Position numbers and translations under genes: made by a program
NCBI GenBank assembly: GCA_009777775.1
Contig: WRLE01000016.1
Location: 1-64,000, forward strand
Source: Oscillospiraceae bacterium
GTDB lineage: Bacteria; Bacillota; Clostridia; Oscillospirales; Oscillospiraceae
Length of the DNA: 64,000 nt
Direction of reading: 5' to 3'
The notes under the pieces: generated by a model
The model's input: the letters and a program-made list of their open reading frames with translations, nothing else
Told to the model about the DNA's origin: nothing
Databases searched by the model: none
Part shown: positions 1-64,000 of the stretch, piece after piece
Layout of the letters: each line of letters starts with the position of its first letter
How positions within the stretch are numbered: position 1 is the stretch's first letter

Positions 1-89
1 AAGGTAGCAACAAGTATACTGGTAATTTCAAGGGCGAGACGCCGCGTGAATGCTGGTTGTATTTCATCGATTTGAAATTAGTTTTGTGA
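1..89 (+). CDS. possible C-terminal end of a gene cut by the window edge
   Basis: Reading from base 3, an open frame of 28 codons runs to a TGA at 87-89 with a mixed, protein-like composition (ending ECWLYFIDLKLVL). The other two forward frames also stay open only briefly, so the evidence is the composition alone. No family is recognisable from so short a piece. It could be non-coding. Confidence 0.25.
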   Translation, partial: GSNKYTGNFKGETPRECWLYFIDLKLVL

Positions 90-116
90 CATCCTGGCTC
101 AGAATGACTCTGTTAG
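85..116 (+). repeat. degenerate copy of dispersed repeat A
   Basis: This stretch contains GTGACATCC, then CTCAGAATGAC, then CTGTTAG. It resembles pieces of the element seen best at 3085-3112, 20249-20276 and 22643-22671. It looks rearranged or decayed. Confidence 0.4.
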
Positions 117-265
117 TTTTTCGTAGAGTCCCATGACCAGCAACTAACTAATTGAAAATTCATAGATTTGTTCTATAAAAGAAATGGTTTTATCACTCTA
201 CACATGGTATAATCAAATTAATAAAAATTATACAAGCAAGAATAATCATTAATGGAAGGTAAGCT

Positions 266-1930
266 GTGAAAAAACAGGTACTTATTGGTGCGGAATCCTT
301 TGAAGAAATAATTGAAGGCGACTATTTTTATATAGACAAAACGCTTTTTATTAAAGAATTGTTCGATAACAAGGGTAAAGTCACCCTAATAACAAGACCT
401 AGGCGTTTCGGTAAAACCCTGAACATGAGTATGTTGAGGAGTTTTTTCGATGTCCAACGAGATAGCAGAAGCTTATTTGAAGGTCTAGCAATCACTAAAT
501 ACTCTGATATTATCAAAAAGCACCAAAATAATTATCCAGTTATTTCTCTGACTTTGAAGAATTTAGATTTCAACTCATATGAAAAAACTATATTAGGGAT
601 TAAGAACCTCATAGCGGATCTATATCGCTTAAATCTATATCTCTGCGATGGCGATAAAATGAATGAGTTTACTGTGAATGATTACAAACGATATTGCTCC
701 AAGGAAGTAGACGAGACAGATCTAACATCAGCTCTTCGATTCTTGACAGAATGCTTCCATACATACCATGATAAACGTGTAATAATTCTCCTGGATGAAT
801 ACGATACACCAATCGATAGCGCGGAGCGACACGGTTATTACAATGAAATGATTGAGTTCATGAGGGGCTTTTTAGGGAATGTGTTTAAGACCAATGACTT
901 TTTAGAATTTGGTGTGCTGACTGGAGTGCAACGAATATCAAAAGAAGGTTTGTTCAGCAGTTTTAACAACCCTAAGGTTTGTGGAGTCTTGGATAATGAA
1001 TTCGCAACAAGCTTTGGCTTTACTGACGAAGAAGTAAAAGCAACTTGCGAAACATATGACTTAAGTGATAAATACATTGATGTAAAAAACTGGTACGATG
1101 GATACAGGATTGGCAGACATGATATGTATAACCCATGGAGCATTACAATGTACCTCCAGAGACAAACAATCGAAAACTACTGGGTAAACACAGGTTTGGT
1201 TCAAGTTTTGAGAGACGTATTCCACAAAGGTGACGACAGGTTGAGAAACGACTTAGCAGGGCTTCTGACAGGTTCCCCAATCACCATGGCTTTGTCTGAT
1301 CATACAACATACCCTATAGAATACGTCAGCTCAAACACTTTTTGGACACTGCTCCTACGCGCTGGCTACTTAAAGCCAAGCAACGGCGCAAAAGAGAATT
1401 GGTTCGAAGCAGAACTGGTGAATATGGAAGTAAAAGACACATTCACCCACTACGCCACCGAGTGGTTAAACGAAGAAAGACTCTTCGTTTCTGATTCTAT
1501 TCGCAGATTCATAGAATGTTTATTGAGCGGCGATTATGAGGAAGTTAAAAGGACACTGAATGAGGACATACTAAATAACCCCAGCAGCTTTGATCTTAGT
1601 CAGGAAAACAGCTACCATATGTTTATATATGGGATGCTTTTAGCATTATCAGGTAGATATACGGTCAATTCAAACCAGGAGTCAGGCAAAGGCAGGTCAG
1701 ACTGTATGATAAAACCTGCTGATAAGAACGCAGCTGCTATAGTGCTGGAATTCAAGCACATTAAAGACGAAACACAAGACTTGAAAGCAGAAGCAGCTAG
1801 AGGTCTGGAACAAATAAATGAAAAAGCATATATCCAAAATTTGAAATTAGAGGGATACACACATATTCTCAAATATTCAATTGCATTCCATAAAAAAACC
1901 TGCGAGGTATTAATGGAAGCCAATATGTAA
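266..1930 (+). CDS. AAA-ATPase-like / PD-(D/E)XK nuclease family protein
   Basis: This 554-aa protein fits the AAA-ATPase-like plus C-terminal PD-(D/E)XK (DUF1703) family, which is common and multi-copy in Clostridia and Bacteroides. The N-terminus has the family signature FYIDKT followed by a degenerate P-loop, RPRRFGKT (about residues 45-52). A Walker-B-like ILLDEYDTP lies near residue 178. The C-terminal part carries GRSDCMI and, further on, VLEFK, the D...E-x-K pattern of the nuclease core (about residues 480-505). The start is GTG, preceded by GGAAGG. The true cellular role of the family is unknown; mobile-element or conflict roles have been suggested. A truncated relative of its N-terminus lies at 61597. 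Confidence 0.85.
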   Translation: MKKQVLIGAESFEEIIEGDYFYIDKTLFIKELFDNKGKVTLITRPRRFGKTLNMSMLRSFFDVQRDSRSLFEGLAITKYSDIIKKHQNNYPVISLTLKNLDFNSYEKTILGIKNLIADLYRLNLYLCDGDKMNEFTVNDYKRYCSKEVDETDLTSALRFLTECFHTYHDKRVIILLDEYDTPIDSAERHGYYNEMIEFMRGFLGNVFKTNDFLEFGVLTGVQRISKEGLFSSFNNPKVCGVLDNEFATSFGFTDEEVKATCETYDLSDKYIDVKNWYDGYRIGRHDMYNPWSITMYLQRQTIENYWVNTGLVQVLRDVFHKGDDRLRNDLAGLLTGSPITMALSDHTTYPIEYVSSNTFWTLLLRAGYLKPSNGAKENWFEAELVNMEVKDTFTHYATEWLNEERLFVSDSIRRFIECLLSGDYEEVKRTLNEDILNNPSSFDLSQENSYHMFIYGMLLALSGRYTVNSNQESGKGRSDCMIKPADKNAAAIVLEFKHIKDETQDLKAEAARGLEQINEKAYIQNLKLEGYTHILKYSIAFHKKTCEVLMEANM

Positions 1931-1960
1931 TTTAACATAATCAACAATCTATATAAAACG

Positions 1961-2001
1961 CACAAAGCCATAATTATCAATGGTAATTATGGCTTTATGT
2001 G
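1961..2001. terminator. hairpin terminator after the AAA-ATPase-like gene
   Basis: CACAAAGCCATAATTA pairs with TAATTATGGCTTT...TGTG across a 7-nt loop, with one bulged A. It lies between the stop at 1930 and the oppositely oriented gene ending at 2068, so it may serve both strands. Confidence 0.65.
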
Positions 2002-2067
2002 ATTTAATCTCTTTGTGAATGAAACGAACATGATAAATTACATAGGTTTATTGCATAAAAAAAGCTT

Positions 2068-2388
2068 TCAATCACGCACTAGCATGAAAATTGCTATTTT
2101 TCCAAAGACGGGAATGCTAGATTCGCTTGTTTTGTAAACTTGGATTAAAGCTTTTATTGCATAGCTATACACAAATGTTGAAAAAAGCAAAAGAAATAAT
2201 TGCATGATAGCAAATGGTCTAATATACCAATCAACTGAACCTCCAGTGATTGACACGAATATAAAAAATAACTGCATCACAATCCATTTACCTGAAAAAT
2301 ACACACCAATACTTACAACAAAGGTGAATACAAGATAGGCAATGCTGCATATTACTTTTGTCACAGGTTTCCATGAAAATGAGTTCAT
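2068..2388 (-). CDS. small hypothetical membrane protein
   Basis: This 106-aa protein has a strong SD (GGAGGT at 2391-2396 on the minus strand, followed by TATTTT and ATG). Three hydrophobic stretches (about residues 10-30, 33-50 and 60-80) suggest three membrane spans with short polar links. No family is recognised. It is divergent from the XRE regulator at 2521, and the roughly 130-bp region between them probably holds both promoters, so the regulator may control it. That link is inference. Confidence 0.55.
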   Translation of the reverse strand: MNSFSWKPVTKVICSIAYLVFTFVVSIGVYFSGKWIVMQLFFIFVSITGGSVDWYIRPFAIMQLFLLLFSTFVYSYAIKALIQVYKTSESSIPVFGKIAIFMLVRD

Positions 2389-2520
2389 AAAATAACCTCC
2401 AATACATTAGTTCATATATTCGTAGGCTCTAGGGTGTTGTGGTTAATGAATAATCGTGATATAAATATGAATGTAGCTTTTGTTCCAACTTATACGATCA
2501 AACGAAAGGAAATTTTCAAC

Positions 2521-2913
2521 ATGACAAATATTCCATCACCAAGCGAATATGCAAAATTCGGTGAATATTTAAAAGAACGCAGGCAAGCACTAGGTAAATC
2601 AATACGCCAGTGTGCTGCTGAGATAGGCATAACGCCAGCATACCTGAGCGACATAGAGAAGGGCAATCGGAATCCACCAGCGAATTATCATGAAATGGTA
2701 TTGAGCGTTCTTGAAATACCAAAAGATCAAGTATACGCGTATTATGACCTAGCTGGTGTAAGCGGAAATAGCAACCATATCGACATTATACCATACATTA
2801 TAGAAAATCCAATTGTACGACTTGCTTTGCGTAAAGCACGTGACAAACAAATCACAAGTGCTATGTGGCAAAAAATAATAGAACATATTGATGAGTTAGC
2901 GGAAGATGCGTAA
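2521..2913 (+). CDS. XRE-family helix-turn-helix transcriptional regulator
   Basis: The protein is 130 aa. Residues about 10-70 form a Cro/C1-type HTH: the segment FGEYLKERRQALG, then the recognition region ITPAYLSDIEKGNRNPP. The C-terminal half (about residues 75-130) has no recognised domain. An upstream in-frame ATG exists at 2434, but AAAGGA at 2505-2510 sits 10 nt before the ATG at 2521, which I chose. It lies just outside the inverted-repeat-bounded island and upstream of the palindrome at 3435-3463. It is therefore a candidate repressor of the island promoter, although nothing in the sequence proves this. Confidence 0.8.
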   Translation: MTNIPSPSEYAKFGEYLKERRQALGKSIRQCAAEIGITPAYLSDIEKGNRNPPANYHEMVLSVLEIPKDQVYAYYDLAGVSGNSNHIDIIPYIIENPIVRLALRKARDKQITSAMWQKIIEHIDELAEDA

Positions 2914-3084
2914 TTTTCGCAAATGCGCATAGTGCTTACTGTATTTGTTGTTAAATCAGTTCAACTGTGTTTGTCAACCGAATTACATACCAAATTGGTC
3001 GCAATTGTAACACAAATCCGACTCTTTTTGATGTGTTTATTATGGAGGTTTTGGTATACGATATATGCTATGTATGCACAAAAA

Positions 3085-3112
3085 GTGTCATTCTGAACGA
3101 AGTGAAGAATCT
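3085..3112 (+). repeat. left copy of the perfect 28-bp inverted repeat flanking the island (repeat A)
   Basis: Begins GTGTCATTCTGAACG and ends GTGAAGAATCT. The exact reverse complement is at 20249-20276. Other copies in the window diverge in the middle. Confidence 0.85.
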
Positions 3113-3317
3113 CATTCCACCAAAACCGCTGTATAGTGAATTAATCAGGATAAGGTTTTGTTAATACAAACTCATTATTATTACACAAACAAAAGATCGA
3201 GCAGATATATAGTTATATAAAACACTAAAAAAGCGTTGGTATACCACGCTTCATTCATCGATTATTACAGTGTTAATATACCTTCCATACTACAACATAT
3301 TATGTAAAAGTAGCATT

Positions 3318-3341
3318 GAGACCCGATCTCAACAGGGTCTC
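3318..3341 (+). terminator. GAGACCC/GGGTCTC hairpin, possible terminator
   Basis: A 7-bp perfect stem with a 10-nt loop, followed by ATTATTT. It could insulate the island promoter from upstream transcription. Confidence 0.45.
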
Positions 3342-3418
3342 ATTATTTCATAATAGGTTGTATATTTTATTTGGTATTTTTATTATCCTATAAAATATGT
3401 GAAAATTTAATTATTTTA

Positions 3419-3446
3419 TTGACAAATAATTTACCTATATTATACT
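3419..3446 (+). promoter_or_regulatory. sigma-A-type promoter of the kinase module
   Basis: TTGACA (3419-3424), a 16-nt spacer, then TATACT (3441-3446). A second perfect -10-like TATAAT lies at 3454-3459 without a good -35. The ATG of the histidine kinase is 54 nt downstream of the -10. Confidence 0.65.
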
Positions 3447-3463
3447 TGATTTGTATAATATAG
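3435..3463. promoter_or_regulatory. 11-bp inverted repeat overlapping the -10 box, probable operator
   Basis: CTATATTATAC (3435-3445) and GTATAATATAG (3453-3463) are perfect reverse complements separated by 7 nt. The left arm contains the -10 box, the geometry expected for a dimeric repressor site. The XRE protein encoded at 2521-2913 is the nearest candidate ligand. Confidence 0.55.
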
Positions 3464-3499
3464 ATTATGTTATGATTGTGACGAGATTGGAGGTAAAGA

Positions 3500-5290
3500 A
3501 TGGGCGAAAAAGAAGAAGAGCAAAGAATGAAAATTCTTAATGCTTTACAGTTAGCATATACAAAGTTTTATGCACGAAATATGTACATTCCAATAAATGA
3601 TGGGACCTTTCCGATTGACTCGTTATCAGCTCTGGACCAATTAGTACACAAAGCAGGTGAAGCAGTAGCAGTTATTTCTAATGAACTCGATATAAAGATT
3701 GATTTGTTTATTCCTGATGAATTACGTATCTTGTCAACAGAAACAATAGTTATGAATAAATTTAGCAAAGATGAATCTAGTTCAAGTAAGTATTCTCGAG
3801 TAGATAAAGACAATGGGGACAATAAACCGGTTCTTGTAACTATTCAAAAGAATAAACTTAAAATAATAGATGGTTGGAGAGGCAAAGAGTCAGATAATAA
3901 TGGGCTATTCGCAACTGATTATCCAGTTGCATTTCTCGTCAGTTTCTCCTCAGAAAATGATTCTGAATGGGGATTGGATGAAATAGAAGATGACATAGAA
4001 CGCAGCGAGAAGCGTACTATGTTTCGTTTTTACCCTCAAATAATACGAAACGCAGTAAATGAAGAATCATATGATACTCACACGAGTCTTCGCCATGCTC
4101 TAGCGAACATATTATGCTCACTTGCTGAGTTTATCAGAGCAAGAGGTATTGATATAATTGCTCAATTCCACTCAAAACGAATGACTTCTTTTACCAGAGT
4201 TACACGACATGAACTATTCCAAAAAATACAAGGTATGAATCAATTACTTGAATCATATGAAGCATACCTTACTAATTATTTTCAAAAAAGCTTAAATACA
4301 CCTATAATTGATAACACATGGGAAAACAATGTATTTCAAGATAATCTAAGGGTCTTTCTCCTTGATACTAAATCCTTTGTAAGAACAACATCGGTTCAAA
4401 TCAATGCTAGTAGATTTGTAGATGGTATCCCTGACCCTGAAATGAGATTCTTTTATCCATATCGTGAATTTATGTTCAAATGGGAATCTATATTTAGGGA
4501 GCTTTGCAAAAATAGACATATTGATGTCGATTTTTCGGAAATTATACGTTTAGCTGATTCGAATCGGCCTCAAATGTATGGTGACCCACAGCAAATTGAG
4601 CAGGTTGTTTACAATTTATTTTTAAATGCGCTCAAATACGCCCATGAAGATACAGTGGTTGAGTTTGACTTAAGGCTCGATGATACTAAAAGAAACTATA
4701 TTTTTGAGGTTACAAACTACAGCACACCTATTCCAACAAATGAAGAAGATAGTATCTTTAATTTTGGTGTTCGTGGATATGAGTGGATGCACGGTGATGG
4801 TAAAGATAATACAGGTGATGGATTAGGTTTACATATATCAAGAGAGATAGCTCGTAGACATGGTGGTGATGTCGAGTTGATAGAAAACTCGCATATTGAT
4901 AATTATAATATCCCAGCTTTATTATTATTGCCATTTATACAAGATGAATGGAAGCATGGTGGTAAGTATTATTATCTAAGGCAACCAAATTGGCAGAATG
5001 AATCTTTGGAATCTGATGCATTAGAGCATAGCAAAAACTTATATAATACAGGTAAATTTAAGACATCAGAAAATATTATTGAATATAGTCTTGAAAATCT
5101 AGTCAGCAATGATTTACTTCGATACATTAAGGCTCGAACTGAGGGATTTAATACTTTATGCGATTTACCTGACTTTTCCAGAGATTATTACTCATTACAC
5201 AAAATGCGAGAGTATTGGAAAAGGATAGATAAACCTACAAACCGTATAACATTTAGAATGACTATACCACATACAAGTAATGAAGAGTGA
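3500..5290 (+). CDS. soluble histidine kinase-like protein (GHKL ATPase)
   Basis: This 596-aa protein has no membrane span or signal peptide. The first 230 residues match no sensor domain I know. A probable phospho-acceptor segment, TRHELFQKI (His about 237), is followed by a helical stretch. The HATPase_c core is at about residues 365-475: N box QVVYNLFLNALKYA, a poorly conserved G1 region, and G2 box GDGLGLHISREIARRHGG. A C-terminal tail of about 110 residues follows. The start ATG has GGAGG 6 nt upstream. It is first in the island and overlaps or abuts the receiver gene by a few bases, so the pair is probably a cytoplasmic two-component system. The signal sensed is unknown. Confidence 0.8.
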   Translation: MGEKEEEQRMKILNALQLAYTKFYARNMYIPINDGTFPIDSLSALDQLVHKAGEAVAVISNELDIKIDLFIPDELRILSTETIVMNKFSKDESSSSKYSRVDKDNGDNKPVLVTIQKNKLKIIDGWRGKESDNNGLFATDYPVAFLVSFSSENDSEWGLDEIEDDIERSEKRTMFRFYPQIIRNAVNEESYDTHTSLRHALANILCSLAEFIRARGIDIIAQFHSKRMTSFTRVTRHELFQKIQGMNQLLESYEAYLTNYFQKSLNTPIIDNTWENNVFQDNLRVFLLDTKSFVRTTSVQINASRFVDGIPDPEMRFFYPYREFMFKWESIFRELCKNRHIDVDFSEIIRLADSNRPQMYGDPQQIEQVVYNLFLNALKYAHEDTVVEFDLRLDDTKRNYIFEVTNYSTPIPTNEEDSIFNFGVRGYEWMHGDGKDNTGDGLGLHISREIARRHGGDVELIENSHIDNYNIPALLLLPFIQDEWKHGGKYYYLRQPNWQNESLESDALEHSKNLYNTGKFKTSENIIEYSLENLVSNDLLRYIKARTEGFNTLCDLPDFSRDYYSLHKMREYWKRIDKPTNRITFRMTIPHTSNEE

Positions 5291-5295
5291 CACAA

Positions 5296-5814
5296 ATGAA
5301 AATGGAACATATAAAACGAGTATTATTAATAGAAGACCAACTTGGACCAAGGCGAATTGCTTATAATTTACAATCATTTGGATTTATCGTTGAATGCGCT
5401 AATAATTTAAATGAAGCGTTTTGGTATCTCGAACTTGATGAAACTATACCAGCTTTTGATGCCATTATACTAGATTTAAATTTGCCTAGTATAGTCAATG
5501 ATTACTTACCTAGCAATGATGGTCAAATGAAAAAAAGAACGATAAATGATCCTTCAGGAATGAACGGATATGAATATTATAAAAGCATTTTTCTTAATGA
5601 GGAAGCCGTTATACCAAATAATAAGAAAACCTTACTAAGTTATGCTACTGAAAAACGTATTGCTTTTTATACTGGATATGGTCACTTAATTAGAGAAATA
5701 GCAGAAAATGATGGTATATCTTTAAATGGTATACCTATATTTGACAAAGCAGATTCAAATTTAACAAGAGAAATTGTAAATTGGATTAATGAGCTTGAAC
5801 CTGTAGAATCGTGA
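5296..5814 (+). CDS. receiver-only response regulator with a long insertion
   Basis: A single CheY-like receiver of 172 aa. It has the acidic start VLLIEDQ, phospho-acceptor Asp in ILDLNLP (about residue 60), Thr in YTGYG, and Lys in FDKAD. About 50 residues separate the acceptor Asp from the Thr strand, much longer than in CheY, so a loop or subdomain is inserted there. No output domain follows, so any effect must come through protein contact or phosphotransfer. A GTG at 5287 overlaps the kinase stop codon (5288-5290); I prefer the ATG at 5296. Either way translation is probably coupled to the kinase. A natural partner is the giant ATPase that follows. Confidence 0.75.
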   Translation: MKMEHIKRVLLIEDQLGPRRIAYNLQSFGFIVECANNLNEAFWYLELDETIPAFDAIILDLNLPSIVNDYLPSNDGQMKKRTINDPSGMNGYEYYKSIFLNEEAVIPNNKKTLLSYATEKRIAFYTGYGHLIREIAENDGISLNGIPIFDKADSNLTREIVNWINELEPVES

Positions 5815-5863
5815 CAATACCAATGTAATAAACATTCTTTTATGAAAGTGACGATATTATAAT

Positions 5864-8800
5864 ATGAATAGATATATTGATTGCCCTGATAACTGTGTTG
5901 CCAGAAATTCATTTTGTGGGTTAGAAAAGCATCTTGAATGTTGTGCGCAATTAAGCGAAAAATATAACTATTTGTTTAGTAGGTGGGTAACAGATAAAAA
6001 GAAATATCAAAGCAAACTAAGTGCAACTACCCACTCATATCCAACTTATAGTCTTCATGATGCTTCACATTCTCAGGAGATTATTGAGTCAATTGAGCGT
6101 CTACTAGGTGAGGACCGTATATGTATGCTATCTCCAACAGATATATGGCTTATGCTAGAATGTGCATACACTCATGATTTTGGTATGCTTATTTCACACC
6201 AGGAGGTTGTTGATGAGTGGTTTAAGGATTTTGATCGTTTTAAAGAGTTTCTGTTAAGTAAGGTACTAGAAAATCGCTCATTGTGGGCACACTTGGAATA
6301 TGTTTTTCCATTAATTGAAGAAATAGCAAATCAAAAAGACATAAACATCGACGACTTAAAGCATGCGTTTTATTTTCGATATGATGAGCAAGATAAGCAA
6401 CAATTATTATCTTTGCTAAGTGCCAAATCTAGTTCTCCATTAAAATTCACAAACGCAATGACATCTGTAATGCAAGAGTATAGACGATCTAGTCATAACT
6501 ATCTTTCTAGTCATAATTATCTTACTATGATTGATGAAGATGACCCAATTGATGCATATTTACATAAGCTAATTGCCGATGTATCTTCTTTCCATGGAGA
6601 GGATTTAAAAGAGCTGCTTACAAAATTTGACAATAAAATTGTTGATGGGTATGGCTCAGACTATGCACATCCACGATTTGTGGCTATTATGCTACGATTG
6701 GGTGATTTATTAGATTTAGCATATGGAAGATTTAATAACCATATTTTGAATGTTAGTGGAAATAATGACAGAAGCTCGTTAATTCATCAAATTAAACATC
6801 ACTTTTCAACGAAATCAGTCAACCCAAAGAGAATTGTTGTTCGTGCTAATTATAAAACTGAGGATATTAAACGATATATTAATACTATTTCAAATGATTT
6901 CAAAGTATTTGAAAATCAGGAATTTGAGCTTGGTATAGAAGCAGCTAAAGCGTTATTAGTCTGGTTGGAATGGTTGACAGAAGAAATTATGTTTCTGGCT
7001 GTAAACTGGATTGAAATAGTTCCTGAAGACTTTAGTGGGTCAATCCCTTTATGTGATTTTATTGTCAAACTTAATGATGATGAAGTATTATTAGATAATG
7101 TCGACTTAAAGTATGAAATAAACACAAAAAGGGCAGCTGAAATTATTGAAGGCGTGAGTATGTACAATTCTCCAGGATTAGTCTTTTTACGTGAGCTTAT
7201 TCAAAATGCAATTGATAGCTCGAAGCGCCAGCTTTTTTATGACATAGAAAATAATGGAGTATATCCATTAACTAGAAATCAAATAGACTCGAATAACGCA
7301 AAAAAAACTAGTACAAATAGATGGAATAATAATCCATCAGATTTGTACTGGTTTTTGTCCGAATTGGGAGAACGTAACATGCAATATCGAATTGAAATAT
7401 CTGTAGTACACGTGAGGGATGAGTCGTGTACCATTAATAATTGTAATGGTATCGAATGTACAAATAATTGTGATTCTAGTGTACAAATAAAAATACGAGA
7501 TTATGGAATAGGATTAGATGATAATCGTTTCAAACATATGAAAAATATTGGAGCTATATATGATGAAGATTTGAATAGAGTGCGACAGCATATGCCAAAA
7601 TGGTTAAGGCCAACTGGTGCTTTCGGGGTTGGTATGCAATCAGTTTTCCGCAATGTAAAAAGCTTTTTAGTGAGGACTGTTTCGTATGAGGGAAATAGTA
7701 GGACTGGAAGAGAGGCTGTTTTTTATACATCGAGAATGGGAGGAGAAATTTACGCAAAACCAATGGATATTGATGATCATAAAGATTTTGGTAGAGGTGC
7801 TGAAATTGTCATCCAGTTTAATGATAATGATGCTAATACTTTTTTACGAAATGCGTATATTGGATCAAATAGAAAATATTACAATATTGATACATTTGTT
7901 CCTAAATATATTCAAATTAGCGAAATTATAAAGAACTATGTTATAGACAATTGTACATATGCTGGATTTCCTATTATCTTTCTTGACCCTGAAAATAAAA
8001 ATACTCAAACACATCACAATAATATATATGGTTTGTTTGGTGATTTTGTTATATCAGTATATAATGGTTCTCATATTTTGGTCAGAGAAGTAGCTAATGT
8101 TAATGATAAACTGACTTATAAAAAAGAGCTTGATGATAATAATAATAATTCGAATGAGATATTTGCATTTTCGTATTGGGATGATGAAAATGCTATTTTA
8201 ATTAAGTATACTGTATTAAAAACATCAAATAATGACAATAAACCGAATATATGGTTTAAAGGTATTAGGGTTAATGAGGAATTTGTATCTTCATTAGTAA
8301 CACTACCTACGATTTTTGGAACACGGTATAACTGGGATATTGATATACATATACTTGGTTTCGAAGCCTCAGATTATTTGGTTGTTAGTCGTGAAGGTTT
8401 TTTGCCATTAAAAGCATCTCAGATATCGAAAATAATCCAAAAAACACATATAGCTTGTATTAAAACGATATTTACTATACTTTTTGACAATTTTGTAGAA
8501 AATAGTTATTTTAATGGTGATAACAAAGCAATTGACAAATTTATTCAAATATCAAAAAATTATAAATTCAGAATGGCATTGTCGAGTATGCAAATGAGTG
8601 GTATAAGTGAATTTGTTAATCAGTTAACAAATGAGTATAATGATTTATTGAATGAATCTACCATTTATACATTAAATAAACGTTCTATTGCACGAATAAC
8701 AAATGTTAAAAACGTTGATATGCTTCTTTGGTACATTGATACTAGTTTTTTTGCAATGTCATCATCTACTTTATCGTTTTGCTCAATATTAAGCAATATT

Positions 8801-9379
8801 TTTGTTTGCGCAGACGCAACATGGAATAGTTATTACCAGATTATTGGTGCTGCTAGAATGCACATAATTAAACTTGAGCCAATATACTTTGAAAATACAC
8901 TAATACAAAATCCTGCAAAAATTATTTATATGCCAGAGATACGAAGTGATTCAAATATATATACTGACATTAGTAGACAAGCATTTCATTTTTATGGTAA
9001 TGATTTGTACGAATCCGCTAATGATATTGTTAGACCGGTGCTACCTGGGATACAAGAATATAAGGAAATTATAGTAAAATCGATTCCAGATGAATTACAA
9101 ACTCCTAGTAACCGTCTTTTTATAAGCTGGACTGTAATGCCATTTACAGTTAGCGAATATGAAAATGTAAAAAATAATAAAAGTTTCAAAAATGCAAGCG
9201 AGCTAGTTTCAGAGTTAGTTAAGTTCCTTGAATACCCTGACAATGTTAGGCTTATTACATGGGTTGCTAATCATTCAGCGACACTTGATATGTCGCAATC
9301 ATTAAATAATAGAATCGCATTGGTTAAGAGTAAGTATCATGAATTAATCGAAAACCTATTTGGAGAATCATGGTATTGA
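5864..9379 (+). CDS. giant HD-domain + Hsp90-like (GHKL) ATPase protein
   Basis: The protein is 1171 aa. An N-terminal HD-phosphohydrolase-like region shows HDASH (about 65), a THDFGM doublet (about 104-108) and RLGDLLDLAYG (about 280), a plausible H...HD...D set for metal binding. A GHKL/Hsp90-like ATPase follows, with N box LRELIQNAIDSS (about 442-453), D-x-G-x-G box RDYGIGLDD (about 545) and lid GAFGVGMQSVFR (about 585). The last 550 residues match nothing I recognise. A Cys-rich patch, CTINNCNGIECTNNC, sits between the ATPase boxes. No membrane span is seen. The SD is weak (GAAAG upstream) and the gap to the response regulator is 49 nt, consistent with one operon. HD + GHKL fusions occur in uncharacterised accessory loci; the substrate is unknown. 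Confidence 0.75.
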   Translation: MNRYIDCPDNCVARNSFCGLEKHLECCAQLSEKYNYLFSRWVTDKKKYQSKLSATTHSYPTYSLHDASHSQEIIESIERLLGEDRICMLSPTDIWLMLECAYTHDFGMLISHQEVVDEWFKDFDRFKEFLLSKVLENRSLWAHLEYVFPLIEEIANQKDINIDDLKHAFYFRYDEQDKQQLLSLLSAKSSSPLKFTNAMTSVMQEYRRSSHNYLSSHNYLTMIDEDDPIDAYLHKLIADVSSFHGEDLKELLTKFDNKIVDGYGSDYAHPRFVAIMLRLGDLLDLAYGRFNNHILNVSGNNDRSSLIHQIKHHFSTKSVNPKRIVVRANYKTEDIKRYINTISNDFKVFENQEFELGIEAAKALLVWLEWLTEEIMFLAVNWIEIVPEDFSGSIPLCDFIVKLNDDEVLLDNVDLKYEINTKRAAEIIEGVSMYNSPGLVFLRELIQNAIDSSKRQLFYDIENNGVYPLTRNQIDSNNAKKTSTNRWNNNPSDLYWFLSELGERNMQYRIEISVVHVRDESCTINNCNGIECTNNCDSSVQIKIRDYGIGLDDNRFKHMKNIGAIYDEDLNRVRQHMPKWLRPTGAFGVGMQSVFRNVKSFLVRTVSYEGNSRTGREAVFYTSRMGGEIYAKPMDIDDHKDFGRGAEIVIQFNDNDANTFLRNAYIGSNRKYYNIDTFVPKYIQISEIIKNYVIDNCTYAGFPIIFLDPENKNTQTHHNNIYGLFGDFVISVYNGSHILVREVANVNDKLTYKKELDDNNNNSNEIFAFSYWDDENAILIKYTVLKTSNNDNKPNIWFKGIRVNEEFVSSLVTLPTIFGTRYNWDIDIHILGFEASDYLVVSREGFLPLKASQISKIIQKTHIACIKTIFTILFDNFVENSYFNGDNKAIDKFIQISKNYKFRMALSSMQMSGISEFVNQLTNEYNDLLNESTIYTLNKRSIARITNVKNVDMLLWYIDTSFFAMSSSTLSFCSILSNIFVCADATWNSYYQIIGAARMHIIKLEPIYFENTLIQNPAKIIYMPEIRSDSNIYTDISRQAFHFYGNDLYESANDIVRPVLPGIQEYKEIIVKSIPDELQTPSNRLFISWTVMPFTVSEYENVKNNKSFKNASELVSELVKFLEYPDNVRLITWVANHSATLDMSQSLNNRIALVKSKYHELIENLFGESWY

Positions 9380-9452
9380 TACTAACCTAAAGAGATACGC
9401 ACCATGCCACATATTTAGTATTGATTTGCTAGGTTACGAATCTATTTTGTAA

Positions 9453-9482
9453 AATAGCATATTATATGAAAGGAATGCTATT
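9453..9482 (+). promoter_or_regulatory. hairpin holding the SD of the membrane-protein gene
   Basis: AATAGCAT (9453-9460) pairs perfectly with ATGCTATT (9475-9482). The SD AAAGGA (9469-9474) lies in the loop and the ATG starts at 9486. This may limit or regulate initiation. Confidence 0.4.
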
Positions 9483-9485
9483 GCA

Positions 9486-10235
9486 ATGAAATCGAATAAA
9501 ATACGAACATTTAAATTGAGTCCAATTACAGCATCGGTGATTTTAGGTATGTTTACATTTATTATTGGCTGGTGTTCGATGTTGGTTTTCTGGATATCAT
9601 ACGGGAAACCAGCTGATCGAGGATTTACATTTTATGTTTCATTTTTGTTTGGTGATTCGATATTTTTACCAATTCTAGCTGGTTCGCTTCTTGTGTATGT
9701 TAAATTAACTGGTGTAAAACATGATAATCAAGCTCCTTCATTGTTTCAAAAACGTATTGCATGGATTGTAGCTATAATCAGTGCATTAATTGGTGCTATC
9801 ATACAAGGTAGTTGGTTACTTGATAACCAAATTGAATTAAACTGGACTATACCAAATCCGCATGAATTTAATGGTGCAGGATGGTGGCATGCAGCATTTT
9901 TCGTATTCTATTTTGCTATTATGGGTTATCTCTTAGTAAGATTTATTATAGCAAGATATATAGGAAGATTGCATATTGAAACAAACTCACAAAAGAATTC
10001 ATTATATTTAATTTGGTTTGGTGCTAGCGGTTATGCATATTTACGACAACAAGAAAGTCTTGGTATTAGCTTTGTAAACTGGAGACTCTTAGTCATGATT
10101 CCTTCTGTTGTACTTGTTGGTTTGCTTGTTAGCACGATGCTATGTAAACGACGTCCAGTTATTACCGACTTTAAAATAATATTAGCTAGCAGTATTTCTG
10201 CATATGGAATTGCTGCAGTTTCTGTAGGTCTTTAA
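9486..10235 (+). CDS. N-terminal part of a split polytopic membrane protein
   Basis: A 249-aa hydrophobic protein with about six predicted spans (for example SVILGMFTFIIGWCSMLVFW and IAWIVAIISALIGAII). It ends at a TAA (10233-10235). The same reading frame continues without another stop for 561 codons to 11918, and the codons just after the stop encode a further hydrophobic segment (EPWEILISIVFALMATR). One ancestral protein of about 810 residues interrupted by a single nonsense codon is therefore the simplest reading. No family is recognised. It follows the HD/GHKL gene by about 106 nt and may be its membrane partner. Confidence 0.65.
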   Translation: MKSNKIRTFKLSPITASVILGMFTFIIGWCSMLVFWISYGKPADRGFTFYVSFLFGDSIFLPILAGSLLVYVKLTGVKHDNQAPSLFQKRIAWIVAIISALIGAIIQGSWLLDNQIELNWTIPNPHEFNGAGWWHAAFFVFYFAIMGYLLVRFIIARYIGRLHIETNSQKNSLYLIWFGASGYAYLRQQESLGISFVNWRLLVMIPSVVLVGLLVSTMLCKRRPVITDFKIILASSISAYGIAAVSVGL

Positions 10236-10286
10236 TATAATAATGTTGAACCATGGGAGATTCTTATTTCGATAGTATTCGCTTTA

Positions 10287-11918
10287 ATGGCAACACGTTT
10301 GGTGCCTGTTTGCCAATCTATTAGAAATATTATTATTTCTGTTGAAATTTTAGTTGGCACTACTGCTTTTTCGACAATCTTTATTTTTATACAAATTCCA
10401 ACAATTACACAGTCAATTACTACAATGATTGTTTCAGCCGCTTTATTAATAGGAAATCTTGTGTTTATTGCCGATAGTTACCTATTATTTGAACAGATAA
10501 TATTACATACAAAGCAAAAAGAACGCTTAAAATGGGTTATTTACTTTTGGGCACCTATTCTATTATTCTCGACAATGCTTCTCAGTATAGCTCTAGATAG
10601 CAACTCTAGATTCTATGTTTGGCGCGAATGGTTACTTTCGATAGTATTAGGGACATGCATTCCTATTTGTCAAATCATGTTTACTGTTTTTGCTACTTTC
10701 CCTGAAGAGTACAATGAAATAAGGTATTCATCAATAAATAAGAATACTGCATATTTAAGAATTGTTATTATGGTCGCTTGTGTAGTTGTATTATCAATTC
10801 TATATGTTGGTCATTTTTCTTTAAATTTTTCTCACACATCATTAAAATATGTTTTCCTGCTTCTACCACTCCTAGCTTCATATCTAATTATGAAATTAAT
10901 GCAGAGACATAATAAAGATCAAACAGATTACATAAATTCTAGTATTAATTCTATGTTTAAAACATGTGTTCTACTGTTTGTTGTAGCTCTTGCTTATGCC
11001 TCACTATTTATGCTAATAAAAGGTTTACGAGAGCCAATCTATTACTCTTGGTGGGATATAATAATACCTCTACCAAGCATTGGTACGACATTCTTTATAA
11101 TTAATGGAATAGTTTATAACGGTAGATTATTATGTGGTTTTCGTTTGAAAAAAGTAAAAGAAGACAAAGCTTTTATAATTATTCTAGTTGAAATATTATT
11201 TGGTTGCATTTGTATTTTCCCATATTCGATACTACCATCTAAGCTACCTAATAATGTAGAATTTTCAGTATTATCACCATTAATAGGGATTATAGGACTC
11301 TATTTTGCTATCTGTACACTTCCTCGTAGTACTATACAAGCGTTAGGATGCTCATCAAAGGGAAATGTTATAGAAAATGCAGGTATGGATGGTGTTATTC
11401 AAGATACTTTCAATTCATTTATTATGATTGCCATTGCAGGGCTTCTTGTGATACACCTCATTGAAATATTGGCAGTTTTCGAAAACTTATATAAGACAAT
11501 TGCGTTTGTATTAGCTTATGTTAGTGCTGTTATAGTAATAATTGGTTTTACTCTAGAAAACAATTCCAAACATTATAAAGTTACATATATCGAAGGGATT
11601 TTTATGGAACTAGACTCTAAAGGTGTTGATATTACGTATGAAAAGTACACATTAAAAAAACACTTAGAAAACCAAGCTTTAATATTATATGTTATGATGT
11701 TTCCATATTCTATACTACACTTTATTAAATTTTTAATAGAAAAGTTAACAGACTCAAGAAATGCAGGAATTCCACTTAGGATTTCTGCCTATAACGAATT
11801 CCTACTTCGTCTTCCAGGACTGAATAATTTTGCATCGGATGAAAAGTATAAAGACTCTTTTGACCAAAGACTGTTACCTGTTGTTTCACGCAACAATAAA
11901 TTATTTGATGGTAAGTGA
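10287..11918 (+). CDS. C-terminal part of the split polytopic membrane protein
   Basis: 543 aa from the first in-frame ATG, with roughly ten or more hydrophobic segments and a soluble tail of about 90 residues after the last. No SD of normal spacing precedes this ATG; GGGAGA at 10255-10260 is 26 nt away. Independent translation is therefore doubtful unless it restarts after the upstream TAA. It shares frame 3 with 9486-10235. If the stop is real and fixed, this half is probably not made and the gene is a recent pseudogene. A sequencing error or strain polymorphism is the alternative. Confidence 0.6.
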   Translation: MATRLVPVCQSIRNIIISVEILVGTTAFSTIFIFIQIPTITQSITTMIVSAALLIGNLVFIADSYLLFEQIILHTKQKERLKWVIYFWAPILLFSTMLLSIALDSNSRFYVWREWLLSIVLGTCIPICQIMFTVFATFPEEYNEIRYSSINKNTAYLRIVIMVACVVVLSILYVGHFSLNFSHTSLKYVFLLLPLLASYLIMKLMQRHNKDQTDYINSSINSMFKTCVLLFVVALAYASLFMLIKGLREPIYYSWWDIIIPLPSIGTTFFIINGIVYNGRLLCGFRLKKVKEDKAFIIILVEILFGCICIFPYSILPSKLPNNVEFSVLSPLIGIIGLYFAICTLPRSTIQALGCSSKGNVIENAGMDGVIQDTFNSFIMIAIAGLLVIHLIEILAVFENLYKTIAFVLAYVSAVIVIIGFTLENNSKHYKVTYIEGIFMELDSKGVDITYEKYTLKKHLENQALILYVMMFPYSILHFIKFLIEKLTDSRNAGIPLRISAYNEFLLRLPGLNNFASDEKYKDSFDQRLLPVVSRNNKLFDGK

Positions 11919-12363
11919 TTTTAAACAGTCTTTAAACAAACAAGGTATTATCAATTCAAACTGTATTAGTTTGAACATATTGAAACAATGATGTTTGATG
12001 GACAAGCCCAACCTTATATTATATATCGTATACTAGTGTATCTAATAATTCGCAGTGGTATAAAATATTGTAATCTATAACAATCTTTAATAGTACTATG
12101 ATGTAAAGATGTAAAAAATTTGAGAACACAAACAAACTGGTTCAGTTTTGTAAACAAATATACGATGAATATAATATAACATGGATTTTTACATGAGATG
12201 CTCTTTTATCCTGTAAAATTTATGAAGTGTTTGATACATAAAATATTAAATTATATTCTTCTTGATGTATGAGCCTTTCCTTGAATGACTATACTCATAA
12301 AATAAGATTATAAAGTATTTATAATATTTACCAAAATTATACTATTTTTTTTTAATTAACCTA

Positions 12364-12392
12364 TTGACATTGGAATATATTATCTATAGAAT
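12364..12392 (+). promoter_or_regulatory. strong sigma-A-type promoter of the second module
   Basis: TTGACA (12364-12369), exactly 17 nt, then TAGAAT (12387-12392). Transcription would start near 12399, about 240 nt before the GTG at 12640, giving a long leader RNA. Confidence 0.7.
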
Positions 12393-12449
12393 GACTTGGG
12401 TATTGCTAGATGCTGCAGTTTATAGCTATACTCTTGAGGAGGATACAAA

Positions 12450-12509
12450 GTGAAGAAAATCGTATGTAGTGCCTTTATATACGATTATCATAGCTTTTTC
12501 GAGAGATAA
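12450..12509 (+). CDS. putative leader peptide, 19 aa
   Basis: GAGGAGGA (12436-12443) lies 6 nt before a GTG that opens a 19-codon frame, MKKIVCSAFIYDYHSFFER, ending in TAA. The SD is the strongest in the island yet serves only this tiny frame. It lies between the promoter and a set of alternative hairpins. This is the layout of translational or transcriptional attenuators such as erm and tet leaders, but the peptide resembles none I know. Confidence 0.5.
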   Translation: MKKIVCSAFIYDYHSFFER

Positions 12510-12519
12510 GTGTCTTGAA

Positions 12520-12585
12520 GAGGTTGTGTAGAGTTTTTGCACACCTCATTGAGGGCTTTCTTTATTTGTGGGATTTCTCTTATGT
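12520..12585 (+). promoter_or_regulatory. competing hairpins, possible attenuator
   Basis: GAGGTTGTGT (12520-12529) can pair with ACACCTC (12541-12547) with one bulge. The same CCTC (12544-12547) can instead pair with GAGG (12551-12554), and that GAGG can pair with CCTC near 12581-12584. The mutually exclusive arms start 11 nt after the leader stop codon. Further down, ACTCCC (12598-12603) could mask the SD AAGGGGG (12625-12631). Confidence 0.4.
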
Positions 12586-12639
12586 ATGCTCCTCTAAACT
12601 CCCAATGTTATAAATGGGATTTAAAAGGGGGCATTACTG

Positions 12640-15003
12640 GTGGTAGAAATCATCAAAGACGAAGCTTCTTTTGCCAATGACAATGAAATGTATCATGCTA
12701 CGAAAAAAGATGCGAAAGTATCATATGATGATATATTAAATGAACTTAAAATTGCAGATTGGGTGAAGATGGAAGCACCACCAATCGATGGAGAATATAT
12801 TTTAAGGAAATCTCTCGAAAACTTAGATTACGAGATTTGGAACAAAATCACACTGGTTGTAGATGAGTTTTTATCAGCTCGTTGTAGTTTGTTGAAAAAT
12901 ATTGATGTGGAAGGCATTATAGAAGGAAATAATGCTTCTATTTCTAGTATGATGAAATTTCTCCCAGTATACCTGCAAACCCATGAAGATATGTTAAAGC
13001 GTTTGTTATCGTTAGCAGATAATCCCGATTATGCTGACGATATTTTTGATAGTGGAATTATTGAAGCAGCTGTTAATTTTGATTTTGATATTGACGAATT
13101 TGATGAAAATATAGATAAACGGAGATATCCAAAACCATATTTTTTCGCACCAATAGTTCTTGATCAGTTGCTATTAGCAGACACGATTAGAAAAAAGCAC
13201 AATGAAATGGTAAGCCAATATACAGGAGACTTTGCACAATGGTTAAAGATGCTCGCAATGGCAAATCTGCGGCAGTCTTTTGTATTTGCTACTCGTTATA
13301 ATAATAAAACTTATCGGTATAAACTTGGTGTTGAAGCTGGACCAACTGCGACTCGTCAAAAAAGTTCTGAAATTCATTTAGCTAATTTATCGAGACACAT
13401 TATTTCCGAGTATTATTCACAAGCTAGTTATTTAAATACTAATAAAAACAGTGGTAGAGCGGAATTTAACTTTGCATTGATTGGTGACATTGATAGAGAA
13501 GAATTACGACAATTATGCATTTCACTAGACCAGGATTTTGAAATTGTTGAAATAAAAACAAGCATTAGAGTGGATGTCAAACTGTCTGTGTACACTAACA
13601 CTAACAAAGATACAGATACAGATACAGATACAGATACAGATATCGAAGGATTACTTAATAATCGTAATGCTAATTTCGAATACATTACCATAGTAAAAGA
13701 GGATGCAGTTAAGAAAAGTGGCAATGGGTTAAGATTTGACAAGCTCGATGGACTGGAAAAAAAGCTTCTAAGCGAAGGACACAATGCTATATTGTTTTTT
13801 GATAATTCAGCTTTTTACAAAGTTCGTACTCTTACTACTGATAAGTTAAAAGAATTCAATGCGAAGGTATATCAAGATAGTCACCGAAATCGCCCATTAT
13901 GGATTCAACGAGTGCAATTAATGCAGTATGAAGCATCAGGCGAGTATGGATTTTCTAGATGCAGGAGATTCAATAATCGATTGTTCAAGCAAATACGAAA
14001 AATGGCTGAACGACTTAATAGCAGTAACGGAGCGTCAACATACATAGTGTTGTCTGGCTCTGATTGTGCTCAATTCATTATGGAGTGCCCTGAAATATAT
14101 CAGGAGTATGCAAGCAGCGATGAATGGGATATGGCTACTCGTGTTACAGTATTAAGGGTATCGACTTCAATGAAAAAAGAACCTATTGTCCTTAATCCAG
14201 ATGATGAGGAATATGGTAGAGCTGATTACAATACTTTAAAGCTTTCTCCTTCACAAATATTTCGTAGAATAATAGAACCAGGAAAGTATCAATCTTTATT
14301 TAGTGATGATGCTGTCAATAACAAAAATTATAAATCTGATAAGATATTTAAGTTGCTTAAGGATCTCATAATCCAACTCGACTTTTCTAGAATAAAAGAT
14401 AATGGTAATAGTATAGTGGAGTTCGCATTATTTAAATTTGATAATAAAACAAGTGATCCACCCAAAATTGTATTAGAAAATCAAGTAGGTTATGAAGCCA
14501 AAGTCATATCTCTTGTTAAAGGTTTCCTTTCAGCTGCATTTTCTTCTGTAGCAAGTGACACCAGTATACCATGTACTATTAGCGACTTGTTTAGCTCTGC
14601 TGTAATGCGCTACGGAACTCATGTGAGCTCTGTTGTATTTCTGTATTTCTATAATACAGGCAAATTTAATCGTTCTTCAGTAAAAATAGAATATAAAGAT
14701 AATATGGAATATATACCAAGTATAGAAGGCCCCGAACGTCGAGCTGAAATCGCTGCAGGGGGAGATATTTATGCTTTGGATGGAGTAGTGAGGACACTAG
14801 CGATACCTGGATATGATTTCGGACATGAGTATGTTGTAAAAACAATGTTAAAGAGAGCACTTGCAGGAACCTCACGGGAAGGAGAGGTAGATAGAGTCTT
14901 CAACTTCTTAAAGGAGTGGATATCTGAATCTTGTAATGAAATGGGCTTTTCTACATACTATCTTAACATTAATGCGAAAAAGGCATTGTTAAATAATACA
15001 TAA
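12640..15003 (+). CDS. 787-aa protein of unknown family
   Basis: I do not recognise a domain. It is a soluble, acidic protein without signal peptide or membrane span. It starts at GTG with AAGGGGG 8 nt upstream. A run of Asp-Thr repeats (about residues 324-335) comes from a GATACA microsatellite and separates an N-terminal region from the remaining 450 residues. It has its own terminator at 15013-15044. It is the first gene after the attenuator-like leader and precedes the ParA-like and HD genes on the same strand, so it is probably part of their system. Confidence 0.6.
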   Translation: MVEIIKDEASFANDNEMYHATKKDAKVSYDDILNELKIADWVKMEAPPIDGEYILRKSLENLDYEIWNKITLVVDEFLSARCSLLKNIDVEGIIEGNNASISSMMKFLPVYLQTHEDMLKRLLSLADNPDYADDIFDSGIIEAAVNFDFDIDEFDENIDKRRYPKPYFFAPIVLDQLLLADTIRKKHNEMVSQYTGDFAQWLKMLAMANLRQSFVFATRYNNKTYRYKLGVEAGPTATRQKSSEIHLANLSRHIISEYYSQASYLNTNKNSGRAEFNFALIGDIDREELRQLCISLDQDFEIVEIKTSIRVDVKLSVYTNTNKDTDTDTDTDTDIEGLLNNRNANFEYITIVKEDAVKKSGNGLRFDKLDGLEKKLLSEGHNAILFFDNSAFYKVRTLTTDKLKEFNAKVYQDSHRNRPLWIQRVQLMQYEASGEYGFSRCRRFNNRLFKQIRKMAERLNSSNGASTYIVLSGSDCAQFIMECPEIYQEYASSDEWDMATRVTVLRVSTSMKKEPIVLNPDDEEYGRADYNTLKLSPSQIFRRIIEPGKYQSLFSDDAVNNKNYKSDKIFKLLKDLIIQLDFSRIKDNGNSIVEFALFKFDNKTSDPPKIVLENQVGYEAKVISLVKGFLSAAFSSVASDTSIPCTISDLFSSAVMRYGTHVSSVVFLYFYNTGKFNRSSVKIEYKDNMEYIPSIEGPERRAEIAAGGDIYALDGVVRTLAIPGYDFGHEYVVKTMLKRALAGTSREGEVDRVFNFLKEWISESCNEMGFSTYYLNINAKKALLNNT
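13609..13644 (+). repeat. GATACA hexanucleotide microsatellite inside a gene
   Basis: Five perfect GATACA units followed by GATATC. The unit is two codons, so copy-number change would lengthen or shorten a Thr-Asp linker without a frameshift. Confidence 0.85.
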
Positions 15004-15012
15004 GTATATTGT

Positions 15013-15044
15013 AAACCGGACTGCGTAAGCCGTCCGGTTTTTTT
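15013..15044 (+). terminator. rho-independent terminator after the 787-aa gene
   Basis: AAACCGGAC (15013-15021) pairs perfectly with GTCCGGTTT (15032-15040), followed by TTTT. It separates the 787-aa gene from the ParA-like gene, which therefore needs readthrough or its own promoter. Confidence 0.85.
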
Positions 15045-15162
15045 GTGCTTAAAGTTTGTAAAGCATGTGTAAAATGTTCGTAATTTATCAGAGTGCATTA
15101 TACATATAATTCGGATTCTTTTGGTATATTTTATATAATTATTTTTTGGAGGATACGCAGAC

Positions 15163-17118
15163 ATGCCTAATAAAACAAGTCGTTTACATCTCTTTACATC
15201 AGTAAAAGGAGGGAGTGCAAAGACTTCAACAGCACTACTATATGCGCATGAGTTATCTTTGCGTTATGAACACAAAGACAAAAACGGAGAGACAATATTC
15301 CCAAAAGTCATTGTTATTGATGCGGATGTACGTGGGACGTCAATGGAAACCGTTTTATTGGGGAAACAAAAGGATGTTGGTATAGAATACTTAAATGAAG
15401 GTGATGTAGATACCGATAGTACAGAATACTCTATTAGAGACAACAAGTATAGTTTTGATGATTACGGCAGTAGGAGATATTATACAAATGCGATTATTGG
15501 ACTAAGAATGTCATCGGAGCTTGTATGGGAAGATGGTTTTATTACATATGTTGCTGCTATGAAAGATGCAACGGATACTACTGCTCAGGAATTTGAATTA
15601 GAAATTAATGAAGCGGAAGAAAACGATATGACAAATGATGATGAACCATTATTAGACACTCTAGAACCAGAACAAAATGTTATCGATCAGCAGGGGGCGT
15701 TCTATGTTGCTCTAGCTAATCAAAACCAAGGTAGCAAAGACAGGTTTGGTACAGATGTAGCATCAAGAGATGGAGCAGCTGTTTCTACCATGTATTTTCA
15801 GACATGTTTTAAAACATTGCTTGATTCACTCGATAAGATGTCATTAAATGACGATGGTGGATATTTAGGATTCGACTTTATTTTAATAGATATGTCACCA
15901 GGCCATGATGAATATGTTCGCTGTATAATTGAGCTATGTCTTTCGAAATATACAGATAAAAAAGTGACAAGCGAACGTCTAAAAGAGCATAGAGATTATA
16001 AAGAGGAGAGATTGCTTAACACATGGGAACCTACTATACATAGTATGACATTACCAACAGAGCAGCATTTTTATCCTGCACTTAATCATTTGCTAGCGAT
16101 AATCGGATCAACTAGACTAACAACAAACCATATGAATCGAATTAATCTGACGGTAGTTGATTCATATAATTATGCGAAAATACCAGAGGAAACAAATCAG
16201 AGATCAGATGAACAAATAACGAAAGAGTTACACAAGCTAGTATATACTTATTTATTAGGTGATTATGGTATATTACGGAGCATATCGATACAGAGACGAA
16301 ATTCTATCGTAATGAAATTACGAACAATTCCGTATATAGAAGCTTTTGGCAGTCTAACATTACCAGTTTTCGATATAGCTAATACAGGGGGAGTGTTGAA
16401 AAAATCAATTGATAGTGTATTACGTATGTTTAGTGGATTGGGTGAGCATACAGACTCAAAAGTAATTAAACAGCTAGGAGGGGATTATTACTTCGATACT
16501 GACTTAGTAGCTAGTATCATACCATATACCGTATGTGTTTATTGTGTAAAAATGACAAGCAGCATAGAACGGCTCAATCCTGAATGGGATAGCAACAACT
16601 CGCCAATAATAACATTAAGAAACAATGATGGCGAAGAATGTGAATTAATAGAAAATGCTCTTAGTTCAGATAAAAAAATCAATATGCACACATTCCACCT
16701 TACTAGTAGTGAATTTGATGTGTTCAAAGTCTTTTATAATGGTAACGATACAGGAGCAGAGATAAATGAATATGAGCAAAATATTACATTAAATTTTCTT
16801 ACGATATTTTTTAGACTCAATGATACTACTGAGTCTTCCTGTTGCACTATAAATGCTTTTTATAACGATATTGAAATCGAAAGTGGAGATATTGTACTTG
16901 GTACAAGAAATTTTGAAATAATTATTAAATGTCTCAATATTGAAGAATACAAACTGACCTGGACAGGTATACCTGAAGGGACTTCTGTTAAAAATGATAA
17001 TTCGTTGCGCGTTAGCATAGATCGTCTTAGAAGGAGTCTTGATGTAGAAATTATTGTAGAAAAGATTGATACGAGTGAATCAAGAGATAATGAATCAGGA
17101 GGCGATGTTAATGACTAA
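15163..17118 (+). CDS. ParA/MinD-like ATPase with long C-terminal extension
   Basis: A 651-aa protein, more than twice the size of ParA. It has the deviant Walker A of the family, KGGSAKTST (about residues 15-23), VIVIDADVRGTS (about 50-61) and a Walker-B-like FILIDMSPGHDEY (about 239-251). An acidic insertion fills residues 125-190. The C-terminal 150 residues or so look like an all-beta domain with no recognised family. The SD is GGAGGA, 9 nt from ATG. The stop overlaps the start of the next gene by 8 nt, which argues for coupled synthesis. ParA-type ATPases position cargo on nucleoid or membrane; here the cargo may be the HD protein. That is inference. Confidence 0.7.
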   Translation: MPNKTSRLHLFTSVKGGSAKTSTALLYAHELSLRYEHKDKNGETIFPKVIVIDADVRGTSMETVLLGKQKDVGIEYLNEGDVDTDSTEYSIRDNKYSFDDYGSRRYYTNAIIGLRMSSELVWEDGFITYVAAMKDATDTTAQEFELEINEAEENDMTNDDEPLLDTLEPEQNVIDQQGAFYVALANQNQGSKDRFGTDVASRDGAAVSTMYFQTCFKTLLDSLDKMSLNDDGGYLGFDFILIDMSPGHDEYVRCIIELCLSKYTDKKVTSERLKEHRDYKEERLLNTWEPTIHSMTLPTEQHFYPALNHLLAIIGSTRLTTNHMNRINLTVVDSYNYAKIPEETNQRSDEQITKELHKLVYTYLLGDYGILRSISIQRRNSIVMKLRTIPYIEAFGSLTLPVFDIANTGGVLKKSIDSVLRMFSGLGEHTDSKVIKQLGGDYYFDTDLVASIIPYTVCVYCVKMTSSIERLNPEWDSNNSPIITLRNNDGEECELIENALSSDKKINMHTFHLTSSEFDVFKVFYNGNDTGAEINEYEQNITLNFLTIFFRLNDTTESSCCTINAFYNDIEIESGDIVLGTRNFEIIIKCLNIEEYKLTWTGIPEGTSVKNDNSLRVSIDRLRRSLDVEIIVEKIDTSESRDNESGGDVND

Positions 17119-19852
17119 TGATAGTTTCAAAATTATTTTTAGTGAAGCAAAATTTTTAGAATTTATGCAAAGCTTTAGGTTAGAAAAAGTTAATGATGAA
17201 TTAATCACTACCATCGATGATAATGAAAGTAATGATATGTTTACAGCGTCTCCTGAAAAAGCTTTTAATATCAATCACAAATCATTAATTGAGGAAATGG
17301 ACTTCTCTAACCCAATACATGAAGTAGCATTTCATGTGTTCAAGCAACAAATAATGAATAAGTATAATGTTGATATGCCTTCAAAATTTATTGAAACTGA
17401 TGCTGAAAACCTGCGAAGTATGTACGAAATGGTTTATGGAGAAAATGAGAATAAACGAGAATCATTATATTCATTTCGGTTGTCAGAAGAAATTTTATTA
17501 CCTAATTTTGTTGGTATATCATCATTAACACGCTTGTTTAGTGAACGATATATGCATTATGAATGGAATATGCATACAGAAATTAAAGCAACTGCAGATA
17601 ATGAATTTGATTGGTCATATTATCGTGATCATATGACACATCAAGTGCGTAATGCATTTACTGCTATTGAATTGCTAGATAAGCTTACCGTTAGATATGA
17701 AAACCGACAAGATGGAGCTGCTACTGATGTGAAACCTATTTCACTAATTAAAACAATGTCTGAGCTATTATCAGGTCAAGTAAGCTATGGCGATGGAGGC
17801 GCAACGCATATTTCTAGCTATTTTATTGAATCTGTACGCCGAGCAGTAGATGATATAAGATCAAATCTACCTCTTTTTAAAGTGTATGATGACTTGCTGA
17901 AGGTTGTTTATAAATCAACTAATAATAAGTCCATTAAAGTGATTAATGAACGTAAATATAACGTTTTTCTTAATGACCGACTTAGTCAGCATTTTAGTGA
18001 ATACATTATTAGGGCTTCTCTTGTTATGGCAGCTCTATTTCATGATTTCGGATACCCAATAGAATATACTCGACAACAATCGCAAATGCTTGGTAAACTT
18101 ATTGATTCTGCGCATTATTTTATTAGTGAATCACACAGATTTGATGAAATATACAGTCTGCTTTCTGATAGTATACTATGTAGACTCGTAGGTAAAGACG
18201 AAATCAGAAAAGTTTTTTTGGAGACAAATTCTGGAGTTACACATGGGTGTCTCTCTGCATTGGCGTTTTTACTATTCTTTTATGAATCTGGGCAGATTCA
18301 CGGATTACCTGCCGAACAAAGAGCTGCTGTTGAATTAGCTGCTGTTATTATTTATGATCATACTCTTTGGTATCCAAGTATGCCGAAGTATTCTGGTGAT
18401 GATAGTGTACCAAAACTACAATACATAAAGCCATCTAATGTCCATAATCCTTTATCTTATTTTTTCCGATTCTGCGATGATATTCAAGAATGGGAGAGGC
18501 TTTATTTTAAGCTTTCAGATAACGAAAACTTGCGAATATGCTCAGATTGTCATTTACCGATAGTGAGTTTTGTACCTGAATATAGCCATGTAAGTAATAG
18601 TGAAGCCGAAAACAAGCGAGATAGAAAAATTCGTAAATTTCTTAAAGAAAATCCTGCGTATATCTGTGAATGTGTAAGACGAACGCATCCTTCTTTAAAG
18701 GAAGTGACCAAGGCATTATTTGATGTTGCTAGTGCAGCTAATAGTAAAGAAACAAATTGGTCTAATATGCTTGAGCATATAGGAAAGACTGTTATTGCAT
18801 CAGATATTGAATTCAGACGTATAAACATTGTAAATGCTTGTAAGACTGTTGAGTTTATACCATTACAGGATCAATTTGGGTCTGTGAAAATGGAGATATT
18901 GAATAATTCAATTTTTTTACCTGAATCTGTGAAAGCGAAAATGATACCTGTTGATGGTATGAAACGTTCACATGCTCATTATCTTCTACATATTAATTAT
19001 AATCATTATAAAATGCTTCAGATGGCAATTATCGACCCGAATTTTGCTTTTTTTCGTATGAAGGAAATCAACGAAAACTTGAAACCTCTCCTAGAAAGAC
19101 AGCTTTCTTTCCCAGATATATTGGTTTATACTGTTGCATCTATGAATCCCATAACACTGAAAGTACGAATAATAGAACGATTTCTTTTAATGAATGATAT
19201 TAGTATTAGAGAATTAAAATCAATGCCTGAGCCTGATATTAACCGGATTATAAAATATATAATGAAACCAGCCTCATTAAATATGAATAGTAGAAATTTT
19301 AACATATTTTATGCCTGTATAAAAATTTATTTAAATCTTTTATGTAAGTCATATGAGATTCACTCCACGAATCAAACTGATCATGTATTGCTTGGGAAAA
19401 AACCAATTACTAGCAATGAATTTAAAACTGAAATAGAGCAATTAGACGTAAGCATAATAGATGCACAAAGGCCAGGGCTAATAGAATCATATCGAAATAA
19501 ATTTGGAAATGCTCTCGATATGCTGATTCAAGAATTTTTTAAAGACGAGTGTAAAATGATAGGGTATACCGAAACTATAGAACCTGGAATCAAGTCTGGT
19601 CTACCTAGCAAATACTATGAACAATATTGGGACAAAAACAGCGCAAAACGCATTCGTACTGTTGTTAGTACATATTGCAGGTCAACAAATTATGTTTACT
19701 CTCTATATAATGAGGTTGAAGTGGAGAACAATTCTTTTAAGTATATACATACCCTTGATGTACATTCAGATTTAACGATATTTCATGCTCTTGATAGGTG
19801 GATTACGCTAGAAGAAGAAAAATTAACGCTACCAGATGAAGGACAACAATAG
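17111..19852 (+). CDS. 913-aa HD-domain protein with putative zinc site
   Basis: The central part has HD-phosphohydrolase-like features: YYRDHMTHQVRNAF (about residues 174-187), ALFHDFGYPIEY (about 312-323), IIYDHTLWYPS (about 415-425) and FRFCDDIQEWER (about 452-463), a plausible H...HD...H...D metal set. A CSDC ... CEC arrangement (about residues 477-520) may bind zinc. The last 390 residues are unrecognised. AGGAGG at 17097-17102 is 8 nt before the ATG at 17111, which I chose over ATG 17105. The start overlaps the ParA-like gene's stop. HD enzymes act on nucleotides or phosphodiesters; the substrate here is unknown. Confidence 0.7.
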   Translation: MTNDSFKIIFSEAKFLEFMQSFRLEKVNDELITTIDDNESNDMFTASPEKAFNINHKSLIEEMDFSNPIHEVAFHVFKQQIMNKYNVDMPSKFIETDAENLRSMYEMVYGENENKRESLYSFRLSEEILLPNFVGISSLTRLFSERYMHYEWNMHTEIKATADNEFDWSYYRDHMTHQVRNAFTAIELLDKLTVRYENRQDGAATDVKPISLIKTMSELLSGQVSYGDGGATHISSYFIESVRRAVDDIRSNLPLFKVYDDLLKVVYKSTNNKSIKVINERKYNVFLNDRLSQHFSEYIIRASLVMAALFHDFGYPIEYTRQQSQMLGKLIDSAHYFISESHRFDEIYSLLSDSILCRLVGKDEIRKVFLETNSGVTHGCLSALAFLLFFYESGQIHGLPAEQRAAVELAAVIIYDHTLWYPSMPKYSGDDSVPKLQYIKPSNVHNPLSYFFRFCDDIQEWERLYFKLSDNENLRICSDCHLPIVSFVPEYSHVSNSEAENKRDRKIRKFLKENPAYICECVRRTHPSLKEVTKALFDVASAANSKETNWSNMLEHIGKTVIASDIEFRRINIVNACKTVEFIPLQDQFGSVKMEILNNSIFLPESVKAKMIPVDGMKRSHAHYLLHINYNHYKMLQMAIIDPNFAFFRMKEINENLKPLLERQLSFPDILVYTVASMNPITLKVRIIERFLLMNDISIRELKSMPEPDINRIIKYIMKPASLNMNSRNFNIFYACIKIYLNLLCKSYEIHSTNQTDHVLLGKKPITSNEFKTEIEQLDVSIIDAQRPGLIESYRNKFGNALDMLIQEFFKDECKMIGYTETIEPGIKSGLPSKYYEQYWDKNSAKRIRTVVSTYCRSTNYVYSLYNEVEVENNSFKYIHTLDVHSDLTIFHALDRWITLEEEKLTLPDEGQQ

Positions 19853-19993
19853 TTTTTCATGACCTGTGCGATATAGTTCTGAGCTATAACTCAGTAATGC
19901 ATGTAATCTTAATCTATGATATAGAGAGATCCTACTGGTTAGTAAAAAGTATTCCTTTGCTTGTATTTTTGATAAGAGAGTATAAGGTGATAA

Positions 19994-20016
19994 TAAAAAA
20001 GAGTTAATAAAACTCT
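19994..20016 (-). terminator. minus-strand terminator-like hairpin
   Basis: On the minus strand AGAGTT-N5-AACTCT is followed directly by TTTTTT. No minus-strand gene upstream is evident, so an unannotated small RNA from the right, or readthrough control, is possible. Confidence 0.4.
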
Positions 20017-20149
20017 CGGGTTATGCTCAGTTGCATGAATTGTCTGCTGATGAACATATATAAGTAATATGAACACAGAGAGCGAGCTTGGCGAATACCG
20101 TGTCCTAGTATGCTTGCTAATCCTTATCATTGTGATATAATTATTGTCA

Positions 20150-20178
20150 TTGACAAACATGAATAGTATATGTGTTAT
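20150..20178 (+). promoter_or_regulatory. candidate promoter upstream of topB
   Basis: TTGACA (20150-20155), 17 nt, TGTTAT (20173-20178). The -35 overlaps the 13-bp palindrome TTGTCA-T-TGACAA. The distance to topB is long (about 175 nt). Confidence 0.3.
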
Positions 20179-20248
20179 ATGAAGAACGATGTTTGATTAA
20201 TACTTATACAAGACGATTAATAATGCAATTCTCAACTGCTCAGAAATA

Positions 20249-20276
20249 AGATTCTTCACTTCGTTCAGAATGACAC
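20249..20276 (-). repeat. right copy of the perfect 28-bp inverted repeat flanking the island (repeat A)
   Basis: Begins AGATTCTTCACTTCG and ends CAGAATGACAC. It is the exact reverse complement of 3085-3112. Confidence 0.85.
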
Positions 20277-20355
20277 GGTGGGTGTAGGCACATACACATA
20301 ACATACACATACACATATCATAAATATTCAAACACAAAGAAAGGCAATAGATACC

Positions 20356-22551
20356 ATGGGGAAATCCCTTGTTTTGGCGGAGAAGCCTTCGGTGGGGCGG
20401 GAGATTGCTCGGGTGTTGGGGTGTCGGCAGAATGCTGATGGGTATATCGGCGGAGATAAGTATGTCGTCACTTGGGCGCTGGGGCATTTGGTCACACTGG
20501 CTGAACCGGAATCATATAATAAAGAATATAAGACTTGGAAGCTGGATTATTTACCGATGCTTCCTAAGAAGATGCAGCTTGTGGTGATAAAGAACACTTC
20601 TAAGCAATATAATATTGTACAGGGTTTGATTAGACGAAACGATATTGATGATATTATCATTGCTACCGATGCTGGGCGTGAAGGGGAGCTGGTGGCTCGC
20701 TGGATTTTGCTCAAGGCTGGGAATAAGAAGCCCATTAAGAGGCTTTGGATTTCGTCGCAAACCGAAAAGGCTGTGCGGGAGGGTTTTGCGAAGCTTCAAC
20801 CTGGGGGTAATTATAACAATCTTTATTTATCTGCCCAGGCGAGAGCAGAAGCGGATTGGCTTGTTGGACTCAATGTCACTCGGGCTTTGACTTGTAAGCA
20901 TAATGCTCAGCTTTCTGCTGGGAGGGTTCAGACTCCAACTTTGGCAATGATTGTTGCTAGAGAGCAGGACATCAAGAGCTTTGTGCCAAAGGAATATTAT
21001 AATGTGAGGGCAAAGCTACAGGGCTTCAATGCTCTTTGGAAAGACAGCAAGGGTCAATCTAGGATTTTTGATAAGGATAAAGCTGAAGCTTTGTTGGCGG
21101 CTTGTTCGGGTAAAGAGGCAATTGCCACTGAGGTTAGTAAGCAATACAAGCAAAAGCCTCCTCCGGCTGCATATGACTTGACGGAGCTCCAGAGGGATGC
21201 AAATAAAAAATATGCATATTCGGCGAAGCAGACTTTGTCGATAATGCAATCATTGTATGAATACCACAAGCTTTTAACCTATCCCAGGACGGATTCCCGA
21301 TATGTCACTGATGATATTGTTTCCACTCTCCCAGATCGACTGCGGGGTATTGCTGTGGGGCAATATCGTGATTTGGCAGCAGCATTATTGAAGGCGAGAC
21401 CTTTGTCCACCCGCTATTTGGTGGACAACAATAAGGTCAGCGACCATCATGCTATTATTCCCACTGAGGAGCAGGCGAATCTTTCTGCCTTGTCTCCCGA
21501 AGAGCGTAATGTTTATGATTTAGTTGTTCGTAGATTTTTAGCTGTATTGTCTCCTGCTTATGAATATGAGGAAGTCAAGCTAACTGTCACCATTGGGAAA
21601 GAAAAGTTCCATGCCAGGGGGCAGAGCGTCACTTCGCCAGGTTGGAGACAGGCGTATGAGCGAGATTTGCTAGATGACGATGATGCTGAACAAGATAGCG
21701 ATGAGCAGGATCAAATGCTTCCTCAGATTCGCCAGGGTGATAAATTAGAGTTAAAGTCCTGTGAAATTACAACTGGAAAGACGAAACCGCCGTCGCGGTA
21801 TAATGAAGCCACATTGCTCACTGCCATGGAGAATCCTTCCGACAGCACAATGAGCAGCGAATTACGCTCTGTGTTGAAAACTACGAGCGGTTTGGGGACT
21901 CCTGCCACTCGAGCTGACATCATTGAAAAGCTTTTTTCCTCTTTTTATGTAGAACGGCGATGGAAAGAAATTGTTCCCACTTCAAAGGGTATTCAAGTGG
22001 TGAATTTGGCTCCTGAAGATTTGAAATCTGCCACTTTAACTGCGAAATGGGAGCAGGAGTTAGCTCTCATCAGTAAAGGTGAGAGTAAAAGTGATGACTT
22101 CATTAATCAAATGCATAACTATACTAAAAAGCTTGTTTCCGATGTTGTGCGTAGCGAGGCGAAATATACCCATGATAATATGACTAAAGAAAAATGTCCT
22201 GATTGTGGTGGGTTTTTGCTTGATGTGAATAGTAAAAATGGTAAAATGAGGGTTTGTGCAGATAGGGATTGCGGTTATCGAAAGAGCGTTTCCACTCAAA
22301 CCAATGCTCGCTGTCCCAATTGTAATAAAAAGTTGGAACTTCGTGGTGAAGATGAAAAACGGACTTTTTACTGTGTTTGCGGTCATAGGGAGAGGCTTTC
22401 AGATTATGAAAAACGCCGTGCCACAGCGGGCGCGACGAAAAATGATGTTAGGGATTATATGGCTTCCCAGAGTAGGCAAAATGTGAGCAGTGGTAATTCT
22501 TCATTGGCTGATGCTTTGGCGAAATGGCAGGAAGCCAATACAGATGATTAA
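20356..22551 (+). CDS. topB: DNA topoisomerase III
   Basis: This 731-aa type IA topoisomerase relaxes and decatenates DNA through a 5'-phosphotyrosine. The Toprim domain starts at the N-terminus (LVLAEKPSVGREIARVLG) and has DAGREGE near residue 106. The active-site Tyr is in LLTYPRTDSRYVTDD (about residue 310). The C-terminus carries two zinc-ribbon repeats, CPDCGG...CADRDCGYRKS and CPNCNKK...CVCGHRE. The start ATG follows AGAAAGG by 11 nt. It is the first gene right of the island, and its base composition is less AT-rich. Free-standing TopB copies are common in Clostridia both in the core genome and on conjugative elements; no conjugation genes are nearby. Confidence 0.95.
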   Translation: MGKSLVLAEKPSVGREIARVLGCRQNADGYIGGDKYVVTWALGHLVTLAEPESYNKEYKTWKLDYLPMLPKKMQLVVIKNTSKQYNIVQGLIRRNDIDDIIIATDAGREGELVARWILLKAGNKKPIKRLWISSQTEKAVREGFAKLQPGGNYNNLYLSAQARAEADWLVGLNVTRALTCKHNAQLSAGRVQTPTLAMIVAREQDIKSFVPKEYYNVRAKLQGFNALWKDSKGQSRIFDKDKAEALLAACSGKEAIATEVSKQYKQKPPPAAYDLTELQRDANKKYAYSAKQTLSIMQSLYEYHKLLTYPRTDSRYVTDDIVSTLPDRLRGIAVGQYRDLAAALLKARPLSTRYLVDNNKVSDHHAIIPTEEQANLSALSPEERNVYDLVVRRFLAVLSPAYEYEEVKLTVTIGKEKFHARGQSVTSPGWRQAYERDLLDDDDAEQDSDEQDQMLPQIRQGDKLELKSCEITTGKTKPPSRYNEATLLTAMENPSDSTMSSELRSVLKTTSGLGTPATRADIIEKLFSSFYVERRWKEIVPTSKGIQVVNLAPEDLKSATLTAKWEQELALISKGESKSDDFINQMHNYTKKLVSDVVRSEAKYTHDNMTKEKCPDCGGFLLDVNSKNGKMRVCADRDCGYRKSVSTQTNARCPNCNKKLELRGEDEKRTFYCVCGHRERLSDYEKRRATAGATKNDVRDYMASQSRQNVSSGNSSLADALAKWQEANTDD

Positions 22552-22642
22552 GTTGGTAATTATATGAAAGGTATCTTCATGCGATGCTTAAGAGAGTAAC
22601 TGTGACCGAGATATTTCATTATTATGCTTTATTGGAGCAATA

Positions 22643-22671
22643 AGATTCTTCGCTGGCGCTCAGAATGATAC
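22643..22671 (-). repeat. dispersed repeat A, variant copy
   Basis: AGATTCTTCGC...CTCAGAATGATAC lies between the convergent topB and rhomboid genes. The centre differs from the island-flanking copies. Confidence 0.7.
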
Positions 22672-22712
22672 TGTTAGTGCGTCTGGAATACTCGCTGTGC
22701 AGTAATTTTCGT

Positions 22713-23282
22713 TTAGCTGCGTCTTCGTTGGGAGAGGATGTAGCCGAAGAAGCCGCCGCAGATGCCGCCTATTATGTGGGCTAGTTGGGATACATTATCG
22801 ACGATGGCGATTCCTTTGACTACTTCGCCACCGATATATAAGACGAATACAAGGAGCATTGTCAATGGCAGTGTTCCTTTTTTGTATACAAGAAATGTTG
22901 ACATTATTATTAACATGAAGACAATTCCGCTGGCTCCTAGAAGCGCAGAGCGGGGGAAAAAGACAAATTGTATGATGCCTGAAATGAGTGCTGTGGATAA
23001 TATTACCAGGAGTAGTGATTTCGAGCCAAAGCGTTCTTCCACAGGGGGTCCTATCACCAGTAATAGTAGCATATTTGATACATAATGGCCCATGTCTGCG
23101 TGACCGATTACATGGAGGAAGAAACGCATATATGCTTGCAGGTTGTTTAGGGGAGCGCGGTATATGCTAAATAGTGTCCTTGTTGCAAGGCTTCCGGGGA
23201 GGCTTCCCAGGATCAATGCGACGAAGGATATTCCTGCGAAGGTCAGTATAACTGGGGAGTTGTAGGTTATTTTTCTTTGCAT
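22713..23282 (-). CDS. rhomboid family intramembrane serine protease
   Basis: A 189-aa polytopic membrane protein with about six spans. It has the rhomboid signatures HADMGHYVSNM in the second helix region, the catalytic Ser in GASGIVFML (about residue 117) and the catalytic His in QLAHIIGGICGG (about residue 170). It cleaves substrates within the membrane; the substrate is unknown. It is convergent with topB and stands alone on its strand. Length is at the short end of the family but all core elements are visible. Confidence 0.88.
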   Translation of the reverse strand: MQRKITYNSPVILTFAGISFVALILGSLPGSLATRTLFSIYRAPLNNLQAYMRFFLHVIGHADMGHYVSNMLLLLVIGPPVEERFGSKSLLLVILSTALISGIIQFVFFPRSALLGASGIVFMLIIMSTFLVYKKGTLPLTMLLVFVLYIGGEVVKGIAIVDNVSQLAHIIGGICGGFFGYILSQRRRS

Positions 23283-23482
23283 GATTTATGCCTTTCCGTC
23301 TTGTGTTGCTTTTTATTTTATCATATTCTCTATGAAAACACGAATCTTGTTCTTTTTTTGTTATTCGTTGTATTTGCAACCGAATGTTTTGCTGGATGCA
23401 GCTATACTTTCATTAAGCTATCTAGTGTATTGTATGTAAAATAGCTAGCTTTATCATAGCAAATAAATGGGAGGAATACTAT

Positions 23483-25066
23483 ATGGCAATGTTTTGTTTT
23501 CAATGTGAGCAGACTCTGAGGGGAGTTGCTTGTACAGTTAGTGGTGTATGTGGGAAAAGAGAGGATACTGGGAAACTTCAAGACCTGCTTACTGGTGAGT
23601 TAATTGGTCTTGCGCGAGCTGCCGATGGTACAGAGCCTGATGAAAAGACGCATCTTGCAATTATCAACGGATTGTTCACCACAATGACCAATGTGAATTT
23701 TGATAATGATTCATTAAACCAACAAATCGAAGCAATCAGGGAAGAAAAAAATGTGCTTGTTCCCCAATGCGAAGATTGTGCGAAACCTTGTGGGAGAAAC
23801 GACCCATATGATATGGATCTTCTATGGGAAGAAAACGAGGATATTCGTTCTTTGAAATCATTGTTGTTATTCGGACTTCGTGGCATGGCTGCATATGCTC
23901 ATCATGCTTATGCCTTGGGAAAAACAGATGAAACAGTAATTGATTTCTTTTATAAAGGATTATTCGCCATCGGCGATGAAAAAACCGCCGAGGAATTACT
24001 ACCATTGGTACTGGAACTTGGTACTGTGAACTTGAAGTGCATGGAAATGCTGGATGCAGCGAATACTGAAGCTTTTGGTATTCCTGTTCCAACTAGTGTT
24101 AGCACAAATTTGGAAGCAGGACCTTTCATCGTCATAACTGGTCATGACTTGAATGATCTGAAAATGCTTCTTGACCAAACTGAGGGGAAGGGTATCAATA
24201 TCTACACCCATGGTGAAATGCTTCCTGCCCATGGATATCCAGAGTTGAAGAAGTACTCCCATCTAAAGGGGAATTTCGGTACAGCTTGGCAGAGCCAGCA
24301 AAAGGAGTTTGATGGTATTCCAGCTCCAATTTTGTTCACGACCAATTGTCTGATGCCTGTCAGAGACAGTTATAGTGACAGGGTCTTTACAACAGCTGTG
24401 GTCGCATATCCTGGCATGACTCATATTGGTGGAAACAAGGACTTTAGTCCTGTCATTGAGAAGGCTCTAGAACTTGGTGGCTACAATGAGCAACGCAATA
24501 TGACGGGTATCAATGGAGGTAGTGTCTTAACCACAGGTTTTGCTAAAGATACTGTTCTCTCCGTGGCAGGTACTATTATTGATGCTGTGAAATCAGGTGA
24601 TATAAAGCACTTTTTCCTTGTGGGTGGTTGCGATGGTGCGAAGGAGGGGCGAAACTATTATACCGATTTCGTGAAACAAACTCCTAAAGATACGATTGTT
24701 CTCACTCTCGCTTGCGGGAAATATCGTTTCAACGATTTGGATATTGGCACCATTGGCGGTCTGCCTCGCATTATTGATATGGGTCAATGCAACGATGCTT
24801 TCAGTGCCATTATGGTTGCTGTTGCCTTGGCAGAAGCCTTTGAGTGTTCGGTGAACGAGCTTCCTTTGACATTGGTACTATCTTGGTATGAGCAAAAGGC
24901 TGTTAGTATACTTTTGACTTTGTTATCACTGGGGATAAAAAATATTTACATTGGTCCCAGCTTGCCGGCTTTCGTATCACCGAATATCCTCAATGTCTTA
25001 GTGGATGAATATAGCCTCACTCCGATTTCCACTCCTGAGGCAGACTTGGCTGCTATCCTCGGTTAA
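23483..25066 (+). CDS. hcp: hydroxylamine reductase / hybrid cluster protein
   Basis: This 527-aa protein is a clear Hcp. The N-terminus holds the cubane ligands, CFQCEQTLRGVACTVSGVCGK (four Cys within about residues 4-23). The hybrid cluster ligands are seen in the conserved motifs AAYAHHAYALG, NCLMPVRDSY, CDGAKEGRNYY, LACGKYRF and SWYEQKAV. Hcp reduces hydroxylamine or NO and can S-nitrosylate proteins in anaerobes. SD GGGAGGA is 7 nt from ATG. A strong terminator follows at 25109-25148, so it is likely monocistronic. Proximity to bacteriohemerythrin suggests a local oxygen/nitrosative-stress cluster. Confidence 0.97.
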   Translation: MAMFCFQCEQTLRGVACTVSGVCGKREDTGKLQDLLTGELIGLARAADGTEPDEKTHLAIINGLFTTMTNVNFDNDSLNQQIEAIREEKNVLVPQCEDCAKPCGRNDPYDMDLLWEENEDIRSLKSLLLFGLRGMAAYAHHAYALGKTDETVIDFFYKGLFAIGDEKTAEELLPLVLELGTVNLKCMEMLDAANTEAFGIPVPTSVSTNLEAGPFIVITGHDLNDLKMLLDQTEGKGINIYTHGEMLPAHGYPELKKYSHLKGNFGTAWQSQQKEFDGIPAPILFTTNCLMPVRDSYSDRVFTTAVVAYPGMTHIGGNKDFSPVIEKALELGGYNEQRNMTGINGGSVLTTGFAKDTVLSVAGTIIDAVKSGDIKHFFLVGGCDGAKEGRNYYTDFVKQTPKDTIVLTLACGKYRFNDLDIGTIGGLPRIIDMGQCNDAFSAIMVAVALAEAFECSVNELPLTLVLSWYEQKAVSILLTLLSLGIKNIYIGPSLPAFVSPNILNVLVDEYSLTPISTPEADLAAILG

Positions 25067-25108
25067 TTTGGTTTTGATTATGTTTAATTGAATATTGGAG
25101 CATACGCA

Positions 25109-25148
25109 ACAAAACCAAGGTCGTTCTACTGGACTACCTTGGTTTTGT
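25109..25148 (+). terminator. rho-independent terminator of hcp
   Basis: A perfect 12-bp stem around CAAAACCAAGG / CCTTGGTTTTG with a 16-nt loop. The 3' arm supplies the T run. Confidence 0.85.
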
Positions 25149-25361
25149 ATTGTACAACTCATGTTAGTCTGAGTGCTTGCATATTTGTTTTGGCTTTGTT
25201 ATTATGTAATTATTAAAATTCAACGAAATTATAATCATAAGCATTAATTTCTAATCGAACGAAGTTTTAATCTAACGAAATGAGAGTCGCAACCGAGCTT
25301 GCTCGTTCATGACCGAATGAGTGAAGATTTAAACGAAGATTTAAAACGAAAGGGATGAATA

Positions 25362-25826
25362 ATGGCAGAAAACGAAATTAAAGAAGAAATGGAAAATACA
25401 TACCATATTGTACTACTGGAACACAATTTATTTATTGTCTGGAAACCTGAATACAATCTTGGTGTGCCTATAATAGATGAGCAGCATAGAGGGGTTGTTA
25501 CTACAATAAACTCATTTCATTATGGAATGCAAAACCATTATGTGAAAGAAATGCTCTTGCCGATAATTGAAATGATTCATGATTATACGAGAATTCATTT
25601 TAAATTGGAAGAAGACTTTTTGGAAAAATGTAGTTTTCCAAATGCGGAGGAGCATCACGAACTCCATCGGGCGTTGCTTGTACGACTCAATGAGGTCGGC
25701 AGGCAGAGCATGATTGATAATGACCCATTCCAATTCATGGAGTTTCTCAAACAATGGTGGATAAACCACATACTTCATGAGGATATAAATTTCCGCAACT
25801 TTCTACTTAGCACAGCGGGGAAATAA
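25362..25826 (+). CDS. bacteriohemerythrin
   Basis: This 154-aa four-helix protein binds O2 (or NO) at a di-iron site. Ligands are visible in order: His and Glu in PIIDEQHRGVV, FHYGM, HDYTRIHFKLEEDFL, EEHHELH, and HILHEDINFRNF, matching the H...H-x3-E...H-x3-H...H-x4-D pattern. The first 25 residues are an extension before the domain. The SD is AAAGGG before ATG. The upstream 130 bp contain several AACGAA motifs of unknown meaning. It lies 19 nt before the HipA-like gene, so the two are probably cotranscribed. Confidence 0.9.
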   Translation: MAENEIKEEMENTYHIVLLEHNLFIVWKPEYNLGVPIIDEQHRGVVTTINSFHYGMQNHYVKEMLLPIIEMIHDYTRIHFKLEEDFLEKCSFPNAEEHHELHRALLVRLNEVGRQSMIDNDPFQFMEFLKQWWINHILHEDINFRNFLLSTAGK

Positions 25827-25844
25827 TCATTTAAGGAGCAAGCC

Positions 25845-27044
25845 ATGTCATATTATGGAGGCGGTGGGCGTGATAGGCGCGAGACGCGAACGGCGAGGGA
25901 AAGTGCCAGCGTCCATGAAGGAAATTTCATATTAATGCGAAAAGACGTTCCCGTTTGTGCATTTAGCATTAACAGCTCAAGGGGGGCGAATTATCGCATT
26001 GCTGTTGATATTCTAGAAACTTTTGATGAAGAAAGATTACCCATTGAAGTGCAAAACTTCTCCAATATGGGTTATTTCCTCATAGAAAGACTGACTCCTG
26101 TTTTTCGTGGATATTTAGGACGCTCCGTGTTGATAAATGGTGAACCTCTGAGTAATAGTATTAGAAATATCATTGAATATACAGGTGGTATGTCCCTAAT
26201 TGATGACTTTTGGATGAAGCTGCCTGGAGACGATGAAAAAACATGGGAAAAGTGCAATTTATTCACCAACGATATAAGCGATGAAATTGCTGCCATATCC
26301 TTTTCCGGCGATGGCAGGTACAATGCAGATGGTTTCGTACATTCCCCCGAGTTCACCACCGATGGTATGATGGACAAGGCTTGGCGAAGGATAGATGGAA
26401 AGACGAGCCTTTACAAAGCGGGTACAGGCTGGGGAAATCAAGGCAATGTACAATATTCCGAGTATTATGCAGCGCAGATTGCTCAAAGGCTTGGTTTGCG
26501 ACATGTGAATTATGGATTGGAGACTTGGCTAGGTCGCTTATGCTCAACTTGCGAATTGTTTACCTCTGAAAAATACTCATATTTATCAGGCAAAAAAGCA
26601 TTGTCAGGTGATGTGGACAGCTTTGTTGCTAGTTTAGACAAGGACAGCCAAATCTATCAAGATTTGGCTGATACCCTTTTGTTTGATGGAATTGTGGGCA
26701 ATGGTAGGCATTTGGGCAACTTTGGTTTTATCCAAGACAACGATACCATGGAGCTTGTGGGCTTGGCACCTATATTTGACAATGGCTCTGCTTTATTTAA
26801 CCGTATACCCGATGCCAATTTGATAATTCCTGCATATACATCCACTTTTTTCAAATTAAGCAGCAGGATGTATCACCAAGCAAGCGTGAACGAAATCAGA
26901 GCCATGCTCACAGCTAGACAATTCGAGCTGGCAAAATTGATGGATGGTTTCGAGTTTACAAGGCATCCCGAGCATAACCTGAACGATGGTCGTTTGAAGG
27001 TATTGGAACGTATTGTCCAGAGAAGAGCTTTGCAGCTTACTTAA
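25845..27044 (+). CDS. HipA-like kinase domain protein
   Basis: A 399-aa protein whose C-terminal half resembles HipA-type Ser/Thr kinases. It has a lysine-containing segment TSLYKAG (about residue 187), the catalytic-loop-like IVGNGRHLGNFGFI (about 285-298) and the metal-binding APIFDNGSALF (about 306-316). The N-terminal 170 residues are not the usual HipA N-domain, and no HipB antitoxin gene is adjacent. A stand-alone regulatory kinase is therefore more likely than a HipBA toxin. AAGGAG precedes the ATG. It follows the hemerythrin by 19 nt. Confidence 0.7.
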   Translation: MSYYGGGGRDRRETRTARESASVHEGNFILMRKDVPVCAFSINSSRGANYRIAVDILETFDEERLPIEVQNFSNMGYFLIERLTPVFRGYLGRSVLINGEPLSNSIRNIIEYTGGMSLIDDFWMKLPGDDEKTWEKCNLFTNDISDEIAAISFSGDGRYNADGFVHSPEFTTDGMMDKAWRRIDGKTSLYKAGTGWGNQGNVQYSEYYAAQIAQRLGLRHVNYGLETWLGRLCSTCELFTSEKYSYLSGKKALSGDVDSFVASLDKDSQIYQDLADTLLFDGIVGNGRHLGNFGFIQDNDTMELVGLAPIFDNGSALFNRIPDANLIIPAYTSTFFKLSSRMYHQASVNEIRAMLTARQFELAKLMDGFEFTRHPEHNLNDGRLKVLERIVQRRALQLT

Positions 27045-27133
27045 TTTTTGATTGCTGACGATAGATTATACATGGAGACTTTGTGTGGAACTCGTTATTA
27101 ATGTTTCTCATAAAACGGAAAGTGCTATGTATG

Positions 27134-27241
27134 AGATTCTTCGCTGACGCTCTTAAATGACACGGTGAGTGCTGGCTAAGCATATCGATGAGTGCTTTTT
27201 GAGTGTGTTGCGATGCTCTTAAATGACACTGTGAGTGCTGG
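27134..27241 (-). repeat. dispersed repeat A, two partial copies
   Basis: Copy one (27134-27175) begins AGATTCTTCGCTGACG and ends GGTGAGTGCTGG. Copy two (27215-27241) repeats only GCTCTTAAATGACAC...GTGAGTGCTGG. They lie in the gap between the convergent HipA-like and VOC genes. Confidence 0.7.
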
Positions 27242-27259
27242 TGTAGTATGACTCTAAAA

Positions 27260-27622
27260 TCAGCTTTTCATGAATTGGACTCTATAGCCATCGGGGTCAT
27301 TGACAAAGAAAAAACTAGTATTTGGATTCGGGCTAGAGATTGCACCGTCGGTCTCGTAGCCTTTTTCTTTTACCAGAGCAATCATGTCATTGAGTTCCAT
27401 TTCCGTTTGAAAGCCAAGGGAAATGCCGCTTCCTGCATTGACAGCTTCAGATGAGCCTCTGCCAATTAATTCCACTTCAGTGCCGCCACTGCTAAGGAAG
27501 ACTATTTCGGCACCGCTGCCAGAGCTGAATCTACGGGTGATTTCCAAGCCAACGATTTCTTGGTAAAACTTTACGGAAGCTTCCAGGTCTTTTACCGACA
27601 ATGTGACATGTACGAATTTCAT
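27260..27622 (-). CDS. VOC family (glyoxalase I-like) protein
   Basis: A 120-aa single-module glyoxalase/bleomycin-resistance fold protein. The beta-alpha-beta-beta-beta repeats are readable: KFVHVTLSVKDLEASVKFYQEIVGL at the start and FFFVNDPDGYRVQFMK at the end. Metal ligands H5 and the central and C-terminal acidic/Gln positions are consistent with GloA-like enzymes, but the substrate cannot be assigned. AAAGGAG lies 8 nt upstream of the ATG on the minus strand. Confidence 0.85.
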   Translation of the reverse strand: MKFVHVTLSVKDLEASVKFYQEIVGLEITRRFSSGSGAEIVFLSSGGTEVELIGRGSSEAVNAGSGISLGFQTEMELNDMIALVKEKGYETDGAISSPNPNTSFFFVNDPDGYRVQFMKS

Positions 27623-27783
27623 GGTGATTTCTCCTTTTTTTATTTGTTTAATAATTATAACTGATTAGAACTCCATGATTTTGAAAATGTAGCGTAAACT
27701 CTTATTTCTAATAATCCTAGAAACACATTAGAATTAGTTGCTTCGCGTCCTTTCATATAAAAAGTTTTGAGCTAGAGAAAAAT

Positions 27784-27795
27784 GCTACATGTAGC
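27784..27795 (-). terminator. short terminator after the L,D-transpeptidase gene
   Basis: On the minus strand the self-complementary GCTACATGTAGC is followed by ATTTTT, 6 nt after the stop codon. Confidence 0.5.
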
Positions 27796-27800
27796 TGCAT

Positions 27801-29981
27801 TTAATGAACAACAACCGTTGTGCCGTCGGGGATGTTGTCATATATGAACCAAATATCTTCGTCATACATCCGAACGCAACCAAGGCTAATGGGATAGCCA
27901 ATGCTGGGGTCTCGAATCTCCGTTGTGTTTGGATAATATAGCCTGGAATGGAAAGCGTAGCCGATGCTGCCTCGGAATCTGACCACTGGTTTAACAGTGT
28001 AAGTTGCTGTTGTCCATCCGTGTAGCTGCTTATATGATGTTGTCCAAACTCCTGGAGGTGTGCCTCTGCCTGGAGCACCTGTGCCAACGATGCAGCTTCT
28101 GATGAGTTCCCAGATATTTTCATCATTTCGCATGAATATATTGACCCTTTGATAGGCAAGGTTAATCCATAACAGATACTCAGAATTGCTTTTATATCCC
28201 TTTGCATTGACCCAGACGGTCTTTTCGTAGTCGCTTAAATCGTTTTCCAATGCCCATTCCAATGTATAATCGCCTAGATATCCCAAGGTTACTTTTTCAA
28301 GTACACTTTTTGCGTCAATGGAAAGCCAATAGGCGGTGTCATAATTTTCCAAAATAACGCTATTACTGTCGGAAATTTGTTGCATTTCACCCTGTACTGT
28401 CGTATAGCTGATTTCCACTTTTATTTCAGCTATTTCATCCATTCCGTAACTATATTCAAATAAATGGGAAAAGGCGGGGAGAGCATCATCTGTCATAAAT
28501 GCTTGTTCCAGCATAGGTACATCGTCCAGATACCAAACAAGAGCATACTCAATGCCAGGCTGGGCATCCACCAGGGAAGCGGAGGCAAGCAATGCTTCGC
28601 CAACTGGTAAAGTATCGGGTATTTCAACATTAACAATTGCGTTTTCCAAGCCATAATCAGTGGCATCAATTACATTGCTGGCAAAAATATCCAGCATTGT
28701 TTCTTGGGTATAACGTATAGTCTCGGCGAAACCCATTCCGCTGACTTCGGAGTCTTGGCTCTTTATCAACAATTCGCCAATATTGCCATCTATTATTAAT
28801 CGACTCCCAATGGCATCATCTAGTAATACTATGCTGTCCACCTGAGCACCTTGGGATATGGTTATTTTATTATCACTTCCGGAAACCAGGAGAGTTTTCA
28901 CATTTCCAGAGATGCTCACCTCGCGGCTGCTCCCGCATATTTCTATATTCCTTATACCTTGGACTGAAACCTTACCATTACCAGCTCCAATAACTAGACA
29001 ATCAACAACAGCAGAGTTATTTGGAATCACCCTGACATCTCCATTTTGGTTTACCAATGTGAGCTGCTTTATATGACTGGAGTTAGTAATTGAGAGAGAT
29101 TTTAAGTTATGGGAGCGGATGATAATGCGCTCGGCGGTGACATTGTTGAATACAAGGTCGGCTGCGTTGCAATCAAACCATACCGTTCGATTGAAATCCA
29201 CTCCGAATAGCCTAGCTGAACCGTTCACCACTGCACTGTAAGAGACATTGCCATAAAGGTTGCTAGCTGGGGTGAATCTGCCCACTATCCTATAAATGAC
29301 TGTGAGGAAAGCAGCCAAACTTATTTCATCTTGAGGACAAAGCTTTTCATCGTTGCCATTGAGCAAATCTAAAACTGTCAATGAAGCAATGGCTTTAGTG
29401 TTTTCTGGAGATATTTCATGGTAATCTTCGAAGCGTTCCAAAGCCGAATAGTCTGGGTCTGTTTCAATGAGGGAAAAGGCTTTCGCAATCAAAGCAAAGG
29501 CATCTTGTCGAGATATGGGCCTATAAAGGTCGATGGCATAAAATTGGATGTGGGTATCTATTTCTTGGATGCTGTCTAGATCTCTGATGTTATCAATGTC
29601 TTCGATGCTGTCAGAATCCCTGAAGCTGTCCATGTCTTGGGAAGGCTCTGATATCAAACCGAAGTGAATTGCCCTTGCTAAATAATCGTTGTCCTTTTCG
29701 TCTTCTAAAACCATTGACAAAGGCACTTGTGCCTTTTCCGTGGCATTAAAAACCTTACATAATATCGTGAGAGCGTGAATGGTGCTAATGCTTTCATCGG
29801 GGAGGACGTATCCTTCGTATCCATCCACTAGACCATCGTTTTGCGCTTTTCTCAGAGAGGAGGCAGCCCAATGCTCTCCCATTGCTGTGCTGTCTTGGGT
29901 GGGAGCGAATGCACTGGCTAAAGGAGATAGGAGGGTTATTATAACTAGAGCGTAAATTATTATGCGCATTATGTTTTTCAT
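27801..29981 (-). CDS. cell-wall L,D-transpeptidase with S-layer homology domains
   Basis: A 726-aa secreted protein. A signal peptide is clear (MRIIIYALVIITLLSPLASAFA). SLH-like modules follow (HWAASSLRKAQNDGLVDGY near residues 37-55, SRQDAFALIAKAF near 158), with an Asp/Ile-rich linker of repeats (DSIEDIDNIRDLDSI). The C-terminal YkuD domain ends with the active-site motif AFHSRLYYP...ISLGCVRMYDED, the catalytic Cys near residue 704. The enzyme cross-links peptidoglycan; the SLH modules should anchor it to secondary wall polymer. A beta-rich middle (about 240-430) with repeated asparagine/valine ladders looks like a right-handed beta-helix. SD is AAGGAGG. Confidence 0.88.
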   Translation of the reverse strand: MKNIMRIIIYALVIITLLSPLASAFAPTQDSTAMGEHWAASSLRKAQNDGLVDGYEGYVLPDESISTIHALTILCKVFNATEKAQVPLSMVLEDEKDNDYLARAIHFGLISEPSQDMDSFRDSDSIEDIDNIRDLDSIQEIDTHIQFYAIDLYRPISRQDAFALIAKAFSLIETDPDYSALERFEDYHEISPENTKAIASLTVLDLLNGNDEKLCPQDEISLAAFLTVIYRIVGRFTPASNLYGNVSYSAVVNGSARLFGVDFNRTVWFDCNAADLVFNNVTAERIIIRSHNLKSLSITNSSHIKQLTLVNQNGDVRVIPNNSAVVDCLVIGAGNGKVSVQGIRNIEICGSSREVSISGNVKTLLVSGSDNKITISQGAQVDSIVLLDDAIGSRLIIDGNIGELLIKSQDSEVSGMGFAETIRYTQETMLDIFASNVIDATDYGLENAIVNVEIPDTLPVGEALLASASLVDAQPGIEYALVWYLDDVPMLEQAFMTDDALPAFSHLFEYSYGMDEIAEIKVEISYTTVQGEMQQISDSNSVILENYDTAYWLSIDAKSVLEKVTLGYLGDYTLEWALENDLSDYEKTVWVNAKGYKSNSEYLLWINLAYQRVNIFMRNDENIWELIRSCIVGTGAPGRGTPPGVWTTSYKQLHGWTTATYTVKPVVRFRGSIGYAFHSRLYYPNTTEIRDPSIGYPISLGCVRMYDEDIWFIYDNIPDGTTVVVH

Positions 29982-30129
29982 AAATACCTCCTTGGATGGA
30001 TAAGTAAGCTCATAAAAATAAATATGTAAAAATTGTGTGACGATACTGGTTTCTTTGCGAAAAAAATGCTATACTTTGTTGACATCAAACTGATGCATCA
30101 TTTTGCATCGGCTCGGGGGCTATTGGTTG

Positions 30130-30525
30130 ATGAGGAACAAGCTTCGCAACCTAATGACAGGAAGATATGGACCAGATCATCTAAACATTGCGATGGTCAT
30201 TACTTCCTTTGTCATCAATTTATTACACCTCATATTACGCATTGCATCAATGCTATATATGTCGTGGGGATTTCTCGTGCTGTCTGTTTTTCGTATGTTA
30301 TCGCGAAACATAGAACGGCGACGGGGAGAAAACGATACTTTTATTAGGTATTGGTGGCCGGTGAGAACGCAAATCGGGCGCTTGCTTGCCAATGTTAAAC
30401 ATGGAAAGACCCACAGATTTATTAAATGCAATGGCTGCGGGAATACTTTGCGGGTTCCAAAGGGTAGCGGTAAATTGCAAATAACCTGCCCGAAATGTGG
30501 AGAGCGGTTTATAAAGAAGACTTAA
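30130..30525 (+). CDS. membrane protein with C-terminal zinc ribbon
   Basis: 131 aa from the ATG at 30130. Two hydrophobic segments (about residues 20-57) are followed by a basic linker and a C-terminal zinc ribbon with two CxxC knuckles (CNGCGNTLRVPKG ... CPKCGERF). The family is seen in Clostridia but has no assigned function; a membrane-tethered nucleic-acid or protein adaptor is a guess. The SD is poor (GGGGG 12 nt upstream); the upstream in-frame ATG at 30103 is also possible. It is divergent from the L,D-transpeptidase gene. A terminator follows at 30664-30694. Confidence 0.7.
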   Translation: MRNKLRNLMTGRYGPDHLNIAMVITSFVINLLHLILRIASMLYMSWGFLVLSVFRMLSRNIERRRGENDTFIRYWWPVRTQIGRLLANVKHGKTHRFIKCNGCGNTLRVPKGSGKLQITCPKCGERFIKKT

Positions 30526-30530
30526 TATAC

Positions 30531-30562
30531 AGTGTCATCCTAGAGCGTCAGCGAAGGATCTT
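30531..30562 (+). repeat. dispersed repeat A, variant copy
   Basis: AGTGTCATCC followed by AGAGCGTCAGCGAAGGATCTTA, starting 6 nt after the zinc-ribbon gene stop. Confidence 0.65.
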
Positions 30563-30663
30563 ACTACACCGATATTGTTGATATATAAGATTGCCACTTC
30601 GCTACGCTCCTCGCATTGGCACTTTTTGCAACTTGCACTAGTGCTTTAATATTAACGACAATT

Positions 30664-30694
30664 GCAGCTTTGTTAAAGCTGCGTTTTCTTTTTT
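30664..30694 (+). terminator. terminator of the zinc-ribbon gene, overlapping the dnaC end
   Basis: GCAGCTTT-GTT-AAAGCTGC followed by GTTTTCTTTTTT on the plus strand. The minus-strand stop codon of the DnaC-like gene lies in the loop. Confidence 0.7.
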
Positions 30695-31665
30695 CGCCTG
30701 ATGTCATCGCCGCGAAATGTTAAAATATCATATTCTCCTTCGATGCGAGACATGATGGGGTCGGAATAGCGGTTGCGGAGATCATCGAGTTTCAAATTAG
30801 AACTTATAATTGTTTTTTTACCAGTTATCAACCTGGTGTTGATTATATCATATAGTGTGCTAATGGTGAAAGAATTCGTCATTTCCGAGCCTAAGTCGTC
30901 TAAGATAAGCAAATCGCATTGCATATATCTATTCGCTTCGCTTTGTCTGTCCTCACTGTCCTCTGTTCTATTGAAACGAAGCTCCTCAAAAACTGAAAAA
31001 AGAGATATAGCCGTGTCATAAACAACAGAATGTCCGTTATCCGAAACAACACGGGCTATGCAAGCAGAGAGAAATGTTTTTCCCAAACCGGTGGAGCCGT
31101 TGAAAAACAAACTAATATTTTTGTCGCTAAATTTACGGGCATACTCTACACAAGTTTCATATATCAGCTCCATGCTTCGACGAGGTGAAATGCTCTCTCC
31201 AGGTGAAGTGCCATCGCTATAATATGATAAATCAAAGTTGTCAAAGGTTTCATTGCCAAGCTTTAATAGATTGCTCAATGATTTCTTTTGTTCTTCTTTA
31301 TATAATTCCAATAGACAAGCACATATACTGGTGCCCACATAGCCGCTGTCTTGGCAATCGGGGCAAAAATAAGCATCATCTAAATATGACTCAGAATAAC
31401 CGATTCTCTCCAGCTCCATGCGCCTTTGGTCTTGGAGCTCGAGATTTTTTATACGTATTTCATCAATTTCGTCTTCATTATTTTTTGACAGAGCTATACT
31501 GACAAGATTCCTCATGGTTTCTCGAATTTCCAAATCCAAACTACGCATAAGGGGAGAAATAGCATAGACACGCTCCAGCTTTCGCTCGAACTCTTCATCG
31601 TTTCTTCTTCGTCTTTGTGCCAGCGTAGTTCTAGCTTTCGCTAGAGTTTTTCCATCCAGCGGCAA
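30673..31665 (-). CDS. DnaC/DnaI-like primosomal helicase-loader ATPase
   Basis: A 330-aa AAA+ protein. A helical N-terminus is followed by a zinc-binding segment, CPDCQDSGYVGTSICAC (about residues 105-121), as in DnaI. It has Walker A GSTGLGKTFLS (about 194-204), Walker B LLILDDLGSE (about 255-264) and sensor residues in IISSNLKLDDL. It loads the replicative helicase. The start is TTG: GGGAGG lies 8 nt upstream and the reading frame has no better start. It begins 15 nt after the DnaD-like gene, forming a primosome pair as in many Clostridia. Confidence 0.88.
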   Translation of the reverse strand: MPLDGKTLAKARTTLAQRRRRNDEEFERKLERVYAISPLMRSLDLEIRETMRNLVSIALSKNNEDEIDEIRIKNLELQDQRRMELERIGYSESYLDDAYFCPDCQDSGYVGTSICACLLELYKEEQKKSLSNLLKLGNETFDNFDLSYYSDGTSPGESISPRRSMELIYETCVEYARKFSDKNISLFFNGSTGLGKTFLSACIARVVSDNGHSVVYDTAISLFSVFEELRFNRTEDSEDRQSEANRYMQCDLLILDDLGSEMTNSFTISTLYDIINTRLITGKKTIISSNLKLDDLRNRYSDPIMSRIEGEYDILTFRGDDIRRKKKTQL

Positions 31666-31680
31666 CGCTAATTCCTCCCT

Positions 31681-32643
31681 TTAATCATTTTTCAATCGTT
31701 CGAGTAGCCTTTCCATGCGTTGGAACTCTTCTTGCGTTGTTACTCCGAATTTTTCGTCCAAGTTTCTCAAATCGTTGCCTTTTGTTTTGTTTTGTTGCAC
31801 AGAATCTTTGGTGACTATATCTTGTACTGTGAGTAAACCTCTTTTTTTCCACCTTAGTATAATGCTGTTTGCATATTTAAAAATACGCTCTCCAGTGTTT
31901 TCCATTGTGAGCTCTGCTGCGATTTCCACGGCTTGGGCAGTATATCCCAGCTTTATCCATGAGCTGATATATGCTTTTTCCGATGGTTTCAGCTCCCGAT
32001 CCACCACTCCCATGGCTATTTTCATGTCGTCTCGCAAAGCTCTGGTATTATCAAGTGTTTTTAAATATTCTTCAGCCAGTTCCAATGTGAAGAGTTCTTC
32101 CTTTTCCCAATCATCAGCCGCTTTTTTTATATAGCTCAATGAAGGTCTGCGTAGCTTACCACTCATTTTTGCTTCGTCGATGCAATGATTTATTAATAAA
32201 ATGATGACAGTTATAGGTAAATGATGACCTATATACATGGCATATAGGGTTTTTAGTTCAAATTCCTTTAAATGCCGACCAAAAATACTTTGAGTTTCAT
32301 CAATTAATGTGGCAAAATTTGCATCATTTTCCTTGGCTTCCAAAATCTCTTCTATCGTATACTCTTTTGGTGCTTCTTCATCTGTCAGCATGGAATCATC
32401 AATGCCATCGGGAGAGCCTACAAGGGCGAACATGGAAAGCCTAGCCAAGGCGGAGGCAACCCAGCCATCGCTTTTACCCAGAGCTTCCGCCGCACCCTTT
32501 TGGGTGATTTTTCCACTGGTACGTAGTATATACAAGTATAGTAAAGCGGCATCGCCATCGCCCAATTGAATTAACCTGTCAATTGTGTTTACAGCGATGA
32601 TAACTGCTTCAGGGTCGATGATTTCAAAGGATTTTTCGGACAT
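31681..32643 (-). CDS. DnaD domain protein (primosome component)
   Basis: A 320-aa protein with an N-terminal winged-helix-like region (about residues 1-90). Two DnaD/DnaB_2 repeats follow: the segment IFGRHLKEFELKTLYAMYIGHHLP (about 119-142) through SLSYIKKAADDWEKE, then MGVVDRELKPSEKAYISSWIKLGYTAQAVEIAAE. The end of the second repeat has IFKYANSIILRWKKRGLLTV, close to the YxxxIxxxW signature of DnaD. It acts in primosome assembly upstream of the DnaC-like loader. AGGGTG lies 5 nt before the ATG. Confidence 0.88.
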   Translation of the reverse strand: MSEKSFEIIDPEAVIIAVNTIDRLIQLGDGDAALLYLYILRTSGKITQKGAAEALGKSDGWVASALARLSMFALVGSPDGIDDSMLTDEEAPKEYTIEEILEAKENDANFATLIDETQSIFGRHLKEFELKTLYAMYIGHHLPITVIILLINHCIDEAKMSGKLRRPSLSYIKKAADDWEKEELFTLELAEEYLKTLDNTRALRDDMKIAMGVVDRELKPSEKAYISSWIKLGYTAQAVEIAAELTMENTGERIFKYANSIILRWKKRGLLTVQDIVTKDSVQQNKTKGNDLRNLDEKFGVTTQEEFQRMERLLERLKND

Positions 32644-32669
32644 ACTAACACCCTGTTTCCGGTGATTTC

Positions 32670-33611
32670 TTAATACTCGTAGCTTCCGCCACCGATGAAT
32701 TCCCTTAGTATGGAATCTGCTGGGACAATGGCGGAATCGATTTGTTCAAATTCTTGAAGCTCGGGGAGCATACCGTATAGTTCATCGCTTCGATCGGTTT
32801 CCTCGGGTATGTGGCGCAGTGCATCGAGGGCATAGGGCTTCATCACTGTGACCTCGTATTGCATGGATGAATCGAAGAGGATGTCAGCTTTATATTTAAA
32901 TGGTGAAATATACTCTTTTTCACCACGGCGAACATTTGCCCACATTCTGATGGTATCTAAAGCTCCTGTTCCTCGGAAAAAGGAATCTCGCACCACACGC
33001 CTCATCAACCTTGTCCAAGTTCTCTTAAAACAAATATCATTTTTATTGATAATATCCGAACGTGCGCTGATATATAGTTTGAAAGCGTTGGGATGCTTGC
33101 TTGTTAGTAAATCGTTGAGAGCATGTATCCCTTCGAAAATAACAACTTCCCCTTCGTGAAGCTTCAGGCTCACCGCTCTTTCGGGTATGCGAAGCTGGGA
33201 TTTAAAGTCAAAGTGGGGAATCTCCACCTCGATTCCCTGTTCTAACTTGGTGAAATGGTCAACTAACAATTCTAAATCAAGACAATATGGGGATTCCAAG
33301 TCAATTTCTCCGTCATCTGTGCGAGGAGCGGTTTGGGGGTCGTGGGAGGTGTAATACTTATCCATCGCTATGGGATGGGCGTGGATACCAATCCCTTCAA
33401 GGGCATCGCAGATTTTTTTCGCTGTGGTGGTTTTTCCAGAACCAGAGGGTCCCGACAAAAATACCACACGGCTCAATTCAGACCGCTCTGCAATTGATGC
33501 TGCGACTTCATCAACCTTTCGATTAAAAATAGCCTCACACTCCTGAGCAAACCCCCGAGGATCAGCAACAGCGCGCTTATTAATGGTTTCGATACTATAA
33601 GGATAAGGCAT
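32670..33611 (-). CDS. uridine kinase-like P-loop nucleoside kinase
   Basis: 313 aa from the ATG at 33611, which has AAGGAG 7 nt upstream; an earlier ATG at 33665 lies in AT-rich repeats and lacks an SD. Walker A is FLSGPSGSGKTTTAKK (about residues 50-65). The uridine kinase/phosphoribulokinase pattern follows: MDKYYT, then YCLDLELLVDHF, IPHFDFKSQLR, and VVIFEGIHALND. It would phosphorylate a nucleoside or related substrate. The N-terminal 45 residues and a C-terminal extension distinguish it from short Udk. It lies 26 nt upstream of the dnaD-like gene. Confidence 0.85.
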   Translation of the reverse strand: MPYPYSIETINKRAVADPRGFAQECEAIFNRKVDEVAASIAERSELSRVVFLSGPSGSGKTTTAKKICDALEGIGIHAHPIAMDKYYTSHDPQTAPRTDDGEIDLESPYCLDLELLVDHFTKLEQGIEVEIPHFDFKSQLRIPERAVSLKLHEGEVVIFEGIHALNDLLTSKHPNAFKLYISARSDIINKNDICFKRTWTRLMRRVVRDSFFRGTGALDTIRMWANVRRGEKEYISPFKYKADILFDSSMQYEVTVMKPYALDALRHIPEETDRSDELYGMLPELQEFEQIDSAIVPADSILREFIGGGSYEY

Positions 33612-33619
33612 GGCGGGTC

Positions 33620-33760
33620 TCCTTGAATAATTAATAATGAATAATGAACGATGAACGATGGTCAATTAACGATTATTATTGAACTTAAGTTTAATGTATT
33701 AATCGACGAGTTGAAAACAACGATAAATAATTATTCATTATTCATCATTCATTATTAATT
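33620..33760. repeat. AT-rich AATGAATAATGAAC-type repeats between genes
   Basis: Runs of ATTAATAATGAATAATGAACG (33626-33662) and the near-mirror ATTATTCATTATTCATC (33730-33757) flank the gap between hemZ and the uridine-kinase-like gene. The same low-complexity motif recurs at about 46397, 57957, 58140 and 58478. Confidence 0.6.
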
Positions 33761-35393
33761 GCTCAAAAAACTCTACAATTTTTTCTGTTTTCATAGGAAT
33801 CTTTGAATCGTACGAATTTATGTATTCTTTGGGATACTTTGGGTTATAAATGCGGTGGATTTTTCCTTGGGGGCTTACTAGTTTTGTTACGGCACCTCCG
33901 CCTAGGCCTATTACTGTACAGAGGTCTTCCATCATGGATATATTGTAGATGCTCTCGTGTCCTGGTAGACTCCAGCCGATGTTTTCAAAGCCTCCGGAAG
34001 TATATTTTTGTCTGTATAAGTAATATGGTGAATATCCACTTTCATATAAACGAAATGTTGCATAATCAAGCATTTCTCCCACTATTTCACCATTGGGGAT
34101 TGTTGTCCCTTCCAGCATGATACGGGAGCCCTTTTTTAGGGATAATGTGTGAATGGTGATATTTTCAGGAGCCATATCAACAAGCGTGTTAAGTGAGTTT
34201 ATAAACCCTGCTGTGGTATCTTCGGGTAAACCTGCTATGAGATCCATATTAATTTGCAATGCACTTTTTTTTACTAGCTCAACTGCTTTAAAAACGTCCT
34301 CTGGGCTATGCCTTCGACCTATTGCAGATAGTACAGCGGAGGACATTGTTTGTGGATTGATGCATATTCGCTTTGCGCCAGATGCTAAAATCATATCAAG
34401 TTTCTCCTGGTCTATCGTTTCTGGGCGACCAGCTTCCACTGTAAACTCCCGTAAATGGGAAAAATTAAAAGAGTTTTGTAGTGCTTCCAAGATGGAGGCA
34501 AGGGAATTGGCTGATATGGAAGTGGGTGTTCCACCGCCGATATATATTGATATGAGCTTTAGTTTTTGTTCATTAACAATCTTTGAGACAGTATCTATCT
34601 CCTGGAGCAAAGCTTCAACAAAAGGCTGGGTCATTTCAAAGGATTTTTCTACACTATTGCTAACAAAGCTGCAATATGTGCAGCGAGATGGGCAAAAAGG
34701 TATCCCTACATAAAGAGCTATGGAGGTAGTATCAAGAGAACCTTTTAAATGTTCAGCTGACAAAGCAGCACTTGTGCATAATTTTGCCCTAAGGGGGGCG
34801 ACATAGTATTCATCTGATAAAATCTGCGCAGCTTGTTGCTCGGTTTTTCCGGATTGGAGCAAGGGATAGACCAGAGAAGCAGGACGTATACCTGTCAGAG
34901 AACCCCATACAGGTGCTTTATCAAGATAAGGCAGAGCAGCTTTATAAAATGATTGCTTTATAATACGTTGTAAATACCTATCCTTTAGCAACTTGTCAGT
35001 TAGCTTGCTAACTTGCACTCTTGCTATACCCCTTGTGAGCTTCCCATTGTTTCTTATAGTGGTGCTTGCCTGTGCGTAGACTTTTGACATGCTCAATCGA
35101 GATTCGGCATAATAGCTTCCATTCATTGCATCTGAAACTGCGGGAGCCGTGGATTCTGCAGGCATATCAGGCGCAGCAGACACCGCAGGCGCAGCAGCAG
35201 GAGCAGCAGACGCAGAAGCAGGCGCAGCAGCAGGCACAGTAGAAGCGGCAGGCGTTAAAGGTGTAATCAGCGCATCCGGCTTATAACCAGATTCCTCCAC
35301 CTCATCATAAACGGGACGCTCAGAGGGGAACAATGCCAGCATTATTTGTTCTACAGCATACTTGTAATTATGCCCGATAAGGTTTAGTTTCAT
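33738..35393 (-). CDS. hemZ: coproporphyrinogen dehydrogenase HemZ-type radical SAM protein
   Basis: A 551-aa radical SAM enzyme with the cluster motif GIPFCPSRCTYCSF (Cys-x3-Cys-x2-Cys, about residues 231-244), the glycine-rich IYIGGGTPTS, and HemN-type motifs ENITIHTLSLKKGSR and GGGAVTKL. HemZ proteins carry an N-terminal extension before the radical SAM core. Here residues about 45-90 are an Ala/Pro-rich low-complexity linker encoded by GCAGC-rich repeats. The ATG begins one base after the stop codon of the MBL hydrolase gene, so translation is probably coupled. The exact substrate is not proven for all HemZ family members. Confidence 0.88.
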   Translation of the reverse strand: MKLNLIGHNYKYAVEQIMLALFPSERPVYDEVEESGYKPDALITPLTPAASTVPAAAPASASAAPAAAPAVSAAPDMPAESTAPAVSDAMNGSYYAESRLSMSKVYAQASTTIRNNGKLTRGIARVQVSKLTDKLLKDRYLQRIIKQSFYKAALPYLDKAPVWGSLTGIRPASLVYPLLQSGKTEQQAAQILSDEYYVAPLRAKLCTSAALSAEHLKGSLDTTSIALYVGIPFCPSRCTYCSFVSNSVEKSFEMTQPFVEALLQEIDTVSKIVNEQKLKLISIYIGGGTPTSISANSLASILEALQNSFNFSHLREFTVEAGRPETIDQEKLDMILASGAKRICINPQTMSSAVLSAIGRRHSPEDVFKAVELVKKSALQINMDLIAGLPEDTTAGFINSLNTLVDMAPENITIHTLSLKKGSRIMLEGTTIPNGEIVGEMLDYATFRLYESGYSPYYLYRQKYTSGGFENIGWSLPGHESIYNISMMEDLCTVIGLGGGAVTKLVSPQGKIHRIYNPKYPKEYINSYDSKIPMKTEKIVEFFEQLIMNDE

Positions 35394-35394
35394 G

Positions 35395-36015
35395 TTAAGC
35401 GTCCGAATCAGATACAGCTTTTATCATATATTGATTAAAACTGCGTTCGCGGTTCAAAGTGCTGGAATCTGCGTGTCCGGGATAGACTTCATAATCACCA
35501 TCTAGCTGAGACAAAAGGCGTAATGAAGCGAAAAGGGAGTCAATATCTCCACCTTGGAAATCCGTCCGTCCACAGCTATCACGAAAGAGGGTGTCGCCGG
35601 TAAATAAAGCCGATTCGCAAATTAAAGTGACAGAACCTGGTGAATGCCCTGGGGTCTCAATAACATGAAACTCAAGAAGCCCAACGGAAATGATGTCACC
35701 CTCCTTATATGTCCTTTGATCGTCATAATCGCCGAAATCAAAGCTTTGGAAGCTATTGGCGATTTCGATGTCCGAGCCATGGATATATACTGGAGCATCA
35801 GTGGCATCCATAATGTATTCCAAAGCCATGAAATGATCATAATGACCATGGGTTAGGAAAATGACTTGGGGTGATAAATTGTTGGACTCAATATAGTCCA
35901 AAATGATGTTGGAATCTGAACCAGGGTCAATGATTGCGCATTTGCGTGTAGTTTCATCGGTGACTATATAGCAATTAGTTTCAAGATGTCCCACAGGCAA
36001 GGTTTTTATGAGCAT
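35395..36015 (-). CDS. MBL-fold metallo-hydrolase (glyoxalase II-like)
   Basis: A 206-aa compact hydrolase with the two-metal motif THGHYDHFMAL (about residues 58-68), a distal His in ETPGHSPGS, Asp in FTGDTLFRDSCGRTDF, and His in YPGHADSS. These are the ligands of the glyoxalase II/YqgX group. The substrate is probably a thioester but is not determined. A TTG at 36021 could also start it, but AGGGAG is 9 nt before the ATG at 36015. It overlaps nothing and is followed at 1 nt by hemZ. Confidence 0.9.
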   Translation of the reverse strand: MLIKTLPVGHLETNCYIVTDETTRKCAIIDPGSDSNIILDYIESNNLSPQVIFLTHGHYDHFMALEYIMDATDAPVYIHGSDIEIANSFQSFDFGDYDDQRTYKEGDIISVGLLEFHVIETPGHSPGSVTLICESALFTGDTLFRDSCGRTDFQGGDIDSLFASLRLLSQLDGDYEVYPGHADSSTLNRERSFNQYMIKAVSDSDA

Positions 36016-36044
36016 TTGCAAACACTCCCTTATTTGTTTAAAAG

Positions 36045-39000
36045 CTATGAAGCTGCTGTCATATATGCAGTTATAAGTTCGACGATTTCATCAAAATCAC
36101 TGTGAAGCAGGTGGGTAGATATTGCTGCCAAGAGTTCATTTGTAGATTTATTCAATGGTTTATCACTCAATAGGTTTATTATCTCTTCAATACTTGATTC
36201 ATCGTATTTTTGGCAGGCTTCTAATATACCGAATAAACACTCGTGGAGTTCTTCCAGATTTTCAGACTCTTCATCAAGTTTATCTCCAATAGATTCATCT
36301 AAAACATCCTCTTTTGGAGAAAGCTCCTCCACTAAACCACGCAACCTATCAATAAAGCTTTGGGTTTCGGTGGAAACGGTGTGAATATCGTTGTTTCTAA
36401 TGGCTATTTCAAGATTCAGGGCTACTTCTGATAAATCCGTTCTTCCAATGCTGGCAAGGGCACTTTTTATTCCGTGAATGCTTATCGTGTAGGCTCGCAC
36501 ATCATCATCGCTGTGTCCAGTATCCTTTTCCATGTAAGCTTCTAAAATGTCAAGGGTTTTGACCGCATCTCTTATAAAAATCTCGGCGAACCTTGGACTG
36601 ATGGCAACCTTTGAGACAGGCTCAGGGCTTGTGTTTGTTGCGTTTGATGCCTGCTGTCTTGCTTCGTAAATGGTGTTGGCATCCTGCTTGTCCCTAATGA
36701 GTCTGTTTAATATGGTGTTTAATTGTCGAACATCGATGGGTTTTGCTATGAAATCGTCGAAGCCATTGTTGATAAACATATCTGACTGACCAGAGACTGC
36801 ATTGGCGGTCAGCGCAACGATGGGATGGGTGTAGCCCATATCGCGAATGAGCTTTGTCGCTTCCAAACCGTCCATTTGCGGCATCATATGGTCCATGAAT
36901 ATTATATCGTATACATTCCCAGCTTTCACCTTTTCGATGGCTGTAAACCCACTGTCTGCGTGGTCTATATGTAAATCATATGGGGAAAGCAATCCCCTGG
37001 CAACATAAATATTGGTGTCCACATCATCCACAATCAGGACGCTGCCATAGGGCATCGGTTCTCGTGTGATGCGAGCGAGCCTGTTTTGAGACCTGCTGCT
37101 TGTGCGGAATTTTTGCAAGTTTTCCACCATTTCTTTACCCAATACACCAGGACCGACTCTCCTTTGGGGAATATGAACGTAAACTGTTGTTCCCACATTC
37201 ACTTCGCTTTCCACACGAATCTGACCATCCATCATGTCAATGAGCTTTTGAGTAATGCTCATGCCAAGACCAGTTCCTTCTGTGCTACGGTTGGCATCGG
37301 CGTTGAAGCGGGAATACTCGTCGAAAAGCTTTGCAACCTGGTCTTCCGACATGCCCTGTCCCGTATCGCTGATGACGATGAGCAAAGGCACACAATCTTC
37401 ATCAAGATCGTCTTTATTCATTGCCTCTAAGGTTATGGACAGAGTGACTGTACCAGCTTCTGTATATTTAAAGGCATTTGACAGGATGTTGTTTAATATT
37501 TGCTTAACCCGCAATTCATCGCCCTGTAAAACAGTTGGTAGATTTTCATCAATATCTATTTCAAATTCAATGGGTTTACTACCTATACGCATCATGTTTA
37601 ATTGTGCGGAGTCGCTGACAAGGCTGGCAACTTCATATTTATCCAATACCAGTTCCAACTTGCCGGATTCAATTTTTGATAAATCCAGTATATCGTTGAT
37701 AATGCCAAGGAGCATATCACCAGAAGTGTAAATCTTTCCCAGCGCATCCCTGGTTTCCTCATCATGGGAGGAATTTTGCAACTGCACCTCGGTGATGCCA
37801 AGTATCGCATTCATGGGAGTGCGAATTTCGTGGCTCATTGTGCTTAGAAATGCACTCTTTGCCTTGTTGGCTGCTTCGGCTTCCAGACGCTGACGCTGGG
37901 CTTCCAAAAGGAGTTCCTTGCTTTCTGTGATGTCCATCAAGGCTCCCGAAACTCGAAGGGCTGTACCCATTTCATCACGGATAGTGGCACCGGTTACTCG
38001 ATAATATGCAAACTCACCATTTCTTTTTTGCATACGGTGTTCTATATCATAAGGTGTACGCCCTGTGGAGTCAAGTATATGTTTCGAAAAAGCATCGATT
38101 ACTCTTTCCTTGTCCTCGGGATGCAATATATCTTTCCATTTTCCAATGGTATTCGGGAATGAAGACAAGTCGCCATAACCTAGTAGCTGCAAGGATTCAA
38201 CAGCCCAATTTATTTGGTTATCAGCCCCCAAGGGGTCGTCGGCAACCACGTCTAGATCCCATAAGCCAAGATTCGTAGCGTGGACTGCGAGATTCAACTT
38301 AGCAAGTTGTAATTCGTTTAGACCTTGTACTCGCTTTAGTTCCATTTCCCGCTCATGGATACTTGTCATATCGTAGAAATACCCAACTATGGCAAAGCTT
38401 TCACCATAGGGGATTTTTTTAAAGTTTACATCCAATGTACGCACTTCGCCATCGACGACCAAGTCAGTCTCGAAGCTTACGAAACCTTCGTTTATAACTG
38501 CTTGAAATCTTTCGGATAGGGGAATAGATATTCTCCCGCTGGATTGGTACTCGGGGATGCTGTTTAAAGTGCGTTCCAAGAAGCCATCGATTAGGTCTTG
38601 TTTAGTGGCAAAGCCCATAAAATTCAAAGCAGCGAGATTGCAATCAAGAACTTGGAATTTATCGTTGAATAATACACTAATATGGGGATTAGCATCTAGC
38701 AAGACACGGATATGTTCATCGGCTTCCCTGAGCTTTTCCATACGGTTGATTTGCTCGTGGGCAGCCAGGAACTGTTCATGTTCATCCTTTGCAGTTTCCA
38801 TGACAAGCACCATGCAATTTGAGACGATGTTCACCCCCAGGGCTATTTTCCGAGCCATATCGTAGCAAGTGGCGGAACCGCAGGCACCACAGTCCACATG
38901 CTGTTTATCATAATTGTTTTTACCCAATTGAAGAAATGCATCTTCTATTTCAGCGTCAGTTATATTTTTATGTGTATATTCGATTTTATTATAATTACGA

Positions 39001-40046
39001 AGAAAGCTAGATAGTTGAAGCTTCTCATCGAAGCGAGCGTACTGTTGGCGAAGATGCTCGCGCCATTGTTCATCGCTTTTTTCATTCTTTTGCTTTATCA
39101 TTAATGATTCCACTTGGAAAGGGTTTTGCTCTTGATGAACAGCAGGTCCGATGTTGCAACCCTCTTGACAGTTGAGACAATCAAACAAGGCGGGCAAAAA
39201 CTCCCAGGGGGTCAAAGCATAGGTGTCTAATTTGTTGAAAACTCCGAAGCCTTCAGATTTTGATATATGGAACTCATTGCCAAAATAAAATTCGATGTTT
39301 TCCTTCAAGCCTCCAGGCATGGGAAAAATCGAACCAAGTCCGCTTTCTATACTATCAAAATCAGTTTCTTCCATAGGTAATTCAATGCCATTTTCGAGCA
39401 AATACTCAAGTAGCTTGGAAAAGGTTACGTTATATTGAACGAGCCCTGTTTCTTCAAATTCCACAGACTTTGCAATGCATGGTGATAGAGCAGCGATGGA
39501 GTCACCGATGCTTTCGTATTCTTTCATATAGATTGCTGTACATGCCATGGGGCTTTGCAAAGGAGCTAGATTGCCAATGAGTTCGTGGCGATAGGTTTCG
39601 CAATAGGAGACAATCACCGGACATGGCTGGGTTATCATGGGTTTGTATTCGTTTTGTTCCAAATGTCTCACATGAGCCCATATGGAAATATCGGCACCAA
39701 AGGATACATCGTAGATTTTGTTCACGCCTAGGTTTTTTAAATGGCTAAATAGTCTTTTATATTCAGGAATGTTTGTTTTTATTGAAGGAGCGACGATGAG
39801 GGATATTTGCATCCCCGTTGCCAAGTCATCAAGAAAGCGCATAGTATCGTCTTCATAGTACCTCACCTCATGGGTACACATTGTGATGCATCTTCCACAA
39901 TTTATACATTTTTCCGGGTCAATTTTAACCTTTATACGCCCTTCTTCATCAAGATATGTTATATTAGCAGTTTCCATGGGACATTCCCGAACGCACTTGT
40001 TACATCCGGTACACAAATCCTGCCGCGATTTTATAAGTTCTGTCAT
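36045..40046 (-). CDS. [FeFe]-hydrogenase-like sensory hybrid histidine kinase
   Basis: A fusion of about 1333 aa. Domains in order: 2x[4Fe-4S] ferredoxin (CTGCNKCVREC, CINCGRCITMC; residues 12-57), an Fe-hydrogenase large-subunit domain (about 75-350) with H-cluster-like TQPCP, SPCIAKSVEFE and CLNCQEGCNIG, an Fe-S motif CGACGSATC (about 390), two PAS domains (about 445-700), HisKA with SHEIRTPMN (His about 737), HATPase_c (NILSNAFKYTE, DTGQGM, GTGLGM), a receiver (MDHMMPQMDG, Asp about 1051) and Hpt (SIHGIKSAL, about 1190). It should sense H2 or redox state and relay phosphate. ATG 40046 has GGAAGG 9 nt upstream; ATG 40154 would overlap the upstream gene. Confidence 0.88.
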   Translation of the reverse strand: MTELIKSRQDLCTGCNKCVRECPMETANITYLDEEGRIKVKIDPEKCINCGRCITMCTHEVRYYEDDTMRFLDDLATGMQISLIVAPSIKTNIPEYKRLFSHLKNLGVNKIYDVSFGADISIWAHVRHLEQNEYKPMITQPCPVIVSYCETYRHELIGNLAPLQSPMACTAIYMKEYESIGDSIAALSPCIAKSVEFEETGLVQYNVTFSKLLEYLLENGIELPMEETDFDSIESGLGSIFPMPGGLKENIEFYFGNEFHISKSEGFGVFNKLDTYALTPWEFLPALFDCLNCQEGCNIGPAVHQEQNPFQVESLMIKQKNEKSDEQWREHLRQQYARFDEKLQLSSFLRNYNKIEYTHKNITDAEIEDAFLQLGKNNYDKQHVDCGACGSATCYDMARKIALGVNIVSNCMVLVMETAKDEHEQFLAAHEQINRMEKLREADEHIRVLLDANPHISVLFNDKFQVLDCNLAALNFMGFATKQDLIDGFLERTLNSIPEYQSSGRISIPLSERFQAVINEGFVSFETDLVVDGEVRTLDVNFKKIPYGESFAIVGYFYDMTSIHEREMELKRVQGLNELQLAKLNLAVHATNLGLWDLDVVADDPLGADNQINWAVESLQLLGYGDLSSFPNTIGKWKDILHPEDKERVIDAFSKHILDSTGRTPYDIEHRMQKRNGEFAYYRVTGATIRDEMGTALRVSGALMDITESKELLLEAQRQRLEAEAANKAKSAFLSTMSHEIRTPMNAILGITEVQLQNSSHDEETRDALGKIYTSGDMLLGIINDILDLSKIESGKLELVLDKYEVASLVSDSAQLNMMRIGSKPIEFEIDIDENLPTVLQGDELRVKQILNNILSNAFKYTEAGTVTLSITLEAMNKDDLDEDCVPLLIVISDTGQGMSEDQVAKLFDEYSRFNADANRSTEGTGLGMSITQKLIDMMDGQIRVESEVNVGTTVYVHIPQRRVGPGVLGKEMVENLQKFRTSSRSQNRLARITREPMPYGSVLIVDDVDTNIYVARGLLSPYDLHIDHADSGFTAIEKVKAGNVYDIIFMDHMMPQMDGLEATKLIRDMGYTHPIVALTANAVSGQSDMFINNGFDDFIAKPIDVRQLNTILNRLIRDKQDANTIYEARQQASNATNTSPEPVSKVAISPRFAEIFIRDAVKTLDILEAYMEKDTGHSDDDVRAYTISIHGIKSALASIGRTDLSEVALNLEIAIRNNDIHTVSTETQSFIDRLRGLVEELSPKEDVLDESIGDKLDEESENLEELHECLFGILEACQKYDESSIEEIINLLSDKPLNKSTNELLAAISTHLLHSDFDEIVELITAYMTAAS

Positions 40047-40122
40047 CTTTCCATGCCTTCCAATCCATACCATTGCTTGCCCCGCATAATGTGCAAAACG
40101 CGAACGTAGATATGGAAAATCG

Positions 40123-41148
40123 TTATTCCTCCTGCCCAACTTTCCGGAAATCATCTTCCACTGATATGAAAATTCGGGTGAGGTGCGGGTCGAATTGGGT
40201 TCCCGCTCCTTCTTCGATTATTTTAGTTGCTTCTTCGTGTGTAAATGCCTTTTTGTAAGGTCTTTCTGAAACAAGGGCATCGTATACATCAGCAAATGCC
40301 ATGATGCGACCCTGTATAGGTATATCGTCTTGATTTAAACCATATGGATAACCTCTACCGTCCCAACGCTCGTGGTGGTACCCAGCAAATAACTTTGCAT
40401 GGGATAAAAAGGCTTCATCTTCACCGGCTCGGGAAACAATTTGTTCGATGATACGTTCGCCTTCGGTGGTATGGCTTTTCATGATTTCAAACTCTTCTTC
40501 AGTAAGCTTATCTGGTTTGTTTAATATTGTGTCGGAAATAGTAATTTTTCCCACATCATGCAATCTAGCAGAGGTGACAAGTATTTCAAAGTCGAGATTG
40601 CCTAGTTCATCTGTATATAGTCCTTGTTCCAATGCAGACTGCGTCAAGACCTTTAAATAAGCTGTAGTGCGATCCACGTGTCCTCCGGTGCCGTGGTCAC
40701 GGTTTTCCACCATGTCCGCCAAAACATAGATAATACTGTTTTGCAAGCGTTGGAGCTTGGATGTTCGTTCTTTGATGATTTCGTCGATGTTCAAGTGGCT
40801 TTTTATACGATTGAGTAGTACAGGAGCGGAGAAGGGTTTCGCAACGAAATCCACAACTCCCATTTCAAAGCCTCTCGCTTCAATGGTGGCATCTGTCATA
40901 CTGGTGAGAAAGACCACAGGAATACCTGAATGGAGAGCGTTTTCCTTGAGAAGCTGCAGTGCTTCAAAGCCGTTCATTTCGGGCATTTCTATGTCCAGCA
41001 GTATAAGGTCTGGGGTGATTTTTTCCATGAGGTCAAACATCCTTGCAGCCGATGGTACTGTCAAGACTCTATATTGACTTTTTAAAGCTTCTTTTGCAAC
41101 GGATAGATTGATGTCGTTGTCATCGACCACGAATATGGTTTTAGGCAA
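40123..41148 (-). CDS. response regulator with HD-GYP domain (c-di-GMP phosphodiesterase type)
   Basis: 341 aa. A receiver domain (VVDDND, phospho-acceptor Asp52 in LLDIEMPEMNG, Lys in VAKPFSAP) is followed by an HD-GYP domain with RLHDVGKI (about 198-205), HTTEGERII, and HHERWDGRGYPYGL (about 257-270), then DVYDALVSERPYK. HD-GYP enzymes hydrolyse cyclic di-GMP. It lies directly upstream of the hydrogenase-like hybrid kinase and is its likely phosphorylation partner, giving a redox or H2 to c-di-GMP circuit. That pairing is inferred from adjacency. Confidence 0.92.
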   Translation of the reverse strand: MPKTIFVVDDNDINLSVAKEALKSQYRVLTVPSAARMFDLMEKITPDLILLDIEMPEMNGFEALQLLKENALHSGIPVVFLTSMTDATIEARGFEMGVVDFVAKPFSAPVLLNRIKSHLNIDEIIKERTSKLQRLQNSIIYVLADMVENRDHGTGGHVDRTTAYLKVLTQSALEQGLYTDELGNLDFEILVTSARLHDVGKITISDTILNKPDKLTEEEFEIMKSHTTEGERIIEQIVSRAGEDEAFLSHAKLFAGYHHERWDGRGYPYGLNQDDIPIQGRIMAFADVYDALVSERPYKKAFTHEEATKIIEEGAGTQFDPHLTRIFISVEDDFRKVGQEE

Positions 41149-41511
41149 GGATTGTTCCTCCTGTCGTTTGGGTATATGTTGGTTGTGTAAAAAATATATT
41201 TTAGGGTGTATATATTATATCGTTTTTCGTGTAAATTTAGTGTAGGGATTTTCCCAGATTCCTTGTGTTTTCCCCTGATGTTTTCAATACTTGATTATAA
41301 CGCTTGTTTGGAGTTTTAGTCAAGCTGTCCTTTGTTTTTCTTTTTCTGTGTATCTGCATGGTAAAATGCCTAAAATGTATGGTGAAAACACACCATTTAC
41401 TGTGCATATTGGTTGACATAAGTTTACATATGGAGTAGAATGTATGTATAAAAATTACAAAAGATATTTGTTGAAATTTATACAAAAACAGCCCAGAAAG
41501 GTGGTGAGGTA
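41149..41511. other. divergent intergenic region
   Basis: This 363-bp gap lies between the divergent HD-GYP regulator and FapA-family genes. The right side carries a near-consensus plus-strand promoter (41413-41441). A minus-strand TATAAT-like box is at about 41214-41219 without a convincing -35. No gene or riboswitch is recognised; I looked for and did not see a c-di-GMP riboswitch core. Confidence 0.6.
41413..41441 (+). promoter_or_regulatory. sigma-A-type promoter of the FapA-family gene
   Basis: TTGACA (41413-41418), 17 nt, TAGAAT (41436-41441). It has the same boxes and spacing as the promoter at 12364. Confidence 0.7.
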
Positions 41512-43125
41512 ATGCATTACAATGCTTACTTTCAAATAATAATTAAGGATAATGGAACATATATTAAACTTTTTCCACCATCAGAATATGGAGAAGCCCT
41601 AATGCTTTCGGAAATTAGGCATTACTTAAATAATCTTGGAATTGATATATTTTCTGATGCTGATTTGGCTGCTAGTCTAGTGGAGGCTTTAGTGGTTCAA
41701 AACCAAGAGCGGGAAATACTCATATGCGAAGAAAAAATAAATCCTGTCAACGAAATTGCAATAGTTTCCGTTACCAAGGACTTGATGGAAGCGAATGTCA
41801 GGTTATATCCGGCTTCCCAGGAGGGTAAGCTACTTAGTAAGAGCGACATTATCGAGACATTACAAGCTGCTGGAATTGTTTTTGGAATAATGGAAGAAAA
41901 CTTAGATGAGTGGCTTTCGAATAAACGCTATTGTACCGATTTACTAATGGCAAAGGGTATGTTGCCCCAGGAGAGCAGAGATGCTTTTATCGAGTATTAT
42001 TTCGAGACTGAAGAAGGATTTCGCCCCACATTTAAAGATGATGGAAGCGTCGACTTTCATGATTTGAATTTACTCAATGATGTGTCCCAGGGAGATAGAC
42101 TCGCTGTGTTGATTCCAGCCCACAGAGGTGAGTTTGGAATGACTGTACTGGGAAAGGAGCTGCCTTCTGAGCATCCTGTGGATAAATCGTTGAAATATGG
42201 TCAAAACACTATATTATCTGAGGATGGTTGTATACTTCGAGCTTCCAGTGGCGGTTATGTGGAACTGGAAAATGAAAAAGTTGTTGTCCGAGATGTATAT
42301 GTGATAAAAGGAAATGTGGGAACTGCCACCGGCAATGTGGTATTCGATGGTATTGTCAGAATTGGCGGCGATGTGCAAACTGGCTACAGCGTAAAGGCGA
42401 CCAATGATATTATGGTTACTGGTGTGGTGGAGGGTGCCACATTGATTGCAGGACGTAATATTGTCATCGCCAGTGGTGTCCACGGAGCGGGTAGAGCCGA
42501 CATTACAGCTGGTGGTGATATAACAGTTAATTTCATACAAGAAAGCACCATTACAGCTGGCGGTGATGTTTTGGCAGGCAGCATTCTATTTAGCAATGTG
42601 ACAGCCAATGGTAGTATCATCGTTAGTTCCAACAAAGGCTTGGTCAAAGGAGGAGTTTTGTGTGCAAAGAACCTTATTTCGGTGAAAACTGTGGGTTCTG
42701 CTTTCGCCACTGCACATACCCAACTAACTGTGGGCTCAAGCGCTGATGACATCAACCTGCTAAAAGAAATGGAAGTTGAACTGGCTGAAAAGCGTGCTCA
42801 GCAATCGAAACTTCATCAGACTCTCAACTTTCTCACACGAAAAATCGAAAGTAATGAGGATATGGAAATCGATCATCAAAGGCTTTTGAGGATATTGCCA
42901 TCAATGCTTGTGAAGGGTGAAGACGAATTAAACGAGTTTCTAAATAACTACAATAGGATGGTGAACAATTCAACAAGCGGTGAAACTGGGAAAATCGTTA
43001 TAGAGGGGACTGTTTATGAAGGTTCCAGTATAGGAATTTCCAATGCATCCTACTATATCCAAGAAGATTTGGCTTCATGTCAATTCGTAAAAAAAGGAAA
43101 AGAAATCGAAGTGCTTTCATTGTAG
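41512..43125 (+). CDS. FapA family protein (DUF342)
   Basis: A 537-aa protein. The N-terminal 170 residues are a mixed region. From about residue 215 a beta-helix-like ladder of short repeats follows (GNVVFDGIVRIGGDVQTGYSV, DIMVTGVVEGATLIAGRNIVI, ADITAGGDITVNFI), typical of DUF342/FapA. A coiled-coil-like segment (about 415-470) and a short beta C-terminus complete it. FapA-type proteins in Firmicutes have been linked to polymerisation or morphogenesis-like roles, but no biochemical activity is established. The SD is GGTGAGG. It is divergent from the c-di-GMP regulator gene. Confidence 0.85.
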   Translation: MHYNAYFQIIIKDNGTYIKLFPPSEYGEALMLSEIRHYLNNLGIDIFSDADLAASLVEALVVQNQEREILICEEKINPVNEIAIVSVTKDLMEANVRLYPASQEGKLLSKSDIIETLQAAGIVFGIMEENLDEWLSNKRYCTDLLMAKGMLPQESRDAFIEYYFETEEGFRPTFKDDGSVDFHDLNLLNDVSQGDRLAVLIPAHRGEFGMTVLGKELPSEHPVDKSLKYGQNTILSEDGCILRASSGGYVELENEKVVVRDVYVIKGNVGTATGNVVFDGIVRIGGDVQTGYSVKATNDIMVTGVVEGATLIAGRNIVIASGVHGAGRADITAGGDITVNFIQESTITAGGDVLAGSILFSNVTANGSIIVSSNKGLVKGGVLCAKNLISVKTVGSAFATAHTQLTVGSSADDINLLKEMEVELAEKRAQQSKLHQTLNFLTRKIESNEDMEIDHQRLLRILPSMLVKGEDELNEFLNNYNRMVNNSTSGETGKIVIEGTVYEGSSIGISNASYYIQEDLASCQFVKKGKEIEVLSL

Positions 43126-43160
43126 GGGTTTGTTGCACAAAATTGTATAATATGATAATA

Positions 43161-43195
43161 TTTAAGCTAGTGGAATTGCCACTAGCTTAAATTTT
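43161..43195 (+). terminator. terminator between the FapA-family and aldo/keto reductase genes
   Basis: A perfect 13-bp stem, TTTAAGCTAGTGG / CCACTAGCTTAAA, with a 5-nt loop followed by TTTTATT. Confidence 0.85.
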
Positions 43196-43213
43196 ATTGA
43201 GAGGAATGAAGGT

Positions 43214-44350
43214 ATGCACTATAAGGATTTTCAAGGTAAACAATTCTCGTTTCTAGGAATGGGTAATATGCGTCTGCCTCGCTCAGCTGGAAGCGGGGAG
43301 GATTTTCGGAACGCTGTGATTGATTATGAAAAAGCCGCTGAAATAATCGATTATGGTATGGCAAATGGAGTGAATTATTATGATACTTCACATATTTATG
43401 GCGGTTCTGAAGAGTTTTTAGGCAAGGCTTTATCCAAATATCCACGAGATAGTTATTATTTATGCACAAAATACAACACAATGGGTGGACCGGATTTCGA
43501 AGGAAATTTTCAAGGTCAATTGGAAAGGCTTAATACGGATTATATAGATATTTATATGATACAAGCGGTGCTAAATGATCAATCCGCAGAGAATTATTTA
43601 AAGAGCGGTTGTATGGAATTCATCGAAAAGCAAAAGGAAGCTGGTCGGATTAGACATGTGGGCTTTTCAGCCCATGCTCCTGCCTCTACTTTAGAATGGT
43701 TTGTGAAGGCTTATCCCTGGGAAATTGCCATGATACAACTAAACTATTTCGATTGGGCATTTGCTGGAGCGGACGAGCAATACAAGGTTCTCACCGATAA
43801 CGGCATACCAGTGGTGGCAATGGAACCCGCTAGAGGGGGAAGGCTAGCTAATCTCAGCGATGAAGCTACTTCCATGCTAAAGGCTTTGCGACCGGATTGG
43901 AGTCCCGCATCTTGGGCATATCGCTGGCATATGGGTCTATCTAATATGCTTGTGGTATTAAGCGGGATGTCGGCACTGGAGCAAATTGTGGATAATGTGA
44001 ATACTTTTGAAACACTTTCACCACTGACAGATGAAGAAAACACCCTTTTAGATCAAGTGCGTGAGCAGCTGAAATCCGAAATTGTAGTGCCTTGTACGGA
44101 ATGTGGTTATTGCTTGGAGGATTGCCCTGCACAAATTGACATACCCGAGGTGATGAAAGTCTACAATGATTTGAGGATTCTATCTTGGGCGATGTCAGGA
44201 CAAGCCATAGCCAAGCTTCGTGATGCAGAAAAAACCCCCGCCGACTGCACAGCCTGCAAAACCTGCATAGAACGCTGCACCCAAGCCATTAATATCCCAG
44301 AAATCATGGAAGAACTAACAGGAAGACTATCCAGCGGAGGCCGCCGTTAA
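43214..44350 (+). CDS. aldo/keto reductase with C-terminal 4Fe-4S domain
   Basis: A 378-aa protein. The AKR barrel begins FSFLGMGNMRLP and has the catalytic region NYYDTSHIYGGSEEFLGKAL (Asp and Tyr), Lys in YYLCTKYN, and the later active-site position in RHVGFSAHAP. From residue 298 a bacterial ferredoxin-like domain follows, with CTECGYCLEDCP and CTACKTCIERC. Such fusions are common oxidoreductases in anaerobes; substrates are usually unknown. AGAGGA lies 8 nt before the ATG. It is preceded by a terminator, so it probably has its own promoter. Confidence 0.88.
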   Translation: MHYKDFQGKQFSFLGMGNMRLPRSAGSGEDFRNAVIDYEKAAEIIDYGMANGVNYYDTSHIYGGSEEFLGKALSKYPRDSYYLCTKYNTMGGPDFEGNFQGQLERLNTDYIDIYMIQAVLNDQSAENYLKSGCMEFIEKQKEAGRIRHVGFSAHAPASTLEWFVKAYPWEIAMIQLNYFDWAFAGADEQYKVLTDNGIPVVAMEPARGGRLANLSDEATSMLKALRPDWSPASWAYRWHMGLSNMLVVLSGMSALEQIVDNVNTFETLSPLTDEENTLLDQVREQLKSEIVVPCTECGYCLEDCPAQIDIPEVMKVYNDLRILSWAMSGQAIAKLRDAEKTPADCTACKTCIERCTQAINIPEIMEELTGRLSSGGRR

Positions 44351-44381
44351 ACAGTACAAGGGAACAAATGCAATGACCTTC

Positions 44382-44493
44382 GTAGGGCGCAGCTTCTGTA
44401 GGGCGCGGCTTCTGTAGGGCGCGGCTTCTGTAGGACGCGGCTTCTGTAGGACGCGGCTTCTGTAGGGCGCGGCTTCTGTAGGGCGCGGCTTCC
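44382..44493. repeat. seven-unit 16-bp GC-rich tandem repeat
   Basis: Seven contiguous copies of GTAGGGCGCGGCTTCT with single-base variants (units 4 and 5 have GGACGCGG). There are no spacers, so this is not a CRISPR. The unit resembles the left arm of the GGCGCG palindromic element seen elsewhere, suggesting slippage expansion of one arm. Confidence 0.9.
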
Positions 44494-44564
44494 CAGACGC
44501 GCCGCAAGGCATCCACCGCAACACAGGCGACGCACTGTCCGATTGAAAAACAGTACAAGCTCGC

Positions 44565-44586
44565 TGCGCGTCAAGGATGCCGCGCC
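44565..44586 (-). repeat. GC-rich palindromic element (repeat B), variant copy
   Basis: TGCGCG-N10-CGCGCC followed by CTACGAAT. It has the same orientation as the copies at 46441-46634. Confidence 0.7.
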
Positions 44587-44654
44587 CTACGAATATTTTG
44601 TCATATTACCGAAATACGTATTATCACCAATTGTTAATTGTTCATTGTCAATTG

Positions 44655-44694
44655 AAAACGTCTAAATAGGATTTTAATCCTATTTAGACGTTTT
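44655..44694. terminator. bidirectional terminator, 18-bp perfect stem
   Basis: AAAACGTCTAAATAGGAT pairs perfectly with its complement across a 4-nt loop. A T run follows on the plus strand and a GTTTTC end on the minus strand. It serves the tRNA (minus) and could also stop plus-strand readthrough. Confidence 0.85.
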
Positions 44695-44698
44695 TTCA

Positions 44699-44774
44699 TG
44701 GTCGGAGTGGTGAGACTCGAACTCACGGCCTCATGCTCCCAAAGCACGCACGCTACCAACTGCGCCACACCCCG
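44699..44774 (-). tRNA. tRNA-Pro (anticodon UGG)
   Basis: The minus strand reads CGGGGTGTGGCGCAG... through the anticodon arm CGTGC-TTTGGGA-GCATG (anticodon TGG), the T arm GTGAGTTCGAGTCTCAC, and CACTCCG plus an encoded ACCA tail. The acceptor stem pairs over 7 bp with one G-U. A terminator follows 4 nt downstream. Confidence 0.95.
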
Positions 44775-44842
44775 GACTGTGAAAAGAATTATACAACACA
44801 TCGCCCGAGGTTTCAAGTACATATTTTAATAAAACTTCATTT

Positions 44843-46378
44843 TCACTTACCATCCATCATGTTGTCTCTGCTGCTAGCTATTATTAAAGCCTTTATATAA
44901 CCTTTGTCAACTTCATCTAGCACATAGGGGCGGACTCGGAACACCCAATTGTCTATTATAGTTCCTGGAGTATTTGTACGAGTATCAGCACCATATCCCA
45001 ATAAATCCTGAATGGGCATGATAGCCAAGGAAGCCCCGCAGGTGAATAATGAACGCATCCAAGCTCGAATGACAGCACTATTGGGACCACCAGCTGTCCA
45101 GTCTCCCTCGAAACCGATGTAAAGCAACGCTCGATCTCGATATTCAGCTGACATTTCCATCATCCAAGCCATGATGGTGGTATTATCATGGGTGCCTGTA
45201 TATGCAATTTCATCTTCGGTTATAAAATGGGGGATATGCTTTTCATCGCCAATGAAACCAAATTGGATGGAGCGCATTCCTCGGTATCCACTGTCTTTGA
45301 GCAGTTGCGGTACATTGCCGTAATCATGCCCCAAGTCTTCTGCAATCAAGGGTAAATTAGTAGAACCCAGTAAAGCCTCGATTGTTTTGAAAAATTGTAA
45401 ACCAGGACCTTCCACCCACTTTCCAGTGGTGGCATCAGGAGCACCAGCGGGGATTTCCCAATATGTATCGAAGCCACGAAAATGGTCTATTCTCACATAG
45501 TCATATCGTTCCATTGCGGTCTTGATGCGCCTTGCCCACCATCTATAGCCTCGACGTTTCATTAATCTCCAATTATAGATGGGATTGCCCCATAATTGTC
45601 CCAATGGGGTGAAATAATCTGGTGGAGCTCCGCTGACAGCGGCAAAATCACCATTGGCTTCGGCATCGAATAGATCCCTTGCGCTCCATACTTCGGCACT
45701 ATCGCCGGACACATAAAAAGGCATATCGCCAACGATGGAAACTTTGCGGGAAGCTGCGTATTCTTTGAGTTTTTGCCATTGTTTGTCGAAAATCCATTGG
45801 ATAAATCTATACACATCCATTTCGTAGTATAAATCAACTTTTGCTGCTTTAATGGCAGCGGTATCATAGCTTCGCAATGCCTCGTCGGGCCATTCATACC
45901 AAGGAGTCTCGCCAAAACGATGATGAAGAGTCATATAAAGTGCATATGTTTCAAGCCAAAAAGGCTTATAATCCGCATGGGGTTTATATTCCAATCGTGA
46001 ATATGCTTTTCTCAAAAGAGCCCATTGCTTTTCATGCACAAGCTCGTAGTTAACATAATCATCCCGCATCCCCTCTGCTCGCTCTGCCAGTTCATCTGCT
46101 GTTATGAGATCCATTTCCAAGAGCATTCGGGGATCTATCAGCATCGGCTCACCTGCAAAGGCAGATACGCATTGATAGGGTGAAAATGACACATCTGTAT
46201 GCTCCACGGGAAGCACTTGCCATACATGAAAGCCCGCTTCGCTGAGAAAATCAACGAATGCCATGGCTTCTGCACCCAGGACGCCAATGCCATATGGACC
46301 GCTGAGCATCGGCACAGACATCAGCACCCCAGCAGAGCGCGGATATTTATAAATAGACTTTTCAACACCAGTTTCCAT
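44843..46378 (-). CDS. malQ: 4-alpha-glucanotransferase (amylomaltase)
   Basis: A 511-aa GH77 enzyme that transfers glucan segments and releases glucose. Family motifs are SGPYGIGVLGAEA near the N-terminus, WQVLPVEHTD, SPYQCVSAFAGEP, the catalytic Asp in YVRIDHFRGFD (about residue 300), Glu in LPLIAEDLGHD (about 347), and YTGTHDNTTIMAW. The SD AAGGAG is 6 nt from ATG. It is the last gene of the minus-strand glycogen cluster, separated from glgP by a 300-bp repeat region. Confidence 0.95.
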   Translation of the reverse strand: METGVEKSIYKYPRSAGVLMSVPMLSGPYGIGVLGAEAMAFVDFLSEAGFHVWQVLPVEHTDVSFSPYQCVSAFAGEPMLIDPRMLLEMDLITADELAERAEGMRDDYVNYELVHEKQWALLRKAYSRLEYKPHADYKPFWLETYALYMTLHHRFGETPWYEWPDEALRSYDTAAIKAAKVDLYYEMDVYRFIQWIFDKQWQKLKEYAASRKVSIVGDMPFYVSGDSAEVWSARDLFDAEANGDFAAVSGAPPDYFTPLGQLWGNPIYNWRLMKRRGYRWWARRIKTAMERYDYVRIDHFRGFDTYWEIPAGAPDATTGKWVEGPGLQFFKTIEALLGSTNLPLIAEDLGHDYGNVPQLLKDSGYRGMRSIQFGFIGDEKHIPHFITEDEIAYTGTHDNTTIMAWMMEMSAEYRDRALLYIGFEGDWTAGGPNSAVIRAWMRSLFTCGASLAIMPIQDLLGYGADTRTNTPGTIIDNWVFRVRPYVLDEVDKGYIKALIIASSRDNMMDGK

Positions 46379-46440
46379 GTATAACTCCTTGTTGGTTAAT
46401 TGTTAATTGTTAGTTGTGCAAGGTTCATTGTTACCGCAGC

Positions 46441-46634
46441 GGCGCGTCAGGGATGCCGCGCCCTACGAATGTTGTTCATTGTTAATTGTGTATTGTACAT
46501 TGAGCGTAATTCATTGTTGCCGCAGCGGCGCGTCAGGGATGCCGCGCCCTACGAATGTTGTTCATTGTTAATTGTGTATTGTACATTGAGCGTAATTCAT
46601 TGTTGCCGCAACGGCGCGTCAGGGATGCCGCGCC
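46441..46634 (-). repeat. three palindromic elements (repeat B) in an 86-bp tandem array
   Basis: GGCGCG-N10-CGCGCC cores at 46441-46462, 46527-46548 and 46613-46634, spaced exactly 86 bp. The linker between them, including TTGTTCATTGTTAATTG, is almost identical. Each core can form a 6-bp GC stem-loop in single-stranded DNA or RNA. The array lies between malQ and glgP. Confidence 0.9.
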
Positions 46635-46675
46635 CTACGTATATCGTTAATTATTCATTATTCATCATTAATTAC

Positions 46676-49108
46676 TTATTTATTGTCTATTTTCCAGATT
46701 TCTTCTGCGTAGCGTTTTATTGTTTCGTCGCTGGAGAATATGCCGGAATGGGCTATGTTCATGGCGGACATGAAAGACCATTTGTCCACATCTTTATAGT
46801 ACTCATTGGCTTTGGCTTGGGCAGCGGCGTATGCATCGAAATCCTTTAGGACGAAAAATTGGTCGTTTTGGGCTGTCAATGAATCGAAAATGCTGGGAAA
46901 TTGCGCCATTCCCACCAAATGGGGGTTGGCATTAATCATTTCGTATACGATAAGACGCAAACGCTCATGGCTGGTGAGAAACTCTCTGCTATTGTAGCTG
47001 TTGTTTTTGCGAAGTTCTAAGACATCAGCAACGGTGAGTCCAAAGGGGAATCCGTTTTCATCACCCACAGCTTCAAATATTTCCACATTGGCACCATCGT
47101 AAGTTCCGATTGTTAAGGCACCGTTCATCATAAATTTCATATTTCCTGTGCCAGACGCTTCCATACTTGCTGTGGAGATTTGTTCGCTTAAATCAGATGC
47201 GGGGAAAATATTTTGTGCAAGGGAAACCCTGTAGTTTTCGAGAAAAACAACCTTTATCAAGTCTCTGATACGAGGGTCGTTGTTGATGGATTCCGCCACC
47301 ACGGACACCAGTTTGATGACTTCTTTGGCGAAATGATAGCTGGGAGCAGCCTTGCCTGCAATGATGAATGTTCTGGGGATAATGTCTATATCAGGATTAG
47401 AAAGCAAGGTATTATATAGGTCGATGATATAAATGAGCAAAAGAAGTTGCCGTTTGTATGCATGGATTCTTTTTACTTGCACATCGAATATGGAGTCTGG
47501 GTTGATGACCACATTGTTGCTCTCGTAAATTATTTTCGCCAAACGAAGCTTATTATCCCTTTTAATTGCCCTGAGCTTTTCGTGGAAAGCTTTATCATGT
47601 ACAACACCAGTTTCGTCAAGTAGTGATAGTTTTAGGGGTTCCTTTAACCAACCATCTCCTATTGCTTCGGAAATTGTGCTTGTGAGTTTGGGATTTGCCA
47701 TTTGGACCCATCTTCTATGGGCGATGCCGTTGGTTTTATTGTTGAATCGTTCGGGGTAAAGTTCATAAAAATCTGCGAAAAGTTCATGTTTTAAAAGCTC
47801 GCTGTGGACATGGGCGACGCCGTTTATGGCATGGCTACCCACGATTGCCAGATATGCCATGGAAATATAATGCTCTGAAATGATGGACATTCTCGGTAAC
47901 CTGTCATCATATTCACCGTATTTTTCAATGAGAGTGGCACAAAAACGTCTATTTATTTCGTGGACAATCATATAAATTCGAGGGAGCAGACCTGAAAAAA
48001 CATCGATGGGCCATTTTTCCAAAGCTTCTGGCAATATGGTGTGGTTGGTATAGGATATGGTCTTTACAGTAACCTCCCATGCTTCATCCCATCCTAAGTC
48101 TTCTTCGTCCAATAAAATCCTCATCAGCTCAGGAACAGCTAGAGCCGGGTGAGTGTCATTAATGTGAATGCCGACATATTCTGGTAAATTACGCACATCG
48201 CCATAATAACGCTTGTAATGGCGAATAATACTTTGAATTCCAGCGGAAACGAAGAAATATTGTTGTTTTAGTCTGAGCATCCGATTTTGGTAATTGGAAT
48301 CGTCAGGGTACAAAACCTCGGAAATTGCTTCAGCAGAATACTTTTGAGACACCGCGTTTAAGTATTCACCACCAGAAAAAGCCCCGAAATCGAACTGCTG
48401 GGTGGACTCTGCGCTCCATAACCTCAAAGTATTCACAGAACCGTCTTCACCACCTGGAATTGGAACATCGTAGGGCATGGCTATGACAGTTTCATAGTTT
48501 TCGTGGTGAAATACATGGCGACCATCGCTCACTTCCACTCGAACGGAGCCATTGAATCTGACAACCACGGCTTTGTTCGGTTTTTTCACTTCCCAAACAA
48601 CCTCGTTGCGCAGCCAATTGTCTGGCATTTCAACTTGATAACCATCGATTATTTTTTGCTCAAATAAGCCATACTTATACCTGATGGAACAGCCGTTTCC
48701 CGGTAAGCCCAGGTGGGCGAGGGAATCCATAAAGCAAGCGGCAAGTCTTCCTAAACCGCCATTACCCAAACCAGGGTCAAGCTCCAGATTATAGATTTCA
48801 TCCAAGTCAAAGCCAAAGCTCTCCATGCTCTCTATGCAGACATCCCGTAAACCAAGTGCTGTAATATTGCTTTCCAAAAGCCTGCCCAGCAAAAATTCCA
48901 GAGAAAAATAGTAGATTTGCTTCTTGGTTTCCTTCTTATATGTGTTTGCTGCAGTTTGCATCCATTTTTTCATTATCTGATCTTTAATAAGATATGAAAG
49001 GGCAAAGTAACAGTCTTCCAAACTTGCGTCTTCAACAGATACACCGCGCGTTACTTCGAGCTTATCCCTGAAAAGTAGGGAAAAAGCTTCTTTGTCATGA
49101 ATATACAT
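46676..49108 (-). CDS. glgP: glycogen/alpha-glucan phosphorylase
   Basis: An 810-aa GT35 enzyme that releases glucose-1-phosphate from glycogen. The PLP lysine lies in EASGTGNMKFMMNGALTIG (about residue 655). Other hallmarks are LGNGGLGRLAACF (about 110), the substrate-site HINDTHPALAVPELMR, NHTILPEALEKWP and VQVKRIHAYKRQLL. It is full length for the family. SD GGAAGG precedes the ATG. It is co-oriented with the glycogen synthesis genes. Confidence 0.96.
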   Translation of the reverse strand: MYIHDKEAFSLLFRDKLEVTRGVSVEDASLEDCYFALSYLIKDQIMKKWMQTAANTYKKETKKQIYYFSLEFLLGRLLESNITALGLRDVCIESMESFGFDLDEIYNLELDPGLGNGGLGRLAACFMDSLAHLGLPGNGCSIRYKYGLFEQKIIDGYQVEMPDNWLRNEVVWEVKKPNKAVVVRFNGSVRVEVSDGRHVFHHENYETVIAMPYDVPIPGGEDGSVNTLRLWSAESTQQFDFGAFSGGEYLNAVSQKYSAEAISEVLYPDDSNYQNRMLRLKQQYFFVSAGIQSIIRHYKRYYGDVRNLPEYVGIHINDTHPALAVPELMRILLDEEDLGWDEAWEVTVKTISYTNHTILPEALEKWPIDVFSGLLPRIYMIVHEINRRFCATLIEKYGEYDDRLPRMSIISEHYISMAYLAIVGSHAINGVAHVHSELLKHELFADFYELYPERFNNKTNGIAHRRWVQMANPKLTSTISEAIGDGWLKEPLKLSLLDETGVVHDKAFHEKLRAIKRDNKLRLAKIIYESNNVVINPDSIFDVQVKRIHAYKRQLLLLIYIIDLYNTLLSNPDIDIIPRTFIIAGKAAPSYHFAKEVIKLVSVVAESINNDPRIRDLIKVVFLENYRVSLAQNIFPASDLSEQISTASMEASGTGNMKFMMNGALTIGTYDGANVEIFEAVGDENGFPFGLTVADVLELRKNNSYNSREFLTSHERLRLIVYEMINANPHLVGMAQFPSIFDSLTAQNDQFFVLKDFDAYAAAQAKANEYYKDVDKWSFMSAMNIAHSGIFSSDETIKRYAEEIWKIDNK

Positions 49109-49216
49109 CCAATTATTTTCCTTCCATCATTATGCGTGATTGCGTGTGATTTTCCAAGTTTAACAGCCCCAAAGCTACTAGCAAGCGATGTGTTAATCAA
49201 CTCATTTGCATAAAAT

Positions 49217-51028
49217 TCATCTACAGGCAAAAATACCAGCTTGCCCTGGGCTAAGTGTTATTGTATCAACGGTGGTATTGCTCAATAAGTTTACATTGAA
49301 GCCATCCACGTTTATTGTTCTATCCTTGTCCGTCGTATTCACCCCAATTAATATTTGCTCCTTACCTTCACCTCGGGTAAAGGCAAATAAACCTGCCCTT
49401 GCTTCCACCAGTTTATATGCGCCATTTGCAAAGGAAGGGCTGGATTTACGAATGCAACTAAGGTTTTTATACCAAAATAGCAAGTCTTCATCTTCATGAC
49501 CCCAGGGATACCCGCGCCTGTTAAAGGGATCTATGCAGCCTTCCATTCCAGCTTCGTCGCCATAATATATACAAGGCACGCCCGGCAAGGTAAATTGCAA
49601 GACAGAAGCCAGCTTAAGCCTTTGCTTTGCAAGGGCAAGGGAAGCATCATCCAATGAAAAATGCTCCATATCCACCTTGTTGCTGGGTATCGGCACATCG
49701 CTGAGAACCGTGAGGATACGAGCTGTATCGTGGGAACCTACCACAGTCATCAAAGAATGGAGGACATATTCGGGATAATTGCGGCAAAGGGTTGCCATGG
49801 TTGCCGCCAGCTGCTCTACATTTCCCTCTTTTACGCATGCGATAATCGCATTTTTCACAGGATAATTGGTGACGCTGTCCAGCTGTCCGCCATGGAAGTA
49901 CCTGCGGCGCACATCATAGGCAATTTTATTGGAAGCATCTTCCCAGACCTCGCCAACGATGATGGCATCACCCTTTTCCCTCTTTATGGCAGCGCATAGG
50001 GGATAGAGAAACACATCGGGTAATTCGTCCACAACATCCAAACGCCAACCGGAAACACCCTTCTTGGTCCAATGGGCAATGACCCCATCTTTAGCGCAAA
50101 TATAGTCCCTGTAGGCTTCGTTACTCTTGTTCACCGCTGGTAGCAATTCTATATCCCACCAGGACTCATAGGTGCCGTCTTCGCGGAAACGAAACCAATC
50201 ATAATATGGAGAATCGCTATTTTGGTATGCTCCCAGAGAGTCATAATTACCATATTTATTGAAGTAACGGCTGTCAATTCCCACATGGTTGAAGACACCA
50301 TCCAAAATGATACTCATGCCACGGTCCTTCGCCTTTGTACACAATTCTTCAAAGGCTTCGTTGCCACCGAAAGCGGGGTCGATTTGCATATAATCACCGG
50401 TGTCATACTTATGGTTGGAAGCGGCATCGAATATGGGGCTGAGATAAATGCAAGTTACTCCCAATTCCTCGAGATATGGGAGTTTTTCGATTATCCCATA
50501 TAAATCGCCGCCAAAAAAGTCGTTGTTATGGACAATACCTTCTTCATCGGGTAAATAATAGGGAATACCATCCCAATCAGACCTGAAAACGGCACCAGAA
50601 CGAAGCCTTAGCTCCCCGCCACGGTGGAATCTATCGACAAATATATGATAAATGAGACCACCATGAATCCAATTGGGTGCTATGGCAGCGGCACCGTGGG
50701 CAGTAATTTGAAAGGTGTTTTCAGAATTTTCCGGTATGGTATATTTTCCACCATCGGGAGTCCTAATGTGGAAAGTATACCAATACAAGCCAGGTGTATG
50801 TATAGTAATTCTACATTTGTAAAGATCAAAAGCTCCTGTCACAGTTATAAATTCCATGACTGTTTCTTCGGGGACACCATCGTCGGGATGGAGGTAGACG
50901 CTGGCTCCGATTGCTGAGCCTCTAGCGAGTTTTATAGACAATTCGAGGGTACCAGGTGTTTCAAAAGCTCCGCTGGGATACCTGAAATACTCATCATCCT
51001 CATCAAAGATATACAAAGTATCGATCAT
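49217..51028 (-). CDS. GH13 alpha-amylase / neopullulanase-like glycosidase
   Basis: 603 aa from the ATG at 51028, 7 nt after the glgA stop codon. An N-terminal beta domain (about residues 1-130) precedes the GH13 barrel. Conserved regions are GVFNHVG, catalytic Asp in GWRLDVVDELPD, Glu in IIVGEVWEDA and Asp in VVGSHDTARI. Starch-binding N-domain plus barrel matches neopullulanase/maltogenic amylase types, and no signal peptide is seen, so it should act on cytoplasmic glucans or maltodextrins. It is placed between glgA and glgP as a probable debranching or trimming activity. Confidence 0.9.
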   Translation of the reverse strand: MIDTLYIFDEDDEYFRYPSGAFETPGTLELSIKLARGSAIGASVYLHPDDGVPEETVMEFITVTGAFDLYKCRITIHTPGLYWYTFHIRTPDGGKYTIPENSENTFQITAHGAAAIAPNWIHGGLIYHIFVDRFHRGGELRLRSGAVFRSDWDGIPYYLPDEEGIVHNNDFFGGDLYGIIEKLPYLEELGVTCIYLSPIFDAASNHKYDTGDYMQIDPAFGGNEAFEELCTKAKDRGMSIILDGVFNHVGIDSRYFNKYGNYDSLGAYQNSDSPYYDWFRFREDGTYESWWDIELLPAVNKSNEAYRDYICAKDGVIAHWTKKGVSGWRLDVVDELPDVFLYPLCAAIKREKGDAIIVGEVWEDASNKIAYDVRRRYFHGGQLDSVTNYPVKNAIIACVKEGNVEQLAATMATLCRNYPEYVLHSLMTVVGSHDTARILTVLSDVPIPSNKVDMEHFSLDDASLALAKQRLKLASVLQFTLPGVPCIYYGDEAGMEGCIDPFNRRGYPWGHEDEDLLFWYKNLSCIRKSSPSFANGAYKLVEARAGLFAFTRGEGKEQILIGVNTTDKDRTINVDGFNVNLLSNTTVDTITLSPGQAGIFACR

Positions 51029-51035
51029 TTTCTTC

Positions 51036-52472
51036 TTATTTAAGCTCCCTATATAGACTGGCATATGCCTTTGCTGAAATATCCCAGCCAAAGTCGCTAT
51101 TCATAGCTTCGCGCATCAGGTTTTTCCAATCATCTTCTCGATTTGTGTATAAATCCAATGCTTTATTAATAGTTTTCATCAGAGCGGCTCCGCTGTATTC
51201 TTCGAAAACGAATCCATTGCCAACACCAAGGCGGCAGTCTTTTATCGTATCACCCAAACCACCAGTTTTGCGAACAATGGGAATGGTACCGTAGCGACAA
51301 GCAATCATCTGCGCCAAGCCGCAAGGCTCGCTTCGAGAGGGCATGAGCATGGCATCGGCTCCTGCATATATCTTGCTGGCGATTTCCGGATTGTAGGCAA
51401 TGCTCACTCCCACTTTATCCCTGTTGGTCACCGCTTTTTCTTCAAAGTACAGTTGAAACTCATGGTCTCCTGTACCCAGCAGCAGAAACTGGACATCTTG
51501 CTTTAGCATATCGTCCATAATATATGTGATTAAATCAATGCCTTTATGGGAAACAAGGCGAGAAACAACACAAATGAGCATAGAGCGGGGAGACTGGGGC
51601 AAGCCGAAAAGAGCTTGAAGCTTCTCTTTGTTAATAGCCTTCAACTCCAGGTTGTCCACCGTATAATTCATGGAAATCATGGGATCTGTTTCTGGATTGT
51701 TGACTTTTGTGTCGATTCCGTTGATTATTCCAGTTAGTTTATATGAATTTTCCCTGAGCATGGCATCGAGCCCATAACCACCGCCGGACTTAATTTCCTC
51801 GGCATAGGATGGGCTTACAGTGGTGATTTTATCAGCGCATACAATGGCACCTTTCATGAGATTCACATCATTGTTATACAGCACCAATCCAGCTTCTTCT
51901 TCATATAAATCGAAAACATCAGTGAGGGTATCTCTAGCATAAACCCCTTGGTATTCCAAGTTGTGTATGGTGAATACCGTCCTGATGCTGCCATACTTGT
52001 CTGCATATCTTGTTTTCAAATAAACGGGAACCAAGGCTGTTTGCCAATCGTGGGCGTGGATAACATCGGGAACAAAGCCAGTGAGTTCTAACACGGCAAA
52101 AACAGCTTTGGAAAAAAGGGCGAACCTTTCGCCATCATCGTAATATCCATATGCATTTTCGCGTCCAAAATAATGGGAATTATCAACAAAATAATATATT
52201 ACTCCTTGATGGGCAAGCTCGTAAATTTTGAACATTATTCCCCGCCATGCCAATTTAACCGGCACCTCTCCCAAAAATTTCATTTGGGATTCATATTTAC
52301 AGCGAAATTGCTCATAAAGGGGAACCACGGTTCGCAAGTCTAGCTGGGAATCTGTTTCAGCCAAAGCTGAAGACAAAGCCCCGGCAACTTGGCCCATACC
52401 TCCAGTTGCGATAAAAGGGACGACCTCCGATACAACGCTTAGTATCTTTAGTCTCTCGTTTTCATTGCTCAT
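51036..52472 (-). CDS. glgA: glycogen synthase (ADP-glucose type)
   Basis: A 478-aa GT5 enzyme. The N-terminal motif is SEVVPFIATGGMGQVAGAL, where most bacterial GlgA have Lys-Thr-Gly-Gly; here the Lys is Ala. The C-terminal domain has the retaining-GT site SRSEPCGLAQMIACRYG (about residues 372-388) and KTGGLGDTI. I chose the ATG at 52472 because AAAGGAGGTG is 9 nt upstream; an in-frame ATG at 52508 lacks one. It follows glgD and precedes the GH13 gene. Confidence 0.95.
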   Translation of the reverse strand: MSNENERLKILSVVSEVVPFIATGGMGQVAGALSSALAETDSQLDLRTVVPLYEQFRCKYESQMKFLGEVPVKLAWRGIMFKIYELAHQGVIYYFVDNSHYFGRENAYGYYDDGERFALFSKAVFAVLELTGFVPDVIHAHDWQTALVPVYLKTRYADKYGSIRTVFTIHNLEYQGVYARDTLTDVFDLYEEEAGLVLYNNDVNLMKGAIVCADKITTVSPSYAEEIKSGGGYGLDAMLRENSYKLTGIINGIDTKVNNPETDPMISMNYTVDNLELKAINKEKLQALFGLPQSPRSMLICVVSRLVSHKGIDLITYIMDDMLKQDVQFLLLGTGDHEFQLYFEEKAVTNRDKVGVSIAYNPEIASKIYAGADAMLMPSRSEPCGLAQMIACRYGTIPIVRKTGGLGDTIKDCRLGVGNGFVFEEYSGAALMKTINKALDLYTNREDDWKNLMREAMNSDFGWDISAKAYASLYRELK

Positions 52473-52513
52473 GCAGCAAAGCACCTCCTTTGGTTTTTCT
52501 ACATTCACATCTT

Positions 52514-53629
52514 TTAAATAATTCTATACCTATCAACATAAACAGGATAACTCACATCACCCATCAAGCTGCGATGTTCGGATATTATAACGCCGCGATC
52601 GGTGACTACGCTGTCCAGCATCGCTGTTTTCTCTATTATAGTATCGTCTTGAAGTATACTATTCTTTACAACAGCACCTTCTTTTATTCTCACATTCCTA
52701 CATATTATGCTATTAATCACCGTTCCTTCTATTTGGCAACCATCGGCAATCATGGCATTGTTCACTTGGGCGTTAATGCCATATTTTGTGGGTAATGAAT
52801 CTCTCAAACTGGTAAAAATACGTCTTTTTTCATAATCGAATAAAGCATTGCGGTTTCTGATGTCCAACATTTCCATATTACATTGATAAAACGTCTCCAC
52901 AGAACTGATGAGGGCGCAGTATCCTTCATACTCGTAAGCCAGGACGTTTAGTCTGCTCAAAGCTTGGGAAAGGAGTACCCGGGAGAATCTCAACATTCCA
53001 CAGTTTTTTTCACCGGATGTGAGCTGGATAAAGTAACCCTTACGCATGATATAAGCACCAAGGGAAATATTCAATTTGTCGCTGGAATAGGGAGCGCGGT
53101 TTACTCCGAATACTCGCCCATCCTCTGTAATGTCGAAAATAACTGCGTTTTCCCTCATATTTGGTGTAATTCGCTTTTTCGTATAAATTGCGGTCACATC
53201 GGCTCCGCTTTTCCTATGGGCTTCGATTGCTGTGCGATAATCCATGTTGTAGACGATACTGCTATCAACAAGGACAATATATTCTTCGCTGGCACCCATG
53301 ATATACTCCACAGCCCTTTGCAAAGGACCATCGTTTTCGCTATTGACGCTCTGGCGTTCATCTGCTAGATATGGAGGAAAAAAGGTGACACCCCCGGTTT
53401 TTCGTGCCAGGTCCCATTCTTTTCCCATTCCAATGTGACTGATGAGGGATTGGAAGTGACTATTGAGAATCATTCCAATTGTGTTTATTTTAGAGTTAAC
53501 CATGTTGGATAACATAAAGTCCACTAGGCGGTATCTTCCAGCAAAACGAGTGGCGGAAAGTGTTCTTATTTTGTTGCCGTCGCTGGCAGTGTCGGGATGG
53601 GGGTCGGAAAGACTCAGACCTATATACAT
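52514..53629 (-). CDS. glgD: glucose-1-phosphate adenylyltransferase subunit GlgD
   Basis: A 371-aa nucleotidyltransferase-like protein with the GlgC-type motif FAGRYRLVDFMLSNMVNS and a C-terminal left-handed beta-helix (IRNRNAL..., GCQIEGTVINSIICRNVRI). The N-terminus lacks the LAGGRGSRL nucleotide-binding loop seen in GlgC, as is typical for the non-catalytic GlgD partner in Firmicutes. AGGAGG is 9 nt before ATG. It forms an operon with glgC upstream and glgA downstream. Confidence 0.93.
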   Translation of the reverse strand: MYIGLSLSDPHPDTASDGNKIRTLSATRFAGRYRLVDFMLSNMVNSKINTIGMILNSHFQSLISHIGMGKEWDLARKTGGVTFFPPYLADERQSVNSENDGPLQRAVEYIMGASEEYIVLVDSSIVYNMDYRTAIEAHRKSGADVTAIYTKKRITPNMRENAVIFDITEDGRVFGVNRAPYSSDKLNISLGAYIMRKGYFIQLTSGEKNCGMLRFSRVLLSQALSRLNVLAYEYEGYCALISSVETFYQCNMEMLDIRNRNALFDYEKRRIFTSLRDSLPTKYGINAQVNNAMIADGCQIEGTVINSIICRNVRIKEGAVVKNSILQDDTIIEKTAMLDSVVTDRGVIISEHRSLMGDVSYPVYVDRYRII

Positions 53630-53723
53630 AAACTTGAAACCTCCTGTTTCAAAAATTCGGAATTTGGTATGCAGAATTCGGAATGCTGCTGGTATGTAAA
53701 TGGGTAATAATTTGGTTGCTTAC

Positions 53724-54896
53724 TTAAGCATTTTGAGTTTCGAATTCCGAATTTGATATGACAGTTCCGCGAGCGTATACTGTTAATTTGGCATCTTCGG
53801 AGTCCAAGGGCATTCCTGCGAAAGCACCTTCGGTGACGACAGTATACTCATCAAGAATGGAGTAATTTACCACAGCATTTTTACATACTCTGGTATTTTC
53901 CATTATCACACTATCTTTCACCACAGCTCCTTCCTCGATAATCACGCCTGCGGAAATAATGCTGTTTTCCACATATCCGTAAATTTCACTACCTTCGGTG
54001 AGCAAAGAATTTTTGATGCTGCCTGTGGGGGCGATGTACTGGGGAGGCCTTCCAGCTGTCCTGGACAAGATATGCCAGCTCTCCAGACCTAAATGCATAT
54101 CCTTTAGCAAGTCCATGTTTGCTCGCCATAAGCTGTCCACGGTACCCACATCCTCCCAATATCCATCAAAACGATAAGCGAACATATTTTGACCCTCGCG
54201 CAGCATTGTGGGGATTATGTCCTTTCCAAAGTCATGGGAGGACTCCAGGTCTTTTTCGTCTTCGTAAAGAAACTCGCTCAATACATGCCAATTGAAGATA
54301 TATATCCCCATTGAAGCAAGATTGTTTTGAGGTATTTCGGGCTTTTCCTCGAATGTGATTATTCGATTAGTTTCATCGGTGTTCATAATACCGAAGCGGC
54401 TGGCATCTTCAAGGGGAACCTCAATGACAGCAATGGTGCAATCCGCTCCCACCTCTTTGTGATAATCCAGCATGATGGAAAAATCCATCTTATATACATG
54501 GTCGCCTGCCAGAACTAGGAGATAATCAGGGTCATAGGACTCGATGAAATCCTGGTTCTGATAGACTGAATTTGCAGTACCACTATACCAAGCGGTGCTG
54601 CCCAACTTGCTATGGGGTGGGAGTATGGAAACACCGCCGCTGAGGGTATCGAGATCCCAGTGCTGACCCTTGCCAATATAATCGTGGAGCAGCAAGGGTT
54701 GGTATTGGGTCATGACTCCCACGGTGTCAATTCCCGAGCGCACGCAGTTTGTCAGGGCAAAGTCGATGAGCCTATATTTGCCGCCAAAGGTGACGGCTGG
54801 TTTGGCAATCTGCTCTGTCAAGGATTCCAAGCGGGAACCTCGACCGCCTGCAAGGAGAGCGGCTATCCATTCTTTTTTTTGTACCACTATATTCAC
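53724..54896 (-). CDS. glgC: glucose-1-phosphate adenylyltransferase
   Basis: A 390-aa enzyme that makes ADP-glucose for glycogen synthesis. It has [21 protein letters not shown] at the start, [30 protein letters not shown] (catalytic Asp about residue 136), FEEKPEIP, and a C-terminal beta-helix. Of two GTG starts, 54905 has AAGGAG only 1 nt away and 54896 has it 10 nt away, so I prefer 54896. Confidence 0.95.
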
Positions 54897-54928
54897 ATTA
54901 ATCACGCTCCTTAACAGTTTTTATCCTA

Positions 54929-55267
54929 CTATTTCTTTTTCGGAGTTCTGGACAATGCCATTAACTGGAAAAATATCGCACTACATTCGGGATAAATAAT
55001 TCCAAACTGCTCTTTGTCCAAATAATTGCTTCCGTATAAGAGTTCCAGCCAATATGCGCTTTCATCGGCAGCTCTCAGAGCAGCGTTTAAATCAGCTTTC
55101 GGCTGCTCTCTTGCTAGCTCACGCACATGCAAGCCGGTTGTTGTTGCACTTTCCAAAAGACGAGCTGACATAATATGCTCGTTTTTATGATCGATTAAAT
55201 ATTTGTGGAGGACGATGATGCGCAGTGCGAATATTTTGCAGTTTTCCAATACTTCGTGAATATCCAT
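54929..55267 (-). CDS. four-helix bundle protein (23S rRNA intervening-sequence protein family)
   Basis: A 112-aa all-helical protein resembling the S23/four-helix family (hallmarks: SARLLESATTTGLHVRELAR, AADESAYWLELLYGSNYLD). Some relatives are encoded inside rRNA intervening sequences and others with retroelements; here it stands alone between glgB and glgC. SD GGAGGT is 8 nt from ATG. Function in the glycogen operon is unknown, and it may simply be inserted. Confidence 0.75.
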   Translation of the reverse strand: MDIHEVLENCKIFALRIIVLHKYLIDHKNEHIMSARLLESATTTGLHVRELAREQPKADLNAALRAADESAYWLELLYGSNYLDKEQFGIIYPECSAIFFQLMALSRTPKKK

Positions 55268-55321
55268 TAGCGTACACCTCCAATCACTATAAATTTGCTA
55301 GGATATTTAGTTTTCGTTTTA

Positions 55322-57205
55322 CTACTTCGATTTTTTTAAAACTACCATTCCCAATGGAGGAACTGTCAAACTCACACTTTGATCGAAACCATGAAGTTTG
55401 GTTTTTTTAGGAACAATGCTAGCGTTTTTATTATCCCACCCCCCAAATTCAGGAAGGTCAGAATTAAACACTTCAATATATCCGCTGTTTTCGGGAACAC
55501 CGATGGGATAATCGAACCTGGCAACTGGTGAAAAATTGATAACAACGATGATATATTCACCCTTTTTGTCCGTGCGAATAAATGATATTATGTTCTGATC
55601 TCTATCGTTTTCATGTATCCATCTGAAACCTTCCCAAGAATAATCGATTTCCCAAAGAGCTGGTGTCTGAAGATAAAATGCTCCCAGTTTTGATGTGAAA
55701 TGCTTTAATTTATTATGCATTGGATAGTCCAAGAGAAACCAATCCAGCTGGGTCTCAATGTCCCATTCCTTGAATTGACCAAACTCAGAACCCATGAAGC
55801 TGAGCTTTTTCCCCGGATGGGTCATCATGTATGAGAGAAAGGCACGAAAGCCAGCAAACATATTGTCGTAATCCCCAGGCATTTTGTCTAAAAGGGATTT
55901 TTTGCCATGAACCACCTCATCATGGGAAATGGGGAGTATGAAGTTTTCACTGAAGGCATAGAGGAAAGAAAAGGTTATTTTTTCGTGGATATGTCGTCTA
56001 TATATGGGGTCAGTTTCTACATAAGAAAGCATATCGTTCATCCAACCCATGTTCCATTTAAAATTGAAACCCAAGCCTCCATCGTGGATTGGTGCTGAAA
56101 CGAGAGGCCAAGCAGTGGACTCCTCTGCAATCATCAATGCGTTGGGATAAAATTCAAAAACAGCGGTGTTGAGCTTTTTCAAAAAGGCGATGGCATCCAG
56201 GTTTTCGTTGCCGCCATGGGAGTTTGGAATCCAGCCGCCATGCTCTCTACCATAATCCAAATAGAGCATAGAGCTCACCGCATCAACCCTTAGTCCATCG
56301 ATGTGGAACATATGAAACCAATACATGGCATTTGAAACTAGAAATGACTGGACTTCTGTGCGACCATAATCGAAGCAGCGTGTACCCCACTCGGGCTGTT
56401 CTTGCTTGTCTGCGCCATGGGCTTCGTAAAGGGAACCACCGTCATATTCGATGAGACCATGTTCGTCCTTGGGGAAGTGGGATGGTACCCAGTCGAGAAT
56501 GACAGCTATACCTGCATTGTGGAAAAGGTCGACAAATTTCATAAAATCATGGGGAGTCCCATATCGGGATGTGGGTGCAAAATATCCACAGATTTGATAG
56601 CCCCAAGAACCACCAAAGGGATGCTCCATCACCGGCATAAGCTCCAAATGGGTGTAATTCATCTCCAGCATATATGAAATGAGCTTTTGAGCGATTTCCA
56701 CATATCCCAGAAGGCTTCCGTCATCAGACCTCATCCAAGAGCCAATATGAACTTCATAAATGTTCATTGGACCGTCAAGAGGAGAAGACTTGCGAAGTGA
56801 TTGCTGCCACAGGGCATCTGTCCAATTGAAGCCATTTAAGTCGTAGACGATGGAAGCGGTTTTATCTTCTGTCTCAGAATAAAAAGCATAGGGGTCAGCT
56901 TTTAGTAGCCGTTTTCCACTTGCTGTGAAAATGGCATATTTATATCGTTGGTTTTCCGATATTTCTTCTAGAGTTGTCTCCCAGACTCCGCCATCGGAGA
57001 CACGGGTCATTTGGGAAGCTTTCTCATCCCAATTGTTGAAATCTCCAACGACATATACACTACTGGCACTGGGAGCCCATGTGCGAAATACAGCTTTTCC
57101 ACTAGCCCTATCAAAGTGGCAGCCCAAGTATTCGTAAGTGCGGTAATTCGTCCCCTGGTGAAAGAGATATGCTGGTAATGTTTTTTCATTTTGTTGATTT
57201 AACAT
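55322..57205 (-). CDS. glgB: 1,4-alpha-glucan branching enzyme
   Basis: A 627-aa GH13 enzyme that introduces alpha-1,6 branches. The N-terminal CBM48 (FRTWAPSASSVYVVGDFNNWD) is followed by the barrel with GLRVDAVSSMLYLDYGR (catalytic Asp), MIAEESTAWP (Glu) and SHDEVVHGKKSLLDKMPGD (Asp region). It is full length. It is the first gene of the glycogen operon on the minus strand, 54 nt before the four-helix protein gene. Confidence 0.96.
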   Translation of the reverse strand: MLNQQNEKTLPAYLFHQGTNYRTYEYLGCHFDRASGKAVFRTWAPSASSVYVVGDFNNWDEKASQMTRVSDGGVWETTLEEISENQRYKYAIFTASGKRLLKADPYAFYSETEDKTASIVYDLNGFNWTDALWQQSLRKSSPLDGPMNIYEVHIGSWMRSDDGSLLGYVEIAQKLISYMLEMNYTHLELMPVMEHPFGGSWGYQICGYFAPTSRYGTPHDFMKFVDLFHNAGIAVILDWVPSHFPKDEHGLIEYDGGSLYEAHGADKQEQPEWGTRCFDYGRTEVQSFLVSNAMYWFHMFHIDGLRVDAVSSMLYLDYGREHGGWIPNSHGGNENLDAIAFLKKLNTAVFEFYPNALMIAEESTAWPLVSAPIHDGGLGFNFKWNMGWMNDMLSYVETDPIYRRHIHEKITFSFLYAFSENFILPISHDEVVHGKKSLLDKMPGDYDNMFAGFRAFLSYMMTHPGKKLSFMGSEFGQFKEWDIETQLDWFLLDYPMHNKLKHFTSKLGAFYLQTPALWEIDYSWEGFRWIHENDRDQNIISFIRTDKKGEYIIVVINFSPVARFDYPIGVPENSGYIEVFNSDLPEFGGWDNKNASIVPKKTKLHGFDQSVSLTVPPLGMVVLKKSK

Positions 57206-57375
57206 ACTAAATAATCATAACCTCGCCCAACAATCATTATTAATATCACTATATACTATTTCGTAAAAAAAACCAGTAGAATTACACATATTTTACTGAA
57301 TATACACAATTAAAAAAGGGAAATTGACAAATTGCCCCTGCAATGGTAATCTTGGAAGGATTGGAGGATAATGCG

Positions 57376-57963
57376 ATGCTTGATAAGAATGTACCATATG
57401 CTGGCTTTTATATGCATAGAAAGGCTGGAGCTGCCATTGCACCTTTCCCCTTACCGGATGGATATCATTTCGCCTTTTACGAAGCTGGCGATGAATTTAA
57501 CTGGGCAAGGATAGAAACAGCGGTTTTAGAATTTGACAGCGAATATGCAGCTCTTATGCGCTTTACCCAAGATTATATGCCTTACCCAGAAGATTTGAAG
57601 CGTCGTTGCATTTTTATTGTGGATAGCAATGGCGAAAGAGTAGGCAGTAGCATTGCTTGGTGGAGATTCGTCAACCACCAACGCCGCCCCTGGCTCCATT
57701 GGGTCGCCGTCCATCCTGCATATCAAGGTTTGGGTCTAGGAAAAGCCCTTATATCAAAAATCGTTGAGCTAATGATAGAGCTGGAAGGTGATGTGGATTT
57801 CTATCTAAGCACACAAACCTGGAGCTACAAAGCGGTAGACATCTACAAAAAGAACGGCTTTTTTCCAACATCAGAAAAAATCCTCTACATAGAAAGCAAC
57901 AGAAATTACAGAAAAGCCATGAAAATAATGAAAGCCCTAGAAAAAGAACGAAAGAACAATTAA
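57376..57963 (+). CDS. GNAT family N-acetyltransferase
   Basis: A 195-aa protein with the acetyl-CoA-binding motif A, WLHWVAVHPAYQGLGLGKALI (about residues 113-133), and the motif B region YKAVDIYKKNGFFP. The first 60 residues are a family-specific extension. GGAGG at 57363-57367 is 8 nt before ATG 57376; an upstream in-frame start at 57343 lacks an SD. The acceptor substrate is unknown. It is divergent from glgB. Confidence 0.85.
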   Translation: MLDKNVPYAGFYMHRKAGAAIAPFPLPDGYHFAFYEAGDEFNWARIETAVLEFDSEYAALMRFTQDYMPYPEDLKRRCIFIVDSNGERVGSSIAWWRFVNHQRRPWLHWVAVHPAYQGLGLGKALISKIVELMIELEGDVDFYLSTQTWSYKAVDIYKKNGFFPTSEKILYIESNRNYRKAMKIMKALEKERKNN

Positions 57964-58018
57964 CAATGAATAATGAACAATTACACAAAAACGCAACACA
58001 AAACAATGACATTCGTAG

Positions 58019-58127
58019 GGCGCGGCATCCCTGACGCGCCGCCACGGAAACAATGAACAATGCAAAATATCCAATAACCGCAACACAAAACAATGACATT
58101 CGTAGGGCGCGGCATCCCTGACGCGCC
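58019..58127 (+). repeat. two palindromic elements (repeat B), 87-bp period
   Basis: GGCGCG-N10-CGCGCC cores at 58019-58040 and 58106-58127, in the opposite orientation to those at 46.4 kb. They are followed by AT-rich AATGAATAATGAATG repeats up to the gatC SD. Confidence 0.88.
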
Positions 58128-58205
58128 ACCACGGATGCAATGAACCACGCACAATTAATGAATAATGAATGATTAATAATGAATAATTAACTTGGGAGCA
58201 ATAAA

Positions 58206-58481
58206 ATGAAAGACATATCAAAATTCGAAGGCATTGCGATGTTGGAATTGGGTGAAAGTGATCGTCAACGACTGGAGGAGCTTGCTGATACGATTATAGA
58301 TAATTTCGATGCACTTGAAAAAATCGACACAAATGATGTGAAACCACTGGTGTCTGTTTTAGAAACCATCAATGTTCTGCGGGAAGACATCGTAATAAAA
58401 AACGTGAGCCGCGACGAATTAATGACCAGAGCCCCAGAACACAACGATGGCTATTACCAAGTCCCAGCAACGATTGAATAA
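58206..58481 (+). CDS. gatC: Asp/Glu-tRNA amidotransferase subunit C
   Basis: A 91-aa GatC. The family pattern is visible: LGESDRQRLEELADTIIDNFDALEKIDTNDV in the N-terminal helical hairpin, and the C-terminal ...LREDIVIKNVSRDELMTRAPEHNDGYYQVPATIE, which in GatCAB wraps between GatA and GatB. GGGAG precedes the ATG. It is separated from the GatA-like gene by a 320-bp repeat region, unusual for a normally tight operon. Confidence 0.88.
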   Translation: MKDISKFEGIAMLELGESDRQRLEELADTIIDNFDALEKIDTNDVKPLVSVLETINVLREDIVIKNVSRDELMTRAPEHNDGYYQVPATIE

Positions 58482-58540
58482 TGAACAATGAACAATGAAC
58501 AATTACACGAAAACGCAACACAACACAATGACATTCGTAG

Positions 58541-58649
58541 GGCGCGGCATCCCTGACGCGCCGCCACGGAAACAATGAACAATGAAAAATATCCAATAAC
58601 CGCAACACAAAACAATGACATTCGTAGGGCGCGGCATCCCTGACGCGCC
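58541..58649 (+). repeat. two palindromic elements (repeat B), 87-bp period
   Basis: Cores at 58541-58562 and 58628-58649. The linker is nearly identical to that of the pair at 58019-58127, so the whole block flanks gatC as a direct duplication. Confidence 0.88.
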
Positions 58650-58702
58650 GCCACGGAAACAATGAACAATGAAAAATATCCAATAAACGCACCGCACCAA
58701 CC

Positions 58703-58740
58703 GTGTCATTTTGAGGGAGCGTAGCGACCGAAGAATCTTA
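58703..58740 (+). repeat. dispersed repeat A, long variant
   Basis: GTGTCATTTTGAGGGAGCG, then TAGCGACCGAAGAATCTTA. It has about 10 extra bases in the middle relative to 3085-3112. Confidence 0.75.
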
Positions 58741-58800
58741 TTGCACAACAACGCAATCAGCATATTCATTAAACCAACCGCCTTGAAACGAGGAAACATA

Positions 58801-59952
58801 ATGGAAATATTTACCAGCGAATATCAAACTGAGCGTCAAGCAGGCGTGCTATATGGTGTGCTTGAGGACTCAATAATGCATAAAAATCAACTCGTAGCAG
58901 CAGGGTCAAAAATCATGGATGGCTTTACTTCGCCCATTGAGGCTACCGTTGTATCTCGCCTTGAAGAAGCGGGCATCGGCATATTGGGAAAAACCTGTAT
59001 GGACGAGTTCGGCATAATGGGCTTATACGCAAAGGAGCTAAATTTCACCTCTGGAGCAGTTGAAGTTGTGGCGACGGGTGTAGCGGATTTCGCATTATGT
59101 AATGACTACACGGGATATATTACATCTCAAGCCGCAGCCAAAGGCTTGTATTATTTGCATCCAACTTATGGAACGGTATCACGATATGGACTCATACCCG
59201 CTGTTGCATCCATTGACCAAATCGGTATAGTTTGCAAAGAGGTAGAAGTGGGATTTCGTGTACTTTCGATAATATCTGGATATGATAGTAATGATGGAGC
59301 TGTACTTCGTGAATTAGGAATTAGGAATGAGGAGTTTGCCGAATTAGGAATTAGGAGTGAGGAATTAGGAGTTGGGGAGTTGACGGTTGCGGTGCCTCGG
59401 AATCTGGACACTGGAAGCGTTGATGTTTCTGAACTTGAGTTTTTACATCAACATTATAATACTGTCGATATTGAGCTTCCCTATTTTGAAGTTTATGGAC
59501 AGATTATGCAGATTCTTTGTTTTGGTGAAATTAGTTGTAATATTAGCCGTTATGATGGTATTAGTTTTGGGTATAGAGCTAGCGATTTTTCGGATTTAGA
59601 TGATCTTTATAAAAAAAGCCGAACAGAAGCCCTTGGAGAGGGAGCAAAGTTAGCGGCGCTTATTGGCTCTATGGTGCTTTCGGAAGAATACTACGAAAAG
59701 TATTACGAAAAAGCAATGTGTGTAAGGCGACTTGTTAAAGAATCGTTGGAGTTTGATAAATATGATGGGATTATCATGCCAGCCTGCCCAGTTATGGCTA
59801 CAATACCGTGGCAGCTTGAGCTCCATGCATTACCCAGACTTTGTGGTCTTCCAGCATTGACAATACCCAACGAAGTTGGAGGATATACTATAATTGCCAA
59901 CGCAGGTAGAGAAGACAGATTAAATAAAATAGTTGAAAAAATCCTTCTATAA
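58801..59952 (+). CDS. GatA-like amidase-family protein lacking catalytic serines
   Basis: 383 aa, against about 485 for GatA. Synteny with gatC and gatB and the motifs GILGKTCMDEFG and HPTYGTVSRYGLIPAVASIDQIG identify it as GatA-derived. In GatA the triad is Lys, cis-Ser (first Ser of GGSSGGS) and nucleophile Ser (DTGGS). A gap-free alignment of the 27-residue segment between the two serines gives Lys64 kept, cis-Ser replaced by Phe82 and nucleophile Ser by Tyr106. The start ATG has GAGG 8 nt upstream. Residues about 171-193 are an in-frame repeat insertion. It could be a structural pseudo-amidase or a decaying gene; another gatA may exist elsewhere. Confidence 0.8.
   Translation: MEIFTSEYQTERQAGVLYGVLEDSIMHKNQLVAAGSKIMDGFTSPIEATVVSRLEEAGIGILGKTCMDEFGIMGLYAKELNFTSGAVEVVATGVADFALCNDYTGYITSQAAAKGLYYLHPTYGTVSRYGLIPAVASIDQIGIVCKEVEVGFRVLSIISGYDSNDGAVLRELGIRNEEFAELGIRSEELGVGELTVAVPRNLDTGSVDVSELEFLHQHYNTVDIELPYFEVYGQIMQILCFGEISCNISRYDGISFGYRASDFSDLDDLYKKSRTEALGEGAKLAALIGSMVLSEEYYEKYYEKAMCVRRLVKESLEFDKYDGIIMPACPVMATIPWQLELHALPRLCGLPALTIPNEVGGYTIIANAGREDRLNKIVEKILL
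59311..59382 (+). repeat. GAATTAGGAATTAGGA repeats inserted in frame
   Basis: Two copies of GAATTAGGAATTAGGAXTGAGGA (X = A or G) plus partial units, encoding ELGIRNEEF...ELGIRSEEL. The tract resembles intergenic low-complexity repeats and breaks a region that in GatA is conserved folded domain. Confidence 0.85.
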
Positions 59953-60027
59953 CATTTAAAACTAGATAGCTCTCATCGGCGAAAACAAAGGAACACTCTC
60001 AAAGTACCTATGTCAAGGAGATACGAT

Positions 60028-61470
60028 ATGAAATATGAAACTGTAATGGGATTGGAAGTCCACGTGGAATTATCCACCGAATCGAAACTCTTTTGTTCAT
60101 GCTCTGCAAAATTCGGTGCCCAAGCTAACGAAAATGTATGCCCCGCCTGTTGTGGAATGCCAGGCATGCCTGCTGTCCTCAACAAAAAGGCTGTGGAGCT
60201 GGGGATTGCCGCTGCGCTTCTCACCAATAGCGAAATAACTCCCATAATGAGCTTTGATAAAAAGAGTTATTATTACCCGGATTTACCCACAGGATATCAA
60301 ATAACCCAGTGGTTTTCGCCAATCTGTACCAATGGTTGGATAGAAATTGACACAGAAAACGGCGAAAAAAAGATAATCACTCTTAAACAGATTCATATAG
60401 AAGAAGACGCTGGAAAGCTTGTCCATGACCCATATACTGGAGCTACTCTGGTGGATTATAATCGAGCCTCTGTACCTTTGGTGGAAATTGTGTCGAACCC
60501 CGACTTTCGCACAGCTGATGAGGTTGTAGCATACTTGGAAAAACTCCGCTCTCTACTTAGCTTCGCTGGAGTCTCTGACTGCAAAATGCAAGAGGGTTCC
60601 ATGCGCTGCGACGTGAACATTTCTGTGAGAGAAGAAGGCAGCAATATACTGGGTACAAGAATAGAAATCAAAAATATGAACTCCTTAAAAGCCATCACCA
60701 GAGCCATTGAATATGAGTCATGGAGACAAATAAACGCACTCGAAACAGGAGACGAAATACTTGTCCAGCAAACCAGACGCTGGGATGACGATAGGGGAGA
60801 GACATATTCCATGCGAACAAAGGAAACAGCTGCAGATTATAGATACTTCCCAAATCCGGAACTAATGCCCGTGCATCTTGACGAAAAGCTCATTGACAGC
60901 GTTAGAGCAGCACTACCGGAAACAGCTCAGGCGATGTTCATGAGAATGACCCTTGAGTTGGGTTTGCCAGAATACGACAGTAAGATAATCACATCTAGCC
61001 GTAACCTATCTAGGATTTTCAACGAAACCTTTAAATATATTAATAATGCAAAGGAAATTTCCAACTGGATAATCGGTGATCTACTGGGAGTGGCAAATGC
61101 AGCTGGCATCACAGAGGAAGATATTAATATCGATTGTGAAAAATTTGCAAGTTTAATTAAACTTGTGGAAGAAAAAACGATAAACAGAGCCACAGGGAAG
61201 AAAGTCCTGGTCGCAGTGATTGAAGAGGGGATAGACCCAGCAGCATATGTAAGCGAACACGGTCTAGGCATGGTTGCTGACACAGGTTTACTGGATAATG
61301 CAATAAAAGAAGTTGTAGCCGAAAATGAAAAATCCGTTGCAGATTACCACAGCGGAAAAGATAAAGCCCTTGGTTTTTTAGTTGGGCAAGTAATGCGAAA
61401 AACCCAAGGAAAAGCCGACCCCCAAGCCGTCAACGAAATGCTATTAAAAGAACTGAATGCTGAGAAATAG
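60028..61470 (+). CDS. gatB: Asp/Glu-tRNA(Asn/Gln) amidotransferase subunit B
   Basis: A 480-aa GatB with all expected motifs: MGLEVHVELSTESKLFCSC, zinc-site Cys in ENVCPACCGMPGMPA, DKKSYYYPDLPTGYQITQ, HIEEDAGKLVHD, DYNRASVPLVEIVSNPD, and the C-terminal helical/YqeY-like tail ending LVGQVMRKTQGKADP. It phosphorylates the Glu/Asp on misacylated tRNA before amidation. AAGGAG is 7 nt before ATG 60028. Intact GatB contrasts with the degenerate GatA-like neighbour. Confidence 0.95.
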   Translation: MKYETVMGLEVHVELSTESKLFCSCSAKFGAQANENVCPACCGMPGMPAVLNKKAVELGIAAALLTNSEITPIMSFDKKSYYYPDLPTGYQITQWFSPICTNGWIEIDTENGEKKIITLKQIHIEEDAGKLVHDPYTGATLVDYNRASVPLVEIVSNPDFRTADEVVAYLEKLRSLLSFAGVSDCKMQEGSMRCDVNISVREEGSNILGTRIEIKNMNSLKAITRAIEYESWRQINALETGDEILVQQTRRWDDDRGETYSMRTKETAADYRYFPNPELMPVHLDEKLIDSVRAALPETAQAMFMRMTLELGLPEYDSKIITSSRNLSRIFNETFKYINNAKEISNWIIGDLLGVANAAGITEEDINIDCEKFASLIKLVEEKTINRATGKKVLVAVIEEGIDPAAYVSEHGLGMVADTGLLDNAIKEVVAENEKSVADYHSGKDKALGFLVGQVMRKTQGKADPQAVNEMLLKELNAEK

Positions 61471-61596
61471 AATATCTTATCGATTCTTATTTATGATTTG
61501 TTTTCATATTTATTTAAATGCTAATCTATTTAGTAAAATAATCACAATAAATTGTGCTGAATTATTAATATTTGGCATTATACAGGTGATGGTATT

Positions 61597-61750
61597 ATGA
61601 AAAAACCAATATTTATTGGAGCTGAGTTTTTTGAGAGAATAATCGAAGAAGATTGTTTTTATGTTGATAAAACACTTTTCATTAAGGAACTACTCGATAA
61701 CAAGGGAACTGTTACCCTCATAACTAGACCCAGGCGTTTCGGAAAAACCT
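61597..61750 (+). pseudogene. truncated N-terminus of an AAA-ATPase-like/PD-(D/E)XK gene
   Basis: The first 50 codons closely match the start of the gene at 266 (KKPIFIGAEFFERII, FYVDKTLFIKELLDNKG, RPRRFGKT). Similarity stops right after the P-loop Thr; from about 61750 the sequence belongs to a different family. The open frame continues out of register to 61920, giving a meaningless tail. A start codon and SD-like AGGTGATGG are still present. Confidence 0.8.
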
Positions 61751-62448
61751 TTTACCGCAATGATAGAACGAGCCTTGCTATATGCGGAACAATCCCTTGC
61801 CAGCGGAGCGAGGCGCGGGGACACCATGGAAAAGGTGATCTCGACAATGCCAAGGGTAATAGTAGTGAATTTGTTAGAAAAAGCACTTCGGGTATCGGGC
61901 GGATACCATCAAATCGTTGAGATGCTTTACCGCGAACCCCCCTACCAACGAGCGACGGACAGGCTACAGGTACACAACCTCGAGCTTGACAAATACAGAC
62001 AAAACGAAAAGCAGTTCCGGAGACCCCGCTGGAATGCTGGCTGACGGCGATATGTAGATCACAGGACGAGAAGAAGCCATTGACGGAGGTGGTGAAAATG
62101 GACCCGAAACTGAAGGAACTATATGACAGCGACCCCGGGTTCGCCCAATTCGTTGAACGGCACGGGCTAGTCGCTTCGATGCCGGAATTGCGCAAGGCGT
62201 ATCGGCGATGGGAATACGATATTATGCTGGACAGGCTCGATGAAGAGCGCAGGAACGAGGAAGTAAATATGCGCGTTGCTGAAGGCGAAGCAAGAGGCAA
62301 AGCAGAAGGAATTGCATGGACTCAGGTGGAAATAGCGAAAAAAGCTTTTGCAGATAATAAGCTGGGTGCTAGCGAGTCTGACATCGTTGATCTGTTGAAA
62401 TCATTTGGTATCCCCGACGACATCATTGACGAGGCTCGAAAAAACTAA
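61751..62448 (+). pseudogene. remnant of an Rpn-family (PD-(D/E)XK) nuclease gene
   Basis: Two overlapping-frame pieces resemble Rpn-family proteins. 61760-62044 encodes ALLYAEQSLASG...MPRVIVVNLLEKAL...ATDRLQVHNLELDKYR, which aligns in order with YYWAREYSSALK...LPRTIIISILNFK...LTDRLCLQYYELPKL of the intact gene at 62870-63769. 62080-62448 encodes a C-terminal helical part with VAEGEARGKAEGIAWTQ and a final LLKSFGIPDDIIDEARK. The N-terminal third is missing and a stop or frameshift separates the pieces. Confidence 0.7.
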
Positions 62449-62512
62449 AAAATTTCCTTTTACTAATCCTAACCCCCTGTTAAATGGCGGGGAGTACTCG
62501 TTTACCTATGAT

Positions 62513-62593
62513 ATGCTATTTGCTTATACAATGGTACTCATTGCAGTTATTGCGCTCTGCTATAAGCTTTTTCGCAGAAAAAGACGCAGATAG
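62513..62593 (+). CDS. possible type I toxin-like small hydrophobic peptide, 26 aa
   Basis: An ATG-led frame encodes one membrane span followed by a very basic end: MLFAYTMVLIAVIALCYKLF, then six more mostly Arg/Lys residues. The frame is open upstream (SFTYD before the Met), so a longer form is possible, but the only SD-like GGCGGGGAG (62487-62495) is poorly spaced. Holin-like/TxpA-type toxins have this architecture. An antisense promoter and RNA overlap its 3' region. Confidence 0.4.
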   Translation: MLFAYTMVLIAVIALCYKLFRRKRRR

Positions 62594-62599
62594 AAACGT

Positions 62600-62689
62600 A
62601 AAAAACACGAGACGCCTTAGCAACTAAGGCGTCTTGTGTTCGTCAATTGTACGGACCGAGCCGCCCTGCTTAAGCGGCAGTTCCTTTGT
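62600..62689 (-). ncRNA. candidate antisense RNA to the small hydrophobic peptide gene
   Basis: A minus-strand promoter at 62696-62723 would start an RNA near 62689. It would end at a 17-bp hairpin (62604-62640) followed by six U on this strand, about 90 nt long. It ends 7 nt from the peptide stop codon and so would overlap the 3' UTR of the plus-strand mRNA, as in TxpA/RatA-type pairs. Inferred from sequence only. Confidence 0.4.
62604..62640. terminator. 17-bp hairpin, minus-strand terminator
   Basis: AACACGAGACGCCTTAG pairs with CTAAGGCGTCTTGTGTT (one G-U) over a 3-nt loop. A6 at 62600-62605 gives the U run on the minus strand; the plus strand lacks one. Confidence 0.8.
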
Positions 62690-62695
62690 GTTTAA

Positions 62696-62723
62696 TTTAT
62701 CATGTGAGCAGCACCATTGTCAA
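62696..62723 (-). promoter_or_regulatory. minus-strand promoter of the candidate antisense RNA
   Basis: Minus strand TTGACA (62723-62718), 16 nt, GATAAA (62701-62696). Confidence 0.45.
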
Positions 62724-62767
62724 TATTTTTATTTCAAAATATCGTATAATTGATTAATCACACAAAC

Positions 62768-62807
62768 AAACACCCGGAGCTGACCATACAAGCCAGCCCG
62801 GGTGTTT
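62768..62807. terminator. terminator hairpin after the Rpn gene, copy 1
   Basis: AAACACCCGG pairs with CCGGGTGTTT, with T7 following on the plus strand. It is nearly identical to 63937-63979, and the similarity extends past the hairpin to ATGAGT. Confidence 0.85.
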
Positions 62808-62869
62808 TTTTATTATTTGCTATATGAGTTTAGGTCTATGCAGCGACATCGAGTTCGTCTACATCAGAG

Positions 62870-63769
62870 CTATTCGCTTAATTCGCTTTGCTTCTGTAGC
62901 TCGGCGCGCAGCAACTCGATTTCTGCATCTTTCTCCGCAAGTTCCGCGTCTTTATCAGCAAGTTCTGCGTCTTTATCAGCAAGTTCTGCATCTTTCTCCG
63001 CAAGCTCAGCATCTTTTTCATCGACAATGCCTTGCCACTTTTCATCAGTCTCGCGTATCGCTTCGCGCCTAGCATGACCAAGCGCAGAAGCTTCTATGTT
63101 CAGCGCATCTGCACGCATACGCGCAAGCTGCCTGAACTCGTCGGTAGCCGTAACCGCACGGTATGCATCTATTGCTTCTTTCATCACGTCTCCCCCTATA
63201 GCTTCAATTTTCGACAAATCATCTTCTGTCTTCGCGTTGAAGAGCGACAACCATAACAAAAGCTCGTCGTCTGAGTCTTCGACATCGGGAAGCTTTGGCA
63301 ACTCGTAATATTGCAAACAAAGCCTGTCGGTCAGCAATGTATGACGAGTCACTTCAAGGACCATATGCTGTGAAAAATATTCCGAGCAGCTAAACTGCTT
63401 GAAATTGAGAATACTAATGATGATTGTGCGGGGTAAATCAATGTACTCGCCGCCTGCTTTTAACGCCGAAGAATATTCACGAGCCCAATAGTAAAGACTG
63501 CGTTCAGGGAAGTCACCCTCGTTTGAAACTTGAACTTCAAGCCCTATACGGTTGCCATCAACAACCATGGCAATATCAAGACGACAAAGCTTTTCCTCGA
63601 CCACCTCTGGCGGTATATCAGGATTGGTTATGTAAAACTCATTTATACTATCCAATGGAATTCTGAGCATCCCTGCGACAAGTCTTTTAAGCAAGTTCTG
63701 ATTTCGGGTAAACAACCATTTGAATAAGACATCGTTTGTAAATCTGTATTCGAGATCAGGCACAGCCAC
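62870..63769 (-). CDS. Rpn family recombination-promoting nuclease/putative transposase
   Basis: About 299 aa. The PD-(D/E)XK core is readable: YRFTNDVLFKWLF near the N-terminus, EEKLCRLDIAMVVDGNRIGLEVQV (Asp...E-x-Q) about residues 60-83, then YYWAREYSSALKAGGEY and LPRTIIISILNF. The C-terminus is a coiled coil made of five KDAELAE-type heptads. I chose the GTG at 63769 with AAGGA 7 nt upstream; the longer frame from 63811 begins with unrelated hydrophobic codons. Rpn proteins are DNA nucleases that promote RecA-independent recombination and expand as paralogues. The tail heptads are encoded by 21-bp repeats. Confidence 0.85.
   Translation of the reverse strand: MAVPDLEYRFTNDVLFKWLFTRNQNLLKRLVAGMLRIPLDSINEFYITNPDIPPEVVEEKLCRLDIAMVVDGNRIGLEVQVSNEGDFPERSLYYWAREYSSALKAGGEYIDLPRTIIISILNFKQFSCSEYFSQHMVLEVTRHTLLTDRLCLQYYELPKLPDVEDSDDELLLWLSLFNAKTEDDLSKIEAIGGDVMKEAIDAYRAVTATDEFRQLARMRADALNIEASALGHARREAIRETDEKWQGIVDEKDAELAEKDAELADKDAELADKDAELAEKDAEIELLRAELQKQSELSE
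62922..63026 (-). repeat. 21-bp coding tandem repeats (coiled-coil heptads)
   Basis: About five 21-bp units related to TCTGCGTCTTTATCAGCAAG, each encoding one heptad (K/D-A-E-L-A-E/D pattern). In-frame copy-number change would alter the coiled-coil length. Confidence 0.9.
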
Positions 63770-63936
63770 ATCCACTTCCTTGTAGAAAAATAATAACACA
63801 AGCCAAAACAAAACGCAATATCATTTGTAGTGATTGCGTGGCTGACTTTGCTATACTTCCAGTTTACAACACTAGGTGTATCTTGTAAATAATCGTTTGC
63901 TTGCAACTTGTTTGTAATAATTAAATCAATGGTGTT

Positions 63937-63979
63937 AAAACACCCGGAGCTGACCGTTTGAGACAGCCCCGGGTGTTTT
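63937..63979. terminator. terminator hairpin, copy 2
   Basis: AAAACACCCGG pairs with CCGGGTGTTTT. It is the direct-orientation copy of 62768-62807. The window ends 21 bases later in ACATGAGT, matching the flank of copy 1, so another Rpn-type gene probably lies just beyond. Confidence 0.8.
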
Positions 63980-64000
63980 GTTAGTTTTTACTACATGAGT

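Follow-up and report, generated by a model that had tools for sequence, protein, structure and literature searches.

A ParA–HD gene trio whose relatives have SspF/SspG-type operon partners is a candidate new defence unit in an Oscillospiraceae genome

Introduction

At the left end of contig WRLE01000016.1 from an Oscillospiraceae bacterium, a run of same-strand genes combines a histidine kinase and a receiver with two HD-type proteins and a ParA-like ATPase, which raises the question of whether these genes make up one undescribed system or several, and of what such a system would do. An earlier note on this DNA had proposed a single device, plausibly one of nucleotide signalling or defence, in which a phospho-relay acts upstream of a ParA/HD pair. 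We analysed the locus within a window of 64,000 nucleotides and searched for relatives of its genes in other genomes, plasmids and phages. The reading we favour, to which we give an even chance, is that two independent modules lie side by side. The second would be an immune-type unit of three genes and the minimal version of a system composed of SspF, an SspG/MAD7-like protein, a g6-like protein, ParA and an HD enzyme, which would work like SspFGH/DndFGH.

Results

Positions 3500–19852 are filled by eight long open reading frames, all on the forward strand, of which g1 to g5 form module 1 (3500–11918) and g6 to g8 form module 2 (12640–19852). The earlier count was seven genes; the eighth emerged because two membrane proteins, g4 and g5, had been merged. 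GC content is lowest in this interval (32.4%), but the AT-richness reported relative to both flanks is chiefly a contrast with the right one (42.6% in 19853–64000, vs. 35.6% in 1–3418). A 720-bp gap holding a promoter-like site separates the modules. The best two such sites of the region, each matching 11 of 12 consensus positions, lie 5' of g1 (TTGACA-16-TATACT at 3419) and 5' of g6 (TTGACA-17-TAGAAT at 12364–12392, forward strand), just where separate strong promoters had been proposed, although the total number of sites (103) equals that expected from shuffles (103.5). A terminator-like hairpin with a T run 3' of g6 (15013–15044, forward strand; dG −17.2, z −4.2) sets g6 apart from g7 and g8. 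We also observed a long leader before g6 (12392–12640) that contains a short open reading frame and hairpins; an Rfam scan of the region, leader included, returned no match.

Upstream of g1 lie an AAA-ATPase_like/PDDEXK_9 gene (266–1930) and an HTH regulator gene (2434–2913), the latter scored by PADLOC like CapH/HTH_VI regulators of defence loci. The AT-rich stretch with both modules was apparently acquired. For module 2 we take this to be so because g8 is absent from 148 near relatives, including 18 congeners, and because the module is AT-rich. Because the window starts at contig base 1, the island is truncated on its left, and in an empty-site comparison around topB the flanking genes showed no synteny in six congeners.

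Module 1 opens with a soluble histidine kinase (g1, 3500–5290, 596 aa), which has no predicted transmembrane segment, carries its H-box histidine at H237 (TRHEL) and matches Pfam HATPase_c over residues 361–461 (1.5e-13). Its N-terminal half has no detectable family, with a single marginal match among 199 sampled genomes. The start of g2 (5287–5814, 175 aa) overlaps the g1 stop; its product is a receiver without an output domain, whose Pfam Response_reg match is weak (0.027) and in which the phosphoacceptor D63, T129 and K154 are all in place. The large g3 protein (5864–9379, 1171 aa) joins an HD-CE domain (PF24391, 1e-30, 107.7 bits vs. a curated cut-off of 27) to an Hsp90-class GHKL ATPase (Hsp90 N-domain profile, 1.8e-17), and retains both the HD residues and those of the N-box and G-box. 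Module 1 ends with two membrane proteins, g4 (9486–10235, about 6 predicted transmembrane segments) and g5 (10287–11918, about 13), neither of which was assigned to a family by domain scans. The two GHKL ATPases and the bare receiver that had been read from the letters are thus borne out, as is the first of the two HD proteins. We considered g1 and g2 as a Response_reg_2/HEF_HK pair (PMC8011034) and rejected this, as neither Pfam family was matched.

Relatives of g3 with the same domain order, HD-CE followed by an Hsp90-type ATPase, occur in Eubacterium eligens (WP_012740570, 31% identity over residues 20–595) and in Pantoea and Hymenobacter replicons. Whereas g3 lies between a kinase–receiver pair and two membrane genes, these relatives stand alone, several of them in P2-like prophages, and no neighbour in 18 fetched HD-CE loci was matched by g1 or g2. 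In two loci the HD-CE/Hsp90-type gene has the P2-type replication gene A on one side and the portal gene on the other (L044:9998-12736 and L045:10013-12769), and a third, L046, also has a gene-A relative. In P2, old and tin occupy this interval; both are lysogenic-conversion genes directed against other phages, and the spot is known for phage-exclusion genes. A search for copies of the prophage gene in E. coli found none, and HD-CE was not met by name in the literature searched. Across the loci and genomes searched, the gene set of kinase, receiver, HD-CE/Hsp90 protein and two membrane proteins had no relative.

Detocs consists of a kinase, a bare receiver and a nucleosidase-type effector. Module 1 likewise has a kinase, a bare receiver and a third enzyme, but in place of a nucleosidase that third protein is of the HD-CE/Hsp90 type; no nucleosidase family was matched by the window proteins, and no Detocs name appeared among the PADLOC matches. 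Module 1 stands as a candidate in its own right, possibly an HD effector gated by phosphotransfer.

Among g4 to g8, the ParA-like P-loop of g7 (15163–17118, 651 aa, with an extra C-terminal region) gave the only credible match to Pfam, PADLOC or NCBIfam. That P-loop (NCBIfam 5.7e-4; PHROG ParA 6e-5) agrees with the ParA-like ATPase of the earlier note, and the g7 profile matches the structures of Soj and of PF-32 ParA. Across 15 sequences of the family, K15, K20, D53 and D243 are invariant, corresponding to the deviant Walker A lysines and the Walker A' and B aspartates. The Walker A motif of g7 itself (residues 15–21) reads KGGSAKT, with alanine where nearly all relatives have glycine (G19).

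The second HD protein is g8. Its probable start, ATG 17111, follows an AGGAGG and overlaps the g7 stop, and its end is at 19852; the listed frame starts at TTG 17066, from which its residues are numbered here. In 21 family sequences the putative metal ligands H189, H192, H326-D327, H393, H432, D471 and D472 are invariant, as are the four cysteines of an inserted zinc ribbon (C492, C495, C534, C536). In structural comparison the fold looks like the HD type of class I phosphodiesterases (Z reaches 11.8, a value within the range of helical models, with an rmsd of 5.0 over 237 residues), while Foldseek alone gave no significant match. A Cas3-HD assignment was rejected, its matches all being sub-threshold. 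From their conserved residues, both the ParA protein and the HD enzyme look active.

The third protein, g6 (12640–15003, 787 aa), was placed by profile–profile alignment. The proteins c4, c8, c16 and that of L024 form one family, and g6 joins it with a hhalign probability of 97.3, E 2.4e-11 and a score of 97.6, compared with at most 24.4 for 30 shuffles, 22.9 for reversed g6 and below 20 for the other window proteins tested. In an AlphaFold model (pTM 0.71), the central region (about 244–511) adopts a predicted Rossmann, methyltransferase-like fold. Its best structural matches are nearly all methyltransferases of class I or proteins with the related GRAS fold, with Z of 8–10, just slightly higher than unmatched models give, and rmsd mostly of 3.5–5.5; Foldseek alone found nothing significant. 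D388 is invariant, and the family alignment contains no recognisable SAM loop or NPP-type motif. We set aside two further leads on g6: matches in genomes G159 and G244 (E 8e-4) were taken as chance, falling where read in a receiver-GGDEF protein, and a match to a designed DARPin-type chain was not confirmed by the family profile.

A first genome scan with g7 returned no relatives, and the first relative of g8, a single distant one (1e-28) found among 398 genomes of the phylum, lay directly behind a ParA gene in genome G191. With an alignment of g8 and this relative as the query, about 85,000 species were scanned, which identified at least 22 loci (the method needs exact short peptides, which makes this a lower bound), mostly in Lachnospiraceae and other Clostridia, with one in Rikenellaceae and one in Calditrichales. 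Two of them (L040 and L041) hold only fragments of the g8 gene, leaving 20 complete loci besides the window, or 21 with it. ParA adjoins HD in all 21, and ORF clustering together with profile alignment places a g6-family protein in each operon. Thirteen loci (L027–L039) are of an A type with the order c2–c3–c4–ParA–HD; the remaining seven (L020–L026) and the window are of a B type, in which a 690–840 aa protein accompanies ParA–HD, in L026 from further downstream in the same operon. The distance matrices of the third protein, ParA and HD correlate with r of 0.94–0.96 over 17 loci, a level reached in none of 2000 permutations, and the correlation also holds within the B type alone. Because of this adjacency, the shared g6 family membership and the correlated matrices, g6–g7–g8 is a real, jointly inherited trio.

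None of these 20 other complete loci contains a relative of g1, g2, g3, g4 or g5. The expected co-occurrence of kinase, HD-GHKL and ParA–HD genes was thus not observed in these loci, and the phospho-relay proposed upstream of the ParA/HD pair is unsupported. What survives of the undescribed system is module 2, an undescribed conserved unit, rather than one seven-gene device.

The A-type operons begin with genes that point toward a known restriction system. The c2 protein is SspF in all eight A-type members tested (3.1e-20; DptF model 2.9e-10), and c3 is SspG-like in five members (3.5e-11) and MAD7-like in two (7e-8). The likeness to MADS is confined to the C-terminal part of MAD7 (1.7e-8), the 34 bits of c3 falling far below the MAD7 model cut-off of 410, and no other MADS component was recognised. 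The A type thus shares with SspFGH/DndFGH (DptFGH) an SspF/DptF-type NTPase followed, in the same order, by an SspG/MAD7-type protein, and in the position of the third component it has c4 (about 980 aa), ParA and HD. The third gene product is 1535–1776 aa long and bears a DUF87 or FtsK ATPase both in DptFGH from a Priestia plasmid and in haloarchaeal plasmid relatives that carry FtsK, and SspH of SspFGH resembles FtsK (PMC8092258); in the trio loci, by contrast, HerA/FtsK translocase and restriction-endonuclease domains were not seen, and ParA and HD genes stand instead. Comparison of c4 and g6 with DptH and two FtsK-bearing SspH-like proteins gave no significant similarity (hhalign probability below 10). 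The third protein of the trio is likewise large, and the methyltransferase-like model of g6 may parallel the inactive (eroded) methylase domain that DndH contains (PMC10853773), a parallel and not a proof.

Neither SspF/DptF nor SspG/DptG (triple wHTH) was found among ten scanned window proteins (266–19852). DndC exceeded its cut-off in one of the 13 A-type genomes, on another contig; DndFGH has also been reported decoupled from phosphorothioate modification genes (PMC10853773). Literature searches found no SspFGH/DndFGH variant with ParA and HD. Through its operon partners in other genomes, module 2 appears related to SspFGH/DndFGH-type restriction. This keeps part of the proposed defence link, now by way of SspF and SspG/MAD7 in other genomes; the whole gene set, on which that link had been placed, does not recur.

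We also observed other arrangements among the plasmid relatives. In two haloarchaeal plasmids (L113:6772-16601 and L114:6774-16604), a DruA-type (DUF4338) gene directly precedes SspF-like, SspG-like and FtsK genes, with a DEAD helicase gene nearby, an apparent Druantia/SspFGH composite. In the Priestia plasmid (L112:4079-17562), genes for a Dam methyltransferase and an AlwI-type endonuclease lie directly before dptF, dptG and the DUF87 gene.

Discussion

Under the reading we favour, recognition of incoming nucleic acid, or of a signal of infection, would fall to an SspF/SspG or g6 part. ParA, through ATP-dependent dimerisation and DNA binding, would then gather the complex on DNA, doing the job of the captured HerA/FtsK translocase in DndH/SspH, and the HD metal enzyme would cut a phosphodiester of a nucleic acid or a nucleotide. 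More tentatively, ParA–HD with its methyltransferase-like partner could represent an immune machine of a new class: ParA, an ATPase of the chromosome-segregation type, would take the role of a HerA/FtsK pump in seizing incoming DNA and would pass it to an HD nuclease, working with SspF/SspG, with CD-NTase/CYTH or alone; we think this possible, if doubtful.

The substrate of the HD enzyme is where the strongest rival enters. Nearly all of the best 50 structural matches to g8 are cyclic-nucleotide phosphodiesterases, and the Rikenellaceae operon (L026:8769-17177) runs ParA, HD, CYTH (4.8e-18), a protein of 342 aa without assignment, a SMODS/CD-NTase-like gene (4.6e-5) and the third protein, an arrangement that would link the trio to nucleotide-synthesising enzymes. 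The HD protein might accordingly hydrolyse nucleotides or act as a phosphodiesterase, clearing a signal or draining a nucleotide pool; ParA would be the switch, and DNA would not be the target. Against this, likeness of fold does not settle the substrate, and CYTH and SMODS genes occur in one of 21 loci whereas the SspF/SspG pairing occurs in 13. As for CBASS, the window has no CD-NTase, and L026 alone has a SMODS-like gene. We regard nucleotide signalling as rather unlikely.

ParA proteins also partition plasmids, and the genes flanking the trio loci vary and include transposases, as might be expected if the trio served to maintain or transfer a mobile element instead of defending the cell. 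Such a partition-like role seems improbable: a ParB domain is missing from all eight window proteins in Pfam scans, plasmid records encode neither g7 nor g8 and phage records do not encode g8 (searches of phage, plasmid and viral collections gave no close relative of g6, g7, g8 or g1), and the conserved partners are SspF/SspG. Least probable is one eight-gene system in which kinase and receiver gate HD-CE/Hsp90 at the membrane with the ParA/HD trio downstream, as the shared strand, adjacency, similar GC and a promoter-like site before each block are outweighed by recurrence in none of the 20 other trio loci or the 18 fetched HD-CE loci, the 720-bp gap with its promoter-like site and the terminator-like hairpin within module 2.

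Returning to the SspFGH/DndFGH-like reading, the trio is a rare and undescribed unit, and a testable candidate for a new defence unit because its relatives share operons with genes of a DNA-restriction (anti-phage) system. The trio and the A-type operon are small gene sets, of three and five genes, that could be tested by phage and plasmid challenge, and the HD-CE/Hsp90 gene, which stands by itself in P2-like prophages, offers another simple candidate. According to PMC10853773, systems of the DndFGH type capture HerA/FtsK ATPases that come from DNA segregation and from mobile elements; a variant that appears to be built on ParA and HD would extend this idea of ATPase capture to another segregation ATPase.

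Follow-up and report, generated by a model that had tools for sequence, protein, structure and literature searches.

In the Bacillus subtilis vmlR leader, a uORF lies in the first hairpin, which acts as an anti-antiterminator, and an antiterminator competes with an intrinsic terminator; the last hairpin masks the Shine-Dalgarno (SD) sequence and is opened in the induced state through alternative pairing (PMC9226507). The B. subtilis bmrB-bmrCD locus combines a translated leader peptide with alternative stem-loops that control downstream transcription (PMC4191407). In Escherichia coli, the uORF toiL senses translation stress in front of topAI, a non-resistance toxin-antitoxin operon, which shows that a conflict-type operon can stand under a translation-sensing uORF (PMC12121999). 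Attenuators of such layout appear to be known mainly from drug resistance and amino-acid operons. A literature search whose scope excluded most subscription papers found no attenuator or leader peptide at phage-defence genes; a small frame described in Staphylococcus aureus lies downstream of a defence gene (PMC13009471).

The Oscillospiraceae DNA analysed here (the window, 64,000 nucleotides in full) contains a leader of about 240 bases with the same set of elements as vmlR, namely a uORF in the first hairpin, a terminator, an antiterminator, and an SD-masking hairpin (Table 1). The likeness claimed is one of layout. The vmlR uORF has 3 codons and precedes an ABC-F resistance factor (PMC9226507), whereas the frame in the window has 19 codons and precedes a gene without known family; unlike in vmlR, the 5' arm of the antiterminator is built from the last codons of the frame. 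The leader also follows the bmrB-bmrCD principle, although the bmrCD genes encode a drug transporter, unlike the gene in the window, and induction there is described as requiring leader translation, whereas here a lack of leader translation is also predicted to give the ON state (PMC4191407). The toiL system is described as using SD occlusion and Rho-dependent termination, in contrast to the intrinsic terminator of the window leader (PMC12121999). The device works like a known one; the gene behind it is what is new. We favour the reading, at a probability of about 0.62, that the leader is a ribosome-mediated transcription attenuator that is ON if translation of the leader is not completed.

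Table 1 Features of the leader and of the genes that follow it in the window.
Feature	Position	Strand	Basis or remark
Promoter, sigma-A type, TTGACA-17-TAGAAT	12364..12392	+	11/12 match; transcript start near 12399 assumed
Leader SD, GAGGAGG	12436..12442	+	sequence; with ATAC forms SD1 (12436-12446)
Leader frame, 19 codons, GTG start, TAA stop	12450..12509	+	peptide VKKIVCSAFIYDYHSFFER, first residue read as M
Hairpin within leader frame	12458..12486	+	fold of 12457-12490, -11.5 kcal/mol, z -5.34
Antiterminator hairpin, 16 unbroken pairs	12489..12528	+	-18.3 kcal/mol, z -6.18
Intrinsic terminator	12512..12567	+	hairpin 12512-12556 and U-rich tail 12557-12567 (UUUCUUUAUUU)
Anti-SD arm, GUAUGCUCCUC	12584..12594	+	pairs with SD1 (12436-12446) or the downstream SD
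Hairpin masking the downstream SD (GGGGG 12627-12631)	12584..12638	+	-18.5 kcal/mol, z -3.91
Gene predicted to be controlled, 787 aa, GTG start	12640..15003	+	no known family; distant relatives by profile
Intrinsic terminator after the 787-aa gene	15015..15044	+	ACCGGAC...GTCCGGT and T run; strong
ParA-like ATPase gene, 651 aa	15163..17118	+	weak NCBIfam AAA_KGGVGR match (E 5.7e-4); aligned with ParA-like relatives
HD-like protein gene, 928-aa frame	17066..19852	+	true start uncertain; motifs across 16 aligned members

The near-consensus promoter of the original prediction is present, with 11 of 12 consensus positions and a 17-base spacer. A site of this quality is not rare by itself in so AT-rich a stretch: when the intergenic region (11919-12639) is shuffled with its dinucleotides preserved, 62 of 1000 sequences contain one. 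The prediction also held for the leader frame, which was said to have the best SD in the island. GAGGAGG lies 7 bases upstream of the GTG start, and its pairing with the 16S tail (-12.2 kcal/mol) is the strongest among the eight island starts compared, the next being -10.7 kcal/mol. A short frame with a seven-base SD was found in 12 of 1000 shuffles of 11919-12639, and the combination of frame, SD, and an 11/12 promoter in none of 1000. Judged from sequence, the leader thus has the short frame with its own SD close behind a promoter that is typical of attenuators of the vmlR/bmrB type. An aromatic-amino-acid attenuator is not favoured: the frame has only a handful of the corresponding codons (3 Phe, 2 Tyr, and 1 His among 19), dispersed along its length, and the gene shows no match to a biosynthetic function.

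The RNA from the inferred start to the gene (12399-12645, 247 bases) folds at -78.6 kcal/mol, compared to -58.35 +/- 4.23 kcal/mol for 200 dinucleotide shuffles (z -4.79), and four single hairpins have z values of -3.9 to -6.2 against their own shuffles. The hairpin within the frame, when extended to 12447-12497 (-16.3 kcal/mol), is a candidate anti-antiterminator. Leader codons 14-19 form the 5' arm of the antiterminator, and the leader frame ends inside this hairpin. The terminator hairpin has a 19-pair stem with small bulges (-19.9 kcal/mol, z -4.33), followed by a U tract that is interrupted (UUUCUUUAUUUG) and has 9 T in the 12 bases after the stem. Because terminator and antiterminator have the arm 12512-12528 in common, only one of them can form at a time. 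Alternative pairing of the arms downstream of the leader frame had been proposed, and the mutually exclusive hairpins 12489-12528 and 12512-12556 bear this out; the arms GAGG 12520, CCTC 12544, and GAGG 12551 had been placed right, whereas the last CCTC lies at 12591-12594 and not at 12581. The terminator/antiterminator pair with a common arm was absent from that proposal.

The excess of this arrangement over chance was measured with a shared-arm score, the weaker of two hairpins that use one arm, computed at every position. The leader scores 18.3 kcal/mol with the arm at 12512, and none of 400 shuffles reaches this value (mean 8.8, maximum 13.8 kcal/mol). On both strands of the window it ranks first among 25 clusters of at least 13 kcal/mol, and among the 25 listed it is the most T-rich (9 in 12 bases after the stem, the next having 7). 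Since the scoring windows were picked after the site had been seen, this test somewhat favours the leader site; a looser version with three window lengths per side was still matched by none of 40 shuffles. In sequence and fold, the leader therefore has the terminator and antiterminator using one arm that are found in attenuators of the vmlR/bmrB type. The claim rests on a single sequence, in which the RNA structure is real and well above chance.

Folding the RNA with the leader region occupied or free had been proposed as a check, and in this comparison a ribosome late in the leader abolishes the antiterminator: with the P-site at codons 13-20, antiterminator formation is 0.00 with all four footprints tried. 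With a footprint of -15/+17 and the full leader, the terminator reaches 0.76-0.90 at codons 12-15, where the terminator 5' arm is still free. In ribosome-free RNA the antiterminator is at 0.97-1.00 for RNA ends 12525-12545, before the terminator 3' arm is complete. Thereafter the ribosome-free balance shifts as the RNA lengthens: the terminator is at 0.83 for end 12557 and the antiterminator at 0.94 for end 12570, where the forced terminator and antiterminator states are 2.9 kcal/mol apart. Ribosomes at codons 4-8 give a mixed result (antiterminator 0.22-0.91 over footprints), and in the model neither hairpin can form when a ribosome rests on the stop codon. Given the close ribosome-free balance, the mixed result at codons 4-8, and the block at the stop codon, the direction of the switch was taken from the order of synthesis and does not follow from the calculation by itself. 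That ribosome position on the leader would decide between the hairpins is a result of the fold model only.

We infer that transcription starts from the promoter at 12364, that the leader is translated, and that termination and switching proceed in the following direction. The transcript would carry the 19-codon leader frame, and a ribosome that has reached its last third would sit over the antiterminator 5' arm (12489-12504). This would leave 12512-12528 free to form the terminator hairpin, and RNA polymerase would stop at the U tract 12557-12567 (OFF). If the leader is not initiated, or if the ribosome stalls in its first half, the antiterminator would form first as the RNA emerges, the terminator would be blocked, and the 787-aa gene would be transcribed (ON). 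Translation is probably subject to a second layer of control, through pairing of 12584-12594 with either the leader SD or the SD of the gene.

A translational, SD-masking layer is plausible on the fold model. The anti-SD arm forms a duplex of -15.8 kcal/mol with SD1 and of -12.6 kcal/mol with the SD of the gene (SD2). The SD1 duplex is unusual, being equalled in 7 of 1000 shuffles of 12558-12626; the bare SD2 duplex, reached by 241 of 1000 shuffles, is not, although the hairpin around it stands out from its shuffles. With a ribosome on the leader SD the masking pairing is at 0.95, and otherwise the SD1 and SD2 pairings compete. The downstream SD is unpaired at just 0.01-0.11 in every ribosome position modelled and is never mostly free, partly because the 5' end of the RNA also pairs with it (-12.4 kcal/mol). 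The C-rich segment that the original prediction had masking the downstream SD thus exists (12584-12594 with 12626-12637), but the SD does not open in the model. Overall, the proposed ribosome-controlled layout emerges stronger than claimed, through a terminator/antiterminator pair tied to the end of the leader.

The original prediction was too wide in placing the whole module under this control, since an intrinsic terminator follows the first gene. Its 10-base loop exceeds the limits of our generic terminator scan. The promoter scan found no sigma-70-type site on the + strand between the 787-aa gene and the ParA-like and HD-like genes. Because of the terminator at 15015-15044 the attenuator may act on the 787-aa gene alone, and the sequence suggests that only this gene, and not the whole module, is controlled. 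Searches of Pfam, NCBIfam, and PADLOC gave no match for the 787-aa protein, and the gene is not recognizable as the resistance determinant expected behind an antibiotic-resistance attenuator. PADLOC assigned no family to any of the three module genes, which are not a known anti-phage defence system by this measure. The 651-aa ATPase contains SVKGGSAKTS, presumably a deviant Walker A motif. In the HD-like protein, H326-D327, H393-G394, H432-T433, D471-D472, and two CxxC motifs are invariant in all 16 aligned members, an H/D set that we take to be an HD phosphohydrolase signature; the Pfam HD model matches weakly and in two of these 16. The predicted structures of the 787-aa and HD-like proteins (pLDDT 49.2 and 61.3, respectively) returned nothing in Foldseek at E <= 0.001, and the HD-like profile had no match among solved structures. 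The trio of 787-aa protein, ParA-like ATPase, and HD-like protein is rare and uncharacterised.

To look for relatives of the leader, we compared its DNA with 394 genomes of the order. Matches at E <= 1 occur in 251 of these, and the whole length matches in its own genome only; the best match elsewhere (38 bases, 87%, E 2.7e-6) falls within a reading frame of AraC type and was judged to be chance. The plasmid and phage collections contain no match to the leader DNA, and the back-translated peptide has none in viral contigs. A degenerate pattern of SD, start, and KKIVC found its own genome and two matches with 3 mismatches in the 394 genomes. The 787-aa protein found only itself in genome contigs, viral contigs, plasmids, and 60 genomes (its own included).

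Only the HD-like protein led to relatives of the trio, which occupy 28 loci in genome contigs; the majority belong to Clostridia and Lachnospiraceae assemblies. Their distribution is patchy, with 3 of 295, 5 of 391, and 11 of 400 genomes in three samples, counts that include the own genome in each sample as well as weak matches. The three-gene form consists of a first gene of about 690-860 aa, a ParA-like gene, and an HD-like gene, and a longer form has two extra genes in front. In the one longer-form locus scanned (L045, on the same contig as L062), the extra genes match SspF and SspG, and further longer-form loci have genes of like length and order in this place. A distant relative of the trio thus stands behind genes matching the PADLOC models of SspF and SspG; no scanned gene of the island matches either, and the module in the window is the shorter, three-gene form. 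In a profile comparison, the 787-aa protein aligns over residues 209-775 with the first genes of seven three-gene loci (probability 83, E 9e-6). A conserved protein of some 980 aa, assigned to no family, is encoded in the longer-form loci (L058-L074), and the profile of the 787-aa protein gave no alignment to it (probability 0.2).

The HD-like proteins of the relatives have 22-28% identity, so that absence of the leader there neither supports nor excludes its function in the window. Among the 28 loci, the first gene was assigned mechanically in 23 and by hand in L052, giving 24 relatives (L057, which yielded no first gene, was left out, as were L059, L075, and L076); among the 16 longer-form loci, several may have an operon start other than the one assigned. 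No arrangement like that of the window leader was found in the 24 distant relatives, none of which is close enough to expect one, and the leader is therefore not conserved among them. An SD-led frame of 6-60 codons within 350 bases is present in 6 of 23 (L054, L058, L063, L066, L067, and L072), and no SD-led short frame was found in L052. Only L054 has AGGAGG before its short frame, which has 17 codons; its leader fold is not significant (z -1.55, 11 of 200 shuffles), and its shared-arm score is reached by 7 of 40 shuffles. Shared-arm scores reached by none of 40 shuffles also occur in L056, L074, and L061; in our reading the L056 arm lies within an upstream frame and the L074 arm upstream of the likely promoter. 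L053 (6135-6275) has a consensus promoter (TTGACA-17-TATAAT) and a long 5' UTR stem (z -3.34), with no clear leader frame.

Several other explanations would account for part of this structure. The terminator may be regulated by a sensor other than the ribosome, such as a module protein, another RNA-binding protein, or a small molecule, with the 19-codon frame incidental. Conservation of the peptide was not seen, a binder could tip so close a ribosome-free balance, and the folded 5' UTR of the distant relative L053, lacking a clear leader frame, resembles an autoregulatory site. We nevertheless regard this as unlikely, though deserving of some weight, since none of the other island starts among the eight compared has an SD as good as that of the frame, whose end falls within the antiterminator hairpin, the combination of SD, short frame, and promoter arose in none of the 1000 shuffles, and an Rfam match at the gathering threshold is absent here. 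Production of a stable small RNA of about 165 nt, ending at the terminator and acting in trans or as an RNA partner of the module proteins, would be compatible with the leader having its own promoter, a compact stable fold, and a terminator with a U tract. It is very improbable, given that the exclusive hairpin pair and the SD-masking hairpin past the terminator fit cis control instead, that Rfam has no match, and that the surroundings of the 24 relatives showed no RNA of this kind.

Transcription could also be constitutive, with a translational SD-masking switch only and a terminator that is inactive in vivo. The interrupted tail (UUUCUUUAUUUG), the bulged hairpin, and the z of -3.91 for the SD-masking hairpin are in line with this. 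In addition, a generic terminator scan of 11900-15200 returned one site, versus 1.0 expected by chance, and this site is the antiterminator hairpin; the leader terminator (12512-12567) is absent from its output. However, the 19-pair stem of -19.9 kcal/mol with 9 T in 12 bases and a shared-arm arrangement far beyond chance make an inactive terminator improbable, and we retain the ribosome-mediated transcription attenuator as the preferred reading.

For a gene of unknown function, a position behind such an attenuator suggests that it is off in normal growth and on when ribosomes falter. The trio is putatively conflict-like, on the basis of its patchy distribution, of the SspF/SspG genes next to it in the longer form, and of the genes for an HD-CE protein and a kinase that precede it in the window. 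Speculatively, the leader could be a translation-failure alarm for a conflict system, keeping a costly effector silent while ribosomes work and freeing it when translation is perturbed; we consider this rather unlikely as it stands. On that equally doubtful reading, the triggers might be, for example, phage, a competitor's antibiotic, or a toxin, and a putative immunity module, with no resistance gene, would stand behind an intrinsic-terminator attenuator. Such an attenuator would be a direct and cheap handle on the signal that an uncharacterised conflict-like module answers.

Elsewhere in the window, the first island module (3500-11918) encodes a HATPase kinase, a receiver-like protein, an HD-CE protein in which an Hsp90-like ATPase is weakly hinted at, and two more proteins without family. 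The gene at 20356-22551 was matched to DpdF by PADLOC (E 2.9e-128) and is a topoisomerase III by NCBIfam and Pfam, so this match is no sign of a Dpd system. At locus L047, the gene at 10403-11341 encodes a TIR domain with leucine-rich repeats, and next to it a distant HD-like protein with a RyR domain is encoded.
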